Under the pieces are notes generated by a model that saw only the letters and a list, made by a program, of their open reading frames with translations, did not search any database and had not been told where the DNA came from. From positions 1-48,174 of IMG/VR virus record IMGVR_UViG_3300042484_001549: DNA of 48,174 bases; one strand, written 5' to 3'. The DNA is from a virus. Both the position numbers and the translations under genes were made by a program. How positions within the stretch are numbered: position 1 is the stretch's first letter; every line of letters starts with the position of its first letter. Below, piece by piece: positions 1 through 48,174 of the stretch.

Positions 1-1323
1 ACAAATAATACTTGGAATGTAGTAAACGGAACCGCTAAACAATTAAGTGGTTTAGGTAAAGTTGATTTGACGAGTTTATTGGATACTTCTAAAACCGCAA
101 ATGGGGTTAAAGCAACAACATCCACCGGACAAGTTGAATGGGCGATAATAAATCCATATGACGCAACTTTAGGTGGACATCAATTGTTAATAGACGAACG
201 AGAATTTGATGGAACAGGAGTATCTCCAAACAATATAACATCGATTAAATTATTTGACATATATGATGGACCGGTTAGTGTTCATAGTGTAAGTGGTTGG
301 TGGAAAACATATGTGATGACAGGTAATTTGACATCAAAAATAACATCATCAACATTTCAATCTCAATTAAGATTACAAGATGGTTGGTATGGAACGAAAG
401 CCGAATTTACTTTTTCGCCAACGATGACATATAAACCACACGGAATAGAGTTATCTCATTCTAATCAAACCGAACTAAACACATTATACAATAGTATTGT
501 AACAGTATCGGATGTGTTTTTAGCATTTAAGGAATTGGCAGATGGTGGAATATTTGGAAATCAAAGTGGGATGGGATTAACAAATGGTATTCAGTATTTA
601 AACGCAGATGTGGACGGTAATGGGGTATTTAATGAGGCTGACACGTATAAATTATTACAACATCTTACAGGTACACAATCATTAACTCAATCAACCGCAT
701 TAACTAATCTAATAAAGTTATATAACAAATCAGATTACGATGGAATAACAACATCAAATTGGGGAACTCGATTCAATTCAACTCGTAACTTAATTCCTTT
801 CACGTTGAGTAGTTTGAATAACACATACAACATAAGTGTAACTTGGTTGGGTGATGTAAACTTATCTCATTCGGCACAACAAAGTGTTAGTGGTGTTAGT
901 AGTAATTCTATTAGGACCATGAGTGTAAAAACCATGTCCACCTCACCTTCTAACGAAATAAACGCAACAATATTAACTGAGGTCATTGACAATGTGGTTT
1001 ACGCATACATCACTTTAGACCCATTACAACAGAATGTTGTAGGTACCCAATTTCAATTAAATTACGATAATTCAATTTTAAAATTTGAAAATGTTGAATT
1101 TAAAACGGTAGGAAGTCCAATGAATTATGGTATAAATAAAGGAACATATATTAATGTTGGTTCATTAATAACGGATGGTTCAACGTCTTTAGATAAAACA
1201 ACCGAATATAAAATAAAATTTACCTCACCTTCAGGTACCAATAATATATTGGGTTTAATTTCAATAGGTTCAACGGATGCGGTTAATAAAGATGGAAAAA
1301 CATTAAAAATAAAAATAAATTAA
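1..1323 (+). CDS. virion or fibre-like protein with dockerin-like and cohesin-like modules (5' partial)
   Basis: The reading frame is open from base 1, so the gene begins upstream of the window and at least 440 residues are visible; the TTG near base 67 is not a convincing start. The first part is beta-rich and resembles phage fibre modules. Bases about 601-666 encode a dockerin type I / EF-hand-like segment (DVDGNGVFNEAD) with Asp/Asn at calcium-ligand spacing, followed by a helix. Bases about 955-1320 encode a segment with the look of a cohesin domain (GTQFQLNYDNSILKFENVEF, then a strand-rich tail). Cohesin and dockerin domains are known from protein-protein adhesion in cellulosomes and surface proteins; here they could bind each other in a fibre or bind a host glycan or protein, which is inference. 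No signal peptide can be assessed because the N-terminus is missing. Confidence 0.75.
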   Translation, partial: TNNTWNVVNGTAKQLSGLGKVDLTSLLDTSKTANGVKATTSTGQVEWAIINPYDATLGGHQLLIDEREFDGTGVSPNNITSIKLFDIYDGPVSVHSVSGWWKTYVMTGNLTSKITSSTFQSQLRLQDGWYGTKAEFTFSPTMTYKPHGIELSHSNQTELNTLYNSIVTVSDVFLAFKELADGGIFGNQSGMGLTNGIQYLNADVDGNGVFNEADTYKLLQHLTGTQSLTQSTALTNLIKLYNKSDYDGITTSNWGTRFNSTRNLIPFTLSSLNNTYNISVTWLGDVNLSHSAQQSVSGVSSNSIRTMSVKTMSTSPSNEINATILTEVIDNVVYAYITLDPLQQNVVGTQFQLNYDNSILKFENVEFKTVGSPMNYGINKGTYINVGSLITDGSTSLDKTTEYKIKFTSPSGTNNILGLISIGSTDAVNKDGKTLKIKIN

Positions 1324-1328
1324 AAATT

Positions 1329-1589
1329 ATGCCAAATAAAAACGGAGACGGAATAATATTTCATTGTTCAGATTGTGATAAAAATAAGGTAAGAATGTAT
1401 AGTTTTGGTGGTGATGGCAAAGCTTCAAGATGTGATATGTGGATGGGACTTACCGATAAAGCAATAAGGTACATTCACGACCATCGTGAAATAAATCATA
1501 AATCTGAAGATGTTTGTGGGGATATTGATTGGAAAACGGTAAGAGAAAAATGTGGTTGTGATGTTTGTAAACAATACTTAAATGATTAA
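1329..1589 (+). CDS. small Cys-rich protein, possible zinc-binding
   Basis: An 86-residue protein starting 5 bases after the preceding stop. The cysteines fall in groups: CSDC near residue 13, one C at about 35, then C at 63 and a C-terminal CGCDVC, with several His between. This could bind zinc, but the spacing matches no family that I recognise. There is no signal peptide or membrane segment, unlike the genes that follow. It lies in the same transcription direction as the envelope cassette and only 3 bases separate it from the next gene, so it is probably co-transcribed. Function unknown. Confidence 0.6.
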   Translation: MPNKNGDGIIFHCSDCDKNKVRMYSFGGDGKASRCDMWMGLTDKAIRYIHDHREINHKSEDVCGDIDWKTVREKCGCDVCKQYLND

Positions 1590-1592
1590 TAA

Positions 1593-2486
1593 GTGAAAAA
1601 ACTATTATTAATCATATCGTTAGTTTTAATTGGTTTTGTAGCAAACGCACAAATTGTAAAACCTGATACATTACAACTATCACCAAAAGAATTATTTGGA
1701 GAAAGTGGTAATTGGAATAACTTAGGTATATTAGAATCGTATATTGATTTTTCAAAAGATGTTCTTTCATCCTCAAATTTATCAGTAGGTGTGATTGGTA
1801 AACAAGTATCTACTACCTTAAATTTAGGATATAGTAAATCATCTAAAAATGGTAAATGGGGACACTCATTCGCATCATCGATAAATCCGATATGGAATTA
1901 TTATGGGGTAGGTTATGGTTTTAGTAGAAATACAAATACAAGAACTACTACATTACAATCATTCTATTCAACCGATTTTGATTTCCAAAAAGATATTACC
2001 TTATCATTTATTGATGTGTTTAGAACTAAAAAGTTTGGAACATTTGGTTACAGTGTAATCGCATCAAAATCATTTTGGGGAACATATGAAGGTGAGTGGG
2101 AAGGAAAATATACAGTTGATTCAGATGGTAACTTTTTAGATTTGATTTATCCAACTATGCCATCATCAAGTCAAATTAGTTACAGAGGTATGGCGATGTA
2201 CACATATACATTTAAAACAAAAAGAGTTAATATCTCACCTCAAGTATTTGCCATGAGTGATATCTACAAGGTATTCAAAGATGGTACCGCATCGGATTTA
2301 GCATATGTTGACGATTTCAATTTGGATTTATACTATGGTACGTCTCTTGATTGGAAAATCACTAAAAGGTTTATATTAAACACCAATATCAGATATAACA
2401 CAACTTTTGACAAATTAAGCGAATCAGTTGGATATAAAAAAAGTAATCCAATAATGTTTATGATAGGAACAAACTTTCAATTTTAA
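1593..2486 (+). CDS. exported beta-barrel-like protein, paralogue A
   Basis: A 297-residue protein with a GTG start and a clear Sec signal peptide (Lys-Lys, hydrophobic core, cleavage after NAQ at about residue 20). The mature part has alternating hydrophobic/aromatic residues and ends in Phe (GTNFQF), the usual C-terminal mark of outer-membrane beta-barrels. The block with ISPQVFAM and then WKITKRFILNTNIRYNT is shared with the products of 2486-3250 and 6721-8160, which makes the three paralogues. The stop overlaps the next start as TAATG, so translation is likely coupled. Phages rarely encode exported outer-membrane proteins; possible roles are secretion of phage products, surface remodelling or superinfection exclusion, all inference. 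Confidence 0.75.
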   Translation: MKKLLLIISLVLIGFVANAQIVKPDTLQLSPKELFGESGNWNNLGILESYIDFSKDVLSSSNLSVGVIGKQVSTTLNLGYSKSSKNGKWGHSFASSINPIWNYYGVGYGFSRNTNTRTTTLQSFYSTDFDFQKDITLSFIDVFRTKKFGTFGYSVIASKSFWGTYEGEWEGKYTVDSDGNFLDLIYPTMPSSSQISYRGMAMYTYTFKTKRVNISPQVFAMSDIYKVFKDGTASDLAYVDDFNLDLYYGTSLDWKITKRFILNTNIRYNTTFDKLSESVGYKKSNPIMFMIGTNFQF

Positions 2487-3250
2487 TGAAAAAACTAATA
2501 TTAATATTTTTATTAACTCCATTTATTGCGTTTTCACAAGATGCAAAGAATAGAGAAATGCAAATGCAAGTAAATAATTTACAACCACCTCCACCTCCAG
2601 GTCAAAGGGGTTCGGTAGTTAAACCGAGTGCATTTTTAACATCATCTGATTTTGTGTTCTTACAAAAACCAACTTATGTAGGTGGGTGGTTACAAGCCCT
2701 TTCATTGGGTGGAGGTAGAACATCACTTAATGGTGTTTACTCTTATGGTGGTAATGGTTTTATAACAACAGATGGTTCACAATATGGTGTATCTGGTTAT
2801 GTTGGTAAAGGAAACAATAATATGTTTCTTTCGTTCACTCAAATCGGAAATAGTAGAACAACAACCTTAACCTATGTAAAATTATACAAAGGAAAATGGA
2901 ATAAGGGATTTGGTATAAACGCATCAAATAGTTTTAACCAAATAACCGATTCTTTACCACCTATGTGGACAGGTGCACCATCGGTAATGGTGTTCGTTAA
3001 TAGAACATACGGTACCGGTAAATTTACATTTACACCTGATGTGTTGTTGAGTTATTCACATATGTATTGGGATATTGGATTGGGTAATCAAAAAGTAGAC
3101 CCCACATTTAACACGTTGGTTGGAACTTCTTTTGGGTATAAAATTTCAAGAAAATTTATATTATTATTAGCTTATAGAGGTAATATTAATACTAATCCAA
3201 AGTTTGGGTTAATGAATAACATATCAATAGGAAATAAATTTAATTTTTAA
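2486..3250 (+). CDS. exported beta-barrel-like protein, paralogue B
   Basis: A 254-residue protein with a signal peptide (MKKLILIFLLTPFIAFSQ), a short Pro-rich stretch (PPPPPGQ at about residues 35-40) and then a Gly/aromatic beta-strand pattern. The C-terminus (SFGYKISRKFILLLAYRGN, ending NKFNF) matches the homologous segments of the barrels at 1593-2486 and 6721-8160. The terminal Phe fits recognition by the host BAM machinery. It overlaps both neighbours by one base as TAATG, so three genes form a tightly coupled string. It is shorter than paralogue A and has no linker like that of paralogue C. The specific function is unknown. Confidence 0.75.
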   Translation: MKKLILIFLLTPFIAFSQDAKNREMQMQVNNLQPPPPPGQRGSVVKPSAFLTSSDFVFLQKPTYVGGWLQALSLGGGRTSLNGVYSYGGNGFITTDGSQYGVSGYVGKGNNNMFLSFTQIGNSRTTTLTYVKLYKGKWNKGFGINASNSFNQITDSLPPMWTGAPSVMVFVNRTYGTGKFTFTPDVLLSYSHMYWDIGLGNQKVDPTFNTLVGTSFGYKISRKFILLLAYRGNINTNPKFGLMNNISIGNKFNF

Positions 3251-3597
3251 TGAAAAAGTTAATATTCATATCATTTATTTTATTGGTTGGGTGTACCAAA
3301 CCTGAGTTACCCGTACCAACACCCGAAGTTACAGTGAGTGACATCTTTAGTGTTAAAGAAAGTACCGTATCGGATGGTCAGGAAATAAACTTTACGTTGG
3401 AGCAGGTTGGAGTATACACGTTAACGTTAAAAGACAGTACATTGAACCAAGTAGTTACGAGAGAAAGGTTTCAAGGTAAAATAGGAATAAATAAATTAAA
3501 AATTTACACTAAATCTATGCAGACCAAGTATTTATATTTGACGCTGGTAGATAATAGTAATAATCTAATAGGTAAGACTATTATAAACCTAAAATAA
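3250..3597 (+). CDS. small lipoprotein with Ig-like C-terminal domain
   Basis: A 115-residue protein with a type II signal peptide: Lys-Lys, a hydrophobic run, and the lipobox LVGC with Cys at about residue 15, then a Pro-rich linker. The rest is a small all-beta domain (GVYTLTLKDS, then GINKLKIYTKSM, then YLYLTLVD). In layout it resembles the C-terminal sorting/Ig-like domains of Bacteroidota type IX secretion substrates and the neighbouring lipoprotein at 3607-3990. It probably sits in the host outer membrane after lipidation. The start overlaps the upstream stop as TAATG. The domain resemblance is by eye and unconfirmed. Confidence 0.65.
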   Translation: MKKLIFISFILLVGCTKPELPVPTPEVTVSDIFSVKESTVSDGQEINFTLEQVGVYTLTLKDSTLNQVVTRERFQGKIGINKLKIYTKSMQTKYLYLTLVDNSNNLIGKTIINLK

Positions 3598-3606
3598 TGA
3601 CAAAAA

Positions 3607-3990
3607 ATGGAAAAAATGAAAAAATTACTTACGATTGCATTCGTTGCGCTTATCCTTTCAGGATGTGAAAAAGACGATTTTATCCCTGATTCTTCAGTTG
3701 TGGTTAATCCACAGTTACAAATTAAAAATTCCGTTGGTATTAAACTAGAAACTTCATTTGTATCAAGTGAGGTATCTATGAACGTTAAAACCGAATTTAA
3801 TGGAAATGTAACAATTAAAATATTTGATATTTCCAATAGAATTGTATCAAAAGAAAATGTAACAGTAAAGGTTGGTGACAATATCTTAAAGGTATACACA
3901 TCGGCACTACCTATATCAGCATATCGAATTGGTATCTATGATGAAAATAATAACATGTTAGGAATTACAGATTTCAATAAAATTCAATAA
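3607..3990 (+). CDS. small lipoprotein with type IX CTD-like domain
   Basis: A 127-residue protein; ATG at 3607 or 3616 are both possible. It has a lipoprotein signal peptide with lipobox LSGC, followed by acidic residues (EKDDF). The C-terminal half (VTIKIFDISNRIVSKENVTV, then GDNILKVYTSALPISAYRIG) closely follows the pattern of Bacteroidota Por-secretion C-terminal domains, in which strands are followed by a phrase of the form LPSGVYIL. A lipobox together with a CTD-like fold is odd, because type IX substrates normally carry a type I signal peptide. So this is more likely a structural Ig-like domain than a working sorting signal. It is probably co-transcribed with the barrels upstream. Confidence 0.65.
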   Translation: MEKMKKLLTIAFVALILSGCEKDDFIPDSSVVVNPQLQIKNSVGIKLETSFVSSEVSMNVKTEFNGNVTIKIFDISNRIVSKENVTVKVGDNILKVYTSALPISAYRIGIYDENNNMLGITDFNKIQ

Positions 3991-4011
3991 ATAAATTAAA
4001 AAACAAATACA

Positions 4012-4332
4012 ATGTCAGAAGAACAAGAACAAAGCAATGACGGAACATTATCTGGATTAAAGAAAACCATAATTGGTGTGGTAACAACCGCAGTAATGGG
4101 ATTAGGAACTTGGGGAGTAACTCAAATAACTGGAGGTGGTGACGAACCTGCACCTGTACAACAGGCGGCACCAGTGATTAATATCACTAACTCAAACCAA
4201 CAATCTCAACAGGCTTCAGGTGGTGGAGGTAAAACTGTTATTATTAAAGAAAAAGAAACAGTTAAAGAACCCGCTAAACCCGTTAAAAAGAAAGAAGGTG
4301 ATGAGTTTAAAGAAGAGGCACCTAAGTGGTAA
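4012..4332 (+). CDS. single-span membrane protein with charged tail
   Basis: A 106-residue protein. An acidic, polar N-terminus is followed by one predicted transmembrane segment at about residues 16-40 (TIIGVVTTAVMGLGTWGV). After it come a Gly/Gln/Ser-rich linker and a Lys/Glu-rich tail (residues about 75-106). There is no signal peptide, so it is likely an inner-membrane protein. It begins the run of small membrane-protein genes at 4012-5706 that lies between the lipoproteins and the CsgG-like gene. Such clusters often hold lysis functions in phages, but nothing specific identifies it. Confidence 0.6.
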   Translation: MSEEQEQSNDGTLSGLKKTIIGVVTTAVMGLGTWGVTQITGGGDEPAPVQQAAPVINITNSNQQSQQASGGGGKTVIIKEKETVKEPAKPVKKKEGDEFKEEAPKW

Positions 4333-4359
4333 TAATACATGATTTTAAATTAAAAAAAG

Positions 4360-4968
4360 ATGAGTGAAAAACAACAACAACCAAGTGGTTTTAAGGATTT
4401 ATTAAGTAATATGATGGCCAGAAGATGGTACATAACTGCATTGGTGTTAGGTGGGTTTATATTAATTATTGGAGGAATGTTCTTCGCTATATTAAATAAA
4501 TCAGCAATCGAAGGGGAATGGAAAGAACTTCTATTATTGTTATTGGGAGCTTTCATTGGTTCTTATGGTAAAATCATTGACTATTGGTTTAGTGATACCG
4601 ATAAAGATAAGATGTTAGTTCAGAAAATGGACGAAGAAGATGGTACAACATTAAGTAATACCGCCGATTTACCAAATAATCCAATAGTTCCAACCGATGT
4701 ATCTCCATTAGTGTTACCAACGTCAAATGAGGAAGTTGGACAAACTGTCCAAGTAAATGTCCAACCTAGAACGGGTGTTGAAGTTGACGAAGATGGTGAT
4801 GGTACAATGGATGGTATTGATTTCGATGGTGATGGTAAAATTGATGAGTATTTTACACACAGACAATGTGAACACGTTTGGGGTGATTTAGATGGTGACG
4901 GAATTGAAGAATGTTTAAAATGTGGTAAGGTTAAAGACGAAATAGCCGAAATACACATGGAAGGTTAA
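4360..4968 (+). CDS. two-span membrane protein with EF-hand-like loops and zinc ribbon-like tail
   Basis: A 202-residue protein. Two transmembrane segments are visible (about residues 25-45 and 54-72). A soluble C-terminal region then carries three calcium-loop-like repeats of the form DxDGDG (DEDGDGTMDG, DFDGDGKIDE, DLDGDGIEE). Cys and His pairs (CEHVW and ECLKCGK) bracket the last loop, like a small zinc ribbon interrupted by a calcium loop. The soluble part might sense divalent cations at the membrane. Its place in the small membrane-protein run suggests a lysis or envelope role, which is inference. No known family was recognised for the whole protein. Confidence 0.6.
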   Translation: MSEKQQQPSGFKDLLSNMMARRWYITALVLGGFILIIGGMFFAILNKSAIEGEWKELLLLLLGAFIGSYGKIIDYWFSDTDKDKMLVQKMDEEDGTTLSNTADLPNNPIVPTDVSPLVLPTSNEEVGQTVQVNVQPRTGVEVDEDGDGTMDGIDFDGDGKIDEYFTHRQCEHVWGDLDGDGIEECLKCGKVKDEIAEIHMEG

Positions 4969-4998
4969 TAAAAATAAAATAAATAAAAAAAGAAAACT

Positions 4999-5247
4999 AT
5001 GAAATTTAAAGAATGGGTGATTGAACTCTTCAAAGATGAAAGAGGTTCAATATCGGTAAAACCGGTAATTGCATTTATAGGAGCAATGTTCTTATGTATA
5101 ACAATGATTTTAAACTCATTTTCACACTCTGAGTTTGCCCCATCACCAGAATTGGTTAACGCGGTGATGATTATTACAGGAATTGGTATGGGTGCCGATA
5201 CACTTGATAAATTTTCCCATAAAAAGAAAGAAGAAACTGAAGGATAA
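4999..5247 (+). CDS. small two-span membrane protein, holin candidate
   Basis: An 82-residue protein with two hydrophobic segments (about residues 20-40 and 52-66), a short polar loop between them and a Lys/Glu-rich C-terminus (HKKKEETEG). This size and topology fit class II holins, the small inner-membrane proteins that time phage lysis. The intervening GADTLDKF segment and the SVKPVIAF segment look like a conserved small phage protein. No endolysin gene is visible in the window, so the lysis role rests on topology alone. Confidence 0.5.
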   Translation: MKFKEWVIELFKDERGSISVKPVIAFIGAMFLCITMILNSFSHSEFAPSPELVNAVMIITGIGMGADTLDKFSHKKKEETEG

Positions 5248-5265
5248 TAAATAAAACTTACGAAA

Positions 5266-5496
5266 ATGACAAAAATATTAAATAAAACAAGTGAAATTCT
5301 TTTTAACACATTCTTAGTTGTTACAATGGCATGGATTGTATCTGCACTTTTAGTTCAGACTTTCTTCATTTATCTTGAATTAACAGAACAAGATGAGAGA
5401 ATGCAAAATATGGTAAATAAGGTTGAATGGAAAATAGATGGAAGGTTTAAGAACAATCCTGATAACATATGGTACGAGGGTCCGGTAACAAAGTAA
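5266..5496 (+). CDS. small single-span membrane protein
   Basis: A 76-residue protein with one strong transmembrane segment at about residues 13-37 (rich in Val, Ala, Leu and Phe) and a charged, probably exposed C-terminal part (EQDERMQNMVNKVEWKID). It starts 19 bases after the holin candidate and ends 3 bases before the next small membrane gene, so it is in the same operon. Function unknown; an antiholin or accessory lysis role is possible but unsupported. Confidence 0.5.
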   Translation: MTKILNKTSEILFNTFLVVTMAWIVSALLVQTFFIYLELTEQDERMQNMVNKVEWKIDGRFKNNPDNIWYEGPVTK

Positions 5497-5499
5497 AAG

Positions 5500-5706
5500 A
5501 TGAAAAAATGGTTCTTAGTGTACGAACAAGTAATCTTGTTTTACACAATGATAATTTACTTATTTAGTTTTATGTTCATTTTTGATGAACAAATGAGGAA
5601 CACAGATTGGATGGGTCTTGTGTGGGTTATACAGTTTTTTGGGTTGGCAACATGGTTGGGACTCAGAGGAAGGAAAAAAGGTTGGGTATGGCCATCAAGA
5701 CCATAA
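5500..5706 (+). CDS. small two-span membrane protein
   Basis: A 68-residue, very hydrophobic protein with two likely transmembrane segments (about residues 7-28 and 39-56) joined by a short acidic loop (DEQMRNTDW) and a basic C-terminus (LRGRKKGW). It is the last of the small membrane proteins before the CsgG-like gene. Size and topology are compatible with a holin-type protein, but so are those of its neighbours, and I cannot tell which, if any, is the holin. Confidence 0.5.
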   Translation: MKKWFLVYEQVILFYTMIIYLFSFMFIFDEQMRNTDWMGLVWVIQFFGLATWLGLRGRKKGWVWPSRP

Positions 5707-5723
5707 TATAAAATAATGAAAAT

Positions 5724-6443
5724 ATGAAAAAATTTACAACATCATTAATTTTGGTACTAATATCGATTGCGTCCATGGGGCAAACAATTGGAAGTACAAA
5801 AACGGAACAATATGTAGCATCTTTCGAAAAAAAAATCGATATTAGTCAATTTTTGGAGTATGATGGTCCACAAATTCCTATTCAAATTTTAAAGGCGGGT
5901 ATATCGGATGAAATGTACGAGATGTATCCTGAATTAAAAGAAAAACGTGTAGGTTTGGGTGTTGCGAATATTACTATGGAATATTTGGAAAATCTTAATC
6001 GTTTTAAATTCACGGAAGATAAAACAGAGATTAAAAATAGAATGGTAAAACAATTCCAAGCATCTCAATCGGGAATTTCAGAAAACAAATTAGATGGTAG
6101 AGGTAAGATTAATTTAGCAAAGTATTTTGTCACAATTGAATGTTATGATTACTCCGTTTCAGAAGATGAATCCATTAACGTTAGAGACGGTGTAAGAGAC
6201 AATATGGTAACTCGTATAGGTCTTCAGGTTAGATTTACCGATGCCGAAACTGGTGTTCTATTCGGAGCGAGTGGTTTAGGTGAAGCAACAACAAATAGAC
6301 AATTAACATTATTGTCAGATGCAACTATCGACCCTATTAAATTCAATCAATCAACAATATCGATAGCAACTAAAAAAGCTTTAGATATCGCATGTGCAAG
6401 AATATTGGACCGTATGGTTAAGAAAGGTATTTTTACCAAATAA
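5724..6443 (+). CDS. CsgG-family exported protein
   Basis: A 239-residue protein with a signal peptide (cleavage near MGQ, residue 20). The mature part follows the CsgG plan: an early FE, the segment VGLGVANITMEYLENLNRFK at about 76-95, then a basic/acidic helix. A strand pair follows (INLAKYFVTIECYDYS), then RIGLQVRFTDAETGVL, and finally a C-terminal helix ALDIACARILDRMVKK. CsgG of curli systems is a nonameric outer-membrane pore that secretes amyloid subunits. It normally carries a lipobox Cys, which I do not see here. No CsgA-type curlin repeat gene is visible in the window. A strong terminator follows directly. It may form an outer-membrane channel with the nearby barrels and lipoproteins (inference). 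Confidence 0.7.
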   Translation: MKKFTTSLILVLISIASMGQTIGSTKTEQYVASFEKKIDISQFLEYDGPQIPIQILKAGISDEMYEMYPELKEKRVGLGVANITMEYLENLNRFKFTEDKTEIKNRMVKQFQASQSGISENKLDGRGKINLAKYFVTIECYDYSVSEDESINVRDGVRDNMVTRIGLQVRFTDAETGVLFGASGLGEATTNRQLTLLSDATIDPIKFNQSTISIATKKALDIACARILDRMVKKGIFTK

Positions 6444-6463
6444 AATTATTTTACAAATGATAT

Positions 6464-6491
6464 AAAAGGAGGTTCTATAACCTCCTTTTTT
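6464..6491 (+). terminator. rho-independent terminator after the CsgG-like gene
   Basis: A perfect 11-bp stem (AAAAGGAGGTT / AACCTCCTTTT) with loop CTAT, followed by T residues, 20 bases after the CsgG-like stop. It ends the plus-strand cassette and is immediately followed by a late-promoter-like TATTTATA. Confidence 0.85.
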
Positions 6492-6493
6492 GA

Positions 6494-6501
6494 TATTTAT
6501 A
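6494..6501 (+). promoter_or_regulatory. late-promoter-like TATTTATA
   Basis: TATTTATA lies between the terminator at 6464-6491 and the ATG at 6505, only 3 bases from the start codon. It would restart transcription for the lipoprotein and the long barrel protein. The transcript would be leaderless or nearly so if initiation follows a -10-like element by 5-7 bases. Confidence 0.5.
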
Positions 6502-6504
6502 GTT

Positions 6505-6720
6505 ATGACAAAAATAATATTCATCGCACTATTGGTGTTATGTGCATCATCTTGTACACCCGTTAAGTACGTTAACGTTAATAGTAGACATAACTACTAT
6601 CAAAAACATCGTTCAAACACATATACGATACCTGTTTGGATACCAAACGTCGGTGTTGTATTAGAGACACATGTTTATCGTAAACCAAGAGGTAAGTCGT
6701 TAAAAACAACTAAAAAATAA
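6505..6720 (+). CDS. small lipoprotein
   Basis: A 71-residue protein; the ATG at 6505 is preferred over an upstream TTG inside the terminator. The lipoprotein signal peptide ends in ASSC (Cys at about residue 18). The mature part is short and basic (NYYQKHRSN, then PRGKSLKTTKK), with a possible beta-hairpin (YTIPVWIPNVGVVLETHVY). It abuts the next gene with no spacer, so the two are almost certainly co-expressed. It may be an accessory lipoprotein to the barrel encoded next. Function unknown. Confidence 0.6.
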   Translation: MTKIIFIALLVLCASSCTPVKYVNVNSRHNYYQKHRSNTYTIPVWIPNVGVVLETHVYRKPRGKSLKTTKK

Positions 6721-8160
6721 ATGAAAAAATATGTTGTTTCATTTTTTACTATTTTTTTATTATTAATTTATCAAGATGTTAAAGCTCAAATATTCACACA
6801 AACGTTCATAGATAAATGTACGGGACAGACAAGAGTGGCAACAACGACATATGTTAATGGTAATGCCGTTGTTTCATTTTATGGTGAGATTAAGACATTT
6901 ACACCACAAGAGGTACAAACGGGTCAATTACAAGCTTGGTTACAACTAACATACGCAACATATTCAGCAACACCATGTCCACCGCCGGTTACTGTGGTTC
7001 AACAAACAGTTGTCCAACAAACAGTAGCACAGGCAGTAACACAGGCAGCGGCGGCGGCAGCTTCTGCGGCGGCATCATCGGCTGCGTCTGCTGCGGCATC
7101 ATCAGCGGCGAATAGTGCGGCAAGTAGTGCTGCATCCTCATCCGCCTCGTCATCTGCGGCTTCATCTGCAGCTTCATCATCAACCCCACCACCCACATCA
7201 AGTTCTTCCTCAAGTAGTTCTTCGTCAAGTAGTTCTTCGTCAAGTAGTTCATCATCTGAAGGTAGTTCTTCATCGGGAGGTAGTTCATCAGAATCAAAAA
7301 CCGAAAGTAGTTCTGAATCAAAAAGTGAATCAAAATCTGAAAGTAAAACCGAAGAAAAAAAGGAAGAGTCAAAATCGGAATCAAAAGAGGAAAAGAAAGA
7401 GGAATCTAAATCTGAAGAAAAAAAGGAAGAAGAAAAGAAAAAGGAAGAAGAAAAGAAAAAGGAAGAAGAAAAGAAAAAGGAAGAAAAGAAAAAACAACAA
7501 TCTCAAAACCCTACATTAATCGCATCAGATTTGGCAACAACTGAGGAACCGGATGGTAAATATAATGTGATGGCGTCCGTTGGTATATCGAAATCATCAC
7601 TAATGGGTGATGTATCTTACAGTGCGAATGTTATGGTTTGGTCTTCTTTAAATCAATTTGCGTTCTCAGGAGGTATGACAAAAATGAATATGGATGATAA
7701 GGGTAAACTATCCTCAATAAATAGTTATTCAAGTACTGTTGCATATATCAAAGGTAGTTGGATGGGGTTATTGGGATATACTTGGATTAAACCACATCCT
7801 AAATTAGGAACTTTTGGTTATAACGTTGGATTGATTACTTTATTGTTAAAAGGAACCGAACAAAAATACGATTTAAATCTATCAACATCAGCTGTGGCAT
7901 TTTGGACTAAACCGTATCAATATAATAAAAAGTTAACGGTATCACCTCAAATATTTACAATGTATTCTCCATTGAATTATAACACATTCTCAGGGGGTAC
8001 CACAGTTGGTAGACATTTTGGATTTTTAGTTGGGTCGAGTTTTGATTATAAAATTACTAAACGATTCGGTTTTAGTTTTAACTATAAAATGAATTTAAAC
8101 ACTCAACCCGGAACAAGGATTACAAATAACTTTTTAATTGGGTCTAGGATGATGTTATAA
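6721..8160 (+). CDS. exported barrel-like protein, paralogue C, with poly-Ser and Lys/Glu linker
   Basis: A 479-residue protein with a signal peptide (cleavage after KAQ at about residue 23). A small N-terminal domain holding two Cys is followed by Ala/Ser low complexity (about 107-160), a run of some 20 Ser (about 160-182) and a Lys/Glu/Ser linker with EEKKKE repeats (about 190-262). The C-terminal barrel-like domain (about 265-479) shares SPQIFTM and YKITKRFGFSFNYKMNLNT with paralogues A and B. The highly charged linker recalls TolA-type periplasm-spanning helices, so one end could reach peptidoglycan or the inner membrane. The poly-Ser/K-E section is encoded by short DNA repeats and may vary in length between relatives. 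The role is unknown. Confidence 0.75.
   Translation: MKKYVVSFFTIFLLLIYQDVKAQIFTQTFIDKCTGQTRVATTTYVNGNAVVSFYGEIKTFTPQEVQTGQLQAWLQLTYATYSATPCPPPVTVVQQTVVQQTVAQAVTQAAAAAASAAASSAASAAASSAANSAASSAASSSASSSAASSAASSSTPPPTSSSSSSSSSSSSSSSSSSSSEGSSSSGGSSSESKTESSSESKSESKSESKTEEKKEESKSESKEEKKEESKSEEKKEEEKKKEEEKKKEEEKKKEEKKKQQSQNPTLIASDLATTEEPDGKYNVMASVGISKSSLMGDVSYSANVMVWSSLNQFAFSGGMTKMNMDDKGKLSSINSYSSTVAYIKGSWMGLLGYTWIKPHPKLGTFGYNVGLITLLLKGTEQKYDLNLSTSAVAFWTKPYQYNKKLTVSPQIFTMYSPLNYNTFSGGTTVGRHFGFLVGSSFDYKITKRFGFSFNYKMNLNTQPGTRITNNFLIGSRMML
7198..7500 (+). repeat. short-unit coding repeats (poly-Ser and Lys/Glu)
   Basis: Within paralogue C. Imperfect repeats built on AGTAGTTCTTC encode poly-Ser at about 7198-7270. 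An 18-base unit encoding EEKKKE recurs at about 7425-7490. Such tracts tend to change length by slippage or recombination. Confidence 0.7.
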
Positions 8161-8192
8161 AAAAATCCCCCAGTGTGGAAACACCGAGGGAT
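8161..8192 (-). terminator. terminator for the minus-strand unit at 8254-8992
   Basis: An imperfect hairpin (TCCC/GGGA outer stem; GTGT-GGAA-ACAC inner stem with GNRA-like loop). On the minus strand it is followed by a run of seven T. The T run overlaps the stop of the convergent plus-strand gene. On the plus strand no T run follows, so it acts mainly leftward. Confidence 0.6.
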
Positions 8193-8253
8193 ATGACAAA
8201 AATAAATAAATGTATCCTTACGATTGATACATTTAAAATATAATAAATGAAAT

Positions 8254-8571
8254 TTACATTGTCAAGTCAAAATGTAAATTTTTTATTTTTGAACAAGTTT
8301 CGTAGTCCTCAATCTGTTCAAAATATGGCATCACATCTCTTACAAGTATCTTAGTTTGAGTTTTTGAGAAATTAAATTCAGTATCCCATTCTAACCCACT
8401 AATCTCACTGACAACTAATAGTGATAATGTTTTCTTTCTTGATGTTTTTAAACCCTCAAACACATCTAAAATAGATTTATATATAACACCTTTATTGGCA
8501 TCATAAAACTCAGTAAAATCATTATAATTGTCTTTAATCTCCAATCTGATGAATGGTTCTTTTTTTGGCAT
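8254..8571 (-). CDS. unknown 105-residue protein
   Basis: A 105-residue soluble protein, mixed alpha/beta in appearance (RLEIKDNYNDFTEFYDANKG, then TLSLLVVSEISGLEWDTEFN). No signal peptide, membrane segment or recognisable motif. It lies 18 bases downstream of the 56-residue membrane protein in the same direction and ahead of a terminator, so it is the distal gene of a small minus-strand unit. It is likely an early gene of the phage, by association with the Clp unit. Function unknown. Confidence 0.6.
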   Translation of the reverse strand: MPKKEPFIRLEIKDNYNDFTEFYDANKGVIYKSILDVFEGLKTSRKKTLSLLVVSEISGLEWDTEFNFSKTQTKILVRDVMPYFEQIEDYETCSKIKNLHFDLTM

Positions 8572-8589
8572 GTTGTAATTTGTTAAAGG

Positions 8590-8760
8590 TTATTTATTAA
8601 TGACGTTTTTATCAAATGCATCAAATCGTTCTTCTAATATATGAATTCTTTTTTCAACGACTGATAATTTGGACTTATAGATATTAATGGTAAACCATAA
8701 CAATCCAAGTAATGCTAAATTTAAGACAAATAATATCTTTTCTTTTGATTTTTCTCCCAT
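8590..8760 (-). CDS. small single-span membrane protein with short coiled coil
   Basis: A 56-residue protein from an ATG at 8760, found by translating the gap between its neighbours. It has a basic N-terminus (MGEKSKEK), a transmembrane segment at about residues 9-27 (ILFVLNLALLGLLWFTINI) and a charged heptad-like C-terminus (VVEKRIHILEERFDAF). The reading frame fills the gap and its topology (short cytoplasmic end, helix, charged helix) is plausible. It sits beside a lipoprotein gene; an inner-membrane plus lipoprotein pair is the layout of i-spanin/o-spanin, but this one is very short. Confidence 0.55.
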   Translation of the reverse strand: MGEKSKEKILFVLNLALLGLLWFTINIYKSKLSVVEKRIHILEERFDAFDKNVINK

Positions 8761-8779
8761 GTGTTTAAAATTTAAAATT

Positions 8780-8802
8780 AAAAAAACGGGGCCGAAGCCC
8801 CA
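8780..8802 (-). terminator. terminator after the lipoprotein gene
   Basis: A GC-rich stem GGGGC/GCCCC with a four-base loop (CGAA on the plus strand, TTCG on the minus strand). On the minus strand it is followed by a run of T, just after the stop of the lipoprotein gene at 8807. It would separate that gene from the 56-residue gene downstream, unless read-through occurs. Confidence 0.8.
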
Positions 8803-8806
8803 TTTC

Positions 8807-8992
8807 TTATTTTACTTCTTCGATTTTGGCCGTACTGTCATTCACCGCAGTACCGACGTTAGTTGAATCCAATACAGTCGAATCTGTTGTTGTTGCCGTT
8901 GAGTCTGTTGTTTCATTTGAGGTAGACCCTGAACCACATGCCGCTAATGTAACTGATACAATAACTGCGAATACTAATATATATTTTTTCAT
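8807..8992 (-). CDS. small Thr/Ser/Asp-rich lipoprotein
   Basis: A 61-residue protein. The start at 8992 (MKKYILVFAV) is preferred to an upstream in-frame ATG, because it gives a canonical signal peptide and lies right after a host-type promoter. Lipobox LAAC, Cys at about residue 19, is followed by a Gly-Ser linker and a low-complexity stretch of Thr, Asp and Ser ending in KIEEVK. It is likely an outer-membrane lipoprotein with a disordered surface or periplasmic tail. It has its own terminator. A superinfection-exclusion role, as for some phage lipoproteins, is possible but not shown. Confidence 0.65.
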   Translation of the reverse strand: MKKYILVFAVIVSVTLAACGSGSTSNETTDSTATTTDSTVLDSTNVGTAVNDSTAKIEEVK

Positions 8993-8999
8993 ACTAATG

Positions 9000-9031
9000 T
9001 AAATATACATTTAATTTTTGACAAAACCAAA
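9000..9031 (-). promoter_or_regulatory. host-type (Bacteroidota) promoter before the lipoprotein gene
   Basis: On the minus strand TTTG (9031-9028), a 20-base spacer, then TATATTTA (9007-9000). This is one mismatch from the Bacteroidota -7 element TAnnTTTG with the -33 TTTG at normal distance. The ATG at 8992 follows closely, so the leader would be very short. Confidence 0.55.
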
Positions 9032-9037
9032 TAAAAA

Positions 9038-9067
9038 TAAAAAACCCCAACTGAGAAGTCGGGGTTT
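9038..9067 (-). terminator. terminator after the Clp gene
   Basis: Stem AAACCCC/GGGGTTT extended by ACT/AGT around loop GAGA, followed on the minus strand by a T-rich tract. It lies about 115 bases past the Clp stop; the stretch 9068-9180 between them holds no gene that I can support. Confidence 0.75.
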
Positions 9068-9180
9068 AAGGTCTTTCGATGGGTTCAACCCCATTTACTT
9101 TTGAAAAAAAACGAAAAGGTAATCGACAAAGAGAACCTTCGAGATATAAATATATATAACTTTACCGAAAAGTCAAATAT

Positions 9181-11202
9181 TTACATTATTTTTTTTCCAA
9201 TTGATAAAATACCATCTTTGTTACATTTAATATTTACCAATTTACCTTCTTTTATCTTACCTCTTAAGATTTCATCACTTAAGAAGTCCTCACAAAGATT
9301 TTGAATGATTCTTTTTATCGGTCTTGCACCGTAACCTTCATTTTTATTTAAAGATAAAATCTTCTCATTAACATTCAAATCGAAACTAATGATGTAATTT
9401 TTTTCTGCAAGTCGATTAACTAATTTGGTTAATTCGATGTTAATAATTTTCATTAACACATCATCAGTCAATGGATTAAACACAATAATATCATCAATTC
9501 TGTTTAAGAATTCAGGACTAAATTGTTGTTTTAAAGATTTATCAATAATGGTCTTTTTAACTTGGTCACTTTGATTTTCTTTAGACGTAGTGTTAAATCC
9601 AACACCTCCTCCAAATTCCACAACTTTTTTTGCTCCGATGTTTGATGTTAAAATGATTAATGTGTTTGTGAAATTTACTTTTCTACCGAATGAATCGGTT
9701 AAATGTCCCTCATCTAAGATTTGAAGTAACAAATTAAACACGTCTTTGTGTGCCTTTTCTATTTCATCGAATAAAATGACAGAGAATGGGTTATTTTTAA
9801 CTTTCTCAGTTAATTGACCCCCTTCATCATAACCAACATAACCAGGAGGAGAACCGATTAATCTCGATACACTGTGTTTTTCCATGAACTCACTCATGTC
9901 AACCCTAATAACGTTTTCTTCCGAACCGAATAATGTACCTGCAATTGTTTTAGCAAGAAATGTTTTACCCACACCTGTTGAACCTAAAAAGATAAATGAA
10001 CCAATAGGTCTTGAGGTATCTTTTATACCGACTCTACTTCTTCTTATTGATTTTGAAATGATTGAGACCGCATTTTCCTGTCCAATAACCTTTTCACCTA
10101 AAATATTTTCTAATTCAAGTAATTTTTGTGTTTCGTTAACATCCAATTTGGTAATAGGTACTCCCGTCATTTCAGATACGATATTATACACATCATCGAT
10201 GACAACTGGTACCTTATTATCTTTTTGATTTATTATCCAATTTTCTTTTTCCTCCTCTAATTTTTTCTGAACTTTTTTCTCATCATCTCTTAATTTAGCA
10301 GCCAATTCGTAGTTCTGATTTTTTACAACCAATATCTTTTTTTCCTTAATAGTGTCAACCTCTTTTTTAAGTTGTTCAATTATTTCGGGAATTTTAGTTG
10401 AGACTTTTTTCTCTGAACCCAATTCATCTAAAATATCAATAGCCTTATCGGGAAACTGTCTATCAGTGATATATCTCGAAGATAATAGAACAATTGTATC
10501 CACAACACCTTCACCATATGAAACTTTATGAAATTCTTCATATGATGGTTTTAAATTATTTAAAATTTCAGTGGTTTCACTTGCTGTTGGTTCTTTTAAT
10601 GTGATTTTTTGAAATCTCCTAACAAGTGCACTATCCTTTTCTATATGTTTTTTATATTCGTCAAACGTTGTTGCACCTATACATTGCATTTCTCCTCTCG
10701 CTAATGCAGGTTTCAATATATTGGCAGCGTCCATCGCTCCACTCGCATTACCTGCACCAACCATGGTATGTAATTCATCAATGAATACAATAACATTTGG
10801 ATTTTCCTGTAATTCATTTAAGATTGCCTTAATACGTTCCTCAAATTGACCTCTATATTTTGTACCTGCAACCAATGACGTTAAATCTAAAGAGACTAAA
10901 CGTTTATCTAAAAGATTGTTTGGACAATTTCCTTTATGTATCATTATGGCTAATTTTTCAACTAATGCAGATTTTCCCACACCGGCGTCTCCCACAATTA
11001 CTACGTTATTTTTCTTTTTTCGAGATAATATCTGTGATATTCTTTTAACTTCCTTATCTCTACCCACAACTGGGTCAATTTTACCTTCTTCGGCCATTTT
11101 GATTAAGTCCCTTGAGAAATTATCTAAAATTGGTGTCGATGAGCTAGTTCTTCTACTCTTTTGATTTTGTCTTGGTCCTTCTTCAAAGAAATCTACTGCC
11201 AT
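9181..11202 (-). CDS. ClpC-like AAA+ unfoldase lacking the N-domain
   Basis: A 673-residue HSP100 protein with two AAA+ modules. The first has Walker A GDAGVGKS at 71-78 and Walker B VIVFIDE at about 137-143. The second has Walker A GSTGVGKT near 404-411 and a sensor region with TSNIGA. A UVR-like helix ([20 protein letters not shown], about 299-318) between the modules marks it as ClpC-type. Host ClpC is about 800 or more residues; the N-terminal Clp_N adaptor/substrate domain is missing and only a short polar leader remains. The loop GGGVGFNT near 532 sits where ClpA/C/X proteins carry the IGF/LGF-like ClpP-docking tripeptide. It may therefore unfold new substrates for host ClpP (inference). 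A strong host-type promoter precedes it, suggesting early expression. Confidence 0.92.
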
Positions 11203-11226
11203 ATCTAATATTTTTTTAGTTCAATA

Positions 11227-11258
11227 CAAATGTAACATAAATTATTCTAAAAAACAAA
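11227..11258 (-). promoter_or_regulatory. host-type (Bacteroidota) promoter before the Clp gene
   Basis: On the minus strand TTTG (11258-11255), exactly 20 bases, then TACATTTG (11234-11227), a perfect match to TAnnTTTG. The start codon at 11202 leaves a leader of about 20 bases. A direct repeat of TTTGACAT lies just upstream (about 11262-11280) and could be an operator. The opposite strand of this 132-base gap carries weaker elements for the KTSC gene: GTTG, 20 bases, TATATTGT at 11310-11317. Confidence 0.75.
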
Positions 11259-11334
11259 CACATGTCAAAATGTCAAAAAATTGATGTTGATATTTATTAA
11301 AAAAAATCGTATATTGTATCATAAATAAAATATT

Positions 11335-11580
11335 ATGGGAATTATATCAGAACAAATTAACGGTAAAATTATTAACGTTGACATCACGTCATCAAACATC
11401 AAATCAGCTCAGTACGACACTGAAACTGAAACATTAACCATCACTTTCAATAATGGCGGTATTTATGAGTATTATAAGTTCCCTTGGTCTCATTTCACCA
11501 AATTTAGAATGGCGGAATCCCAAGGTAAGTTCTTTAATACGAATATAAATGGTAAATATAAATTCCAAAAAATAAAATGA
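11335..11580 (+). CDS. KTSC-domain protein
   Basis: An 81-residue protein that is essentially one KTSC domain: SSNIKSAQYD, then TLTITFNNGGIYEYYKFPW, then FRMAESQGKFFNTNINGKY. KTSC domains are small beta-rich modules found alone or fused to various enzymes, including in phages; some are linked to RNA or nucleotide metabolism proteins, but no biochemical role is settled to my knowledge. The stop overlaps the start of the nucleotidyltransferase gene as ATGA, so the two are translated together and may act together. Confidence 0.85.
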   Translation: MGIISEQINGKIINVDITSSNIKSAQYDTETETLTITFNNGGIYEYYKFPWSHFTKFRMAESQGKFFNTNINGKYKFQKIK

Positions 11581-12368
11581 TAGGTAAGTCCTTAGTTGAT
11601 GAACTTTTTGAAGATAGTGAATTAGATAATAAAATTTTAAAGTCGTTTTCGGCTAAAGATGAGTTAGATAGTAACATTTTTAAAAAAGTTAAAGATTCAT
11701 ATAAAATGGATGATAAAGTTAGAGAGACTTTATTGAAGATTACCGATGAGTTCATTGATTTCATAGGAGTTGAATTTTTTGTTCATGATATCGTATTAAC
11801 CGGGTCCTTATCAAATTACAATTGGTCTGAGTTCTCCGATGTTGATTTACACATATTGGTAGACATGGATGAGAATGGTAAAAGTAAAAAGATTAACAAT
11901 GATACCTACCATCACTTAGTAAAAGAGTTTTTGGATGCAAAGAAGAACATTTGGAATGAAAAACATGATATCAAAATAAAAGGATATGATGTTGAGTTAT
12001 ATGTTCAGGATGTTGACGAAAAACACGTGTCTTCGGGTGTCTATTCAGTATTAAACAATAAGTGGATAGTTGAACCTCAGAAGACTAAGGAGTTCATCGA
12101 TGACCGAAAAATAATCGAAAAAGGTGAAGAATATATGAAGTTAATTGATAGGTTAATTGAGAAATCAAAAACAAACTTAGACCTATCTGACCAAATTGAA
12201 TCCTTAAAATCGAAGATTAAACGTTTCAGACAAAGTGGTTTAGAACAGGGTGGGGAATACTCTTACGAGAACTTAACCTTCAAATTATTAAGGAGAAACG
12301 GCTACATTCATAAGTTATTAACACTAAAAACGGATATAACAGATAAAAAATTGTCTATAACACAATAA
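11577..12368 (+). CDS. nucleotidyltransferase-fold protein
   Basis: A 263-residue protein with the signature of the polymerase-beta-like nucleotidyltransferase fold: TGSLSNYNW at 75-83 and SDVDLHILVD at 87-96, giving GS followed by the two metal-binding Asp of DxD. The C-terminal half is helical and charged (KLIDRLIEKSKTNL, then LKSKIKRFRQSGLEQGGEYS), perhaps for nucleic acid binding. Members include tRNA nucleotidyltransferases, aminoglycoside adenylyltransferases and MNT-type toxins or antitoxins; I cannot choose among them. ATGA overlap with the KTSC gene implies a common task. No late-promoter motif lies immediately before this pair. Confidence 0.8.
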   Translation: MIGKSLVDELFEDSELDNKILKSFSAKDELDSNIFKKVKDSYKMDDKVRETLLKITDEFIDFIGVEFFVHDIVLTGSLSNYNWSEFSDVDLHILVDMDENGKSKKINNDTYHHLVKEFLDAKKNIWNEKHDIKIKGYDVELYVQDVDEKHVSSGVYSVLNNKWIVEPQKTKEFIDDRKIIEKGEEYMKLIDRLIEKSKTNLDLSDQIESLKSKIKRFRQSGLEQGGEYSYENLTFKLLRRNGYIHKLLTLKTDITDKKLSITQ

Positions 12369-12397
12369 CAAGAGTTATTTTTTTCCGTATATCAATG

Positions 12398-12405
12398 TAT
12401 TTATA
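12398..12405 (+). promoter_or_regulatory. late-promoter-like TATTTATA
   Basis: TATTTATA followed by G, 32 bases before the ATG at 12438, in the 69-base gap after the nucleotidyltransferase. It probably starts the head-gene transcript. Confidence 0.55.
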
Positions 12406-12437
12406 GGATAAGAATAACTTCATTTAACAACACAAAA

Positions 12438-13604
12438 ATGGGAGATTTAAAACCAATCGGTAGTGAGAAATTAAAAGGCGAGGATAAATTAAAAAGAATC
12501 CTTGAACTCACATACTTTAATGAAAATAAAAATACACCGACTAACCCTCGTGCGGAGATTATTAAAGAGTCTACAACAGGGGGTATTTACGGAATTGTCA
12601 AAGAAAAAGACAGTTACTATGTTAAAAGAGGTTTGAATGAAAGTTCTCTTGATTACATTGGTGGAATGTTTATGAAAAATAAGAATAGATTTTCATCATA
12701 TTCAGAAGCGCTTAAGAGACTTGAACTATTAAAGGGACAAGAAGAATTACAAGAAGCAACAAAATATGTTCTAAAACAAAACAAACCTGTAGATATGCCA
12801 GCACCGTCTGTTGAGGCTCCAATGGCTCCTCCATCAGAAGTTGCAGCTGAGGCTCCATTAGCATTACCACCTGCTGAAGGTGATATGCCAATGTCTGACG
12901 CGGGTGTGGAAGAATTACCACCAAGTGGTGAGGAATTACCTCCAGCACCTGAAGAAGGTGAAGGTGGAGACGATTCTGACCCATTGAAGTTGATTCAAAA
13001 ATTAACAGGTAAACTTGGTCAAAGATTAAGAGATGCTCAGGAAGACATGGAAAGTGATGACATTAAATATGTTATTAATTCAGTTGTATCTGCATTGAAT
13101 TTAGATAAGTTAGATTCGGAAGATAAAGAAGAAATTCTTACACAATTCGAAGATGAAGATTCATATGAGGGTGAAGAATCACCTGAAATGGGAGACGAAA
13201 TGCCAGCAGCACCTGAAACTGAAGATAGTGAATTAGGTGAAGAGAATGATTTCGCAATGGACGCATTAGAAAACTTAATCAACACATCATTTGGTGATGA
13301 TGAGGATGAAGTTGATGAACCATTTGTTGTGTCTAAACCACAAGATACTGACGATTACAAAATGAAAATCAGTCCGGGTGGTGAAGAAGATGAGTACTTT
13401 AGAAGTACTTCAAGAGATTTTAATTCTGACTTTGATTTAGATGATGAGGATGATGAAGATTATTTCAGTTTTGATATCAAAGAAGAAGACCCAATTGGTG
13501 ATGAACAAGGAATGACAGATGAAACTGTTGAATTAGATATTAACGAATTAACGGATGTTATTAACCAAAGTGTTAAAGAAGCGTTAGGAAAATACTTAAA
13601 ATAA
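12438..13604 (+). CDS. acidic structural or assembly protein, unknown
   Basis: A 388-residue protein. The N-terminal 110 residues look folded (GGIYGIVKEKDSYYVKRGLN, then FMKNKNRFSSYSEALKRLEL). The middle is a Pro/Ala/Glu-rich disordered region (about 120-175), followed by a helical stretch and a long acidic tail (DLDDEDDEDYF). The last helix (ELTDVINQSVKEALGKYLK) is amphipathic. The composition resembles the phage scaffold at 21914 and other prohead or tail assembly factors. It starts the late head operon (12438-15967), with 1-3-base spacing to the next genes. No family was recognised. Confidence 0.7.
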   Translation: MGDLKPIGSEKLKGEDKLKRILELTYFNENKNTPTNPRAEIIKESTTGGIYGIVKEKDSYYVKRGLNESSLDYIGGMFMKNKNRFSSYSEALKRLELLKGQEELQEATKYVLKQNKPVDMPAPSVEAPMAPPSEVAAEAPLALPPAEGDMPMSDAGVEELPPSGEELPPAPEEGEGGDDSDPLKLIQKLTGKLGQRLRDAQEDMESDDIKYVINSVVSALNLDKLDSEDKEEILTQFEDEDSYEGEESPEMGDEMPAAPETEDSELGEENDFAMDALENLINTSFGDDEDEVDEPFVVSKPQDTDDYKMKISPGGEEDEYFRSTSRDFNSDFDLDDEDDEDYFSFDIKEEDPIGDEQGMTDETVELDINELTDVINQSVKEALGKYLK

Positions 13605-13605
13605 A

Positions 13606-13998
13606 ATGTTTTTATTATACATCAATGAACTTGGAAGGGACTATAAAGGTCAACGACAATATGAGTTTATTTTCGGAAACGACATTGAGGTATTGGAAGA
13701 CGAATGGTTTATAATTCCATCATCGGGTAGAGCAGTTCCACCTCAGATTGAGTTTATTGATTTAGTTGGGTTATTAAAAAACTCAGATTTAGAACTTGAA
13801 CTTGTACAAAACTCTGATTATTTTGGAATGATTGACGCGGTTGATGGAATTGTTGCATTAGGGTGGGAAGATTTTGATAAGGAATCAGAAGAAAGACCAA
13901 TTAGAGTTTCTTTTCATTTTGGTGAAGAATATGAGACGGTTGTTGAAAAATTAGAATCTAAAGGTTTGGAATTAATAAACGAAGAAATTAAAGAATAA
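13606..13998 (+). CDS. unknown acidic 130-residue protein
   Basis: A 130-residue soluble protein with an alpha/beta look and strong acidic bias. It begins with a YEFIFGNDIEV-type strand region and ends in a helix plus Glu-rich tail (VVEKLESKGLELINEEIKE). It starts 1 base after the preceding stop and ends 2 bases before the next start, so it is embedded in the head operon upstream of the terminase. Function not recognised; a virion or assembly role is inferred only from its place. Confidence 0.65.
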   Translation: MFLLYINELGRDYKGQRQYEFIFGNDIEVLEDEWFIIPSSGRAVPPQIEFIDLVGLLKNSDLELELVQNSDYFGMIDAVDGIVALGWEDFDKESEERPIRVSFHFGEEYETVVEKLESKGLELINEEIKE

Positions 13999-14000
13999 TT

Positions 14001-14672
14001 TTGATGAAAAGAAATGAAATAGTACAAAGATTAATGGTGGAGGGGTTTTCTCCAAAAACATTAGTTAATATGACTGACAAACAATTAAACATGTTATCAG
14101 TAAGAATACTTTCTGAGGGAACAGTTATGATTCCAAAAGATAGTCCTACCTATGTTGCTGATGTCGAAGCAGCAAAAAAATCTAAAAAAACAATTGAAAC
14201 TTACGAAGGTGAAGTTAAAGAAGATTTAAAGGGAAACCAAAAAAAGTTAGATAAAAACCATAACGGTAAAATTGATGCTCAAGATTTTAAAATACTAAAA
14301 GGTAAAAAGAAAGAAGTAAAAGAAGGTCGTTGTGGGAAGTGTGATTGTGAAGAATGTGAGTGTGAAAAGAAAGAAGTTAACGAATGGGTTGATTCTTTGG
14401 TAGAAAATCAGTATTATTCATTTACAAGTAAAAATGAAATTATGGAAATGATTAGTACAAAATTAAATGAACAAGGTCCTGCAATTGCTGAACCGGATAT
14501 CGATGTTGAACCAGATATTAGAGAACCAAAAGTAAATCCTGACCAAGACCCCTTTATCGACCCATGGGAAAACCCTAATGAAGGTCCCGACCCAAGTCCT
14601 AAGTTTAAAAAAGATAGCTCAGAATTACCTGACTTTATGAGATTCAAAGACATTATAAATTCATTCAACTAA
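14001..14672 (+). CDS. unknown protein with EF-hand-like loop and Cys cluster
   Basis: A 223-residue protein; ATG at 14004 is equally possible. The N-terminus has an amphipathic segment (VQRLMVEGFSPKTLVNMTDK). An EF-hand-like loop (DKNHNGKIDAQDF) is at about 91-103, followed by a compact Cys cluster (GRCGKCDCEECECEKK, about 111-126) that could bind a metal ion. The C-terminal part is Pro/Asp-rich, probably disordered, ending with DFMRFKDIINSF. Co-occurrence of a calcium loop and a Cys knot in an otherwise disordered late protein is odd. The stop overlaps the next start by one base. It is probably structural or an assembly factor. Confidence 0.65.
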   Translation: MMKRNEIVQRLMVEGFSPKTLVNMTDKQLNMLSVRILSEGTVMIPKDSPTYVADVEAAKKSKKTIETYEGEVKEDLKGNQKKLDKNHNGKIDAQDFKILKGKKKEVKEGRCGKCDCEECECEKKEVNEWVDSLVENQYYSFTSKNEIMEMISTKLNEQGPAIAEPDIDVEPDIREPKVNPDQDPFIDPWENPNEGPDPSPKFKKDSSELPDFMRFKDIINSFN

Positions 14673-15967
14673 TGGCCAAAGATAAAGTAACAAACAAAGA
14701 GAAGAAACCACTCATATTGGGTCAAAAAGAAGAACCGAAAGAACAAATGACGTTTGATGACGACAGTAGACCTAGTCCTGACGTTCAAACCGATTTATCA
14801 AATAAGGAAACTCCATTTGATAAGGTTGACTTCCCTGAAGCACCAGAGCAACATAGTAACTATGAAGAATTATTAGCTTCTGAAGAATATAAACACGCTT
14901 TAGATAAATTAGCAGAATATACGGGAGTTAGAAACATTGGTACAGGTATTAATGGTCAGTACGCTCAGTTATCGAATCAGGCGGCAAGAATATTACAAGA
15001 AGTAATGAGAGCCGAAACTTCACATGAGGAAGAATTGGAACAGCTGTGTGAAAGAATTATTAGAAATTATTTTAAAATACCTGAGAATAAGATTCAATTT
15101 GATTTTAAATTGGTTAAACAAGCAATAAAATTAAATAAAAGTCAAACTAAACAAGAGTTACAACAAAAAGAAGAAGAGTTAGCGGATGACGTTAATGAAT
15201 TAAATCCTGAAAGAGCAAAAAGAAGAATAATTAACGCAATGACTCAAGGTCATGCTGTTGATGGTTCATATCTTTATGAGACGGTATCTACTGAATTAGA
15301 AGCTATTATGGGTGTTGAGGGAATTGTTGAGAAGTACTCAATATTTGTTTCAACAATGATGTTAGGATATTGGCAAATTCCAAATGAGATGATGGCGGCC
15401 GCTGGCGGTGGTGAAGGTGAAGGTGGTGCAGGTAAAACAAGAATAGACACATCAACAAATCCTCCAACAATTTACGCTGAGGCGATGATATTCCCTTTTT
15501 TAATACATGAGGCAATAAAAGGAGTTATGGAGTTTTTAGGTAAAGAAAGAAAACCTGAAAATCCTGAGAATTATGAAAAGGCCAAAGATTTAGAGGACCA
15601 AATACAACATGAAATATGGGACATTAGATTAGGTAGAGCAATTTGGAAAAGATTAACAAATCTTTATCCTAATGCAATTGTAACAGATGAAGAAAAAAAG
15701 AAAATACAATACTATATCTACGTAAACATTGCCAATTTACCCGTTAAAGAGTTTTTATTATTGTTTAAAGAAATAATGGAAGGTACCGAAATGGGTAGAA
15801 CCTTAATCGGAGCCATATATTATGATTTATCAAGAAAGGTCGACAATGAAACAGTCACTAAATCTGAATCCGAGTTTAGGAGATTAATGGATGAACTGAT
15901 GGAAAAAAATAAAGACGAGAATTTTACGGACTTTCTCTCACAAATGGGAATAGGGTTATCAAAATAA
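14672..15967 (+). CDS. conserved unknown protein upstream of the terminase
   Basis: A 431-residue, mostly helical soluble protein. The N-terminus is charged and disordered (residues 1-60). Helical segments follow (EELEQLCERIIRNYFKIPEN, then NPERAKRRIINAMTQGHAVD). A Gly/Glu loop (AAAGGGEGEGGAGKTR, about 243-258) precedes an alpha-helical C-terminal half. The loop contains GGAGKT, which recalls a Walker A but lacks the surrounding strand-helix layout, so I do not read it as an ATPase. The gene precedes the terminase, with a terminator and late promoter between. A terminase small subunit is one possible role by position, but it is far longer than usual. Confidence 0.65.
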   Translation: MAKDKVTNKEKKPLILGQKEEPKEQMTFDDDSRPSPDVQTDLSNKETPFDKVDFPEAPEQHSNYEELLASEEYKHALDKLAEYTGVRNIGTGINGQYAQLSNQAARILQEVMRAETSHEEELEQLCERIIRNYFKIPENKIQFDFKLVKQAIKLNKSQTKQELQQKEEELADDVNELNPERAKRRIINAMTQGHAVDGSYLYETVSTELEAIMGVEGIVEKYSIFVSTMMLGYWQIPNEMMAAAGGGEGEGGAGKTRIDTSTNPPTIYAEAMIFPFLIHEAIKGVMEFLGKERKPENPENYEKAKDLEDQIQHEIWDIRLGRAIWKRLTNLYPNAIVTDEEKKKIQYYIYVNIANLPVKEFLLLFKEIMEGTEMGRTLIGAIYYDLSRKVDNETVTKSESEFRRLMDELMEKNKDENFTDFLSQMGIGLSK

Positions 15968-15971
15968 AATG

Positions 15972-15999
15972 AAGGTCTCAATTCGAGACCTTTAATTTT
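15972..15999 (+). terminator. terminator before the terminase gene
   Basis: Stem AAGGTCTC/GAGACCTT with loop AATTC, followed by TTAATTTTT. It starts 4 bases after the upstream stop and is followed at 16002 by a late-promoter-like motif, so transcription is reset here. Confidence 0.8.
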
Positions 16000-16001
16000 T
16001 A

Positions 16002-16009
16002 TATTTATT
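16002..16009 (+). promoter_or_regulatory. late-promoter-like TATTTATT (variant)
   Basis: One mismatch from TATTTATA, 3 bases before the terminase ATG and directly behind a terminator. This is the same terminator-then-motif arrangement as at 6464-6501. Confidence 0.4.
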
Positions 16010-16012
16010 AGT

Positions 16013-17782
16013 ATGAGTAGAATAGAACAATTACATGAATATGCTCGAATAATTAAAGATGCACCATATGCGTTAAAGACGTATTTGCAAACATACGATA
16101 ATACTCAAAAAAAATATGTTCCATTAGAACTGTTTCCTGACCAAATTCAATTGATTAAGGATTATGAAACTTATAATGAGAATATCACAAGAAAATATAG
16201 ACAAGCGGGGGTTACTACGGTAACTGCAGCTTGGATTTCAAAAAAACTACAAACAGCAAAAAATACGGAACCTGAAAGGGTGTTGATAATTGCGAACAAA
16301 CGTGATACCGCAATTGAGATGGCTAATAAAGTTAGAAACTTTTTAGAACAATGGCCAGAGTGGATTAACGTTGGGTTTTCACCCGATAAAAACTCAGAAA
16401 GTAGATTTAGATTAAATAACGGTTGTGAGGTTAAGGCAGTTGCAACCTCACCTGATGCGTTACGTGGTTTTACACCCACAATACTTGTATTTGATGAGGC
16501 CGCGTATATCGATGCGGGTGAGGATTTTTGGGCGGCATCTATGGCGTCCCTATCTACGGGTGGTAAGATTATTCTTATCTCAACCCCAAATGGATATGAC
16601 CCAATTTACTACGGTGTTTATGACCAAGCGTTACGTGGTATTAATGACTTCCACATTACCGATTTAAGGTGGTTTAAAGACCCACGTTACACTAAAGATT
16701 TAAGATGGATAAAGTGTACTGATATTGTACATTATATGTTAAATAGGGAACAGTACAACGATGATGAGATTGTAATGTCTGATTTTGATATTGAGAAATA
16801 TACAGAATACTTAGATGATGGTTATAAACCACTATCGTCGTGGTTCGAGTCTATGTCTAAAAAGTTTAAATACGATAGACGTATGATTTCTCAGGAATTG
16901 GAATGTGATTTCTTAGGTTCAGGAGATTCTGTTATTCCTGGTGATATTCAAGAAAATATTGCTAAAAACATGATTCGTATTCCAAATGAAAAATATATGC
17001 AGGGTACGTTTTGGCATTGGAAAGAACCAATACAAGGTCACAGATACATTATGGGTGTCGACGTTAGTAGAGGAGATAGTGAAGATTTTTCATCCATCAA
17101 TATAGTTGATTTTGATGATAGAGAACAAGTGGCCGAATATATCGGTAAGATACCTCCAGATGATTTAGCCGCAGTTGCATATAAATGGGGACTATTATAT
17201 GGTGCATTTATAGTAATTGATATTACAGGAGGTATGGGAGTTGCAACATCAAGAAAGTTGCAAGAAATGAATTATAAAAATTTATACATAGATGGTATCA
17301 ATACTCAAAATATTTGGGAGTATAATAAGAAAGCAACGGAAAAAATACCCGGTATAAATTTTAACAACAAAAGAACACAAATAGTTGCCGCATTTGAAGA
17401 ACAATTAAGAAAAGGATTCATTGTTAGGTCTAATAGATTATTAGGTGAATTGAATACTTTTGTTTATCTTAACGGTCGACCTGACCACATGAAAGGACAA
17501 CACGATGACTCAATTATGAGTATGTCCATGGCATTGTATGCTGGTGACATGTGTTTCAATCAATTGGAAAGGAATGAGAACGCGAATAAAGCGATGTTAG
17601 AATCGTGGACTGTATCTGAAAGAACGTATGAACCAAATAAATCATTTTATTCTTATGGAACGTCATTTGACCCAATAGGATTAATGGCGACAGACGATAA
17701 TTTATTTCACGGTGATAACCCATCAAACGTCTCAAAAGATACTTATAGAGAAAACTCATGGTTATTCGGTAAACGAAGATAA
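16013..17782 (+). CDS. terminase large subunit (gp17-like)
   Basis: A 589-residue packaging motor protein. The ATPase half has RQAGVTT at 63-69, Walker B ILVFDE at 157-162, and STPNG near 193. The nuclease half has the first Asp in MGVDVSRGD (about 349), a second acidic site in VIDITGG and the third in QHDDSIM (about 495). It cuts concatemeric DNA and pumps it through the portal. The Walker A site is unusual: the canonical Lys of GKT/GKS is replaced by Val. Deviant Walker A sites occur in some terminases, where a basic residue at the start of the loop may take the role; here Arg-63 is available. The length matches T4 gp17 (about 610). Confidence 0.95.
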   Translation: MSRIEQLHEYARIIKDAPYALKTYLQTYDNTQKKYVPLELFPDQIQLIKDYETYNENITRKYRQAGVTTVTAAWISKKLQTAKNTEPERVLIIANKRDTAIEMANKVRNFLEQWPEWINVGFSPDKNSESRFRLNNGCEVKAVATSPDALRGFTPTILVFDEAAYIDAGEDFWAASMASLSTGGKIILISTPNGYDPIYYGVYDQALRGINDFHITDLRWFKDPRYTKDLRWIKCTDIVHYMLNREQYNDDEIVMSDFDIEKYTEYLDDGYKPLSSWFESMSKKFKYDRRMISQELECDFLGSGDSVIPGDIQENIAKNMIRIPNEKYMQGTFWHWKEPIQGHRYIMGVDVSRGDSEDFSSINIVDFDDREQVAEYIGKIPPDDLAAVAYKWGLLYGAFIVIDITGGMGVATSRKLQEMNYKNLYIDGINTQNIWEYNKKATEKIPGINFNNKRTQIVAAFEEQLRKGFIVRSNRLLGELNTFVYLNGRPDHMKGQHDDSIMSMSMALYAGDMCFNQLERNENANKAMLESWTVSERTYEPNKSFYSYGTSFDPIGLMATDDNLFHGDNPSNVSKDTYRENSWLFGKRR

Positions 17783-17816
17783 CCATTGATTATTAGAGAA
17801 AAATAACTTAGATTGT

Positions 17817-17833
17817 TATAAATAGTATTTATA
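17817..17833 (+). promoter_or_regulatory. late-promoter-like TATTTATA with inverted TATAAATA copy
   Basis: TATTTATA at 17826-17833 is 3 bases before the portal ATG. Just upstream, at 17817-17824, lies TATAAATA, its reverse complement and the form used in coliphage T4, so the site is close to palindromic. Confidence 0.5.
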
Positions 17834-17836
17834 GAT

Positions 17837-19660
17837 ATGGCAAAACAAAATTTAACGATATTTCAAAAGTTAACTAAAACATTTGGTTTTCAAGGTCCTA
17901 ATGTAGAGGCACCACCATCTTTTCAATTTTCAAAAGATGAGTTATTAAAAACCGACAGTAAAGAAGATTTTGAAAATGCGTTATTACAAGCACAACAGAA
18001 TCAATATGTTGCCGATAAATGGGCAAAAATTGACCAATCGTTATATAACCAATCGGTATATTACGAACCAAATAGATTATCAGCTTATTATGATTATGAA
18101 TCTATGGAGTTTACTCCTGAAGTTTCTGCTTCATTAGACATCTACGCGGAAGAATCGACAACGATGTCGGAGAAGGGTGAGATATTAACGATATATTCTG
18201 AATCTAAAAGAATTGAAAACATTTTAACAGATTTATTCAACAATGTCTTGGACATTAATACTAACCTACAAATGTGGGCGAGAGGTATGTGTAAGTATGG
18301 TGATGATTTTGTTTATTTAAAAGTAGACCCAGATAAGGGTGTAATTGGTTGTCAACAATTACCAAACATTGAAGTTGAGAGAATTGAGGGTGCGGTTCAG
18401 AAGGTACCAAATCAAACGGGGTTTAATACTAATACTAAATTACCATCTAGAGAATTAAGATTCGCATGGAAAAATAAAGATTTAGAATTTCAAGCTTGGG
18501 AAATTGCTCACTTTAGATTATTAGGTGACGATAGAAAGTTACCGTATGGTACATCTATGTTAGATAAGATTAGAAGAATTTGGAAACAACTTTTACTTGC
18601 TGAAGATGCGATGTTAATTTATAGAACATCAAGAGCTCCTGAAAGACGTGTGTTTAAAGTGTTCGTCGGTAATATGGATGATAAGGACATTGAACCTTAC
18701 GTACAACGTGTTGCTAATAAATTTAAAAGAGACCAAGTTGTTGACCAAAAGAACGGTCAAGTGGATATGAGATATAATCAAATGGCGGTAGACCAAGATT
18801 ATTTTATTCCTGTTCGTGACCCGGCACAAACAAGTCCGATTGAAACATTACCAGGCGCTGCGAATTTAGGTGAGATTGCCGATATTGAATACATCCAAAA
18901 GAAATTATTGGCGGCATTACGTATTCCTAAAGCATTCTTAGGTTTTGAAGAAGTTGTTGGTGATGGTAAGAACCTTGCTTTAATGGATATTCGTTTCGCA
19001 AGAACTATCAATAGAATACAGAAATCATTAATTCAGGAATTAAATAAAATTGCATTAGTTCACTTATACCTTTTAGGTTTAGAAGATGAACTACACAATT
19101 TCACATTATCCTTAACAAACCCATCTGCTCAATCTGATTTATTACGTATCGAACAGTGGAAAGAAAAGATTACCTTATATAAGGATGCAACATCTGACCA
19201 ATCACAAATGGGTATTTTACCTGTATCACATACTTGGGCTAAAAAGAATATCCTTGGTTTAAGTGATAACGACATCGTATTAGATTTACAACAACAACGT
19301 CTTGAGCGTGCATTAGGTGCTGAACTTATGATAACTAACACAATCATAAAACGTTCTGGTGTGTTTGATGAAGTCGATAAGAAGTATGGTATCTCTGAAG
19401 ATGAAAGAACTAAATTAGAATCCGCGGGTGCGGGAGGAGCGGCAGGAGCTGACGCAGGAATGGGTGGTGATATGGGTATGCCACCAGCAGCGGAAGCCGC
19501 ACCAATGGATGCAGCAGCACCGTTGAGTGAGAGTAGAAAAAATAAAATATTAGGAATGTTAGGTGAAGGTGATGAAATTGCTGACTTATTTGATATTAAT
19601 AAGGCCCAACAGAATATTTATGAAATAGAGAATAAATTAAAAGATATCTTAAACGATTAA
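17837..19660 (+). CDS. portal protein (gp20-like)
   Basis: A 607-residue protein that fits T4-like portal proteins in size and sequence. It has an early SAYYDYESMEFTPEVSASLD segment with DIYAEESTT, then KYGDDFVYLKVD and RELRFAWKN. The ring-forming region follows, with LAEDAMLIYRTSRAPERRVF and IPKAFLGFEE. Near 530-555 there is a Gly/Ala/Met-rich flexible stretch, and the C-terminus is helical. The portal is the dodecameric ring at one capsid vertex through which DNA is packaged and ejected; it nucleates prohead assembly. It directly follows the terminase, but the T4 tail sheath and tube genes that lie between 17 and 20 in T4 are absent here. Confidence 0.93.
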   Translation: MAKQNLTIFQKLTKTFGFQGPNVEAPPSFQFSKDELLKTDSKEDFENALLQAQQNQYVADKWAKIDQSLYNQSVYYEPNRLSAYYDYESMEFTPEVSASLDIYAEESTTMSEKGEILTIYSESKRIENILTDLFNNVLDINTNLQMWARGMCKYGDDFVYLKVDPDKGVIGCQQLPNIEVERIEGAVQKVPNQTGFNTNTKLPSRELRFAWKNKDLEFQAWEIAHFRLLGDDRKLPYGTSMLDKIRRIWKQLLLAEDAMLIYRTSRAPERRVFKVFVGNMDDKDIEPYVQRVANKFKRDQVVDQKNGQVDMRYNQMAVDQDYFIPVRDPAQTSPIETLPGAANLGEIADIEYIQKKLLAALRIPKAFLGFEEVVGDGKNLALMDIRFARTINRIQKSLIQELNKIALVHLYLLGLEDELHNFTLSLTNPSAQSDLLRIEQWKEKITLYKDATSDQSQMGILPVSHTWAKKNILGLSDNDIVLDLQQQRLERALGAELMITNTIIKRSGVFDEVDKKYGISEDERTKLESAGAGGAAGADAGMGGDMGMPPAAEAAPMDAAAPLSESRKNKILGMLGEGDEIADLFDINKAQQNIYEIENKLKDILND

Positions 19661-19662
19661 AA

Positions 19663-20400
19663 ATGACAAAATTTGGAACACTAAAAACTAAAATGTTAAG
19701 TAAATTAACTGAAGCTTATACTAAACAGAATAAGGCGGAAATGAAAGACATTTTAAACACAATTAAAGAAAACAAAGATTTCAAAGAAATGTATTTGTTT
19801 TATGAAGATATCGAAACCAAGTATTTCGATAATAAAGAAAACGCAAGACAATACGTTGATGGGATTGGTTCCATTTTAAAAAATCATATGGTAACATTAC
19901 AAGAATTTTGTAATACTTTAGATAAGAAAATAGATATTAGTGACATCAATGAAAATGAGGTGTATGCTGCTCTTGACCATTTATGTGAAAGAGACATGTT
20001 AGGTAACGTAGAGAAGAAGGTTGCAGCTAAGAATAGACTTATGGAACATCTTACAACTAAAAGAGAACCGGTGGTATCTGAAGACACAACTTATACATCT
20101 AACGAGAATTTACTACACGCAGTGTTAGCAAATAACTTTAATGTATTATACAACAACAATCTAACTGAAGAACAAAAAGAAGAACTTAAATCAATTCTAT
20201 CATTATCCAATGAAGAAATTGAAACTAAGACTGTAGATTTAAAAGAAAGTATTTTAAGTTCGGTGTCCACATTATTGAATGAGGCTAACGATTCCAATCT
20301 AACTAAAAAACTAAATGACGTTAAGGATGAAGTATCCCAAATGTCACCATCAAGGTATAATGTATATAGATTAACAGAATTGAAAAACGGTCTTATTTAA
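19663..20400 (+). CDS. unknown helical protein between portal and protease
   Basis: A 245-residue, almost wholly alpha-helical and charged protein (KTKMLSKLTEAYTKQNKAEM, then KKVAAKNRLMEHLTTKREPV, then LTEEQKEELKSILSLSNEEI). It starts 2 bases after the portal stop, so it is expressed with the portal. In T4 this place holds small prohead core proteins (67, 68), so a core or scaffold role is possible by position only. The last codons lie inside a bidirectional terminator and overlap the end of the convergent bS21 gene by 8 bases. Confidence 0.65.
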   Translation: MTKFGTLKTKMLSKLTEAYTKQNKAEMKDILNTIKENKDFKEMYLFYEDIETKYFDNKENARQYVDGIGSILKNHMVTLQEFCNTLDKKIDISDINENEVYAALDHLCERDMLGNVEKKVAAKNRLMEHLTTKREPVVSEDTTYTSNENLLHAVLANNFNVLYNNNLTEEQKEELKSILSLSNEEIETKTVDLKESILSSVSTLLNEANDSNLTKKLNDVKDEVSQMSPSRYNVYRLTELKNGLI

Positions 20401-20411
20401 GACCGTTTTTT
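20383..20411. terminator. bidirectional terminator shared by convergent genes
   Basis: Stem AAAAACGGTCT/AGACCGTTTTT with a six-base loop TATTTA and T runs on both strands. The stop codons of both the plus-strand gene ending at 20400 and the minus-strand bS21 gene ending at 20393 are inside it, so the hairpin also encodes the last residues of each protein. Confidence 0.9.
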
Positions 20412-20584
20412 ATTTGTTCAACGTATATTGCATTTAATACTTCTTTCCTTCTTACTACTGAAGGTTTAACAAATTCTTTCCTTTCTCTCAAATTTTGAAT
20501 TTGTTTAGTTTTATGAACTTTATTTTTATAACTCTTTAGAGCTGTTTCAAGGTTCTTTTCCTTACTTAAATCGATAATAATCAT
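20393..20584 (-). CDS. rpsU: ribosomal protein bS21 homologue
   Basis: A 63-residue basic protein whose whole length follows bS21: LETALKSYKNKVHKTKQIQN, then LRERKEFVKPSVVRRKEVLN, then AIYVEQIKNG. The KPSVxRR core is the family's hallmark. bS21 joins the 30S subunit near the 16S 3' end; in Bacteroidota (shown for Flavobacterium) bS21 with bS18 and bS6 helps hide the anti-Shine-Dalgarno sequence. A phage copy could replace host bS21 and favour phage mRNAs, most of which have no Shine-Dalgarno here; that is inference. bS21 genes are known from some other phages. It is the only minus-strand gene inside the head block and has no clear promoter, although the 96-base gap upstream is A+T rich. Confidence 0.88.
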   Translation of the reverse strand: MIIIDLSKEKNLETALKSYKNKVHKTKQIQNLRERKEFVKPSVVRRKEVLNAIYVEQIKNGLK

Positions 20585-20612
20585 TATATTCTAGTTTATT
20601 TATTAATATTTT

Positions 20613-20643
20613 TTTGATTTACCAAATATTTTGGTTATATTTT
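20613..20643 (+). promoter_or_regulatory. host-type promoter before the 20681 gene
   Basis: TTTG at 20613-20616, 19 bases, then TATATTTT at 20636-20643 (one mismatch to TAnnTTTG). The ATG at 20681 gives a leader of about 30 bases. Confidence 0.5.
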
Positions 20644-20680
20644 ATGTATCACCATAATAAAATAAATATGAACAAAATTA

Positions 20681-21106
20681 ATGAAAACAGGGAAATTTTT
20701 ACCCTTGGGACACCATCATAACGTTAAAATAGGATATGGTACTGTGGATTACAAAAATCTAAAGACAATATACTTGAAATTTAACTCATGGTTACTTCCA
20801 AACAACGACACAACCGATTATGAATCTGTAATCGCAAAAACAAGAAGAACAATAAAATCGAGAATTTACGATTTAAACAATCAATACTTCAAAAGAGAAT
20901 GTATTGTTGATTTAGATGTAAGAACCAAAGGAATTAAATTGGATAAAAAATCATTCATGAACTTAGAGATAACGTTTTATGTTGAAAAGACATTCGATAT
21001 TAAATCAAAAGAAATTAAAAATTTAATGAAAGAAATATGTGAAACTATTATTGTTAATGATTTAAATGATAGGAATATATTTAATTTTTTCAAAAACAAA
21101 GATTAA
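20681..21106 (+). CDS. unknown 141-residue protein
   Basis: A 141-residue basic protein (HHHNVKIGYGTVDYKNLKTI, then SVIAKTRRTIKSRIYDLNNQ, then FDIKSKEIKNLMKEI). It looks alpha/beta, with no signal peptide or membrane segment. It lies between bS21 and the prohead protease and appears to have its own host-type promoter, so it may be expressed earlier than the surrounding head genes. Function unknown. Confidence 0.6.
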   Translation: MKTGKFLPLGHHHNVKIGYGTVDYKNLKTIYLKFNSWLLPNNDTTDYESVIAKTRRTIKSRIYDLNNQYFKRECIVDLDVRTKGIKLDKKSFMNLEITFYVEKTFDIKSKEIKNLMKEICETIIVNDLNDRNIFNFFKNKD

Positions 21107-21121
21107 CTCTCGATATTGATG

Positions 21122-21129
21122 TATTTATA
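21122..21129 (+). promoter_or_regulatory. late-promoter-like TATTTATA
   Basis: TATTTATA, preceded by G and followed by G, 16 bases before the prohead protease ATG at 21146. Confidence 0.55.
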
Positions 21130-21145
21130 GTAATAAAAACTATAA

Positions 21146-21829
21146 ATGAAGGTACTAGGAGCAAACGAAACGGGAAGAGGAATATTAATTGAATATGACG
21201 CTGGTCATGTATCTCCCGACGACAATAAGAAGATTATAGCAGAAATGAAGGATATGGACTTTTCACAAGACCTTATCCTTTATGCTGTTTTACAGAAGTA
21301 CGACACACCAAATAAAAACGGGAGAATCTATCCCGAATCTCTTTTAAAGAGAGAAAACGACAAATACCAAACACTTATACAAAAAGGTGGTGCTCTTAAC
21401 GAGTTAAACCACCCCTCATCTTCACTTATCGATTTAGATAGAGTTTCACATTCTATTTTAGAAACGTGGTGGGATGGTAGAATCCTTATGGGTAAGATAA
21501 AATTATTCACTTCTCCAGGTTGGAAGAAAATGGGTATAGTATCCACTAAGGGTGACCAAGCTGCAATGTTAATTATGAATGGGGCAACTTTAGGTATTTC
21601 CTCACGTGGTGTTGGTTCATTAAAAAGTATTAAAGGTCAAAATATCGTTCAAGAAGATTTTGAATTGGTATGTTTTGATTTAGTGTCGTCTCCATCAACA
21701 CCCGGAGCGTATGTTTTCCAAGATTTAGGTGATAGAGACAAATTCCAAGAATCTGTTGAAGAAGAACCTAAAGATATGGACAAAATGAAATCACTAATGG
21801 GGAAACTTGATAGTTTTTTATCGAAATAG
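21146..21829 (+). CDS. prohead core protease (gp21-like, S77 family)
   Basis: A 227-residue protein with the pattern of T4 gp21. Nucleophile region LGISSRGVGS is at 149-158 with candidate Ser-152/153. Catalytic His is in ELNHPSS (His-89), and a following VSHSILETWW strand gives the fold. The motif RIYPESLL near 60 is shared by phage prohead proteases. It cleaves scaffold and capsid N-termini during head maturation, then itself. It is followed by the scaffold and capsid genes in the T4 order 21-22-23, each with its own upstream spacer. The C-terminus (EEEPKDMDKMKSLMGKLDSF) is helical. Confidence 0.92.
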   Translation: MKVLGANETGRGILIEYDAGHVSPDDNKKIIAEMKDMDFSQDLILYAVLQKYDTPNKNGRIYPESLLKRENDKYQTLIQKGGALNELNHPSSSLIDLDRVSHSILETWWDGRILMGKIKLFTSPGWKKMGIVSTKGDQAAMLIMNGATLGISSRGVGSLKSIKGQNIVQEDFELVCFDLVSSPSTPGAYVFQDLGDRDKFQESVEEEPKDMDKMKSLMGKLDSFLSK

Positions 21830-21882
21830 TAATTTTTATTAGTATATCGATATTGAAAACGAAATTTTCCATAAAACCGTAG

Positions 21883-21890
21883 TATTTATA
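21883..21890 (+). promoter_or_regulatory. late-promoter-like TATTTATA
   Basis: TATTTATA 23 bases before the scaffold ATG at 21914, in the 84-base gap after the protease. The upstream context TCGATATTGA is also present before the 21122 site. Confidence 0.55.
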
Positions 21891-21913
21891 AGATAACAAA
21901 ACAAATAATTAGA

Positions 21914-23071
21914 ATGAGTCAAAAATCCGTTTTAGAACAAGCGTTACTTCAAGTTAATACACTTGAAGAAGCCGTAAAGCAAAATGCAAAGGGTATACTT
22001 TCTTCAGTAATGAAGCAAGAACTAAATGATTTGCTTAAAGAACAAGCAGAAGACGAGGACCTACCAATGGTTCCTGATGAAGAAGAACAAGATGTTACAG
22101 GTGATGAACCTGGAGATGATGAAACTTCGATAAGCGACGAAACCGCAGATGACACCGATTCAGAAGATGAAGAGGCTCCATCTTTAGATGACGAAGCATC
22201 CGACGAAATGGCAGATGAACCAGCCGATGACGATTCAGAAGACGTACTTGATATGACTAGTGCATCTGATGAGGAAGTATTGAAAGTGTTTAAAGCTATG
22301 AAACCTGAAGATGGTATTGTTGTTAAAAAAGATGGTGACACTATTAGCTTCTCTGATGAAGATGATGAATACATCATCAAATTAGATTCAGAAGGATTCG
22401 ACGATGAAATGGCAGAAGGTGATGTTGAAGCCCCTATGGCTGAAACTGACGGTATAATGCCAGATGATATCAACGAAGAGTTTGATGAAGAAGGTGACGA
22501 AACTATCTATGAAATCACACTTGACGAGGAAGAACCTGAATTATCTGATGAAGAAATTTCTGAAGAAGATGAAGAAGAAGAACCCGCTAAGGAAGTTGAG
22601 GCAACTGAAGCAGCAAGAACATTTGCAAACGACGCAAGAAAGCCGGCTACACAAGGTAAAAAATTCCAAGCTGGTCGTCATGAAATGAACGAAGAAGTTG
22701 AAAAGTTGAAGAAACAAAATTCTGAATACAAAAAAGCTTTAATTCTTTTCAAAGACAAACTTAACGAAGTTGCAGTATTCAACGCTAATTTAGCATACGC
22801 TACAAGATTGTTCACTGAACATTCAACAACAAAAAATGAGAAATTGAATATTTTGAAGAGATTTGATACAATTTCTACAATAAAAGAATCAAAAAATCTT
22901 TACTCTTCTATTAAATCTGAATTAGACACTAAAAAACCAATGACTGAGTCAGTAGTAGAAAAGTTAATTTCAACTCCAACAACATCTTCAACTGAAGTTT
23001 TATCTGAAGCGAAAGCTTACGAGAATCCACAGTTTAAGAGAATGAAGGATTTGATGAGTAAAATGAAATAA
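21914..23071 (+). CDS. prohead scaffold protein (gp22-like)
   Basis: A 385-residue, highly acidic protein. The N-terminal helix (SVLEQALLQVNTLEEAVKQN) is followed by a long Asp/Glu-rich region (about 40-235) and a helical, coiled-coil C-terminal third (EEVEKLKKQNSEYKKALILF onward). It lies between the protease and the major capsid gene, which is the place of T4 gene 22. Internal scaffolds form the prohead core and are cut to small peptides by the gp21 protease. Low sequence similarity but similar composition and position are typical for this family, so the call rests mostly on context. Confidence 0.8.
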   Translation: MSQKSVLEQALLQVNTLEEAVKQNAKGILSSVMKQELNDLLKEQAEDEDLPMVPDEEEQDVTGDEPGDDETSISDETADDTDSEDEEAPSLDDEASDEMADEPADDDSEDVLDMTSASDEEVLKVFKAMKPEDGIVVKKDGDTISFSDEDDEYIIKLDSEGFDDEMAEGDVEAPMAETDGIMPDDINEEFDEEGDETIYEITLDEEEPELSDEEISEEDEEEEPAKEVEATEAARTFANDARKPATQGKKFQAGRHEMNEEVEKLKKQNSEYKKALILFKDKLNEVAVFNANLAYATRLFTEHSTTKNEKLNILKRFDTISTIKESKNLYSSIKSELDTKKPMTESVVEKLISTPTTSSTEVLSEAKAYENPQFKRMKDLMSKMK

Positions 23072-23109
23072 AATAATAAAAATAAAACCAAAAAACAAAA
23101 TATTTTAAA

Positions 23110-24843
23110 ATGGGAGCATTATTAGAATCAGGTATGGTCGGTAACATAGGTCTTAAGCACCTTAGAGTTATCAAAGAAGATACCATCAAAAAATGGGACG
23201 AATTAGGATTCTTAGAGGGTCTTGGTGGTCACCAAAAAGATAACATCGCGCAATTGTATGAAAACCAAGCGTCTTATTTAATCAACGAAGCAGCAGTTTC
23301 TGATGCTAGTGGTTCTTTCGAGACAGTAGTTTTCCCAATTATCCGTCGTGTGTTCTCTAAATTATTAGCTAACGATATCGTATCTGTACAAGCTATGAAC
23401 TTACCAATCGGTAAATTATTCTACTTCATTCCTAAAATTCAGGAAAGAAACAGTGGAGACCATTACGCACCTTACGGTGGAGCAAATGGTGTAACTGCAA
23501 ATACTGACGTAGATGCTGGTTATGGTACAAATTCAAGAAATCTTTATGACCGTTTCTACGAAGCGGGAGATGGTAACAGCCCTGATACAGGATTGTTCGA
23601 TTACTCTAAAGGTTCTTACGATGATGTTACTTTAAGTGGTGCTGCGATTGTTGCATTCTCTGACGGAGTTGCTGCTGACGTAGCTGTATCAGGTTTAACT
23701 GGAACTTCTCAATCTTCATTGGTTGTTAAATTCTCAGGTTTCACTAAAGATGGTCAAGGTAAATTAATCGGACCAAACGGTTCTGTTATGGATACTGAAG
23801 AGTTCTTAGCTTCTGCTGTAGTTAATTTCGGTGGTGAGTCTAAAAACTTTAACATCGTAACTCAAAAATACGGTAAAGGTATTATCGAGTACGGTAAAAA
23901 ATCAACTTCTACTTACCCAGGTGGTAAATACAATGACCTTTGTGATGAAGAAGGTACAATCTACGTTAACGTTGATTTACAAACTTACAGTTCAACTGCA
24001 GGTTTTGCAAACGTAACTTTAGCTTCAGGTTTTACTCCAAGTAACATCTCATTGGCTTTCAGAGTTTACTCTGATATGGAATTTGAAGATAACATCGGTG
24101 AAGTTTCTTTTGATTTACAATCTGTAACTGTTTCTGTTACTGAAAGAAAATTAAGAGCTTCTTGGTCTCCTGAATTGGCTCAAGACGTTAGTGCATTCCA
24201 CAACATCGATGCTGAAGCTGAATTAACAGCTTTATTATCTGAGCAAATCGCAGCAGAGGTTGACCGTGAAATCTTACGTGATTTACGTAAAGGTGCAGCT
24301 TGGTCAGCTAAATGGGATTACAATGAGTGGAAATACGGTAACGGTGGTTCATCTTACGCAGGTTACACTCAAAAAGATTGGAACCAAACATTGGTTACAA
24401 AAATCAACCAATTATCAGCTCAAATCCACAAATCTACCTTAAGAGGTGGAGCAAACTGGATTGTTGTATCTTCTGAAGTTTCTGCAGTATTTGATGACTT
24501 GGAATATTTCCACGTTTCAAACGCAGGTGCTGAGCAAGACCAATACAACATGGGTATTGAGAAAGTTGGTACATTAGCAGGTAGATACCAAGTTTACCGT
24601 GACCCTTACTTCCCAGCTAATAAAATATTAGTAGGACACAAAGGTAAGTCATTGTTAGACGCAGGTTATGTATACGCACCATACGTGCCGTTACAATTAA
24701 CTCCAACAATGTACAATCCTTTTAACATGACACCGATTAAAGGTATCATGACAAGATACGCTAAGAAAATGGTTAATAACCGTTTCTTCGGTACTATCAC
24801 AGTAAGAGGATTACAATCTTTCAGTTTAGATACTTTAAGATAA
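23110..24843 (+). CDS. major capsid protein (gp23-like)
   Basis: A 577-residue protein, the size of T4-like gp23 and cyanophage homologues. The N-terminus (to about residue 60) includes LYENQASYLINEA, near the expected cleavage region for the prohead protease. HK97-fold features follow: SFETVVFPIIRRVFSKLLAN, then a variable beta-rich insertion (about 140-310) and the C-terminal axial region with GGANWIVVSSEVSAVFDDL and YRDPYFPANKILVGHKGKS. The codons are visibly more GC- and C-ending than in the neighbours (TTC, ATC, AAC), as expected for a very highly expressed gene. It is followed by a strong terminator. Confidence 0.95.
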   Translation: MGALLESGMVGNIGLKHLRVIKEDTIKKWDELGFLEGLGGHQKDNIAQLYENQASYLINEAAVSDASGSFETVVFPIIRRVFSKLLANDIVSVQAMNLPIGKLFYFIPKIQERNSGDHYAPYGGANGVTANTDVDAGYGTNSRNLYDRFYEAGDGNSPDTGLFDYSKGSYDDVTLSGAAIVAFSDGVAADVAVSGLTGTSQSSLVVKFSGFTKDGQGKLIGPNGSVMDTEEFLASAVVNFGGESKNFNIVTQKYGKGIIEYGKKSTSTYPGGKYNDLCDEEGTIYVNVDLQTYSSTAGFANVTLASGFTPSNISLAFRVYSDMEFEDNIGEVSFDLQSVTVSVTERKLRASWSPELAQDVSAFHNIDAEAELTALLSEQIAAEVDREILRDLRKGAAWSAKWDYNEWKYGNGGSSYAGYTQKDWNQTLVTKINQLSAQIHKSTLRGGANWIVVSSEVSAVFDDLEYFHVSNAGAEQDQYNMGIEKVGTLAGRYQVYRDPYFPANKILVGHKGKSLLDAGYVYAPYVPLQLTPTMYNPFNMTPIKGIMTRYAKKMVNNRFFGTITVRGLQSFSLDTLR

Positions 24844-24861
24844 TCTTAATGGATATTAATA

Positions 24862-24893
24862 AAAAAACCCTCGAAGAAATTCGGGGGTTTTTT
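24862..24893 (+). terminator. terminator after the major capsid gene
   Basis: Stem AAAAACCCTCGAA/TTCGGGGGTTTTT (one G-T pair) with loop GAAA and a run of T, 18 bases after the capsid stop. It ends the head operon. Confidence 0.9.
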
Positions 24894-24910
24894 GTTTCAA
24901 TTATTTTTAC

Positions 24911-24918
24911 TATATTTG
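24911..24918 (+). promoter_or_regulatory. host-type -7 element TATATTTG
   Basis: A perfect TAnnTTTG just after the capsid terminator and 4 bases before the ATG at 24923. The -33 TTTG at 24891-24894 is 16 bases away, shorter than in the other host-type sites, so the call is tentative. The transcript would be almost leaderless. Confidence 0.4.
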
Positions 24919-24922
24919 TACA

Positions 24923-25237
24923 ATGGGTGATGTCGATTACAATAAATTAAGATTAGACGTTTTAGAGAAAATGATATATTCGAGAAGTATCGAATGTAAA
25001 ATGAGGAAAGACGAGATGGTTAAGATGTTGAAATTAGACGATGAGGGAAAGTATAAACCACCCATGAAGGAGACAACATACGAAAAATCAGATGGTGGGT
25101 ATCTTGTTAGTATAGATTTAAGTAATCAACCTCACTTAATACAAATGGGTAATTTAGTTTTTAAAAAAGAAGCTAAAAATCTACATAGATTCTCCAATGG
25201 TATGTTACACTATTGGTCAAAACAAAAATTAATGTAA
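24923..25237 (+). CDS. unknown 104-residue protein
   Basis: A 104-residue basic protein with a helical N-terminal half (YNKLRLDVLEKMIYSRSIEC, then MRKDEMVKMLKLDDEGKYKP) and a short beta-rich C-terminus (GGYLVSIDLSNQPHLIQM). It lies one base upstream of the dCMP deaminase gene and shares a host-type promoter, so it may be a nucleotide-metabolism or early gene. No motif was recognised. Confidence 0.6.
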   Translation: MGDVDYNKLRLDVLEKMIYSRSIECKMRKDEMVKMLKLDDEGKYKPPMKETTYEKSDGGYLVSIDLSNQPHLIQMGNLVFKKEAKNLHRFSNGMLHYWSKQKLM

Positions 25238-25238
25238 T

Positions 25239-25679
25239 ATGAATTGGACTGAATATTTTTTAAACATCGCAGAACAGGTTAAACTGAAATCTAAGGACCA
25301 ATCTACACAGATAGGTGCAGTTATCGTTGGGGAGGACAAAGAGGTCCTTTCTACGGGTTATAATTCATTTCCGAGGGGATTGGACGATTCTTTACAAGAA
25401 CGTCAGGAAAGACCTGAAAAGTACTTTTGGATGGAACACGCAGAACGTAATGCAATTTATAATGCTGCTCGTATTGGAGTGTCTCTAAAAAATTCAACAA
25501 TTTATCTTACTTCGGGATTACCTTGTATGGATTGCGCAAGAGGTATTGTTAATTCAGGAGTTAAAATTGTTTACTGTAAACAGGTGTGTACAACTAAGAA
25601 TAAAGATAAATGGGAAGAATCCCAACAGAAAAGTCTTGAGTTACTTGGTGAGTGTGGTGTTGATGTAATTTACTATTAA
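25239..25679 (+). CDS. dCMP deaminase
   Basis: A 146-residue zinc-dependent deaminase of the ComEB/dCMP family: zinc and catalytic motif HAE at 67-69 (MEHAERNAIYNAA) and PCMDC at 95-99, with QIGAVIV near 24-30. It converts dCMP to dUMP, feeding dTMP synthesis. Together with the dUTPase at 36796, which also yields dUMP, it supports phage thymidylate supply. The length is normal for the family. The gene ends one base before the convergent minus-strand gene, with no terminator visible between them. Confidence 0.92.
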   Translation: MNWTEYFLNIAEQVKLKSKDQSTQIGAVIVGEDKEVLSTGYNSFPRGLDDSLQERQERPEKYFWMEHAERNAIYNAARIGVSLKNSTIYLTSGLPCMDCARGIVNSGVKIVYCKQVCTTKNKDKWEESQQKSLELLGECGVDVIYY

Positions 25680-26708
25680 TTACCAAGTTTTACAAGCCCA
25701 ATATCTAGGTTTCCAACGTGGACCCGGTGAATCACATTTCATTCTAGCTCTAAAGGATTTTCTTCTTTTTGGGTTATTCTTTTTAATAACCATTCGTTTA
25801 CCCTTTGCAGACTTACCACCAAACCCAAAGTTTACCTTTACAACCTTACCACTATCGTTCTTAACGTAGACTTTAAATTTCTTAATATCTCCTTGCATGA
25901 TTTTACCTAATTGAACTTTACGACCTTGGTATTCAGCCTCCATTAGAGTTTCATCAAAAATAATGTCACTATCCTCAACTGTACCTAACTCATCTTCATA
26001 GATTAAATCGATATCATCTCCGAATAAATCTAAGTCTTCATTCTCATAAAGTTCTCTACATTCGTCGATTAATTTATTATATCCTTCAGTTCCAATTTTG
26101 TATATGTTTTCAACAAGAGTCTTTTTTGATGATAATTGATATCTTAATGCGTTAGAAATGTCAACAGACTCGTTAATAAGTTTAGGTGATAATTTTTCTA
26201 AATTAAGTCTAATATATTGAGTTTCAGTTATTTTCACTTTAATACCACTATTTTTTGGTTCATTATTGTGTCCACATTTATGGCACACATATGGGTCATC
26301 TCCACCTTCAGACAATTTCCAAGACCAATCACAACCACTACAATTAACTTTATTTAATTTTTTATTTTCGTCGAAATGTGTCATAGTTGGTTTATTACCT
26401 TTACCAACTTTTGGGTCTTTCTTTTCCGCTCTTCTTTTTTGTGATGTCATTGCTTCCTTTTCTTTTTTATCATAAGATGAGGCAACTTTTGGTGTTTCTT
26501 TAGATACTTTCTTAGATGGTCTACATTTAGGATATGATTTACCATCCGCGTCTTTTCGACCACATGGTGGGTGTTTTCCGTCAACTTTTTTGCTTACGTC
26601 AACCCATTTTTCCTTAAACCATCTTCTAAGGTCTTCTTGTAAGACCTCTCCCGATTTTAACGATTCTTCTATATATTCCTTATCTTCTTTGGATACTATA
26701 ATATTCAT
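25680..26708 (-). CDS. virion-associated protein with Trp/Cys-rich C-terminal motif
   Basis: A 342-residue protein. The ATG at 26708 is chosen because the longer frame would run through the upstream gene, whose stop lies at 26710-26712. The N-terminal domain (LRRWFKEKWVDVSKKVDG, then PPCGRKDADGKSYPKCRPSK) matches, as I recall it, DUF5872, common in T4-like marine phages. A zinc-ribbon-like part (NCSGCDWSW, then CHKCGHNN) follows, and the C-terminus ends RRKSFRARMKCDSPGPRW, then YWACKTW, a motif seen in T4-like phage structural proteins. It is basic and probably binds nucleic acid. It sits at the end of the baseplate/virion gene string and is preceded by a gene with a related basic domain. Exact role unknown. 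Confidence 0.75.
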   Translation of the reverse strand: MNIIVSKEDKEYIEESLKSGEVLQEDLRRWFKEKWVDVSKKVDGKHPPCGRKDADGKSYPKCRPSKKVSKETPKVASSYDKKEKEAMTSQKRRAEKKDPKVGKGNKPTMTHFDENKKLNKVNCSGCDWSWKLSEGGDDPYVCHKCGHNNEPKNSGIKVKITETQYIRLNLEKLSPKLINESVDISNALRYQLSSKKTLVENIYKIGTEGYNKLIDECRELYENEDLDLFGDDIDLIYEDELGTVEDSDIIFDETLMEAEYQGRKVQLGKIMQGDIKKFKVYVKNDSGKVVKVNFGFGGKSAKGKRMVIKKNNPKRRKSFRARMKCDSPGPRWKPRYWACKTW

Positions 26709-26709
26709 A

Positions 26710-27153
26710 TTATTTACATTTTTTCCAACCACCACCTTTAGCCTTGTAATTTTTTGCCGCCCAACCATTTGCATATGCACTTGGGTAAACATCAAATTTA
26801 GATTTAGCTGCCGCTTTAGATGCTGACCATTTTGCTGGGTCCGTTGGACAATTTTTACTTTCGTCTATTTCACCATATGATTCGTTAATGTCATCTTCTT
26901 TCTTTGTTTCATTCATAAAGAAATCAAAAACTTGGTCCATATTGTTCTTAGCTTCAGACACGTGGTCATCAGCCCAATCGTGACCGTTTTTTATAATCGA
27001 ATCTAATTGATTAGGGTCCATTTTCAATAACATTTCACATTGTCTTTGAATTTGTTGTAAATTACTGAAGAACATATAATTTTCAGTCATTTTACGTTCG
27101 TTCTCTAAAATCGTTTCGTTTAGATGTTTTCTAATTGATTGTTGTAAATTCAT
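26710..27153 (-). CDS. virion-associated protein with basic PSAYANGWA motif
   Basis: A 147-residue protein starting at 27153 (MNLQQSIRKHLNE). The longer start at 27189 is rejected because it overlaps the upstream gene and because TATTTATA lies just before 27153. The N-terminal two thirds is helical and acidic. The C-terminus carries WSASKAAAKSKFDVYPSAYA followed by NGWAAKNYKAKGGGWKK, a short basic module repeated in many marine phage proteins. It lies directly before the gene at 25680, which has its own basic phage domain. It is likely a late, virion-associated or DNA-binding protein. Confidence 0.7.
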   Translation of the reverse strand: MNLQQSIRKHLNETILENERKMTENYMFFSNLQQIQRQCEMLLKMDPNQLDSIIKNGHDWADDHVSEAKNNMDQVFDFFMNETKKEDDINESYGEIDESKNCPTDPAKWSASKAAAKSKFDVYPSAYANGWAAKNYKAKGGGWKKCK

Positions 27154-27156
27154 TTC

Positions 27157-27164
27157 TATAAATA
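27157..27164 (-). promoter_or_regulatory. late-promoter-like TATTTATA
   Basis: On the minus strand TATTTATA (27164-27157) ends 3 bases before the ATG at 27153. It lies in the short gap after the stop of the upstream gene (27167) and helps fix the start of the 147-residue gene. Confidence 0.55.
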
Positions 27165-27166
27165 TT

Positions 27167-28540
27167 TTATTTTTCTGAAATAATTTCAAATTTTATCTCA
27201 TCTTTATAATATATTTCTTCACTATGTGTTTTGGCCTTAATCTCAACAAAATATTCTCTTGGGATTAAATAACTTGTATCTAACATAAATGAATTTTCAT
27301 TCGTTCTATCTAATTTAGTCCAATCAAATACAGTGACGTTAGTTTTACCTTCTTTAATGTAAATTCTGTAGAATACATCATCAAATAACACAGACATTGG
27401 TTGATTTATTGACCTAAAGGTCACCACCACTTTTTTGTTGTCACCTCTTTTAATCTTTTCATTCATTTTGACACCAAAAAATTGAACACTATATCTCTCT
27501 AATTCTGTTTGATTAGCACCGATGGTAAATAATGATGTATGTTGTTTAGGTACGAATTTTTGAATAACATCACTAAAATCAACGCCGTCTAATTTTATGT
27601 TTTTCCATTTATCAAAATAGAACCTTTTACCGTCACAAAGTACCCCTGTTAATCCGAAAGTTACTTTATAAACACCTTTTCTAATTTTAGTAGTTGTAAG
27701 ACCCGTTAGACTTGGTATCGGGTTACTTGATGAATCTAATATATCAACAATTGGTAATTCATCTAAATCATAACTATTGGTTCCTTTAGTGACATATAGG
27801 TAAAGGTTTCTATTGATTTCCGCAATAAAATTCTCTCTATTGTCTTCAATCGTATCTTCAAACACCGTTTCAACAAAAGGTTCAAAGAACGTTTGTGTAT
27901 ATTTTGTGAAAAATGCAACTGATTGGTCGACAGGATTAGTAATATCCATGTATGCCGGTGAAAACGCCACACCCATACCGTAATTTGGTGTTGTTCCTGT
28001 TATGATTTCATTTATAAAATCTGTAACATCCACATGTAAATCTTCATTTCCATTATCGAAATGTGCGGTTGCAATTGTTTGTGATGGTGTGGTTGAATAA
28101 ACACCCTCTTGTGACCAACTATCTAAGGTTGTTCTATTGAACCAGTTGGAAGGTCTCTCATCGAACGTTTCGTTACCCGTAGTAAAGTCGTAAGCTTGTT
28201 CGTAGTCAAATCCTACACCCTCATCCCAAAACTCCGTCACGGGGAAGATAACAAGGTTAAAAGAGGTAGTTCTTTCTCTACCTGTACTTCTTTTTAATCC
28301 CATCAATCCCTCATCACCGAAAATGGTGTTAGTTAAATGTAGGTAATGTTTTGTGGTTCCATCAAGAACCAACTCACCGTTATCGATTTTAGATTTCAAA
28401 TCGGTAAAGTCCACTCTAAAAATAAACTTAGAAAACCCTGAACCGTAAAATATCTCAGTATTTGGGTTTTTCGCAGTGTTTATCTGTGAGTCCTTAATTA
28501 ACGTGTTGTTTTTGTTGAAGTATGAACGGAAATATGACAT
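27167..28540 (-). CDS. virion structural protein, unknown
   Basis: A 457-residue, beta-rich protein without a signal peptide. The N-terminal part (GFSKFIFRVDFTDLKSKI, then ATAHFDNGNEDLHVDVTDFI) resembles carbohydrate-binding/jelly-roll modules, and the C-terminal part has Ig-like strands (GVYKVTFGLTG, then REYFVEIKAKTHSEEIYYKD). It lies beside the gp5-like baseplate hub gene, so a baseplate, neck or tail component is likely. I cannot match it to a specific T4 protein. Its start is preceded by a TATTTATT variant at 28558-28551. Confidence 0.7.
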   Translation of the reverse strand: MSYFRSYFNKNNTLIKDSQINTAKNPNTEIFYGSGFSKFIFRVDFTDLKSKIDNGELVLDGTTKHYLHLTNTIFGDEGLMGLKRSTGRERTTSFNLVIFPVTEFWDEGVGFDYEQAYDFTTGNETFDERPSNWFNRTTLDSWSQEGVYSTTPSQTIATAHFDNGNEDLHVDVTDFINEIITGTTPNYGMGVAFSPAYMDITNPVDQSVAFFTKYTQTFFEPFVETVFEDTIEDNRENFIAEINRNLYLYVTKGTNSYDLDELPIVDILDSSSNPIPSLTGLTTTKIRKGVYKVTFGLTGVLCDGKRFYFDKWKNIKLDGVDFSDVIQKFVPKQHTSLFTIGANQTELERYSVQFFGVKMNEKIKRGDNKKVVVTFRSINQPMSVLFDDVFYRIYIKEGKTNVTVFDWTKLDRTNENSFMLDTSYLIPREYFVEIKAKTHSEEIYYKDEIKFEIISEK

Positions 28541-28550
28541 CTTTTTATTT

Positions 28551-28558
28551 AATAAATA
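28551..28558 (-). promoter_or_regulatory. late-promoter-like TATTTATT (variant)
   Basis: On the minus strand TATTTATT (28558-28551), 10 bases before the ATG at 28540. One mismatch from the main motif, same variant as at 16002. Confidence 0.4.
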
Positions 28559-28562
28559 TCAA

Positions 28563-30098
28563 TTAGTTAATTCTAATTGAATCATTTAAAAGGTCATTTC
28601 GTAAAGTTGATATTAAATCGTCTAATTTTAACCAATTTGGGTCACCTTTCTCTAATGGTTCGTTAATATTATGTATATGACTATCCATAATATTTTTAAA
28701 TGCAACTATTATATTATATAGATTTTCACCCCTAACAGTTGCATATGTTTTAGGGTCAATATTTTTAATATAGTTCTCTTGGGTTAATTCATATTCATTT
28801 AATTCGTTAAAGTTAATTGATTCAACGTTTACCCCTATATTTGGACTTGTGGACATTAAATACAATTTATCCGCACTTAACGATGCAAATGATTGTTCAC
28901 CACCACCCTTAATTTGTTTTAATTTCTGAATTTTTTTTACCTCATCAATAAATGGTGCATAAAGACTTGTTTTCGAATAGACTAATCCATTATCACCAAT
29001 TCTATTTCTAACTTGTATTTTAGAAACTATGGTTGTTTTGTTTTCTTTACCTTGAGTTGTTAATGGTGTGGTTAATAAAAACGTTGGGGTTGGTCTATAG
29101 TAAAATGGATGACAGTCTGCAGGTTCGAAAGCTGGGTCTAAATCCCCAATTCCCCTTTGGTCAATAATGTGTAAAATTTCTCTTATGTTCACATAAACAC
29201 TTTTAATTTTATCAGTGTTGGTTGCTCCCGAAATTACTTTAGAAACCGTTGGTGTAGTTAGTGTATTATCAGTATTAATTAACTTAACACTTTTTCCGTC
29301 ATTAACATTAATTATAGTATTTTGACCAAAATTAATTGTAGTAAATTTACTACCATATTCTTCTAAAACTTTATAGATAAAAAAATCTAACTTTGTTGGA
29401 GATGTAAAACTATCTAAATTAAATTCAACAAGGTATTTTAATTTGGATACAACCATTTTTGGTATCTTAACTTTCTCTTCAGTTAATTCCATTGTATGTG
29501 GGAATTTTTTTAATGAGAACCTACCCATTTTTTTTGCAACTTGTGGAAAATCTAAAAGACTTTGTCTAAAGTTACTATTGTTACCGGCATCTTTATTGAT
29601 TAATGCCCCACCTCTAATTTGAACACCATTCTCTGTGAATATCACGTCAGAACCGTAATCACCATTGATACTAATATCGTTTAATTTGGCAAAGGAACCT
29701 TCAGTAAGTGGAGGTAATAATTTACCGTCTTTATTTTTTAAATCTTTTCTATCTGTTACAATAACACCACCGTAAGTTGTGTATTTGTTTTGTGATGTAA
29801 ATGATTCACTACCGTAATCATGTGGTGAACTAAACGGACCCGTAACATACTCAACATTTTGAGTGTCTTTATCGGTATCATATTTAATTAATTTAATTGA
29901 CGATTGTATCTTTGGTATAATATTAATATGTGCAGGTAAAAATGGTAAAGCAATAAGTGGGTCATTTTCATCCCAATCTTGATACTTAATTCCACCCTCA
30001 ATTTCACTAATATATAAACCATATGGTCTGTAACGAACTCTACCAATACCCTTTGGGTCAATATTGTTTACACATACCGCAATGTCAATTATTTTCAT
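28563..30098 (-). CDS. baseplate hub/spike protein (gp5-like OB domain)
   Basis: A 511-residue protein. The N-terminus has the OB-fold signature of phage spike proteins (NNIDPKGIGRVRYRPYGLY), as in T4 gp5 and gpV-type proteins. The C-terminal region has LYLMSTSPNIGVNVESINF and RGENLYNIIVAFKNI followed by SHIHN; His-x-His near the end is a metal-site pattern seen in spike or hub tips. No lysozyme domain is visible between them, unlike T4 gp5. It is placed at the centre of the baseplate and would pierce the outer membrane. The long stop-to-start chain with 30100 and 30299 (1 base apart) marks one operon. Confidence 0.78.
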   Translation of the reverse strand: MKIIDIAVCVNNIDPKGIGRVRYRPYGLYISEIEGGIKYQDWDENDPLIALPFLPAHINIIPKIQSSIKLIKYDTDKDTQNVEYVTGPFSSPHDYGSESFTSQNKYTTYGGVIVTDRKDLKNKDGKLLPPLTEGSFAKLNDISINGDYGSDVIFTENGVQIRGGALINKDAGNNSNFRQSLLDFPQVAKKMGRFSLKKFPHTMELTEEKVKIPKMVVSKLKYLVEFNLDSFTSPTKLDFFIYKVLEEYGSKFTTINFGQNTIINVNDGKSVKLINTDNTLTTPTVSKVISGATNTDKIKSVYVNIREILHIIDQRGIGDLDPAFEPADCHPFYYRPTPTFLLTTPLTTQGKENKTTIVSKIQVRNRIGDNGLVYSKTSLYAPFIDEVKKIQKLKQIKGGGEQSFASLSADKLYLMSTSPNIGVNVESINFNELNEYELTQENYIKNIDPKTYATVRGENLYNIIVAFKNIMDSHIHNINEPLEKGDPNWLKLDDLISTLRNDLLNDSIRIN

Positions 30099-30099
30099 A

Positions 30100-30297
30100 T
30101 TATGTCATTCTATTTCCTACTTCATTATTCACTGTGTTGTAATGCTCTTCAACAATTTCTAAATGTCTTGTTAAATCGACAATAAGTGTTTTTGTTTTTT
30201 CATATTCATCAGCAAGAACGTTACGACTCTCAATTAAATCTTTATTTGATTTATCTTTAACGTTTTGTACTATTTCTATAATTTTATCTTTATCCAT
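30100..30297 (-). CDS. small coiled-coil protein
   Basis: A 65-residue, entirely helical protein with heptad-like pattern (KIIEIVQNVKDKSNKDLIES, then DEYEKTKTLIVDLTRHLEIV). It has one base of spacing to both neighbours in the baseplate operon. Probably a small tail/baseplate assembly factor or chaperone; not recognised. Confidence 0.6.
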   Translation of the reverse strand: MDKDKIIEIVQNVKDKSNKDLIESRNVLADEYEKTKTLIVDLTRHLEIVEEHYNTVNNEVGNRMT

Positions 30298-30298
30298 T

Positions 30299-32182
30299 TT
30301 AGAACATTTTACCTACTCCCGTTACTAACGGTGAAATTACCGCCGCGGTTGGTCCTGCGGGAATTACTGCTGGTTTTAGTGCAATCTTTATAAATGAATT
30401 TGCATCCATTTCTTCACTATGACCATCAATAATTCCTTTTATTATTGAATTTAATTTATTTTCACTACCATATAATGGTCCCATGTTAACTCCCATTGCT
30501 GTTAGTCTTTCATTGGCGTTCATAAATGCCCTATCACTACTATAACCTGGTAATAAATCTGAGAAGACTAATAATAACCCCGGTATGGGTAGTTTAATTG
30601 GGACATTTAATGCTCCTTGTATTGTTTGTAATATTAAATTAAAAATCGCCTCACAACTTTCAAGTTGTTCCGTTAGAATTTTTACCAATAACGCAATTAA
30701 TGCCAATATAATACCCTTCCATCTTTTTAATTTATTTTTAAAGATTTTAATTGCAATTTTTTTAATAAATTCTAATAAGTCTTTCTTAATGAATTTCCAA
30801 AATTCAGCTAAAAAACGCCAAAATAACGCCTTAACCATATTAACAAATAATTTAGCCAATTTCTTCATAATTTCCTTTGCGGTTAATACCACATTTTGAA
30901 ATTGTTTATAAAGAATAACAATTGGTAAGAATATTTTAGGTGATAACACACTACTAACTAACGCCTTCGGTAGTTGTAAAATAAAAGTGTTTAAAAGAGA
31001 TAGTTGTAAATTATCAATGCCTAATCCACCTTGTTCACTGGCATCGGATGATGTTTTTGTTAACGTATCGTCAATATTTTGGTCTAAGTTTTTAGAATTT
31101 AATAAAAATACAAAGTCCTCCATGTGATTTGAGTTTATTGGAACTTCAAAATTATCACAATCTCTAAATTTCAAAACTCTTCTTTTTCTATTTACTTCAT
31201 CATCTAAATCTATACCTTCAACATCATCAAAATCAAAATAGGAAGAAATATCTTCGTCGTCCTCATTGAATTGGTCTGAGGTGTCGGATTTAAGTGGATT
31301 CTTTTTTGGCGGACTACCACAAAGTGCAAATAACTTTTGTAGTAACCTATCTAAGTCATTCATACCCGCACTAAAAGAACTTGGTTCACCACCATCTCCT
31401 TGTAATGTCATTAACATTGCGGTTTTAACAACATGCTCAATATCAGGAAATTCAATACCATTATAATAGTTGGTTAAAAAATCACCAACTTGAGTTTGTC
31501 CCGTTACTCCTTGTAATCCAGCAATATTATATTCCTGACCGTTTGGGTCCCATTGAACTGAAAATAACGTATTATAATCTTTTGTTTGGAAAAAATATGG
31601 GTTCGGGTTATCAAAGGTTTCGTATAACTTTCGATTGAATTTAACATTACCTTGATTTGTTGCTTGATTCTCGTACATTATTTGTCCCGACATCGATTCT
31701 GGGTCCAATTTTAATACGTTCATGAAATCAAATTCTTTAGGTGATAACGTTACGGTATTTGATGGGAAAACACTATTTCCTCCACACACACCGTCTCCAC
31801 CGAATAACGTTTGTTTTACAGAATTTAATACGATGTTTTTTGAATCTTGTAAAGTTATGTGCGCGGATTCCTTTGCGTATTTTTTTAATTTACCTTTAAT
31901 TAATGGTTTCTTTTTGAGGTTGGTATTGTCTTGTGTATCGGTACCTAAAAATCCTTCTGCTGTTTTAATTAATTCCCCAAATACATCCTTTTTGTTTTTT
32001 GTTTTACCTTTAACTTTTGAAGTAATATCGGTAATACGTTTGTTCATGAAACCACCAACATCGGGAAGGTCTTCTTTGAAGGAATTAAAAATATCATCAA
32101 GCATACCGGGGTCATTATTAATCGCTTTAATGGCGTCTAATTTTGACCTAATTTTCTTTCTTGCTGTATCTATTTTAGACAT
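30299..32182 (-). CDS. tail/baseplate protein with hydrophobic helical region
   Basis: A 627-residue protein. The N-terminal third is charged and helical. A beta-rich middle follows (FDNPNPYFFQTKDYNTLFSV onward), then an acidic, low-complexity stretch (EDDEDISSYFDFDDVEGI). The region about 400-540 is rich in hydrophobic and basic helices (AKLFVNMVKALFWRFLAEFW, then FIKKIAIKIFKNKLKRWKGI, then ILALIALLVKILTEQ). It looks able to enter membranes. It lies in the baseplate hub operon, so it may be a tail-borne protein released into the envelope during infection, by analogy with other tail proteins that assist DNA passage; this is inference. No known family was recognised. Confidence 0.65.
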   Translation of the reverse strand: MSKIDTARKKIRSKLDAIKAINNDPGMLDDIFNSFKEDLPDVGGFMNKRITDITSKVKGKTKNKKDVFGELIKTAEGFLGTDTQDNTNLKKKPLIKGKLKKYAKESAHITLQDSKNIVLNSVKQTLFGGDGVCGGNSVFPSNTVTLSPKEFDFMNVLKLDPESMSGQIMYENQATNQGNVKFNRKLYETFDNPNPYFFQTKDYNTLFSVQWDPNGQEYNIAGLQGVTGQTQVGDFLTNYYNGIEFPDIEHVVKTAMLMTLQGDGGEPSSFSAGMNDLDRLLQKLFALCGSPPKKNPLKSDTSDQFNEDDEDISSYFDFDDVEGIDLDDEVNRKRRVLKFRDCDNFEVPINSNHMEDFVFLLNSKNLDQNIDDTLTKTSSDASEQGGLGIDNLQLSLLNTFILQLPKALVSSVLSPKIFLPIVILYKQFQNVVLTAKEIMKKLAKLFVNMVKALFWRFLAEFWKFIKKDLLEFIKKIAIKIFKNKLKRWKGIILALIALLVKILTEQLESCEAIFNLILQTIQGALNVPIKLPIPGLLLVFSDLLPGYSSDRAFMNANERLTAMGVNMGPLYGSENKLNSIIKGIIDGHSEEMDANSFIKIALKPAVIPAGPTAAVISPLVTGVGKMF

Positions 32183-32565
32183 TATAGTGTGTAATTACCT
32201 GTTTTTGTTTCATTATCTTGGTCGTTAACCAATTTCTCAAGTAGGTCTCTATCATCGTCAGATAAGGTTAATTTACCAAATCCTTTATCTCCACTACCAC
32301 CTGTACTTCCAGACTGTTTTAACAATACTCCCTGTAGTTTTACTAATGATATCTTTTTTTCAGTACAATCATTAAGTATCTTTTGTTGTTCCTTAATGAC
32401 TGGTCCAATTACACTCATATCTTCAGCGTCTTTCATGAAAGTTAACATCTTCTTTGTAATCAAAGAAGCCGTATTCTTTTGTTCTACGATGTCATTATAG
32501 ATTTCCTGCATTAAAGCTAACGCGGAATCCATCTCTAATGATATTAAATTTTTTCTAGGTCTCAT
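32182..32565 (-). CDS. small helical protein next to the sigma factor
   Basis: A 127-residue helical, charged protein (LALMQEIYNDIVEQKNTASL, then DRDLLEKLVNDQDNETK). The stop overlaps the start of the 627-residue gene by one base. The start at 32565 is 20 bases beyond the sigma gene's end and is directly preceded by TATTTATA. The role is probably tail assembly by operon context; a link to the sigma factor is not supported. Confidence 0.6.
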   Translation of the reverse strand: MRPRKNLISLEMDSALALMQEIYNDIVEQKNTASLITKKMLTFMKDAEDMSVIGPVIKEQQKILNDCTEKKISLVKLQGVLLKQSGSTGGSGDKGFGKLTLSDDDRDLLEKLVNDQDNETKTGNYTL

Positions 32566-32568
32566 CTA

Positions 32569-32576
32569 TATAAATA
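32569..32576 (-). promoter_or_regulatory. late-promoter-like TATTTATA
   Basis: On the minus strand TATTTATA (32576-32569) ends 3 bases before the ATG at 32565. It probably starts the baseplate operon 32565-28563 and separates it from the sigma factor gene upstream. Confidence 0.55.
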
Positions 32577-32585
32577 GAGTTTTTA

Positions 32586-33284
32586 TTAATTTATGAAATT
32601 AAAAAGTATACCATCGTACATTTTTTTAAATTTCTTAATTGCAACCCTAATTTCTTTAGTTGATAATGATGTCATTTCTCTCAATGACAGGAGGATTAGA
32701 TTTTTATTAAACTTATTACCTTCTCCAACTTCAAATATTTTGTCAAAATTACTGAAAATCTCAAGTAACGCATACCCGAGCTTTTGTTCGTTTACGTTCA
32801 AATCCTCCTTTTCCATGAACTCCTCCAAATTAGTTGTAAGTTTAATGATAACATCCTTATAATCTAAGGGTGTGTGGTCAATAACATACGTTAAATCGGG
32901 TCTCTCTTCGATATCCGAGGATATGTCATCATAGGACACCGTTCTATTCTGGTCTTTTTGGTCTTTCTGTATCGCTCCCATAAGGTAGTTTTTACAGATG
33001 GTTCCAAAATAAGAATAAGCTTTGTAGTTCTTAGTATGGTCGAATTTATTAATTTTAGTAATAAGAAAGGACATTGTATCTGTATGTAAATCTATAAATT
33101 CAAAGTCTTTTCTATATAGTTTGTATCTTCTTATGATACTTTCAACCATGATTGTGAGAGGTTCTCTTAAATATTCATTGAATATCTTGTTGCGTTCCGC
33201 GTCGTCAGTACTTTCTAAGTAATTAACTACCGCCTTTTCTTGGTCCTCCCCAAAATAGATTTTTTGGGTTCTGGGTCTTGGCAT
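32586..33284 (-). CDS. late-transcription sigma factor (gp55-like)
   Basis: A 232-residue protein with sigma region 2 features. A helix (EPLTIMVESIIRRYKLYR) is followed by FDHTKNYKAYSYFGTICKNY at 81-100 and LMGAIQKDQKDQNR. This is the core-binding and -10-recognition layout of sigma-70 family proteins and agrees with T4 gp55 (185 residues). The last third (NLILLSLREMTSLSTKEIRV) is helical. T4 gp55 directs the host RNA polymerase to TATAAATA late promoters. The repeated TATTTATA sites in this window are therefore its candidate target (inference). It lies in the same string as the glycosyltransferases, and its stop lies just before the baseplate promoter. Confidence 0.85.
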   Translation of the reverse strand: MPRPRTQKIYFGEDQEKAVVNYLESTDDAERNKIFNEYLREPLTIMVESIIRRYKLYRKDFEFIDLHTDTMSFLITKINKFDHTKNYKAYSYFGTICKNYLMGAIQKDQKDQNRTVSYDDISSDIEERPDLTYVIDHTPLDYKDVIIKLTTNLEEFMEKEDLNVNEQKLGYALLEIFSNFDKIFEVGEGNKFNKNLILLSLREMTSLSTKEIRVAIKKFKKMYDGILFNFIN

Positions 33285-34072
33285 TAAGCTTTAGTATATA
33301 ATATCTCACGTTTATTTTTAAAGAAAAATTCTTTCTTTGCAGTATCCAACCAAAATTTTACCTCATCTTCATCTAACTTAATTTTGTCATCATTTTTATA
33401 TGACCAAAATAATGAATTCTCTCTAAAGTTAACGTGTTGATATCCGATTTTAGGGATACCCATAACTTTAACTCCATTATGTGTTAATCTTAATAATAAC
33501 TCATAACTGAATGTCAATTTAAGGTTATCCTTAAATGAACCGTTTTCTTTAATCACTTCAGTTTTATATAGTCCACCACTTGTTTGGTAATTTTGATATT
33601 CTAAAAGAACTTCATTGTCTAAGTAACCTTGAGTTTCGGTAAATCCATAAGCCCATACAGATTCATTCGTAAAACTTAAAAACGAACCCTCAACATTTAC
33701 GTCCTTAACAATTGGTAAGAATACGTCAACGTCTTTATAGTTATGTGCATATTCACTAACGGCAGTTAACCAAACTTTAGTGTATTCGTCATCCATCTCT
33801 AAAATTGAAAACCATTCGGTGTCACATTTTGTGATACCTAAATTAACTTGACTTGTAAAATCAGTTTGATTTGTGGTATTTTCAATAAAGTTAATCTCTA
33901 ACTTATCACTCAATCCTAAATCAACTAATTGAGATTTTAATTTTTTTGGGGATACAATTGATAGTTTTACGTCATTATGGAAATCTTCAACAGAATCAAC
34001 TGCATTTTTCAACATAATAATGTCGTCCTCATCTAATTTATGTACGGGTAAAAGTATTGTTATTTTTTTCAT
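33284..34072 (-). CDS. GT2-like glycosyltransferase
   Basis: A 262-residue protein with the GT-A start (ITILLPVHKLDEDDIIMLKN), a middle with LGITKCDTEWFSILEMDDEY that includes the acidic DxD-type metal motif, and a later TFSYELLLRLTHNGVKVMG region. It is likely a transferase that adds a sugar from a nucleotide donor to phage DNA, a virion protein or a host glycan. It is cytoplasmic, with no membrane segment. Its start is 1 base from the GT-B gene upstream, and its stop overlaps the sigma factor start, so sugar and late-sigma genes are in one transcript. Confidence 0.8.
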   Translation of the reverse strand: MKKITILLPVHKLDEDDIIMLKNAVDSVEDFHNDVKLSIVSPKKLKSQLVDLGLSDKLEINFIENTTNQTDFTSQVNLGITKCDTEWFSILEMDDEYTKVWLTAVSEYAHNYKDVDVFLPIVKDVNVEGSFLSFTNESVWAYGFTETQGYLDNEVLLEYQNYQTSGGLYKTEVIKENGSFKDNLKLTFSYELLLRLTHNGVKVMGIPKIGYQHVNFRENSLFWSYKNDDKIKLDEDEVKFWLDTAKKEFFFKNKREILYTKA

Positions 34073-34073
34073 G

Positions 34074-35141
34074 TTATACAGTTTCTTCTTGTTTTAAATT
34101 TGTTAATGCGGTTTTTATTGATTCCGTTCTAATTGAAATTAATGAACTAAACACCGATAGTGTTTTACTGTTATGATTTTCTTTTGAATACGGAATAACA
34201 GTTGATTTCATTTTATCTTTAACCTCTTCAGTTAATTCAACACCTTCCAACCAAGCTAAAATGTATGTTGCTAAAATGTCAACTAATTTATTAATGTCAT
34301 AGGTCCATAATCCATTTTCGTCCATCCAATCTGGTTCTGAATTAGGTATTTTACCAACAACTGGAACACCACATTTCATTGATTCTAACGGAAAGGTTCC
34401 GAAAGTACTTTCATCGTCAACCCAAACGGATACCATACATTCTTTTAACGCATCTGAAAATTCAGTATATGTCATTTGAACCATGTCTCTAAAAGTTATC
34501 CAACGTAATTGTGGGTATTTTAAATAAAATTCTGAAATTAATTTTCTGTGAATTAATCTGTCTCTGCAACTAATTGCAACAAACGGTTTAATTGTATTTT
34601 CACTTGGAGTAAAATTCTCACCAATAAATGGTGGAATGATATGAACTAAACTTTCAGGGAAATATTCTAAGATATATTTCTTAGATTCTTCGGTTGTGGT
34701 AATTGCTTTATCAAAACCATAGTCACTCCATTTACTACCAATCGATAACGTTTCAAAAATATAGTCTTTTTGTTGTACTAAAATTACTTTAACAGACTTA
34801 ACGTTTGTTAATTGTGGTAAAACATTTGAATAGTGTTCTGGCACTACGATGACATCGTCAACCATAATCTCAATTTTATCATCCTTAATTGAAACTACAT
34901 CCAATTTAAGATATTCTTCAGTCAACCAATTTTGTACACCTGTGTACGTTTTATCTTCAACTAAGATTTTGGCGTTATATCCATTTTCTTTCAATACAAG
35001 GGCCATGTCATAAATATTTTTTACGGATGCTCTTGGATTGTTCTTAGTGTCATAAGTTAGAAAGTAAATTATACTTTCCTTATTTTCGAGTCTACCTAAT
35101 GCCGACTCTAATTTTTCAATGTTTGTTTGATTTTTGCTCAT
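34074..35141 (-). CDS. GT-B fold glycosyltransferase (GT4-like)
   Basis: A 355-residue protein. The N-terminal Rossmann part (YDMALVLKENGYNAKILVED, then VIVVPEHYSNVLPQL) is followed by the C-terminal donor-binding half with FGTFPLESMKCGVPVVGKIP at about 243-262. The Glu within FPLE is the usual GT4 donor contact. It likely transfers a sugar from a nucleotide donor. The start overlaps the upstream stop as ATGA and the next gene is another glycosyltransferase, so two sugar transfers in series are plausible. Acceptor unknown. Confidence 0.8.
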   Translation of the reverse strand: MSKNQTNIEKLESALGRLENKESIIYFLTYDTKNNPRASVKNIYDMALVLKENGYNAKILVEDKTYTGVQNWLTEEYLKLDVVSIKDDKIEIMVDDVIVVPEHYSNVLPQLTNVKSVKVILVQQKDYIFETLSIGSKWSDYGFDKAITTTEESKKYILEYFPESLVHIIPPFIGENFTPSENTIKPFVAISCRDRLIHRKLISEFYLKYPQLRWITFRDMVQMTYTEFSDALKECMVSVWVDDESTFGTFPLESMKCGVPVVGKIPNSEPDWMDENGLWTYDINKLVDILATYILAWLEGVELTEEVKDKMKSTVIPYSKENHNSKTLSVFSSLISIRTESIKTALTNLKQEETV

Positions 35142-35413
35142 TCTTCGATTAAGATTTCGTTTTTTAATAGTGTATTAAATGCCAATTTAAAAGATAGTGA
35201 CATTTCATTGGTGGCAAACGCCCCCATCTGTTCGTCAATTTCTTGATATTCTGACAATATTCTTTCTAAACACATTTTTATTATTTCATACTTGAATATG
35301 TTTATTTCAGTTGCTTGGGTTCCGTCTTCGTCAATGACAGTTTCATTTGTTTTACATTTCTCAGTAATTGAGTCAATGTCGACGTAATAATATTTTCCGA
35401 GGATTTCAACCAT
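35138..35413 (-). CDS. unknown 91-residue protein overlapping the HAD-like gene
   Basis: A 91-residue protein (MVEILGKYYYVDIDSITEKC, then NIFKYEIIKMCLERILSEYQ, then ATNEMSLSFKLAFNTLLKNE). It has the look of a genuine folded alpha/beta protein, but 112 bases of its 5' end overlap the 3' end of the next upstream gene in another frame. If the overlap is wrong, a shorter version from the internal Met at residue 47 would avoid most of it. ATGA overlap with the glycosyltransferase downstream supports the reading frame. Function unknown. Confidence 0.6.
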   Translation of the reverse strand: MVEILGKYYYVDIDSITEKCKTNETVIDEDGTQATEINIFKYEIIKMCLERILSEYQEIDEQMGAFATNEMSLSFKLAFNTLLKNEILIEE

Positions 35414-35985
35414 GATGTTTCTATTTCAGTTAATTTATTAATTTCTAATGGATTAGTAAAGTGTTCATTATACTTGGTGTTAAATTTCACCACTTTTTTA
35501 TTCTTTGGACATGATTGGATTATGTTTAAACTATCGGTAATCCATAAATCACAATTTTTCCAAGCAGAATCTAAGTTTTCTGTTTTTACAAATTTAATAT
35601 TATCACCTAAATAACCATTTTTGGAAAGAAAAAATAAAGTTGCGGGTTTCGCTTTACCTAACTCGTCCAAACCAACAAGAGTTATGTTATGTTCTTTATT
35701 TTCGTACAATAATTTGTTTAAATCGGTAAAAGTTGTGGAGTAACTAATCCCCGCATGTCCAAATATTTCTATTGGATATTCCATAAACAAAAAAAACTCA
35801 TACTCGTCCCTTGATTGGAACTTGTAGGAGTTTAATAAGTTATTATTTAATATAGGTTTAGTTACCCCATATTCAAAATCGGTTTCATTTTCAGTTTCCG
35901 ATACGATAAATGATTCACCGTAGTGATAGTCAAATTTTTGTATTGTGTTTCTTAAAACACCATCAATACTAATGTATACTTCCAT
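35302..35985 (-). CDS. HAD-like protein with altered first motif
   Basis: A 227-residue protein; the ATG at 35985 gives MEVYISIDGVLRNTIQKFDY and is preferred to one 15 bases upstream. The start resembles HAD motif I (hhhhDxDGT/V), but the nucleophilic first Asp is Ser here (SIDG). The later parts ITLVGLDELGK, PATLFFLSKNGYLGDNIKFV and LWITDSLN fit motifs II-IV of HAD phosphatases loosely. It may be an inactive HAD fold, or the family match may be wrong. It overlaps the next gene by 112 bases. It lies between PhoH and the glycosyltransferases. Confidence 0.6.
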   Translation of the reverse strand: MEVYISIDGVLRNTIQKFDYHYGESFIVSETENETDFEYGVTKPILNNNLLNSYKFQSRDEYEFFLFMEYPIEIFGHAGISYSTTFTDLNKLLYENKEHNITLVGLDELGKAKPATLFFLSKNGYLGDNIKFVKTENLDSAWKNCDLWITDSLNIIQSCPKNKKVVKFNTKYNEHFTNPLEINKLTEIETSWLKSSENIITSTLTQLLRNVKQMKLSLTKTEPKQLK

Positions 35986-36022
35986 AAAAGAAATATACAA
36001 TCAAATATGTTATAAGTAAACC

Positions 36023-36751
36023 CTAATCGTATCTATTAAGGATTTCCGATATGATTGGATTTCTGACGATGTCTTCCATACCAAATTCAAATACTCCAAT
36101 ACCTCTAACGTCACCTAATCTTTTCTTAGCATCGTACAAACCTGATTTCGTTTTATCTTTATATTTGTCAGATTGTTCTAAATCTCCCGAAAGGAAAAAC
36201 TTTGAATTATAACCAATACGAGTCAATAATAATTTAATCTGAGATGGTGTTGCATTTTGTGCTTCTTCGAAAACAAGAATAGTGTTATCCACATTCCATC
36301 CTCTCATGTACGCCAATGCCGCGACTTCAATATATCCCTCATCTTTCAATTGCTCTCTCGCCTCTTTACCGATTATCTTATTTAACAAATAATACGATGG
36401 GTATATGTAAGGGTCTAATTTTTCTTCTAAACCACCTGGTAATGAACCTAATTTTTCTTCAGCTTCTACTGCAGGTCTAACGATTATTATTTTTTCATAT
36501 TTGTTATCGTTATCATGTAATAAATCTACTGCTCTTTTCATTGCTATGTATGATTTACCAACCCCGGCAGGTCCAAAACATAATGTAATTTGATTTTCAC
36601 CTAAAATGTTCCAATATTTTTCTTGGTTACTAGTTAAGAATTTCTCTTTTGGTTTTTTAATGATTTCTCTAATTCTGTCCTTATGTGAAATCTTTCTTTC
36701 TTCAACAACCACTGTGGGTTTTTGTCTACTAACTTTAGGTTTTACGCTCAA
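36023..36751 (-). CDS. phoH: PhoH-like ATPase
   Basis: A 242-residue P-loop ATPase: Walker A GPAGVGKS at 60-67, the family segment IIVRPAVEAEEKLGSLPGGL at 89-108, Walker B TILVFEEAQNATP at about 157-169, and SGDLEQSD, as in PhoH/RecD-like helicase-type NTPases. PhoH is very common in marine phages; reported activities are RNA- or nucleotide-linked ATP hydrolysis, but the phage role is not settled. The N-terminus has a 40-residue basic leader. Preceded by TATTTATA at 36792-36785. Confidence 0.92.
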   Translation of the reverse strand: MSVKPKVSRQKPTVVVEERKISHKDRIREIIKKPKEKFLTSNQEKYWNILGENQITLCFGPAGVGKSYIAMKRAVDLLHDNDNKYEKIIIVRPAVEAEEKLGSLPGGLEEKLDPYIYPSYYLLNKIIGKEAREQLKDEGYIEVAALAYMRGWNVDNTILVFEEAQNATPSQIKLLLTRIGYNSKFFLSGDLEQSDKYKDKTKSGLYDAKKRLGDVRGIGVFEFGMEDIVRNPIISEILNRYD

Positions 36752-36784
36752 AATGTGTTTTTTAGTTTCTTATTATTATTAACC

Positions 36785-36792
36785 TATAAATA
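36785..36792 (-). promoter_or_regulatory. late-promoter-like TATTTATA
   Basis: On the minus strand TATTTATA (36792-36785), in the 44-base gap after the dUTPase stop, 33 bases before the PhoH start at 36751. The following G matches the extended form TATTTATAG. Confidence 0.5.
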
Positions 36793-36795
36793 TCA

Positions 36796-37413
36796 TCAAT
36801 TACCGGTTGAGCCGAACCCACCATCACCTCTTTCTGTGTCTGATAGTTCCTCACTTTCAACCATACTGACTTTAGGGTAAGGTAAAATAATGATTTGAGA
36901 CCCTCTATCCCCAACTACATATTTATCTGAAGAATCACCTTTCAACCAACTTGTTTTTTTGAATGTTGCTTGTATTTCCCCTCTATATCCACTATCGATT
37001 ACTCCCACACAATTAGTTAATGATAGGTCATATTTTCTAACGGATGAACGAGGAAAAACTAATCCAACATAATTTTTAGGTATTTCTAATGCAATACCAA
37101 AACCGTATGTAACATCGGTGGTGGTTTCCGAAATAATACTTGTTATTGTTAAATCCATTCCAGCATCTCCATCTTTTGAATATGTTGGGATGACTGCGTT
37201 TGCGTCTAACTTTTTAACTTTAACTTTTAATAAACCACCTAAAGCGACTTCATTATTTTTAACTAATTCAGATTGAACATCATTTGATAATCCTCCCAAT
37301 ACTTTATTTAATTGAGTCATAAAATCTGACTCGTCAATGTCATCATCATCACTTAATTGTTCATCTAAATCTTGTAGTTTTTTCAAATAGTTTTCGATAT
37401 CACCTTTATCCAT
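36796..37413 (-). CDS. dut: dUTPase with N-terminal extension
   Basis: A 205-residue dUTP diphosphatase; the usual monomer is about 145-155, so the first 60 residues (acidic, helical, KKLQDLDEQLSDDDDIDESD) are extra. Motifs: DAGMDL at 83-88, PRSSVRKYDL at 121-130, GVIDSGYRGEI at 137-147, a region before the end, and the C-terminal Gly-rich arm RGDGGFGSTGN. It hydrolyses dUTP to dUMP, keeping uracil out of DNA and feeding dTMP. The extension may bind a partner. It overlaps the upstream gene by 8 bases. Confidence 0.9.
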   Translation of the reverse strand: MDKGDIENYLKKLQDLDEQLSDDDDIDESDFMTQLNKVLGGLSNDVQSELVKNNEVALGGLLKVKVKKLDANAVIPTYSKDGDAGMDLTITSIISETTTDVTYGFGIALEIPKNYVGLVFPRSSVRKYDLSLTNCVGVIDSGYRGEIQATFKKTSWLKGDSSDKYVVGDRGSQIIILPYPKVSMVESEELSDTERGDGGFGSTGN

Positions 37414-37630
37414 TTTGACTAACTTTTTTTTCTATAATCCATTTATCTAACTTCTTAATTCTGTCTTTTAAGTCGTTATCTTGAGGTCTTAAACAACACT
37501 CCACGAATATGTCCGTTACTCGTTGTAATTCCTCAAATGTAACCATGACACCAACCGTACTAAGGTACTCTAATGCCATTTTACTTTGTGATTGACGCAT
37601 AATTTGTATGTCTCTACTGTGAAATTCCAT
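37406..37630 (-). CDS. small conserved-looking helical protein
   Basis: A 74-residue protein (QSQSKMALEYLSTVGVMVTF, then EELQRVTDIFVECCLRPQD, then LKDRIKKLDKWIIEKK). It is helical, with two adjacent Cys. It overlaps the dUTPase start and lies between it and another small protein, so it is part of the nucleotide-metabolism string. I recall similar short proteins in other marine phages but no function. Confidence 0.6.
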   Translation of the reverse strand: MEFHSRDIQIMRQSQSKMALEYLSTVGVMVTFEELQRVTDIFVECCLRPQDNDLKDRIKKLDKWIIEKKVSQNG

Positions 37631-37654
37631 AATACGGTTGGTGTTTAGGGTTTA

Positions 37655-37888
37655 TTAATTTTTGTAATACTCTGGTGTGTTTTTACTATCGATAACACAT
37701 TCGATGGCCATTTTGCCGACGGAAATACTTTCACTTGAGCGTGTATCTCCTGCTCTGTACTTAGATGCCACTATTGTTGCTTCTTCTACTGATTCAGCTT
37801 CGATAATGTATTTGTACTTTTTAACTCGTGGGTTACCTTCTCTGTCCAATTGTTCTGACTCGTAACCGATTGTAACTAAATAATGCAT
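37655..37888 (-). CDS. small unknown alpha/beta protein
   Basis: A 77-residue protein (MHYLVTIGYESEQL, then KYKYIIEAESVEEATIVASK, then ISVGKMAIECVIDSK). Two strands, a helix with ESVEEA and two more strands recall small DUF4494-type proteins of Bacteroidota, though I am not certain. It starts 11 bases after the glycosyltransferase at 37900. Function unknown. Confidence 0.6.
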   Translation of the reverse strand: MHYLVTIGYESEQLDREGNPRVKKYKYIIEAESVEEATIVASKYRAGDTRSSESISVGKMAIECVIDSKNTPEYYKN

Positions 37889-37899
37889 AATTGTTTGTT

Positions 37900-39126
37900 T
37901 TAATTGTTAATAATTGATTTAATAAATTCTACTCTATCTTTACATACTTTTTTCATTGAGTATGTGTCTTTTACTGTTTCATATAATCGATTTCCTAAAT
38001 CTTCAATCATGTTTGGATTATCGACTAACTTCTTCATGTGTTTTGCCCATTCTTTATGGTTTCTATTTTTGTCCACCAATAGTCCATTACCGTTATCGTT
38101 AAATTTACCTTCATTAACGGCACTTATAATGTCCATAGTATATGGGTCAGATTCACTTGCAATTACCGCTTTTTTATGGAACCCTGCCTCGATAATTTTT
38201 AATTGTGATTTATTACCATTGAAGGTTGAGGGAACCAACGGAGCCAAAGATACATCAAAATGATTATAATTCAATGCGTATTTTGAAATTGGCATTGTCC
38301 ATCTTCTTCTATATGGTAAATCAATGTCATTATATTCCTCTTCTTTAAATGAACTAAGAAATTTTAAATATTCTTCGTCTATTGCTCTGTAATTGTCGGT
38401 GAAGATTTTTTCATATTGAAACCAAACTGTTTCATGTGGTTTAATGTCTCTTTGTCGTCTTTGACCTTGTTCATTAACTTCCGTTACAGTACCTCTTAAG
38501 TCAAACCCACATAAAACAAATTGAACCTTGTCTTTATGTGAAGAATATACTGAATTGATTCCACTTGTCATCAAATCTAAATCATGAAAATGGGAAGAAC
38601 CTCCTAACCAACCAAATCTAACTTTATCGGATTTTGTGGGATTAGGTTTGTATTGCGATTCAGTTTCATCGATAGCGTTTGGAAAAACGTGAACATTGTT
38701 TAACCCGAGTCTTGATTTGATTGTGTTTCTGAATATTGGTGTGGTTACGGTAATGTAATCGGCAGATTTTAATAGTTGAACTTTTTTCTTTGGTGTTCCC
38801 GATTTAACAATTTGTACGTGCATTGGGTGTCTGAAATCAGGTTCCCAATAGTCATCATTATCTACTATTGTTATAATTCCTTTTTTCTTTAACCATTCAA
38901 TTCTTTCGATATTTCTTTCGAACTCAGAACTTGAATGTATAAAGCTATGAAAAACTACAATGTCGTAATTTTCAAACTCCTTATCATCATCGGGTACATT
39001 GGATTTTATATCTATGTGAAAATCTTCACCATAGTTTTCCTGAATAAACGTGTACGGACCTAAAATTCTAAATTTACCAACTCCATGTGAATCGGAGGGT
39101 ATTGCTAATATTCGTATTTTTGACAT
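37900..39126 (-). CDS. GT-B fold glycosyltransferase (GT4-like)
   Basis: A 408-residue protein: N-terminal Rossmann part (RILAIPSDSHGVGKFRILGP, then YDIVVFHSFIH), a linker with HVFPNAID (typical GT4), the middle VRFGWLGGSSHFHDLDLM, and a donor site with SQLKIIEAGFHKKAVIASES. The Glu in IIEAG is the family donor contact. It is the third glycosyltransferase in 6 kb. Unlike its neighbours it has a host-type promoter upstream, so it may be expressed early, as expected for enzymes that modify host or phage DNA or surface glycans. Acceptor unknown. Confidence 0.82.
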   Translation of the reverse strand: MSKIRILAIPSDSHGVGKFRILGPYTFIQENYGEDFHIDIKSNVPDDDKEFENYDIVVFHSFIHSSSEFERNIERIEWLKKKGIITIVDNDDYWEPDFRHPMHVQIVKSGTPKKKVQLLKSADYITVTTPIFRNTIKSRLGLNNVHVFPNAIDETESQYKPNPTKSDKVRFGWLGGSSHFHDLDLMTSGINSVYSSHKDKVQFVLCGFDLRGTVTEVNEQGQRRQRDIKPHETVWFQYEKIFTDNYRAIDEEYLKFLSSFKEEEYNDIDLPYRRRWTMPISKYALNYNHFDVSLAPLVPSTFNGNKSQLKIIEAGFHKKAVIASESDPYTMDIISAVNEGKFNDNGNGLLVDKNRNHKEWAKHMKKLVDNPNMIEDLGNRLYETVKDTYSMKKVCKDRVEFIKSIINN

Positions 39127-39144
39127 ATAATTCTTTATCTAATT

Positions 39145-39176
39145 AAAATATAGACAAAAAATTCCATTAAATCAAA
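39145..39176 (-). promoter_or_regulatory. host-type promoter before the glycosyltransferase
   Basis: On the minus strand TTTG (39176-39173), 20 bases, TATATTTT (39152-39145), one mismatch to TAnnTTTG. The leader to the ATG at 39126 would be about 14 bases. Confidence 0.5.
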
Positions 39177-39178
39177 TA

Positions 39179-39778
39179 TTATTTAGATTTATTTACACCA
39201 GTAATTTTACCTTTAAAGATTGAATCTCCAACCTTTAGTACTAAATTTTCGTTGATTGATTGTGTTGTAGACGCGGATAAAATCTGATTTAACTTTTCAT
39301 CCATAACCTTTCTAACGGTATTTTCAATTAGGGTGGCAATTGCGTTCATGTCAATATTACCACTAACTTGTTGAGTTGATTTTTTAGGTTGTGGAGGTCT
39401 TGCGGCAGCATTTTCAGCTTCCATTAATCTTTTTGCTCCTTTAACGAAATCCATGTCTAATGTATCACTAAGGGATATTTGTGATATTGGGTTTTCCATC
39501 ATTGCTTTTTTAATTGCGTCGGGTAATTTAGAATTTTGAATTCTATCAGCATTCATCGGTTGACTAACTGACCTCATATTTGGGGTAGACTGTGTTGATG
39601 GGACTTGTACTGGAATTTCATCATAATCGTCATAATCATCATTACGATTAATCATACTTTCATCTATGTTTCCTTTCTGATAATTACCAGAATCAACTTT
39701 ATTTAATACCTTTTTTGCCTGTACTAATCTTTGCATCAAGTCATTTGATGTAATTGGGCCGTTATTTAATTGTGACAT
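39179..39778 (-). CDS. virion-type protein, unknown
   Basis: A 199-residue protein with a helical N-terminus, a long disordered Asn/Asp/Ser/Pro-rich middle (about 40-135) and a C-terminal part (NIDMNAIATLIENTVRKVMD, then LVLKVGDSIFKGKITGVNKS) that looks like a small beta-barrel or SH3-like end. The start lies 2 bases from a TATTTAGA variant. It lies in the string of unknown structural proteins 39179-42625. Function unknown. Confidence 0.6.
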   Translation of the reverse strand: MSQLNNGPITSNDLMQRLVQAKKVLNKVDSGNYQKGNIDESMINRNDDYDDYDEIPVQVPSTQSTPNMRSVSQPMNADRIQNSKLPDAIKKAMMENPISQISLSDTLDMDFVKGAKRLMEAENAAARPPQPKKSTQQVSGNIDMNAIATLIENTVRKVMDEKLNQILSASTTQSINENLVLKVGDSIFKGKITGVNKSK

Positions 39779-39780
39779 AT

Positions 39781-39788
39781 TCTAAATA
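39781..39788 (-). promoter_or_regulatory. late-promoter-like TATTTAGA (variant)
   Basis: On the minus strand TATTTAGA (39788-39781), 2 bases before the ATG at 39778. One mismatch; listed because of its position. Confidence 0.3.
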
Positions 39789-39798
39789 TATTTTAAAA

Positions 39799-40695
39799 TT
39801 ATGAATTAATCAACTGTTTAAATCTAATTTGTATTTTATATCTTTCAGATAACGTTTCAGGACTTAAGTCGCTTACTGTTATGTTATCATTAGAAAGAAG
39901 TGAATCTATTTGTGTTTTTGAGGTTTTTTGAAATCTATTTCTTGTTCCTTCACCTGGTCTATCATTACCTGAAACCTTTCTTTGGTAATTTTTCCACTCA
40001 TCTTCTTGTTTTCTATACAAATCACTTAAAGCGTCTTGATAATCTTTAGTTGTTATTGTTTTTTGTCCGTTAGTATCAACAATCTTGGATTTAAGACCAT
40101 TATATATTTCACCTGAATAATCTTTATTTGATGTTTCAGGATTCTCAATTGTTTTTGGTTCCGATGGTTCGGGAGTAACTTCTGGTTTAATTGGGGTAAC
40201 TTCAGGTTTAATCGGTGCAACTTCGGGTTTGGTTGCTGTTGGTTTTTTAACCGTTGGTTTAGTGATTGGGGATTTTGTATACCTCTTGTCATCCTCAAAC
40301 CAATATGGTGACATGATATCAACACTTGATAATGATTTCATTGCTCCGGGTGCTTTACCTTTAACAAACCCCGGTATGTCAATTAATTTAAATGGTTGTG
40401 CACCTAAATTAAATTTAACTTCGGTAACTCTATCAACCCTAAACATTTTCCAATTAGGTAATCCTTTTTTAGAAACACCTTTACTGACAAACGCCCAAAA
40501 TACTAAATTTCCACTTTTGGCATTTTTACCTAATATTACGGGTTGTATGTCAATTCTCTTACCTGATTTAACCTCATCCGAAGGACCACCATAGTTAATT
40601 GTAATTGGCAAACGATTACTAATCGATTTCCTCAATAAATCTAATTTACTATCTTGTTCAAGAATTAAAGTTGCTATTTCTGTAATTTGAAACAT
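39799..40695 (-). CDS. protein with WYL-like domain and Pro-rich linker
   Basis: A 298-residue protein. Residues about 20-95 (LPITINYGG, then GKRIDIQPVILGKNAKSG, then LPNWKMFRVDRVTEVKF) follow the pattern of a WYL domain, an SH3-like fold that often senses nucleic acid in regulators and CRISPR or defence proteins. A Thr/Lys/Pro-rich linker (KPEVAPIKPEVTPIKPEVTP, about 150-175) leads to a charged helical C-terminus. The call is by eye, and the setting among virion-type genes is unusual for a regulator. Start overlaps the upstream stop by one base. Confidence 0.6.
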   Translation of the reverse strand: MFQITEIATLILEQDSKLDLLRKSISNRLPITINYGGPSDEVKSGKRIDIQPVILGKNAKSGNLVFWAFVSKGVSKKGLPNWKMFRVDRVTEVKFNLGAQPFKLIDIPGFVKGKAPGAMKSLSSVDIMSPYWFEDDKRYTKSPITKPTVKKPTATKPEVAPIKPEVTPIKPEVTPEPSEPKTIENPETSNKDYSGEIYNGLKSKIVDTNGQKTITTKDYQDALSDLYRKQEDEWKNYQRKVSGNDRPGEGTRNRFQKTSKTQIDSLLSNDNITVSDLSPETLSERYKIQIRFKQLINS

Positions 40696-41354
40696 TAAAA
40701 ATCTGGATATGTGTTGTTCAACTTAAATTTATTTATTCCTGTAACTTGTGTTCTTGTATTAATATCGGTTAACGAACCAATACTTTCATTGTATTCACCT
40801 TTACCCTTTTCATCATTATTTGACAATGCGTTCGGATGTGTAAGACCGTATCCATTATCCTTATTATAAGGATTTCTACCAACGTTATCAAGTCTATTTT
40901 GAATGTCCGAAGAAGAACCTATGTTGTCATTATTTTCACCCTTACCTTTTTCATCTCCGTCAGACAATGCGTTTACATTTGTAACTCCATATTGATTTTG
41001 TTGTTGGTAAATGTTTCTTGACAAGCTCTCGTTTCTACTTAAAATATCGGTTCTTGAACCAATACTACTATTATAATCTCCTTTACCTTTTTCATCTCCG
41101 TCAGACAATGCGTTGATATTCGCTTCAGAATATCCATTACTTAGATTGTATGTGTTTCTTCCTAAACTTTCATTTCTATTTAAAATATCCACAGACGAAC
41201 CTATGTTACCTGAAATTTCACCCTTACCTTTTTCGTCTCCGTCAGATAAAGCGTTTATGTGGCTTGAATTGTATGCTCCGTCAGTTGTGTAAGAATTACG
41301 TGCTAAACTTGCAACTCTTTCTTTTTCTGCTAATTGTTCTAATAATGTTGCCAT
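40695..41354 (-). CDS. tandem-repeat protein (four 47-residue repeats)
   Basis: A 219-residue protein made of four repeats with the core NALSDGDEKGKGE, followed by a segment of the form NIGSSVDILNRNESLGRN and a Tyr-rich start. The DNA unit is exactly 141 bases (see the repeat feature). The composition is polar, without Cys, signal peptide or membrane segment. The protein may be a fibrous or filamentous virion part, or an array of ligand-binding units; no family was recognised. It sits in a string of unknowns with one-base spacing to both neighbours. Confidence 0.65.
   Translation of the reverse strand: MATLLEQLAEKERVASLARNSYTTDGAYNSSHINALSDGDEKGKGEISGNIGSSVDILNRNESLGRNTYNLSNGYSEANINALSDGDEKGKGDYNSSIGSRTDILSRNESLSRNIYQQQNQYGVTNVNALSDGDEKGKGENNDNIGSSSDIQNRLDNVGRNPYNKDNGYGLTHPNALSNNDEKGKGEYNESIGSLTDINTRTQVTGINKFKLNNTYPDF
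40822..41253 (-). repeat. 141-bp tandem repeat array, four copies
   Basis: The marker TGACAATGCG/GACAATGCG (plus-strand reading) occurs at 40822, 40963, 41104 and 41245 (last copy GATAAAGCG), with a spacing of exactly 141 bases. The copies diverge in sequence but keep length, so the unit is held by protein structure rather than recent duplication. Confidence 0.85.
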
Positions 41355-41355
41355 A

Positions 41356-41847
41356 TTATTTCTTTAATTTTTTACTTTTTGTTAATTCCTCAAATAGTTT
41401 TGAAAGTGATAATGAAGAGACTGATGTCTTTTCTGAATTACTTTTCATTGTATTGATTGGTGTTTTATAACTATCTTTCTTTGTGTGTGAACTTAAATGT
41501 GAATTTTTTCTCATTCCATTAATTGCACCAATATTATCGGCTCTTTGTCTTGAATCTTTTCTATTTGAAACTTGACCTCTTTCCAAATGTAAAATTTGAT
41601 TACCCCACTTTTCCATTAACTCACCTCCACATAATTCATATTTTACACCTTCATTGGTTTTATCCATGTACTTCATGTCGTGTAAAATTCTTTTAAGTTG
41701 GTTGTAATTAACTTTTTTTGTTTGTAGTAAATTTTTTGTACGCATAGTACCATCCGTGTCTGAACTATTTTGAGATAGTTTAGTTGCCAAATATTGTATG
41801 ATATTTTCAGGTAGGTTAAACTCTCTACCCATTAATTCTTTATTCAT
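41356..41847 (-). CDS. conserved-looking unknown protein
   Basis: A 163-residue basic protein. The N-terminal half (MGREFNLPENIIQYLATKLS, then VNYNQLKRILHDMKYMDKTN, then ELCGGELMEKWGNQILHLER) has the look of a conserved fold; the C-terminal half is Ser/Lys-rich and probably disordered. It overlaps its upstream neighbour by 8 bases. I recall similar proteins in phages of Bacteroidota but no role. Late or structural by context. Confidence 0.65.
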   Translation of the reverse strand: MNKELMGREFNLPENIIQYLATKLSQNSSDTDGTMRTKNLLQTKKVNYNQLKRILHDMKYMDKTNEGVKYELCGGELMEKWGNQILHLERGQVSNRKDSRQRADNIGAINGMRKNSHLSSHTKKDSYKTPINTMKSNSEKTSVSSLSLSKLFEELTKSKKLKK

Positions 41848-42625
41848 TGTCGTTTAGATAGTCTAATATGTCTTTTACTGTTAAATCATTATCTTTTAAA
41901 GAACTCTTTAAAGATTTTAATTGTCTCATTAAAATTGGGTTAATTTTTTTTTCGTCTATTTCAGTTTGGTCGTTTTTAACCAAATCATCTGATTTTGTTT
42001 TTTTCTTTAAGATACTTTCGATATATTCTTCAATGAATTTTTTAGAAGTTTCAATAAGTCTAACTTTATCTTCGGGTAGTTTTTCATCGTAACCCATTTT
42101 CGCCATTCTTTCTTTTGCTTCTTCGTCTGAAAGACCTAATTCATCCTCAAAATGACTTTTAGCATCTTCAATGTCCTCATCGTTTCCTAACGTGTCTTCA
42201 TATCCCAATGCCTTACTCATATCAGACTCTCCCCAATATCTCATTGTTGTAGCACCTTTTCTTGTTCCACCCGCAATACCGAATGTTCCCATTTGTCCCA
42301 TCGCTGACCTAACAACGTCATCACTTGTTGATTTTGATGTAATACCTTTAGTATTAGCGTTTGCAGGTTTTGAACCTGTCATGATGTTACCATCAGCATC
42401 AACAATCTCATCAAATTGTAACTCTTCTTGACTTGGGTCGGTTTCATCAACCTTATTTGGTATTTTTTTATAGTCAGTCTTGTCTGATAACTCTTTTGCC
42501 ATCTTACCCCACTTTTCTTTTTCTTTCTTAGTTGCACCCTTCTCGTTGGCCTTAGCATAGAAGAAACGTTGTTGCGATTTTGACGCAAATTTCTCTTCAA
42601 TTACCTGTTTAATAAAATTATTCAT
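41840..42625 (-). CDS. unknown protein with SKSQQRFF motif
   Basis: A 261-residue charged, helical protein. The N-terminus FASKSQQRFFYAKANEKGAT resembles the SKSQQR segment of DUF3008-type phage proteins. The middle contains MGQMGTFGIAGGTRKGATTM and acidic helices (EDAKSHFEDELGLSDEEAKE). The C-terminus is basic and helical. Its start lies in a 53-base divergent region with a TATTTATA on each strand. Function unknown, late by promoter. Confidence 0.65.
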   Translation of the reverse strand: MNNFIKQVIEEKFASKSQQRFFYAKANEKGATKKEKEKWGKMAKELSDKTDYKKIPNKVDETDPSQEELQFDEIVDADGNIMTGSKPANANTKGITSKSTSDDVVRSAMGQMGTFGIAGGTRKGATTMRYWGESDMSKALGYEDTLGNDEDIEDAKSHFEDELGLSDEEAKERMAKMGYDEKLPEDKVRLIETSKKFIEEYIESILKKKTKSDDLVKNDQTEIDEKKINPILMRQLKSLKSSLKDNDLTVKDILDYLNDNE

Positions 42626-42640
42626 CTAAATCAGTTTTAT

Positions 42641-42648
42641 TATAAATA
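42641..42648 (-). promoter_or_regulatory. divergent late promoter, leftward TATTTATA
   Basis: On the minus strand TATTTATA (42648-42641), 15 bases before the ATG at 42625. It pairs with a rightward copy at 42666-42673, so both genes start from a 53-base intergenic region. Confidence 0.6.
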
Positions 42649-42665
42649 TCAAACGAAGGGAAAGA

Positions 42666-42673
42666 TATTTATA
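42666..42673 (+). promoter_or_regulatory. divergent late promoter, rightward TATTTATA
   Basis: TATTTATA 5 bases before the ATG of the fibre gene at 42679, back to back with the leftward copy at 42648-42641. Confidence 0.6.
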
Positions 42674-42678
42674 ATAAC

Positions 42679-45600
42679 ATGAATAACCAAAATATTTTAA
42701 AGTTTTACGGTACCAAGTTGGATATAAAGTTAGATAGTTCAGAATTATATGACTATGAATTATCCAAGGTTCAAGGTGATTACAACGTAGATGTGCTAGA
42801 TTTAGGTACGCAAATCAACTATTCTGGATTAACAATTAATGATTCTTTAGGTGGATTTAGTTGTCAAAGACAAACTATTACCCTAAAAGAAGTTGATAAT
42901 AGAGTCAATAATGTAGATTACAACTACCTTGATGTCATTATGACGGTAGATTATTCCCAATTTGTTAGTCATTTTGGGGTGGGGTTTATACATACGATAC
43001 TTAATAATAATATTTTTAGTTTAATTTTAAGTGACGATAATGTTCATTATTTTAAAATTGTTGCATTTAATAGACCGTTGGAGGACCCAAGGAATGACGA
43101 AAATGGTATTTTAAACGTAACTGACAACTCACTTATTACATCTTTAGATGGATTTAATATATCATATACCGAATCGATATTATCAAAAGATGACGTTCCT
43201 TTAACCTTTAATAGTGTAATTGACGATTTTTCAACCGAAGTTATTGAATGTGAAGAAAAATTAGAAAGTTTAACTAAATGTTGTTCACAACCTTTAAAGT
43301 TATCTAATAAACCTTGGGCTTATAAATTTAATACGGGTGACGGTATAGATAATTGTGACCCAATTATTAAAAGAAGAACTGAAAAAGGTTGGACTTTAGA
43401 TTTTATTTTTAATAGAGAATCGTTACCGTGGTCAGCTGGCGGTGTTTTTTATTATATTGGTGTTAGGGGGGATGATGACGTAAGAAATTATGCGGATAAT
43501 AATTTATCTTTTCGATTTACTCCCGATAAAAAAATAAAATGGAATTCTTTTCATTATTCAGGTTATTGTGGTACAAATGGTTACGGTGAGGATTTTTATC
43601 TTGCAAGTGGTGAAACACCTCAATTGTGTGTTAACGATGAAGATAAGGATTTTAACATAACAATTGTTTTTGATAGAAATAAAAGATTAACTGATTGTAA
43701 TATTGAGAATGACGGTGGGTGGAACGATATGGTCGGTTTAAAAACTATAGACTACGTTAACACCGAAGTTACCGCAGTAACTTCAACAACAACCACAATC
43801 TACAGTACTACCGAAGAATTAAATAAAAAGTGGGCAGATGAAAGACAAGATAGGTTAGGTACGTTAAAAATCTATCTAAATGGTAGACCAATTTATAAAT
43901 TAAAAAATTGGGAGGAGATAATAACGTCAGATAGAGGGGTGCAACCACATGTTCAATCGTGGGGTGGCGGTACAGGATTAATGAATAATGTACACAATGG
44001 GGTTTCTTGTTTTAACATTAAGTCAATAAAATATTATGAGGACCCATTAGACTTTGTACATGTTAGACATAATTTCTTAACGAGATTAAATCAATATGAT
44101 TTTTCAATATGTGGAATTAATTGTGATGATGATATTTCAGGTCTTCCTATTCCTACACCAACTCCAACACCTACCCAAACTAATACTCCAACACCGACAT
44201 CAACGAGTACTCCAACACCTACACCCACACCTACACCCACAGTTGAACCAATTAGTTTTGATTTAGAAATTGAAGTGTCTTCTGGGTCGATTATTGTTGA
44301 TTTTACCGTTATTAGTAGTAAGTTAATAAATCAGGAAATAACAATACCTGTTATTTCGTATCTAAATCTATTATCATCTGAGGTATTAACGGTTCAAGCT
44401 GACGTTGTTATTTTATCTGGCCAAACATCCGGCACAACTAGAGTTGAATTTGTCGATAGATTATTTAGTGAATTAGATTTAAGTGGTGACATTAATGTTG
44501 GACAAATATTAATAGATGGTTATGAATATGAAGTGTTTGCACAATTAGTGTTTAATACACCTACACCTACAAGTACTCCGGTACCTACAGATACTCCAAC
44601 TCCAACTGAAACTCCTACCCCGACTCCAACATTCACTAGTGCCCCAACTGTAACGCCTACACCTACACCAACGGCAACAGAGACAAGTACACCTACGCCG
44701 ACACCAACGTTAGAACCAACACCAACTCCAACATCAACACCTATTATACCTAATAACGACTTTACATATGTGATTATTCCCGGTAATGATATACTATATG
44801 TGATTATTCCAAATAATGATTTTACTTATAGATTAATACCAACTAACGATTTAAATAGTACAATAATACCTAGTAGTGATTTAGAGTATTTGGTACTACC
44901 GTTAAACGACATTAATTACACATTAATACCAAACACAGATTTATCATATACATTAATTCCAAATAATGATATACAATATAATTTATTAAACCCGTCAACA
45001 AATTTTTATGGTTTAATATCAATAGGGGAGGGTCCTGATGTTTGTGACTGTCCAGAGGGTGAATGTCCAAGATTTTATGTGACAGGAGATGGATTAACGT
45101 TTTGTGAATCAAATATTTTTGTTTCAAACGAATTTACAGGATTTAACGGTTATGGATATATCACATATGGTGGTTATTTTAAATCTATTAATTTAGATGG
45201 CACTAATACCGCAACATATAGAGATGCGTGTGCACCTTGCCCAACAACACCGACACCAACTCCTATACCAACGGAAACTCCAACACCAACACCTACGGAA
45301 ACAAGTACCCCAACCCCAACGGCAACAAGTACACCAACACCAACAATGGTTCCATATAACAAAATTGTTGACTTAAACATAAATGATTCAATATCATATT
45401 CTGGAAGTGGAACAACGGTTACGGACATTTTGGGTAACACTAATGCTTATTTAAGTAATGTATCAACACATCAAAATGATGGATGTACTTCATCGATTGT
45501 CCTAAACGGTAATGACCAATTTATTATTACCACAACATCAATTGAATCATTTTATGATACTACAGATACATCTATATTCCTTTGGGTTTATTTAACCGAT

Positions 45601-47460
45601 AATGGTGTAATATTGAGTGAACAAGGTGGAGGTGGGTTAAACTTTGATTGGCACGATTCACAAATTGAGTTGGTTAATGGAACATTGAAGTTTAGTGTTT
45701 GGCCATATGATGGTATAATAACATCATCAATATCAACACCTCTTAATAATTGGTACTATATTGGATTTATACAGAATGGTACAACTTTAACCGCATATGT
45801 AAATGGTCAAAGTGCTGGTTCATCAACAGTTGTTAGACAGGTACCTCAACAAATAGGTGGTAATGGTTTATATTATGCAATAGGTGCACCAGATAGTACA
45901 AACTTAGGTGATGGTTCATATTCTGCATTGAAATTTGGTAGATTAGAAATATGGGATGGTGCAATTTTATCTTCAGATGTTTTACAGAACTATAATGATT
46001 CAGTAACCACTTGGATTTGTCCTACCCCAACACCAACTTCTACAAGTACACCGACACCAACACCTACACCAACACCTACACCAACACCTACACAAGTTTG
46101 TGATACATTTACATTTAATAATGTTAATTCAACTACAACTTATAATAGTGCAACCGGAGGGTCAGATGGTGGATGGATTTCGTCGGCATATTCTACAGAA
46201 ACGTATAGTAATCCTGTATCTGTAACATTTCAAACTTCATCAAATGGTAACTATCTTATGGGTGGTTTTTCTACTAACCCAACTTCATATGAAGATACAT
46301 ATCAAAATATAAGATATGGACTTTATGTACAAAATGGCTTCTTAGAGATTTATGAAAATGGTGGTCAGGCAACCGTTCCGGGTAGTATGACTAACTTATC
46401 AACTGACATATGGAAAGTAGAATATGATGGAACAAATGTTAAGTATTATAAAAATAGTAGTTTAATTTATACATCACCAAACCCTGTAACACAACCATTA
46501 CATATATTCTTTGCTCTTTTAACACCTAATGAAGGGGTTACCGATGTTTGTGTTATCGGGACACCAGACCCTTTACCAACTCCTACACCGACACCGACCG
46601 CAACAAGTACACCAACACCGACTCCAACAGAAAGTCCTTTAGATTTTGAAATTTCAGGTACTTGTGTTGATGACGGTGCGGTTAGTACACATCACTACAC
46701 TGGTGGTTCAGGTTTTTATGATAGAGGTAATGGATTATATGATACCGAATTGGAGGCATTGAATGAAACGCAATGGTCAACAGTTTTGAATCCTAATGGT
46801 TATGTTGGTTACGGTCTTCCAATATCCAACATTACGAAAACATATTGGGTTGCGATGAGAGATAGAAACAACCAATCAAATATCATTGCAAAATCAATAT
46901 TAGTTGATTGTGCACCAACACCTACTCCGACGAGTACACCCACACCTACTCCGACGAGTACACCCACACCAACACCTACTCCGACGAGTACACCCACACC
47001 AACCCCAACACCAACGGCAGAACCGTCAGGTCTTATAGTTACAATTTTAGAGGTTGGTTCTAACGTTATCATGTCAGGTTCGGGTTCACTTAATGTTACG
47101 GGACTAATTGAGGGTTCGGTACAAACGGCCGGAGGTGTTAACGGTACGTTGGGTTATTGGGTGATTGGTCAATCCAATCTATTTTTTGCTAGGAAATTTT
47201 TTGGAAATAATCTAAATGTTTACCCTAATAGTTTCGGTTCAGGATATACGGCACCAACATCATACTCAGGACAAACATTTGGTATTCAGGATGGGTCACT
47301 AGGTAAAGATATAATTTTACCGATAGGTTATACTTCAGGTAGTCCATTAAGTGGAACTGCAACGTTTGCAAATAAAACAATATCAAGTATGGGATTAACT
47401 CCTGGTACTTATCTGTATGATTGGGGAAGTGATTCGATAACATTACAAATCGGTTCTTAA
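42679..47460 (+). CDS. modular tail fibre with Thr/Pro linkers and lectin-like domains
   Basis: A 1593-residue protein. N-terminal residues 1-490 form a conserved-looking attachment region ([19 protein letters not shown], then [20 protein letters not shown], then [17 protein letters not shown]). Six Thr/Pro linkers (PTPTPT type) then separate modules: about 490-522, 625-690, 854-891, 1114-1138, 1297-1319 and 1412-1449. Residues 690-770 are about eight 10-11-residue repeats of the form [10 protein letters not shown]. Residues 894-1104 resemble a LamG/concanavalin-type domain ([20 protein letters not shown]); 1140-1293 is another lectin-like sandwich. No signal peptide: it is a virion protein for host recognition. 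The linkers are DNA repeats and may allow module exchange. It is followed by a second fibre-like gene. Confidence 0.85.
46921..46998 (+). repeat. 24-bp perfect direct repeats in a fibre linker
   Basis: The unit CCTACTCCGACGAGTACACC plus CACA occurs identically at 46921, 46945 and 46975 (six extra bases before the third). It encodes PTPTSTPT. Exact identity in a phage gene suggests recent duplication and a likely site for length change. Confidence 0.8.
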
Positions 47461-47502
47461 AAATAAAAAGTAACAAATAATAAAAGATACAACAGAATAA
47501 AG

Positions 47503-47510
47503 TATTTATA
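47503..47510 (+). promoter_or_regulatory. late-promoter-like TATTTATA
   Basis: TATTTATA in the 70-base gap after the fibre gene, 20 bases before the ATG at 47531. No terminator hairpin is visible in this gap. Confidence 0.55.
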
Positions 47511-47530
47511 ATAGACAAAATTAACAAACT

Positions 47531-48174
47531 ATGGCAGTAGGAGCAAGAATAACAAGTACAAACTTAAGTGGTAAGACAGCAACAGTAACGTTTATACCAT
47601 ATACAGGGGCAACATCAGGTACCACGGTAAACCTTGGAACTAAAACAATCCCTTTCAATAACATCAATACACACCCGTATGGTGTTTATAATCTATACTT
47701 TGCTGAGTATGATTACACATACTCATTAACTGTAGACCAACCAGCCACAAGTGTTCAATCTTTTGTTTATCAAAATGAAATGATTAATTCTGACAACTAT
47801 GGTGCTGCGTTTTTGAATTTTAACGACTTTACCGCAGAAATTATTGACTTAGGTGTTGATACTAATGTATGGAATAATCAGAATATATATGTGTTAGATA
47901 ATTCAGGTTATATGCACTATTTCACAGGTGTTGACGATGGTGATGATAGATTAGTGATATTCACAAATGCCATTCACGAAGAAATTGGAAGATATAGTGG
48001 TACAACTAATAGTTATAGTGGTGACGATTTAGATGGTAAGTGGGTTACATTTGAAGATGTGGATAATGGTGTGTTTACTTACTCAGATGGTGTGTCAGTA
48101 TACACATACACTTGGAATCCAGATATATATAGTATCGATATTGAGTGGAATTATGATGCAACCACGTCCGATGG
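47531..48174 (+). CDS. second fibre-like virion protein (3' partial)
   Basis: From the ATG at 47531 the frame (MAVGARITSTNLSGKTATVT, then IPYTGATSGTTVNLGTKTI, then VYNLYFAEYDYTYSLTVDQP) stays open to the window end, giving 214 complete codons so far. It is beta-rich and Tyr/Thr/Asp-rich with no signal peptide, typical of fibre or adhesin parts. It lies directly behind the long fibre and has its own late motif. The C-terminus and stop are beyond the window. Confidence 0.75.
   Translation, partial: MAVGARITSTNLSGKTATVTFIPYTGATSGTTVNLGTKTIPFNNINTHPYGVYNLYFAEYDYTYSLTVDQPATSVQSFVYQNEMINSDNYGAAFLNFNDFTAEIIDLGVDTNVWNNQNIYVLDNSGYMHYFTGVDDGDDRLVIFTNAIHEEIGRYSGTTNSYSGDDLDGKWVTFEDVDNGVFTYSDGVSVYTYTWNPDIYSIDIEWNYDATTSD

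Follow-up and report, generated by a model that had tools for sequence, protein, structure and literature searches.

A candidate phage-encoded envelope module with cohesin-dockerin and lectin cargo in T4-like phages of Bacteroidetes

Why should a phage carry a long run of genes whose products are sent to the envelope of the cell it infects? The window analysed here (the whole 48,174-nucleotide stretch) contains such a run, and the terminase, portal, protease and major head protein genes in the same window indicate that it belongs to a phage. A preliminary description read positions 1593–8160 as a phage-encoded outer-membrane assembly of three exported β-barrels, three lipoproteins, four small membrane proteins and a CsgG-family protein that serves secretion, exit or the blocking of superinfection. 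Sequence comparisons and predicted structures suggest a wider reading: the region probably makes up the downstream end of a phage module that is core to the lineage, assembles a complex in the cell envelope and displays a Ca-dependent cohesin-dockerin scaffold, with domains of the C-type lectin or a similar glycan-binding kind, on the infected Bacteroidetes cell.

Gene layout and conservation

The open reading frames between 1593 and 8160 do lie tightly packed on one strand (Table 1), and the TAATG overlaps described for them are present at the bar1/bar2 (2486) and bar2/lipoprotein (3250) junctions; the other gaps are 0–61 nt. An antisense ORF at 3504–3899 is probably spurious. The expectation of Sec export holds, in that the encoded proteins carry signal peptides or lipoboxes; a rule-based test, with hit rates of 2% (lipobox) and 4% (signal peptidase I type, SPI) on other ORFs, finds signal peptides in most cargo, barrel and CsgG-like members, against a background of 6%. 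The left limit of the module lies upstream of 1593 and past the window edge, and the preliminary description covered only its tail. The first genes of the module, to the left of the window, encode a small periplasmic protein related to CsgG and exported proteins with cohesin, dockerin and C-type-lectin domains.

Table 1. Features of the module within the window (positions in the window)
Feature	Coordinates	Strand	Remarks
Cut-off exported C-type-lectin/dockerin/cohesin protein, C-terminal 440 residues	1..1323	+	Open to window edge
p1329, Cys-rich 86-aa protein, accessory	1329..1589	+	No signal peptide; family in 8 loci only
bar1, exported β-barrel paralogue, accessory	1593..2486	+	Signal peptide in 29/32 relatives; 32 loci
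bar2, exported β-barrel paralogue, rare	2486..3250	+	BLASTP and hhalign to bar3
Lipoprotein A (lip3250)	3250..3597	+	Lipobox in 37/37 relatives
Lipoprotein B (lip3607)	3607..3990	+	Lipobox in 33/34 members
m4012, ~105-aa core protein	4012..4332	+	81/84 full-flank loci
m4360, membrane protein	4360..4968	+	54/84 full-flank loci
m4999, small holin-like membrane protein	4999..5247	+	Function by position only
m5266, small membrane protein	5266..5496	+	Hydrophobic segment; recurrent
m5500, small membrane protein	5500..5706	+	Hydrophobic segment; recurrent
CsgG/PelC-superfamily periplasmic protein, core	5724..6443	+	Signal peptidase I type; predicted fold
Lipoprotein C, 71 aa from ATG at 6505, accessory	6505..6720	+	Lipobox 7/7
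bar3, core outer-membrane channel candidate	6721..8160	+	83/84 full-flank loci

Gene-neighbourhood conservation, which had been put forward as a check, proved strong: the core set (the cohesin-dockerin protein, the small W-ended m4012, the CsgG-like protein, bar3 and the small CsgG-like protein i19/lp16) is present and co-directional in 80 of the 84 loci with full flanks. Independent sampling by portal, a gene unrelated to the cassette, gave the same picture, with the CsgG-like gene in 4/4 contigs longer than 140 kb and the gene order kept in 8/8 loci. The module is carried by T4-like Bacteroidetes phages, jumbo ones included; 16 of 20 long records have the portal family of the window (phrog_213), and a sister cassette is found in the isolated phage immuto, whose host is Flavobacterium and whose CsgG-like protein is gp17. 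In one record (L251) the portal is 80% identical, yet the cassette is of the immuto type (CsgG-like protein 54%), which suggests that the two types of cassette can be swapped. Only two matches were found among genome contigs, one of 12.6 kb and one of 254 kb binned with Bacteroidetes MAGs, and these are probably phage rather than bacterial in origin.

The barrels, the CsgG-like protein and the small envelope proteins

The three exported proteins are paralogous far above chance, as had been proposed from a shared C-terminal motif, and their homology extends beyond that motif to span the whole barrel. The bar2 and bar3 proteins are 26% identical over 214 aa (BLASTP 5e-13), and profile comparisons (hhalign) of bar3 score 97.4% with bar2 and 96.6% (E 6e-10) with bar1. 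Two of the three do end in Phe (QF and NF), and the last residue of bar3 is Leu. The bar3 protein consists of a signal peptide, an N-terminal domain with two Cys residues (C33 and C86, both invariant), a linker rich in Ala/Ser and Glu/Lys, and a predicted C-terminal 12-stranded barrel. Structure prediction, also named as a check, favours the barrel: the AF2 model of residues 265–479 is a barrel (pLDDT mostly 75–93) with 12 long predicted strands, its top Foldseek match in the PDB is FapF (5e-7), and the monomer model has the FapF-like channel arrangement of a 12-stranded barrel with an N-terminal periplasmic region. The AF2 models rest on 35–37 sequences from IMG/VR and the window, and their global TM-scores are moderate (about 0.4–0.57, target-normalised). 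As a set, the barrels reduce to one core member, bar3, with bar1 and bar2 as accessories; close copies of bar2 occur only in the window and L002, with weaker copies in L089, L100 and L164. A profile search of PDB sequences with bar1 found nothing, and a tblastn search of named phages with bar3 gave no match despite the syntenic counterpart in immuto, gp18 (23% identity).

The "CsgG" assignment stands as a predicted fold and fails as a sequence match. Pfam PF03783 (CsgG) matches neither the window protein nor any protein of 20 records (0/20) at E ≤ 1, the hhalign probability with E. coli CsgG is 0.8%, and a profile search of PDB sequences found nothing; the AF2 model (pLDDT 77.5) nevertheless has the α/β fold of the CsgG superfamily, with CsgG (E 2.9e-6, probability 1.00) and PelC (4.5e-6) as the top Foldseek matches. 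This protein has at least 477 viral relatives. The signal of the window protein ends in ..SMGQ, without the Cys of a lipoprotein, and a lipobox is present in about 35 of 163 relatives. The tip of its predicted β-hairpin (SEDESINVRDGVRDN) is strongly charged in the alignment and the monomer model, which tends to speak against a CsgG-type pore; no sign of a curli pore was seen in the protein.

All three lipoproteins were borne out by the rule-based test (Table 1), and A and B are homologous (99.0% by profile comparison); B has weak Pfam matches to DUF3244 (E 0.008) and Por_Secre_tail (0.25). The four proposed small membrane proteins, at 4360, 4999, 5266 and 5500, have clear hydrophobic segments, and a fifth, m4012, has a weakly hydrophobic one followed by a Gln/Pro-rich tail and an invariant C-terminal Trp. 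The C terminus of m4360 has D-x-D-G-D-G loops and Cys residues, and m4999 has no match in PHROG. Several relatives have holin-like and endolysin genes beside the module, an arrangement compatible with part of it acting in lysis.

Cohesin, dockerin and lectin cargo

An outer-membrane assembly alone does not describe the module, since conserved cargo with cohesin/dockerin and lectin domains, missed earlier, is encoded immediately upstream. The ORF at the window edge is 65% identical over 434 aa to a protein of L002 whose full length is about 770 aa. Within the fragment itself cohesin matches only at E 0.0092, and the 418-aa ORF has a dockerin-like loop (DVDGNG, residue 181); the Lectin_C-bearing part lies left of the window edge. 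In its family Lectin_C is found in 15/16 members, cohesin in 9/16 and dockerin in 5/16. Counted by domain (a family-based count is too high and includes members without the domain), Lectin_C is present in one copy above the cut-off in 19 of 23 records and absent from four. Cohesin occurs in all 20 long phage records, and a type IX secretion system (T9SS) C-terminal domain exactly once in 12 of them; where coordinates of the cohesin, T9SS and Lectin_C matches were checked, they fall inside the cassette. Among 15 cargo proteins, 13 have cohesin, 15 the T9SS domain and 9 dockerin. Cohesin matches in relatives exceed the cut-off and dockerin matches are mostly under Pfam cut-offs; both domains are found on exported proteins there. 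In immuto, gp13 has Lectin_C (3e-15) and gp15 combines cohesin (5.9e-9) with the T9SS domain (2.4e-8).

The cohesin protein of the sister clade carries at its end the sole type IX secretion signal of each phage genome (12 sister records); in the window's clade the T9SS sorting domain PF18962 is missing from the cargo (0/8). Lipoproteins A and B might have been split T9SS C-terminal domains that make up for the missing one, but this idea was rejected when the profile test, with signal peptides trimmed, was negative (best probability 11.5%). Lectin variation driven by a diversity-generating retroelement was likewise rejected, as reverse transcriptase is found in 0/20 records.

Proposed function and alternative explanations

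In the proposed mechanism the CsgG-like proteins would assemble as a ring on the periplasmic side of the outer membrane, the channel or anchor in that membrane would be bar3 with bar1 and bar2 as variants, m4012 may couple the complex to the inner membrane, and cohesin-dockerin pairing would join subunits outside the cell, assisted in the sister clade by the host T9SS. More tentatively, ring and FapF-like barrel may make up a new type of multi-component phage machine for secretion or display, part of the core of a large T4-like lineage of Bacteroidetes phages, that exports and anchors a self-linking cohesin-dockerin-lectin coat by two interchangeable export solutions (a host T9SS tag or a lipoprotein-containing variant). 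Given surface display, the first choice of function, a nearly even call, is a block on superinfection by a coat that masks surface glycans; that the coat makes infected cells stick to their neighbours is the second choice, and doubtful. The earlier reading keeps its phage-encoded exported envelope set, and secretion and superinfection exclusion are still viable; virion exit is very unlikely by channel size, an argument made for CsgG channels in PMC7029224.

The gene set has probably not been described before as a set, and its parts recall several known systems. Curli (type VIII secretion) modules of pelagimyophages, pelagipodophages and Melnitz (PMC7029224, PMC9599517, PMC9004378) likewise have a phage-encoded exported CsgG-fold protein with exported neighbours in an aquatic lineage, but they have a recognised CsgG with CsgF and in some cases CsgA/B, whereas this module lacks the sequence match and has cohesin/dockerin/lectin cargo and, besides a barrel, another protein related to CsgG. 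That it is a diverged version making amyloid fibres as in pelagiphages is very improbable: the predicted superfamily fold and the published phage CsgG/CsgF/CsgA-B modules (PMC7029224, PMC9599517) speak for it, and the unmatched PF03783, the cohesin/dockerin in place of curlin cargo and the failure of a Pfam scan to find CsgE, F, A or B among the cassette proteins scanned led to its rejection on both sequence and partners. Cryophages also encode cargo with T9SS type A sorting domains, with use of the host system presumed, but there the cargo genes vary (endoglucanase, glycoside hydrolase, PA14 protein; PMC7468147), whereas here a core module has cohesin-dockerin cargo as a fixed part and the clade of the window lacks the T9SS domain. 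Like Pseudomonas FapF (PMC5557850), bar3 is a predicted Sec-exported 12-stranded barrel behind a periplasmic, partly helical N-terminal region; the likeness is one of fold only (monomer model, about 10% identity), a two-Cys domain and a long linker are additional in bar3, and no FapA-E were seen with it. The predicted fold and, in a minority of the phage relatives, a lipobox are shared with PelC/CsgG rings, but the window protein is not a lipoprotein and the cassette has no polysaccharide synthase. Cellulosome scaffolds similarly place cohesin and dockerin on exported proteins, even within one protein; here they are phage-encoded, with lectin in place of cellulase cargo. Phage superinfection-exclusion proteins such as Cor, Llp, Lc porin and Lom are single proteins that alter the host outer membrane, whereas several genes, surface cargo among them, make up the present unit.

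A lysis or exit module is unlikely; in it the small membrane proteins would act as holins, the spanins would be the lipoproteins and m4012, and the outer membrane would be permeabilised late by the CsgG-like protein or the barrels. Such permeabilisation at the end of infection was proposed for the CsgGF pore of Melnitz (PMC9004378), the module, like lysis genes, belongs to the core of the lineage, several relatives have adjoining endolysins (phrog_181, E 1e-62 to 6e-67), a holin (phrog_199, 2e-5) is present in L151, and an m4999 relative sits directly before the endolysin in L149. However, the most constant genes are the cohesin/dockerin cargo, the CsgG-like protein and bar3 rather than holins, m4999, m5266 and m5500 are frequently absent, one nearby endolysin (L043) is on the opposite strand, and neither lectins nor T9SS signals are known to act in lysis. 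It is improbable that the cohesin/lectin proteins decorate virions, or are picked up in the periplasm or at lysis, with the remaining genes aiding maturation. Phages do use lectin and Ig-like domains on virions, and proteins near portal genes have weak dockerin/EF-hand-like matches, but virions need no signal peptides, lipoboxes, T9SS sorting domains or membrane barrels, and the immuto module lies beside replication and nucleotide genes, outside the head or tail operon. About equally improbable is an auxiliary metabolic role in the uptake or degradation of nutrients or polymers, in which the outer membrane would be opened by the barrels and the CsgG-like protein, and the cell held on particles or glycans by the cohesin-lectin proteins; an exported NUC1-like nuclease and an exported HESxH-motif protein join the module in some relatives, but no glycan-degrading enzymes were found in the cassette, and its distribution is lineage-core instead of sporadic.

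If a surface coat is indeed what the module builds, a widespread phage lineage appears to spend a constant ~8–12 kb on rebuilding the surface of a doomed cell, a general phage strategy wider than superinfection exclusion by single proteins. It would also mean that use of the host's type IX secretion system can be a fixed trait of phages, and would bear on the reason for which phages retain CsgG-fold proteins when no fibre is known, a question left open in PMC7029224 and PMC9004378. Phage immuto and Flavobacterium LMO8 are a system that allows a direct test.

Extent and setting of the gene module

The window is a 48-kb IMG/VR fragment from a tailed phage, and its terminase, portal, major head protein and head protease genes have PHROG family matches; the portal family, phrog_213, is also present in 16 of 20 long relatives. 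Fourteen same-strand genes run from the left edge of the window to 8160 with intergenic gaps of -1 to 61 nt, and opposite-strand genes from 8254 onwards bound the module on the right. The preliminary description confined the cassette to 1593-8160. The gene block stands but its extent does not, since the truncated first ORF has a full-length 770-aa counterpart in a near relative (locus L002; 65% identity over 434 aa), and the cassette as first described thus makes up the downstream portion of a longer module that reaches beyond the left edge.

Features of the window, of the sister cassette in phage immuto and of relative loci (L-numbers)
Feature	Location	Strand	Description
First ORF	1-1323	+	no start inside window; C-terminal 440 residues of longer protein
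bar1	1593-2486	+	exported barrel paralogue
bar2	2486-3250	+	exported barrel paralogue
Lipoprotein A	3250-3597	+	
Lipoprotein B	3607-3990	+	
m4012	4012-4332	+	core protein, ~105 aa
Membrane protein	4360-4968		three DxDGDG calcium-type loops and Cys residues at C-terminus; tail absent from sister-clade relatives
CsgG-like	5724-6443	+	
Lipoprotein C	6505-6720	+	
bar3	6721-8160	+	exported barrel paralogue
Clp-type ATPase	9181-11202	-	adjoins cassette; phrog_4871 ATP-dependent protease, 2.6e-237
ORF upstream of terminase	14001-14672		one EF-hand/dockerin-like loop (EF-hand 0.0018, Dockerin_1 0.0099); CxxCxCxxCxC cluster
Glycosyltransferase	37900-39126	-	phrog_7162, 3e-36
1593-aa ORF	42679-47460		Laminin_G_3 domain 7e-9; phrog_15511 match; probably tail fibre or adhesin
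Exported HESxH-motif protein and exported NUC1-like nuclease	L143 5115-5570; L149 11718-12170; L156 9677-10261		recurrently adjoin module
L251	G036:30000-42590		locus with immuto-type cassette
immuto gp13			C-type lectin, 3e-15
immuto gp14			cassette member; fused to gp15 in related clade
immuto gp15			cohesin 5.9e-9; type IX secretion sorting domain 2.4e-8
immuto gp16			m4012 counterpart
immuto gp17			CsgG-like, 52%
immuto gp18			bar3 counterpart
immuto gp19			cassette member

Barrels and CsgG-like proteins

The three exported proteins were first linked by a shared C-terminal segment, and their homology in fact spans the full barrel (bar2 and bar3, BLASTP 5e-13; bar3 profile comparison, 97.4% with bar2 and 96.6% with bar1). 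The barrel prediction is likewise supported: an AlphaFold2 model of bar3, built from 35 bar3 sequences, has twelve long strands in residues 265-478 (pLDDT mostly 75-93). Ahead of them the protein has a signal peptide and a small domain with two invariant cysteines (C33 and C86), followed by a helix/linker stretch modelled at low confidence. The closest match of the model in the PDB is FapF, ahead of OmpG, NanC and autotransporter barrels, but at about 10% identity the likeness to FapF is one of architecture and membership is not proven. FapF forms trimers of 12-stranded barrels, through which Pseudomonas secretes its functional amyloid; its barrel, too, is preceded by a further segment, a periplasmic coiled coil (PMC5557850). 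Other predicted outer-membrane barrels occur among BFVD viral proteins, so a phage barrel alone is not new.

The assignment of the neighboring gene to the CsgG family holds for predicted fold but not for sequence, as Pfam CsgG gives no match to the protein; its AlphaFold2 model (pLDDT 77.5) most closely matches CsgG (2.9e-6, probability 1.00) and PelC (4.5e-6). It is not a lipoprotein in the window but is one in a minority of relatives. The region corresponding to the first membrane hairpin of CsgG is highly charged in the phage protein, so a pore seems no more likely than a PelC-like periplasmic ring. The module also has another exported protein of smaller size, i19/lp16, which lies upstream or downstream of the CsgG-like gene in relatives and is absent from the window; it is related to the CsgG-like protein (i19 against CsgG-like, 96.5%, or 89.9% once trimmed; i19 against lp16, 98.4%).

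Conservation and export signals

The CsgG-like gene was used to fetch 163 loci. In the 84 with sufficient flanking sequence the core genes, where present, always share one strand (cohesin family 84, i19/lp16 84, bar3 83, m4012 81), and 80 of these loci have the complete set. Because these 84 loci are not independent and were chosen by the CsgG-like gene itself, a second sample was drawn by the portal protein. There the CsgG-like gene is present in 12 of the 18 contigs that reach 25 kb or more, and in all four above 140 kb; in the eight loci fetched from this sample the cohesin-family, CsgG-like, bar3 and i19/lp16 genes occur together (8/8), with m4012 called in seven. Among 84,980 prokaryotic species genomes scanned, two matches turned up, both MAG contigs (one Flavobacterium, one "uncultured Bacteroidetes"). 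Together these counts indicate a module that is essentially phage-borne and near-core to this phage lineage. One of the eight portal-sampled loci, L251, shares 80% portal identity with the window but has a cassette of the immuto type, its CsgG-like protein being 54% identical; functionally equivalent cassettes thus seem to replace one another as whole blocks.

Signal peptides and lipoproteins, also reported initially, are well supported by a rule-based test (rough, and not SignalP) that fires on 6% of other ORFs as background: signal peptides are predicted in 137/151 bar3, 65/77 and 31/33 cohesin (two sets) and 62/68 lectin proteins, an SPI signal or lipobox in 159/163 CsgG-like members, and lipoboxes in 37/37, 33/34 and 28/28 members of the lipoprotein families.

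Cargo and a proposed surface coat

The cargo is cut off by the window edge, and relatives, among them the isolated phage immuto (host Flavobacterium), were used to show the missing part. The gp14-gp15 fusion of a related clade carries the sorting domain in 15/15, cohesin in 13/15 and dockerin in 9/15 members. The ~770-aa protein of the window clade has Lectin_C (15/16), cohesin (9/16) and dockerin (5/16) and no type IX sorting domain; the mutually homologous lipoproteins A and B are present there instead. Cohesin occurs in 20/20 long records, the sorting domain exactly once per record in 12/20, and Lectin_C exactly once in 19/23 records, and the coordinates checked lie inside the cassette; some lectin-family members have other glycan-binding-type domains, Laminin_G_3 or GEVED. 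Other records, too, have weak dockerin matches close to their portal genes, similar to that of the ORF ahead of the terminase.

Phage CsgG modules (PMC7029224, PMC9599517, PMC9004378) and phage T9SS cargo (PMC7468147) are already known; a literature search found no paper in which phages combine a barrel and a CsgG-fold protein with cargo of the cohesin/lectin kind. Tests by sequence and by curli partners among the cassette proteins scanned gave no support for placing the module with curli. The analysis shows which genes make up the module, their export signals and predicted folds, and that they are conserved together; from this we infer, and commit to, an envelope complex that would cover the infected cell with a coat of cohesin, dockerin and lectin domains, with its topology and purpose as proposed here and its subunits presumably linked by cohesin-dockerin pairing. 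Endolysins and holin-like genes frequently adjoin the cassette, so part of it may serve lysis. A dockerin on the virion, should there be one, might attach to the cohesins of the coat. Because the coat would expose glycan-binding domains at the cell surface, its first-choice purpose would be to mask surface receptors against other phages; as a second choice it may aggregate neighboring cells, akin to the "sibling capture" proposed for curli (PMC7029224).
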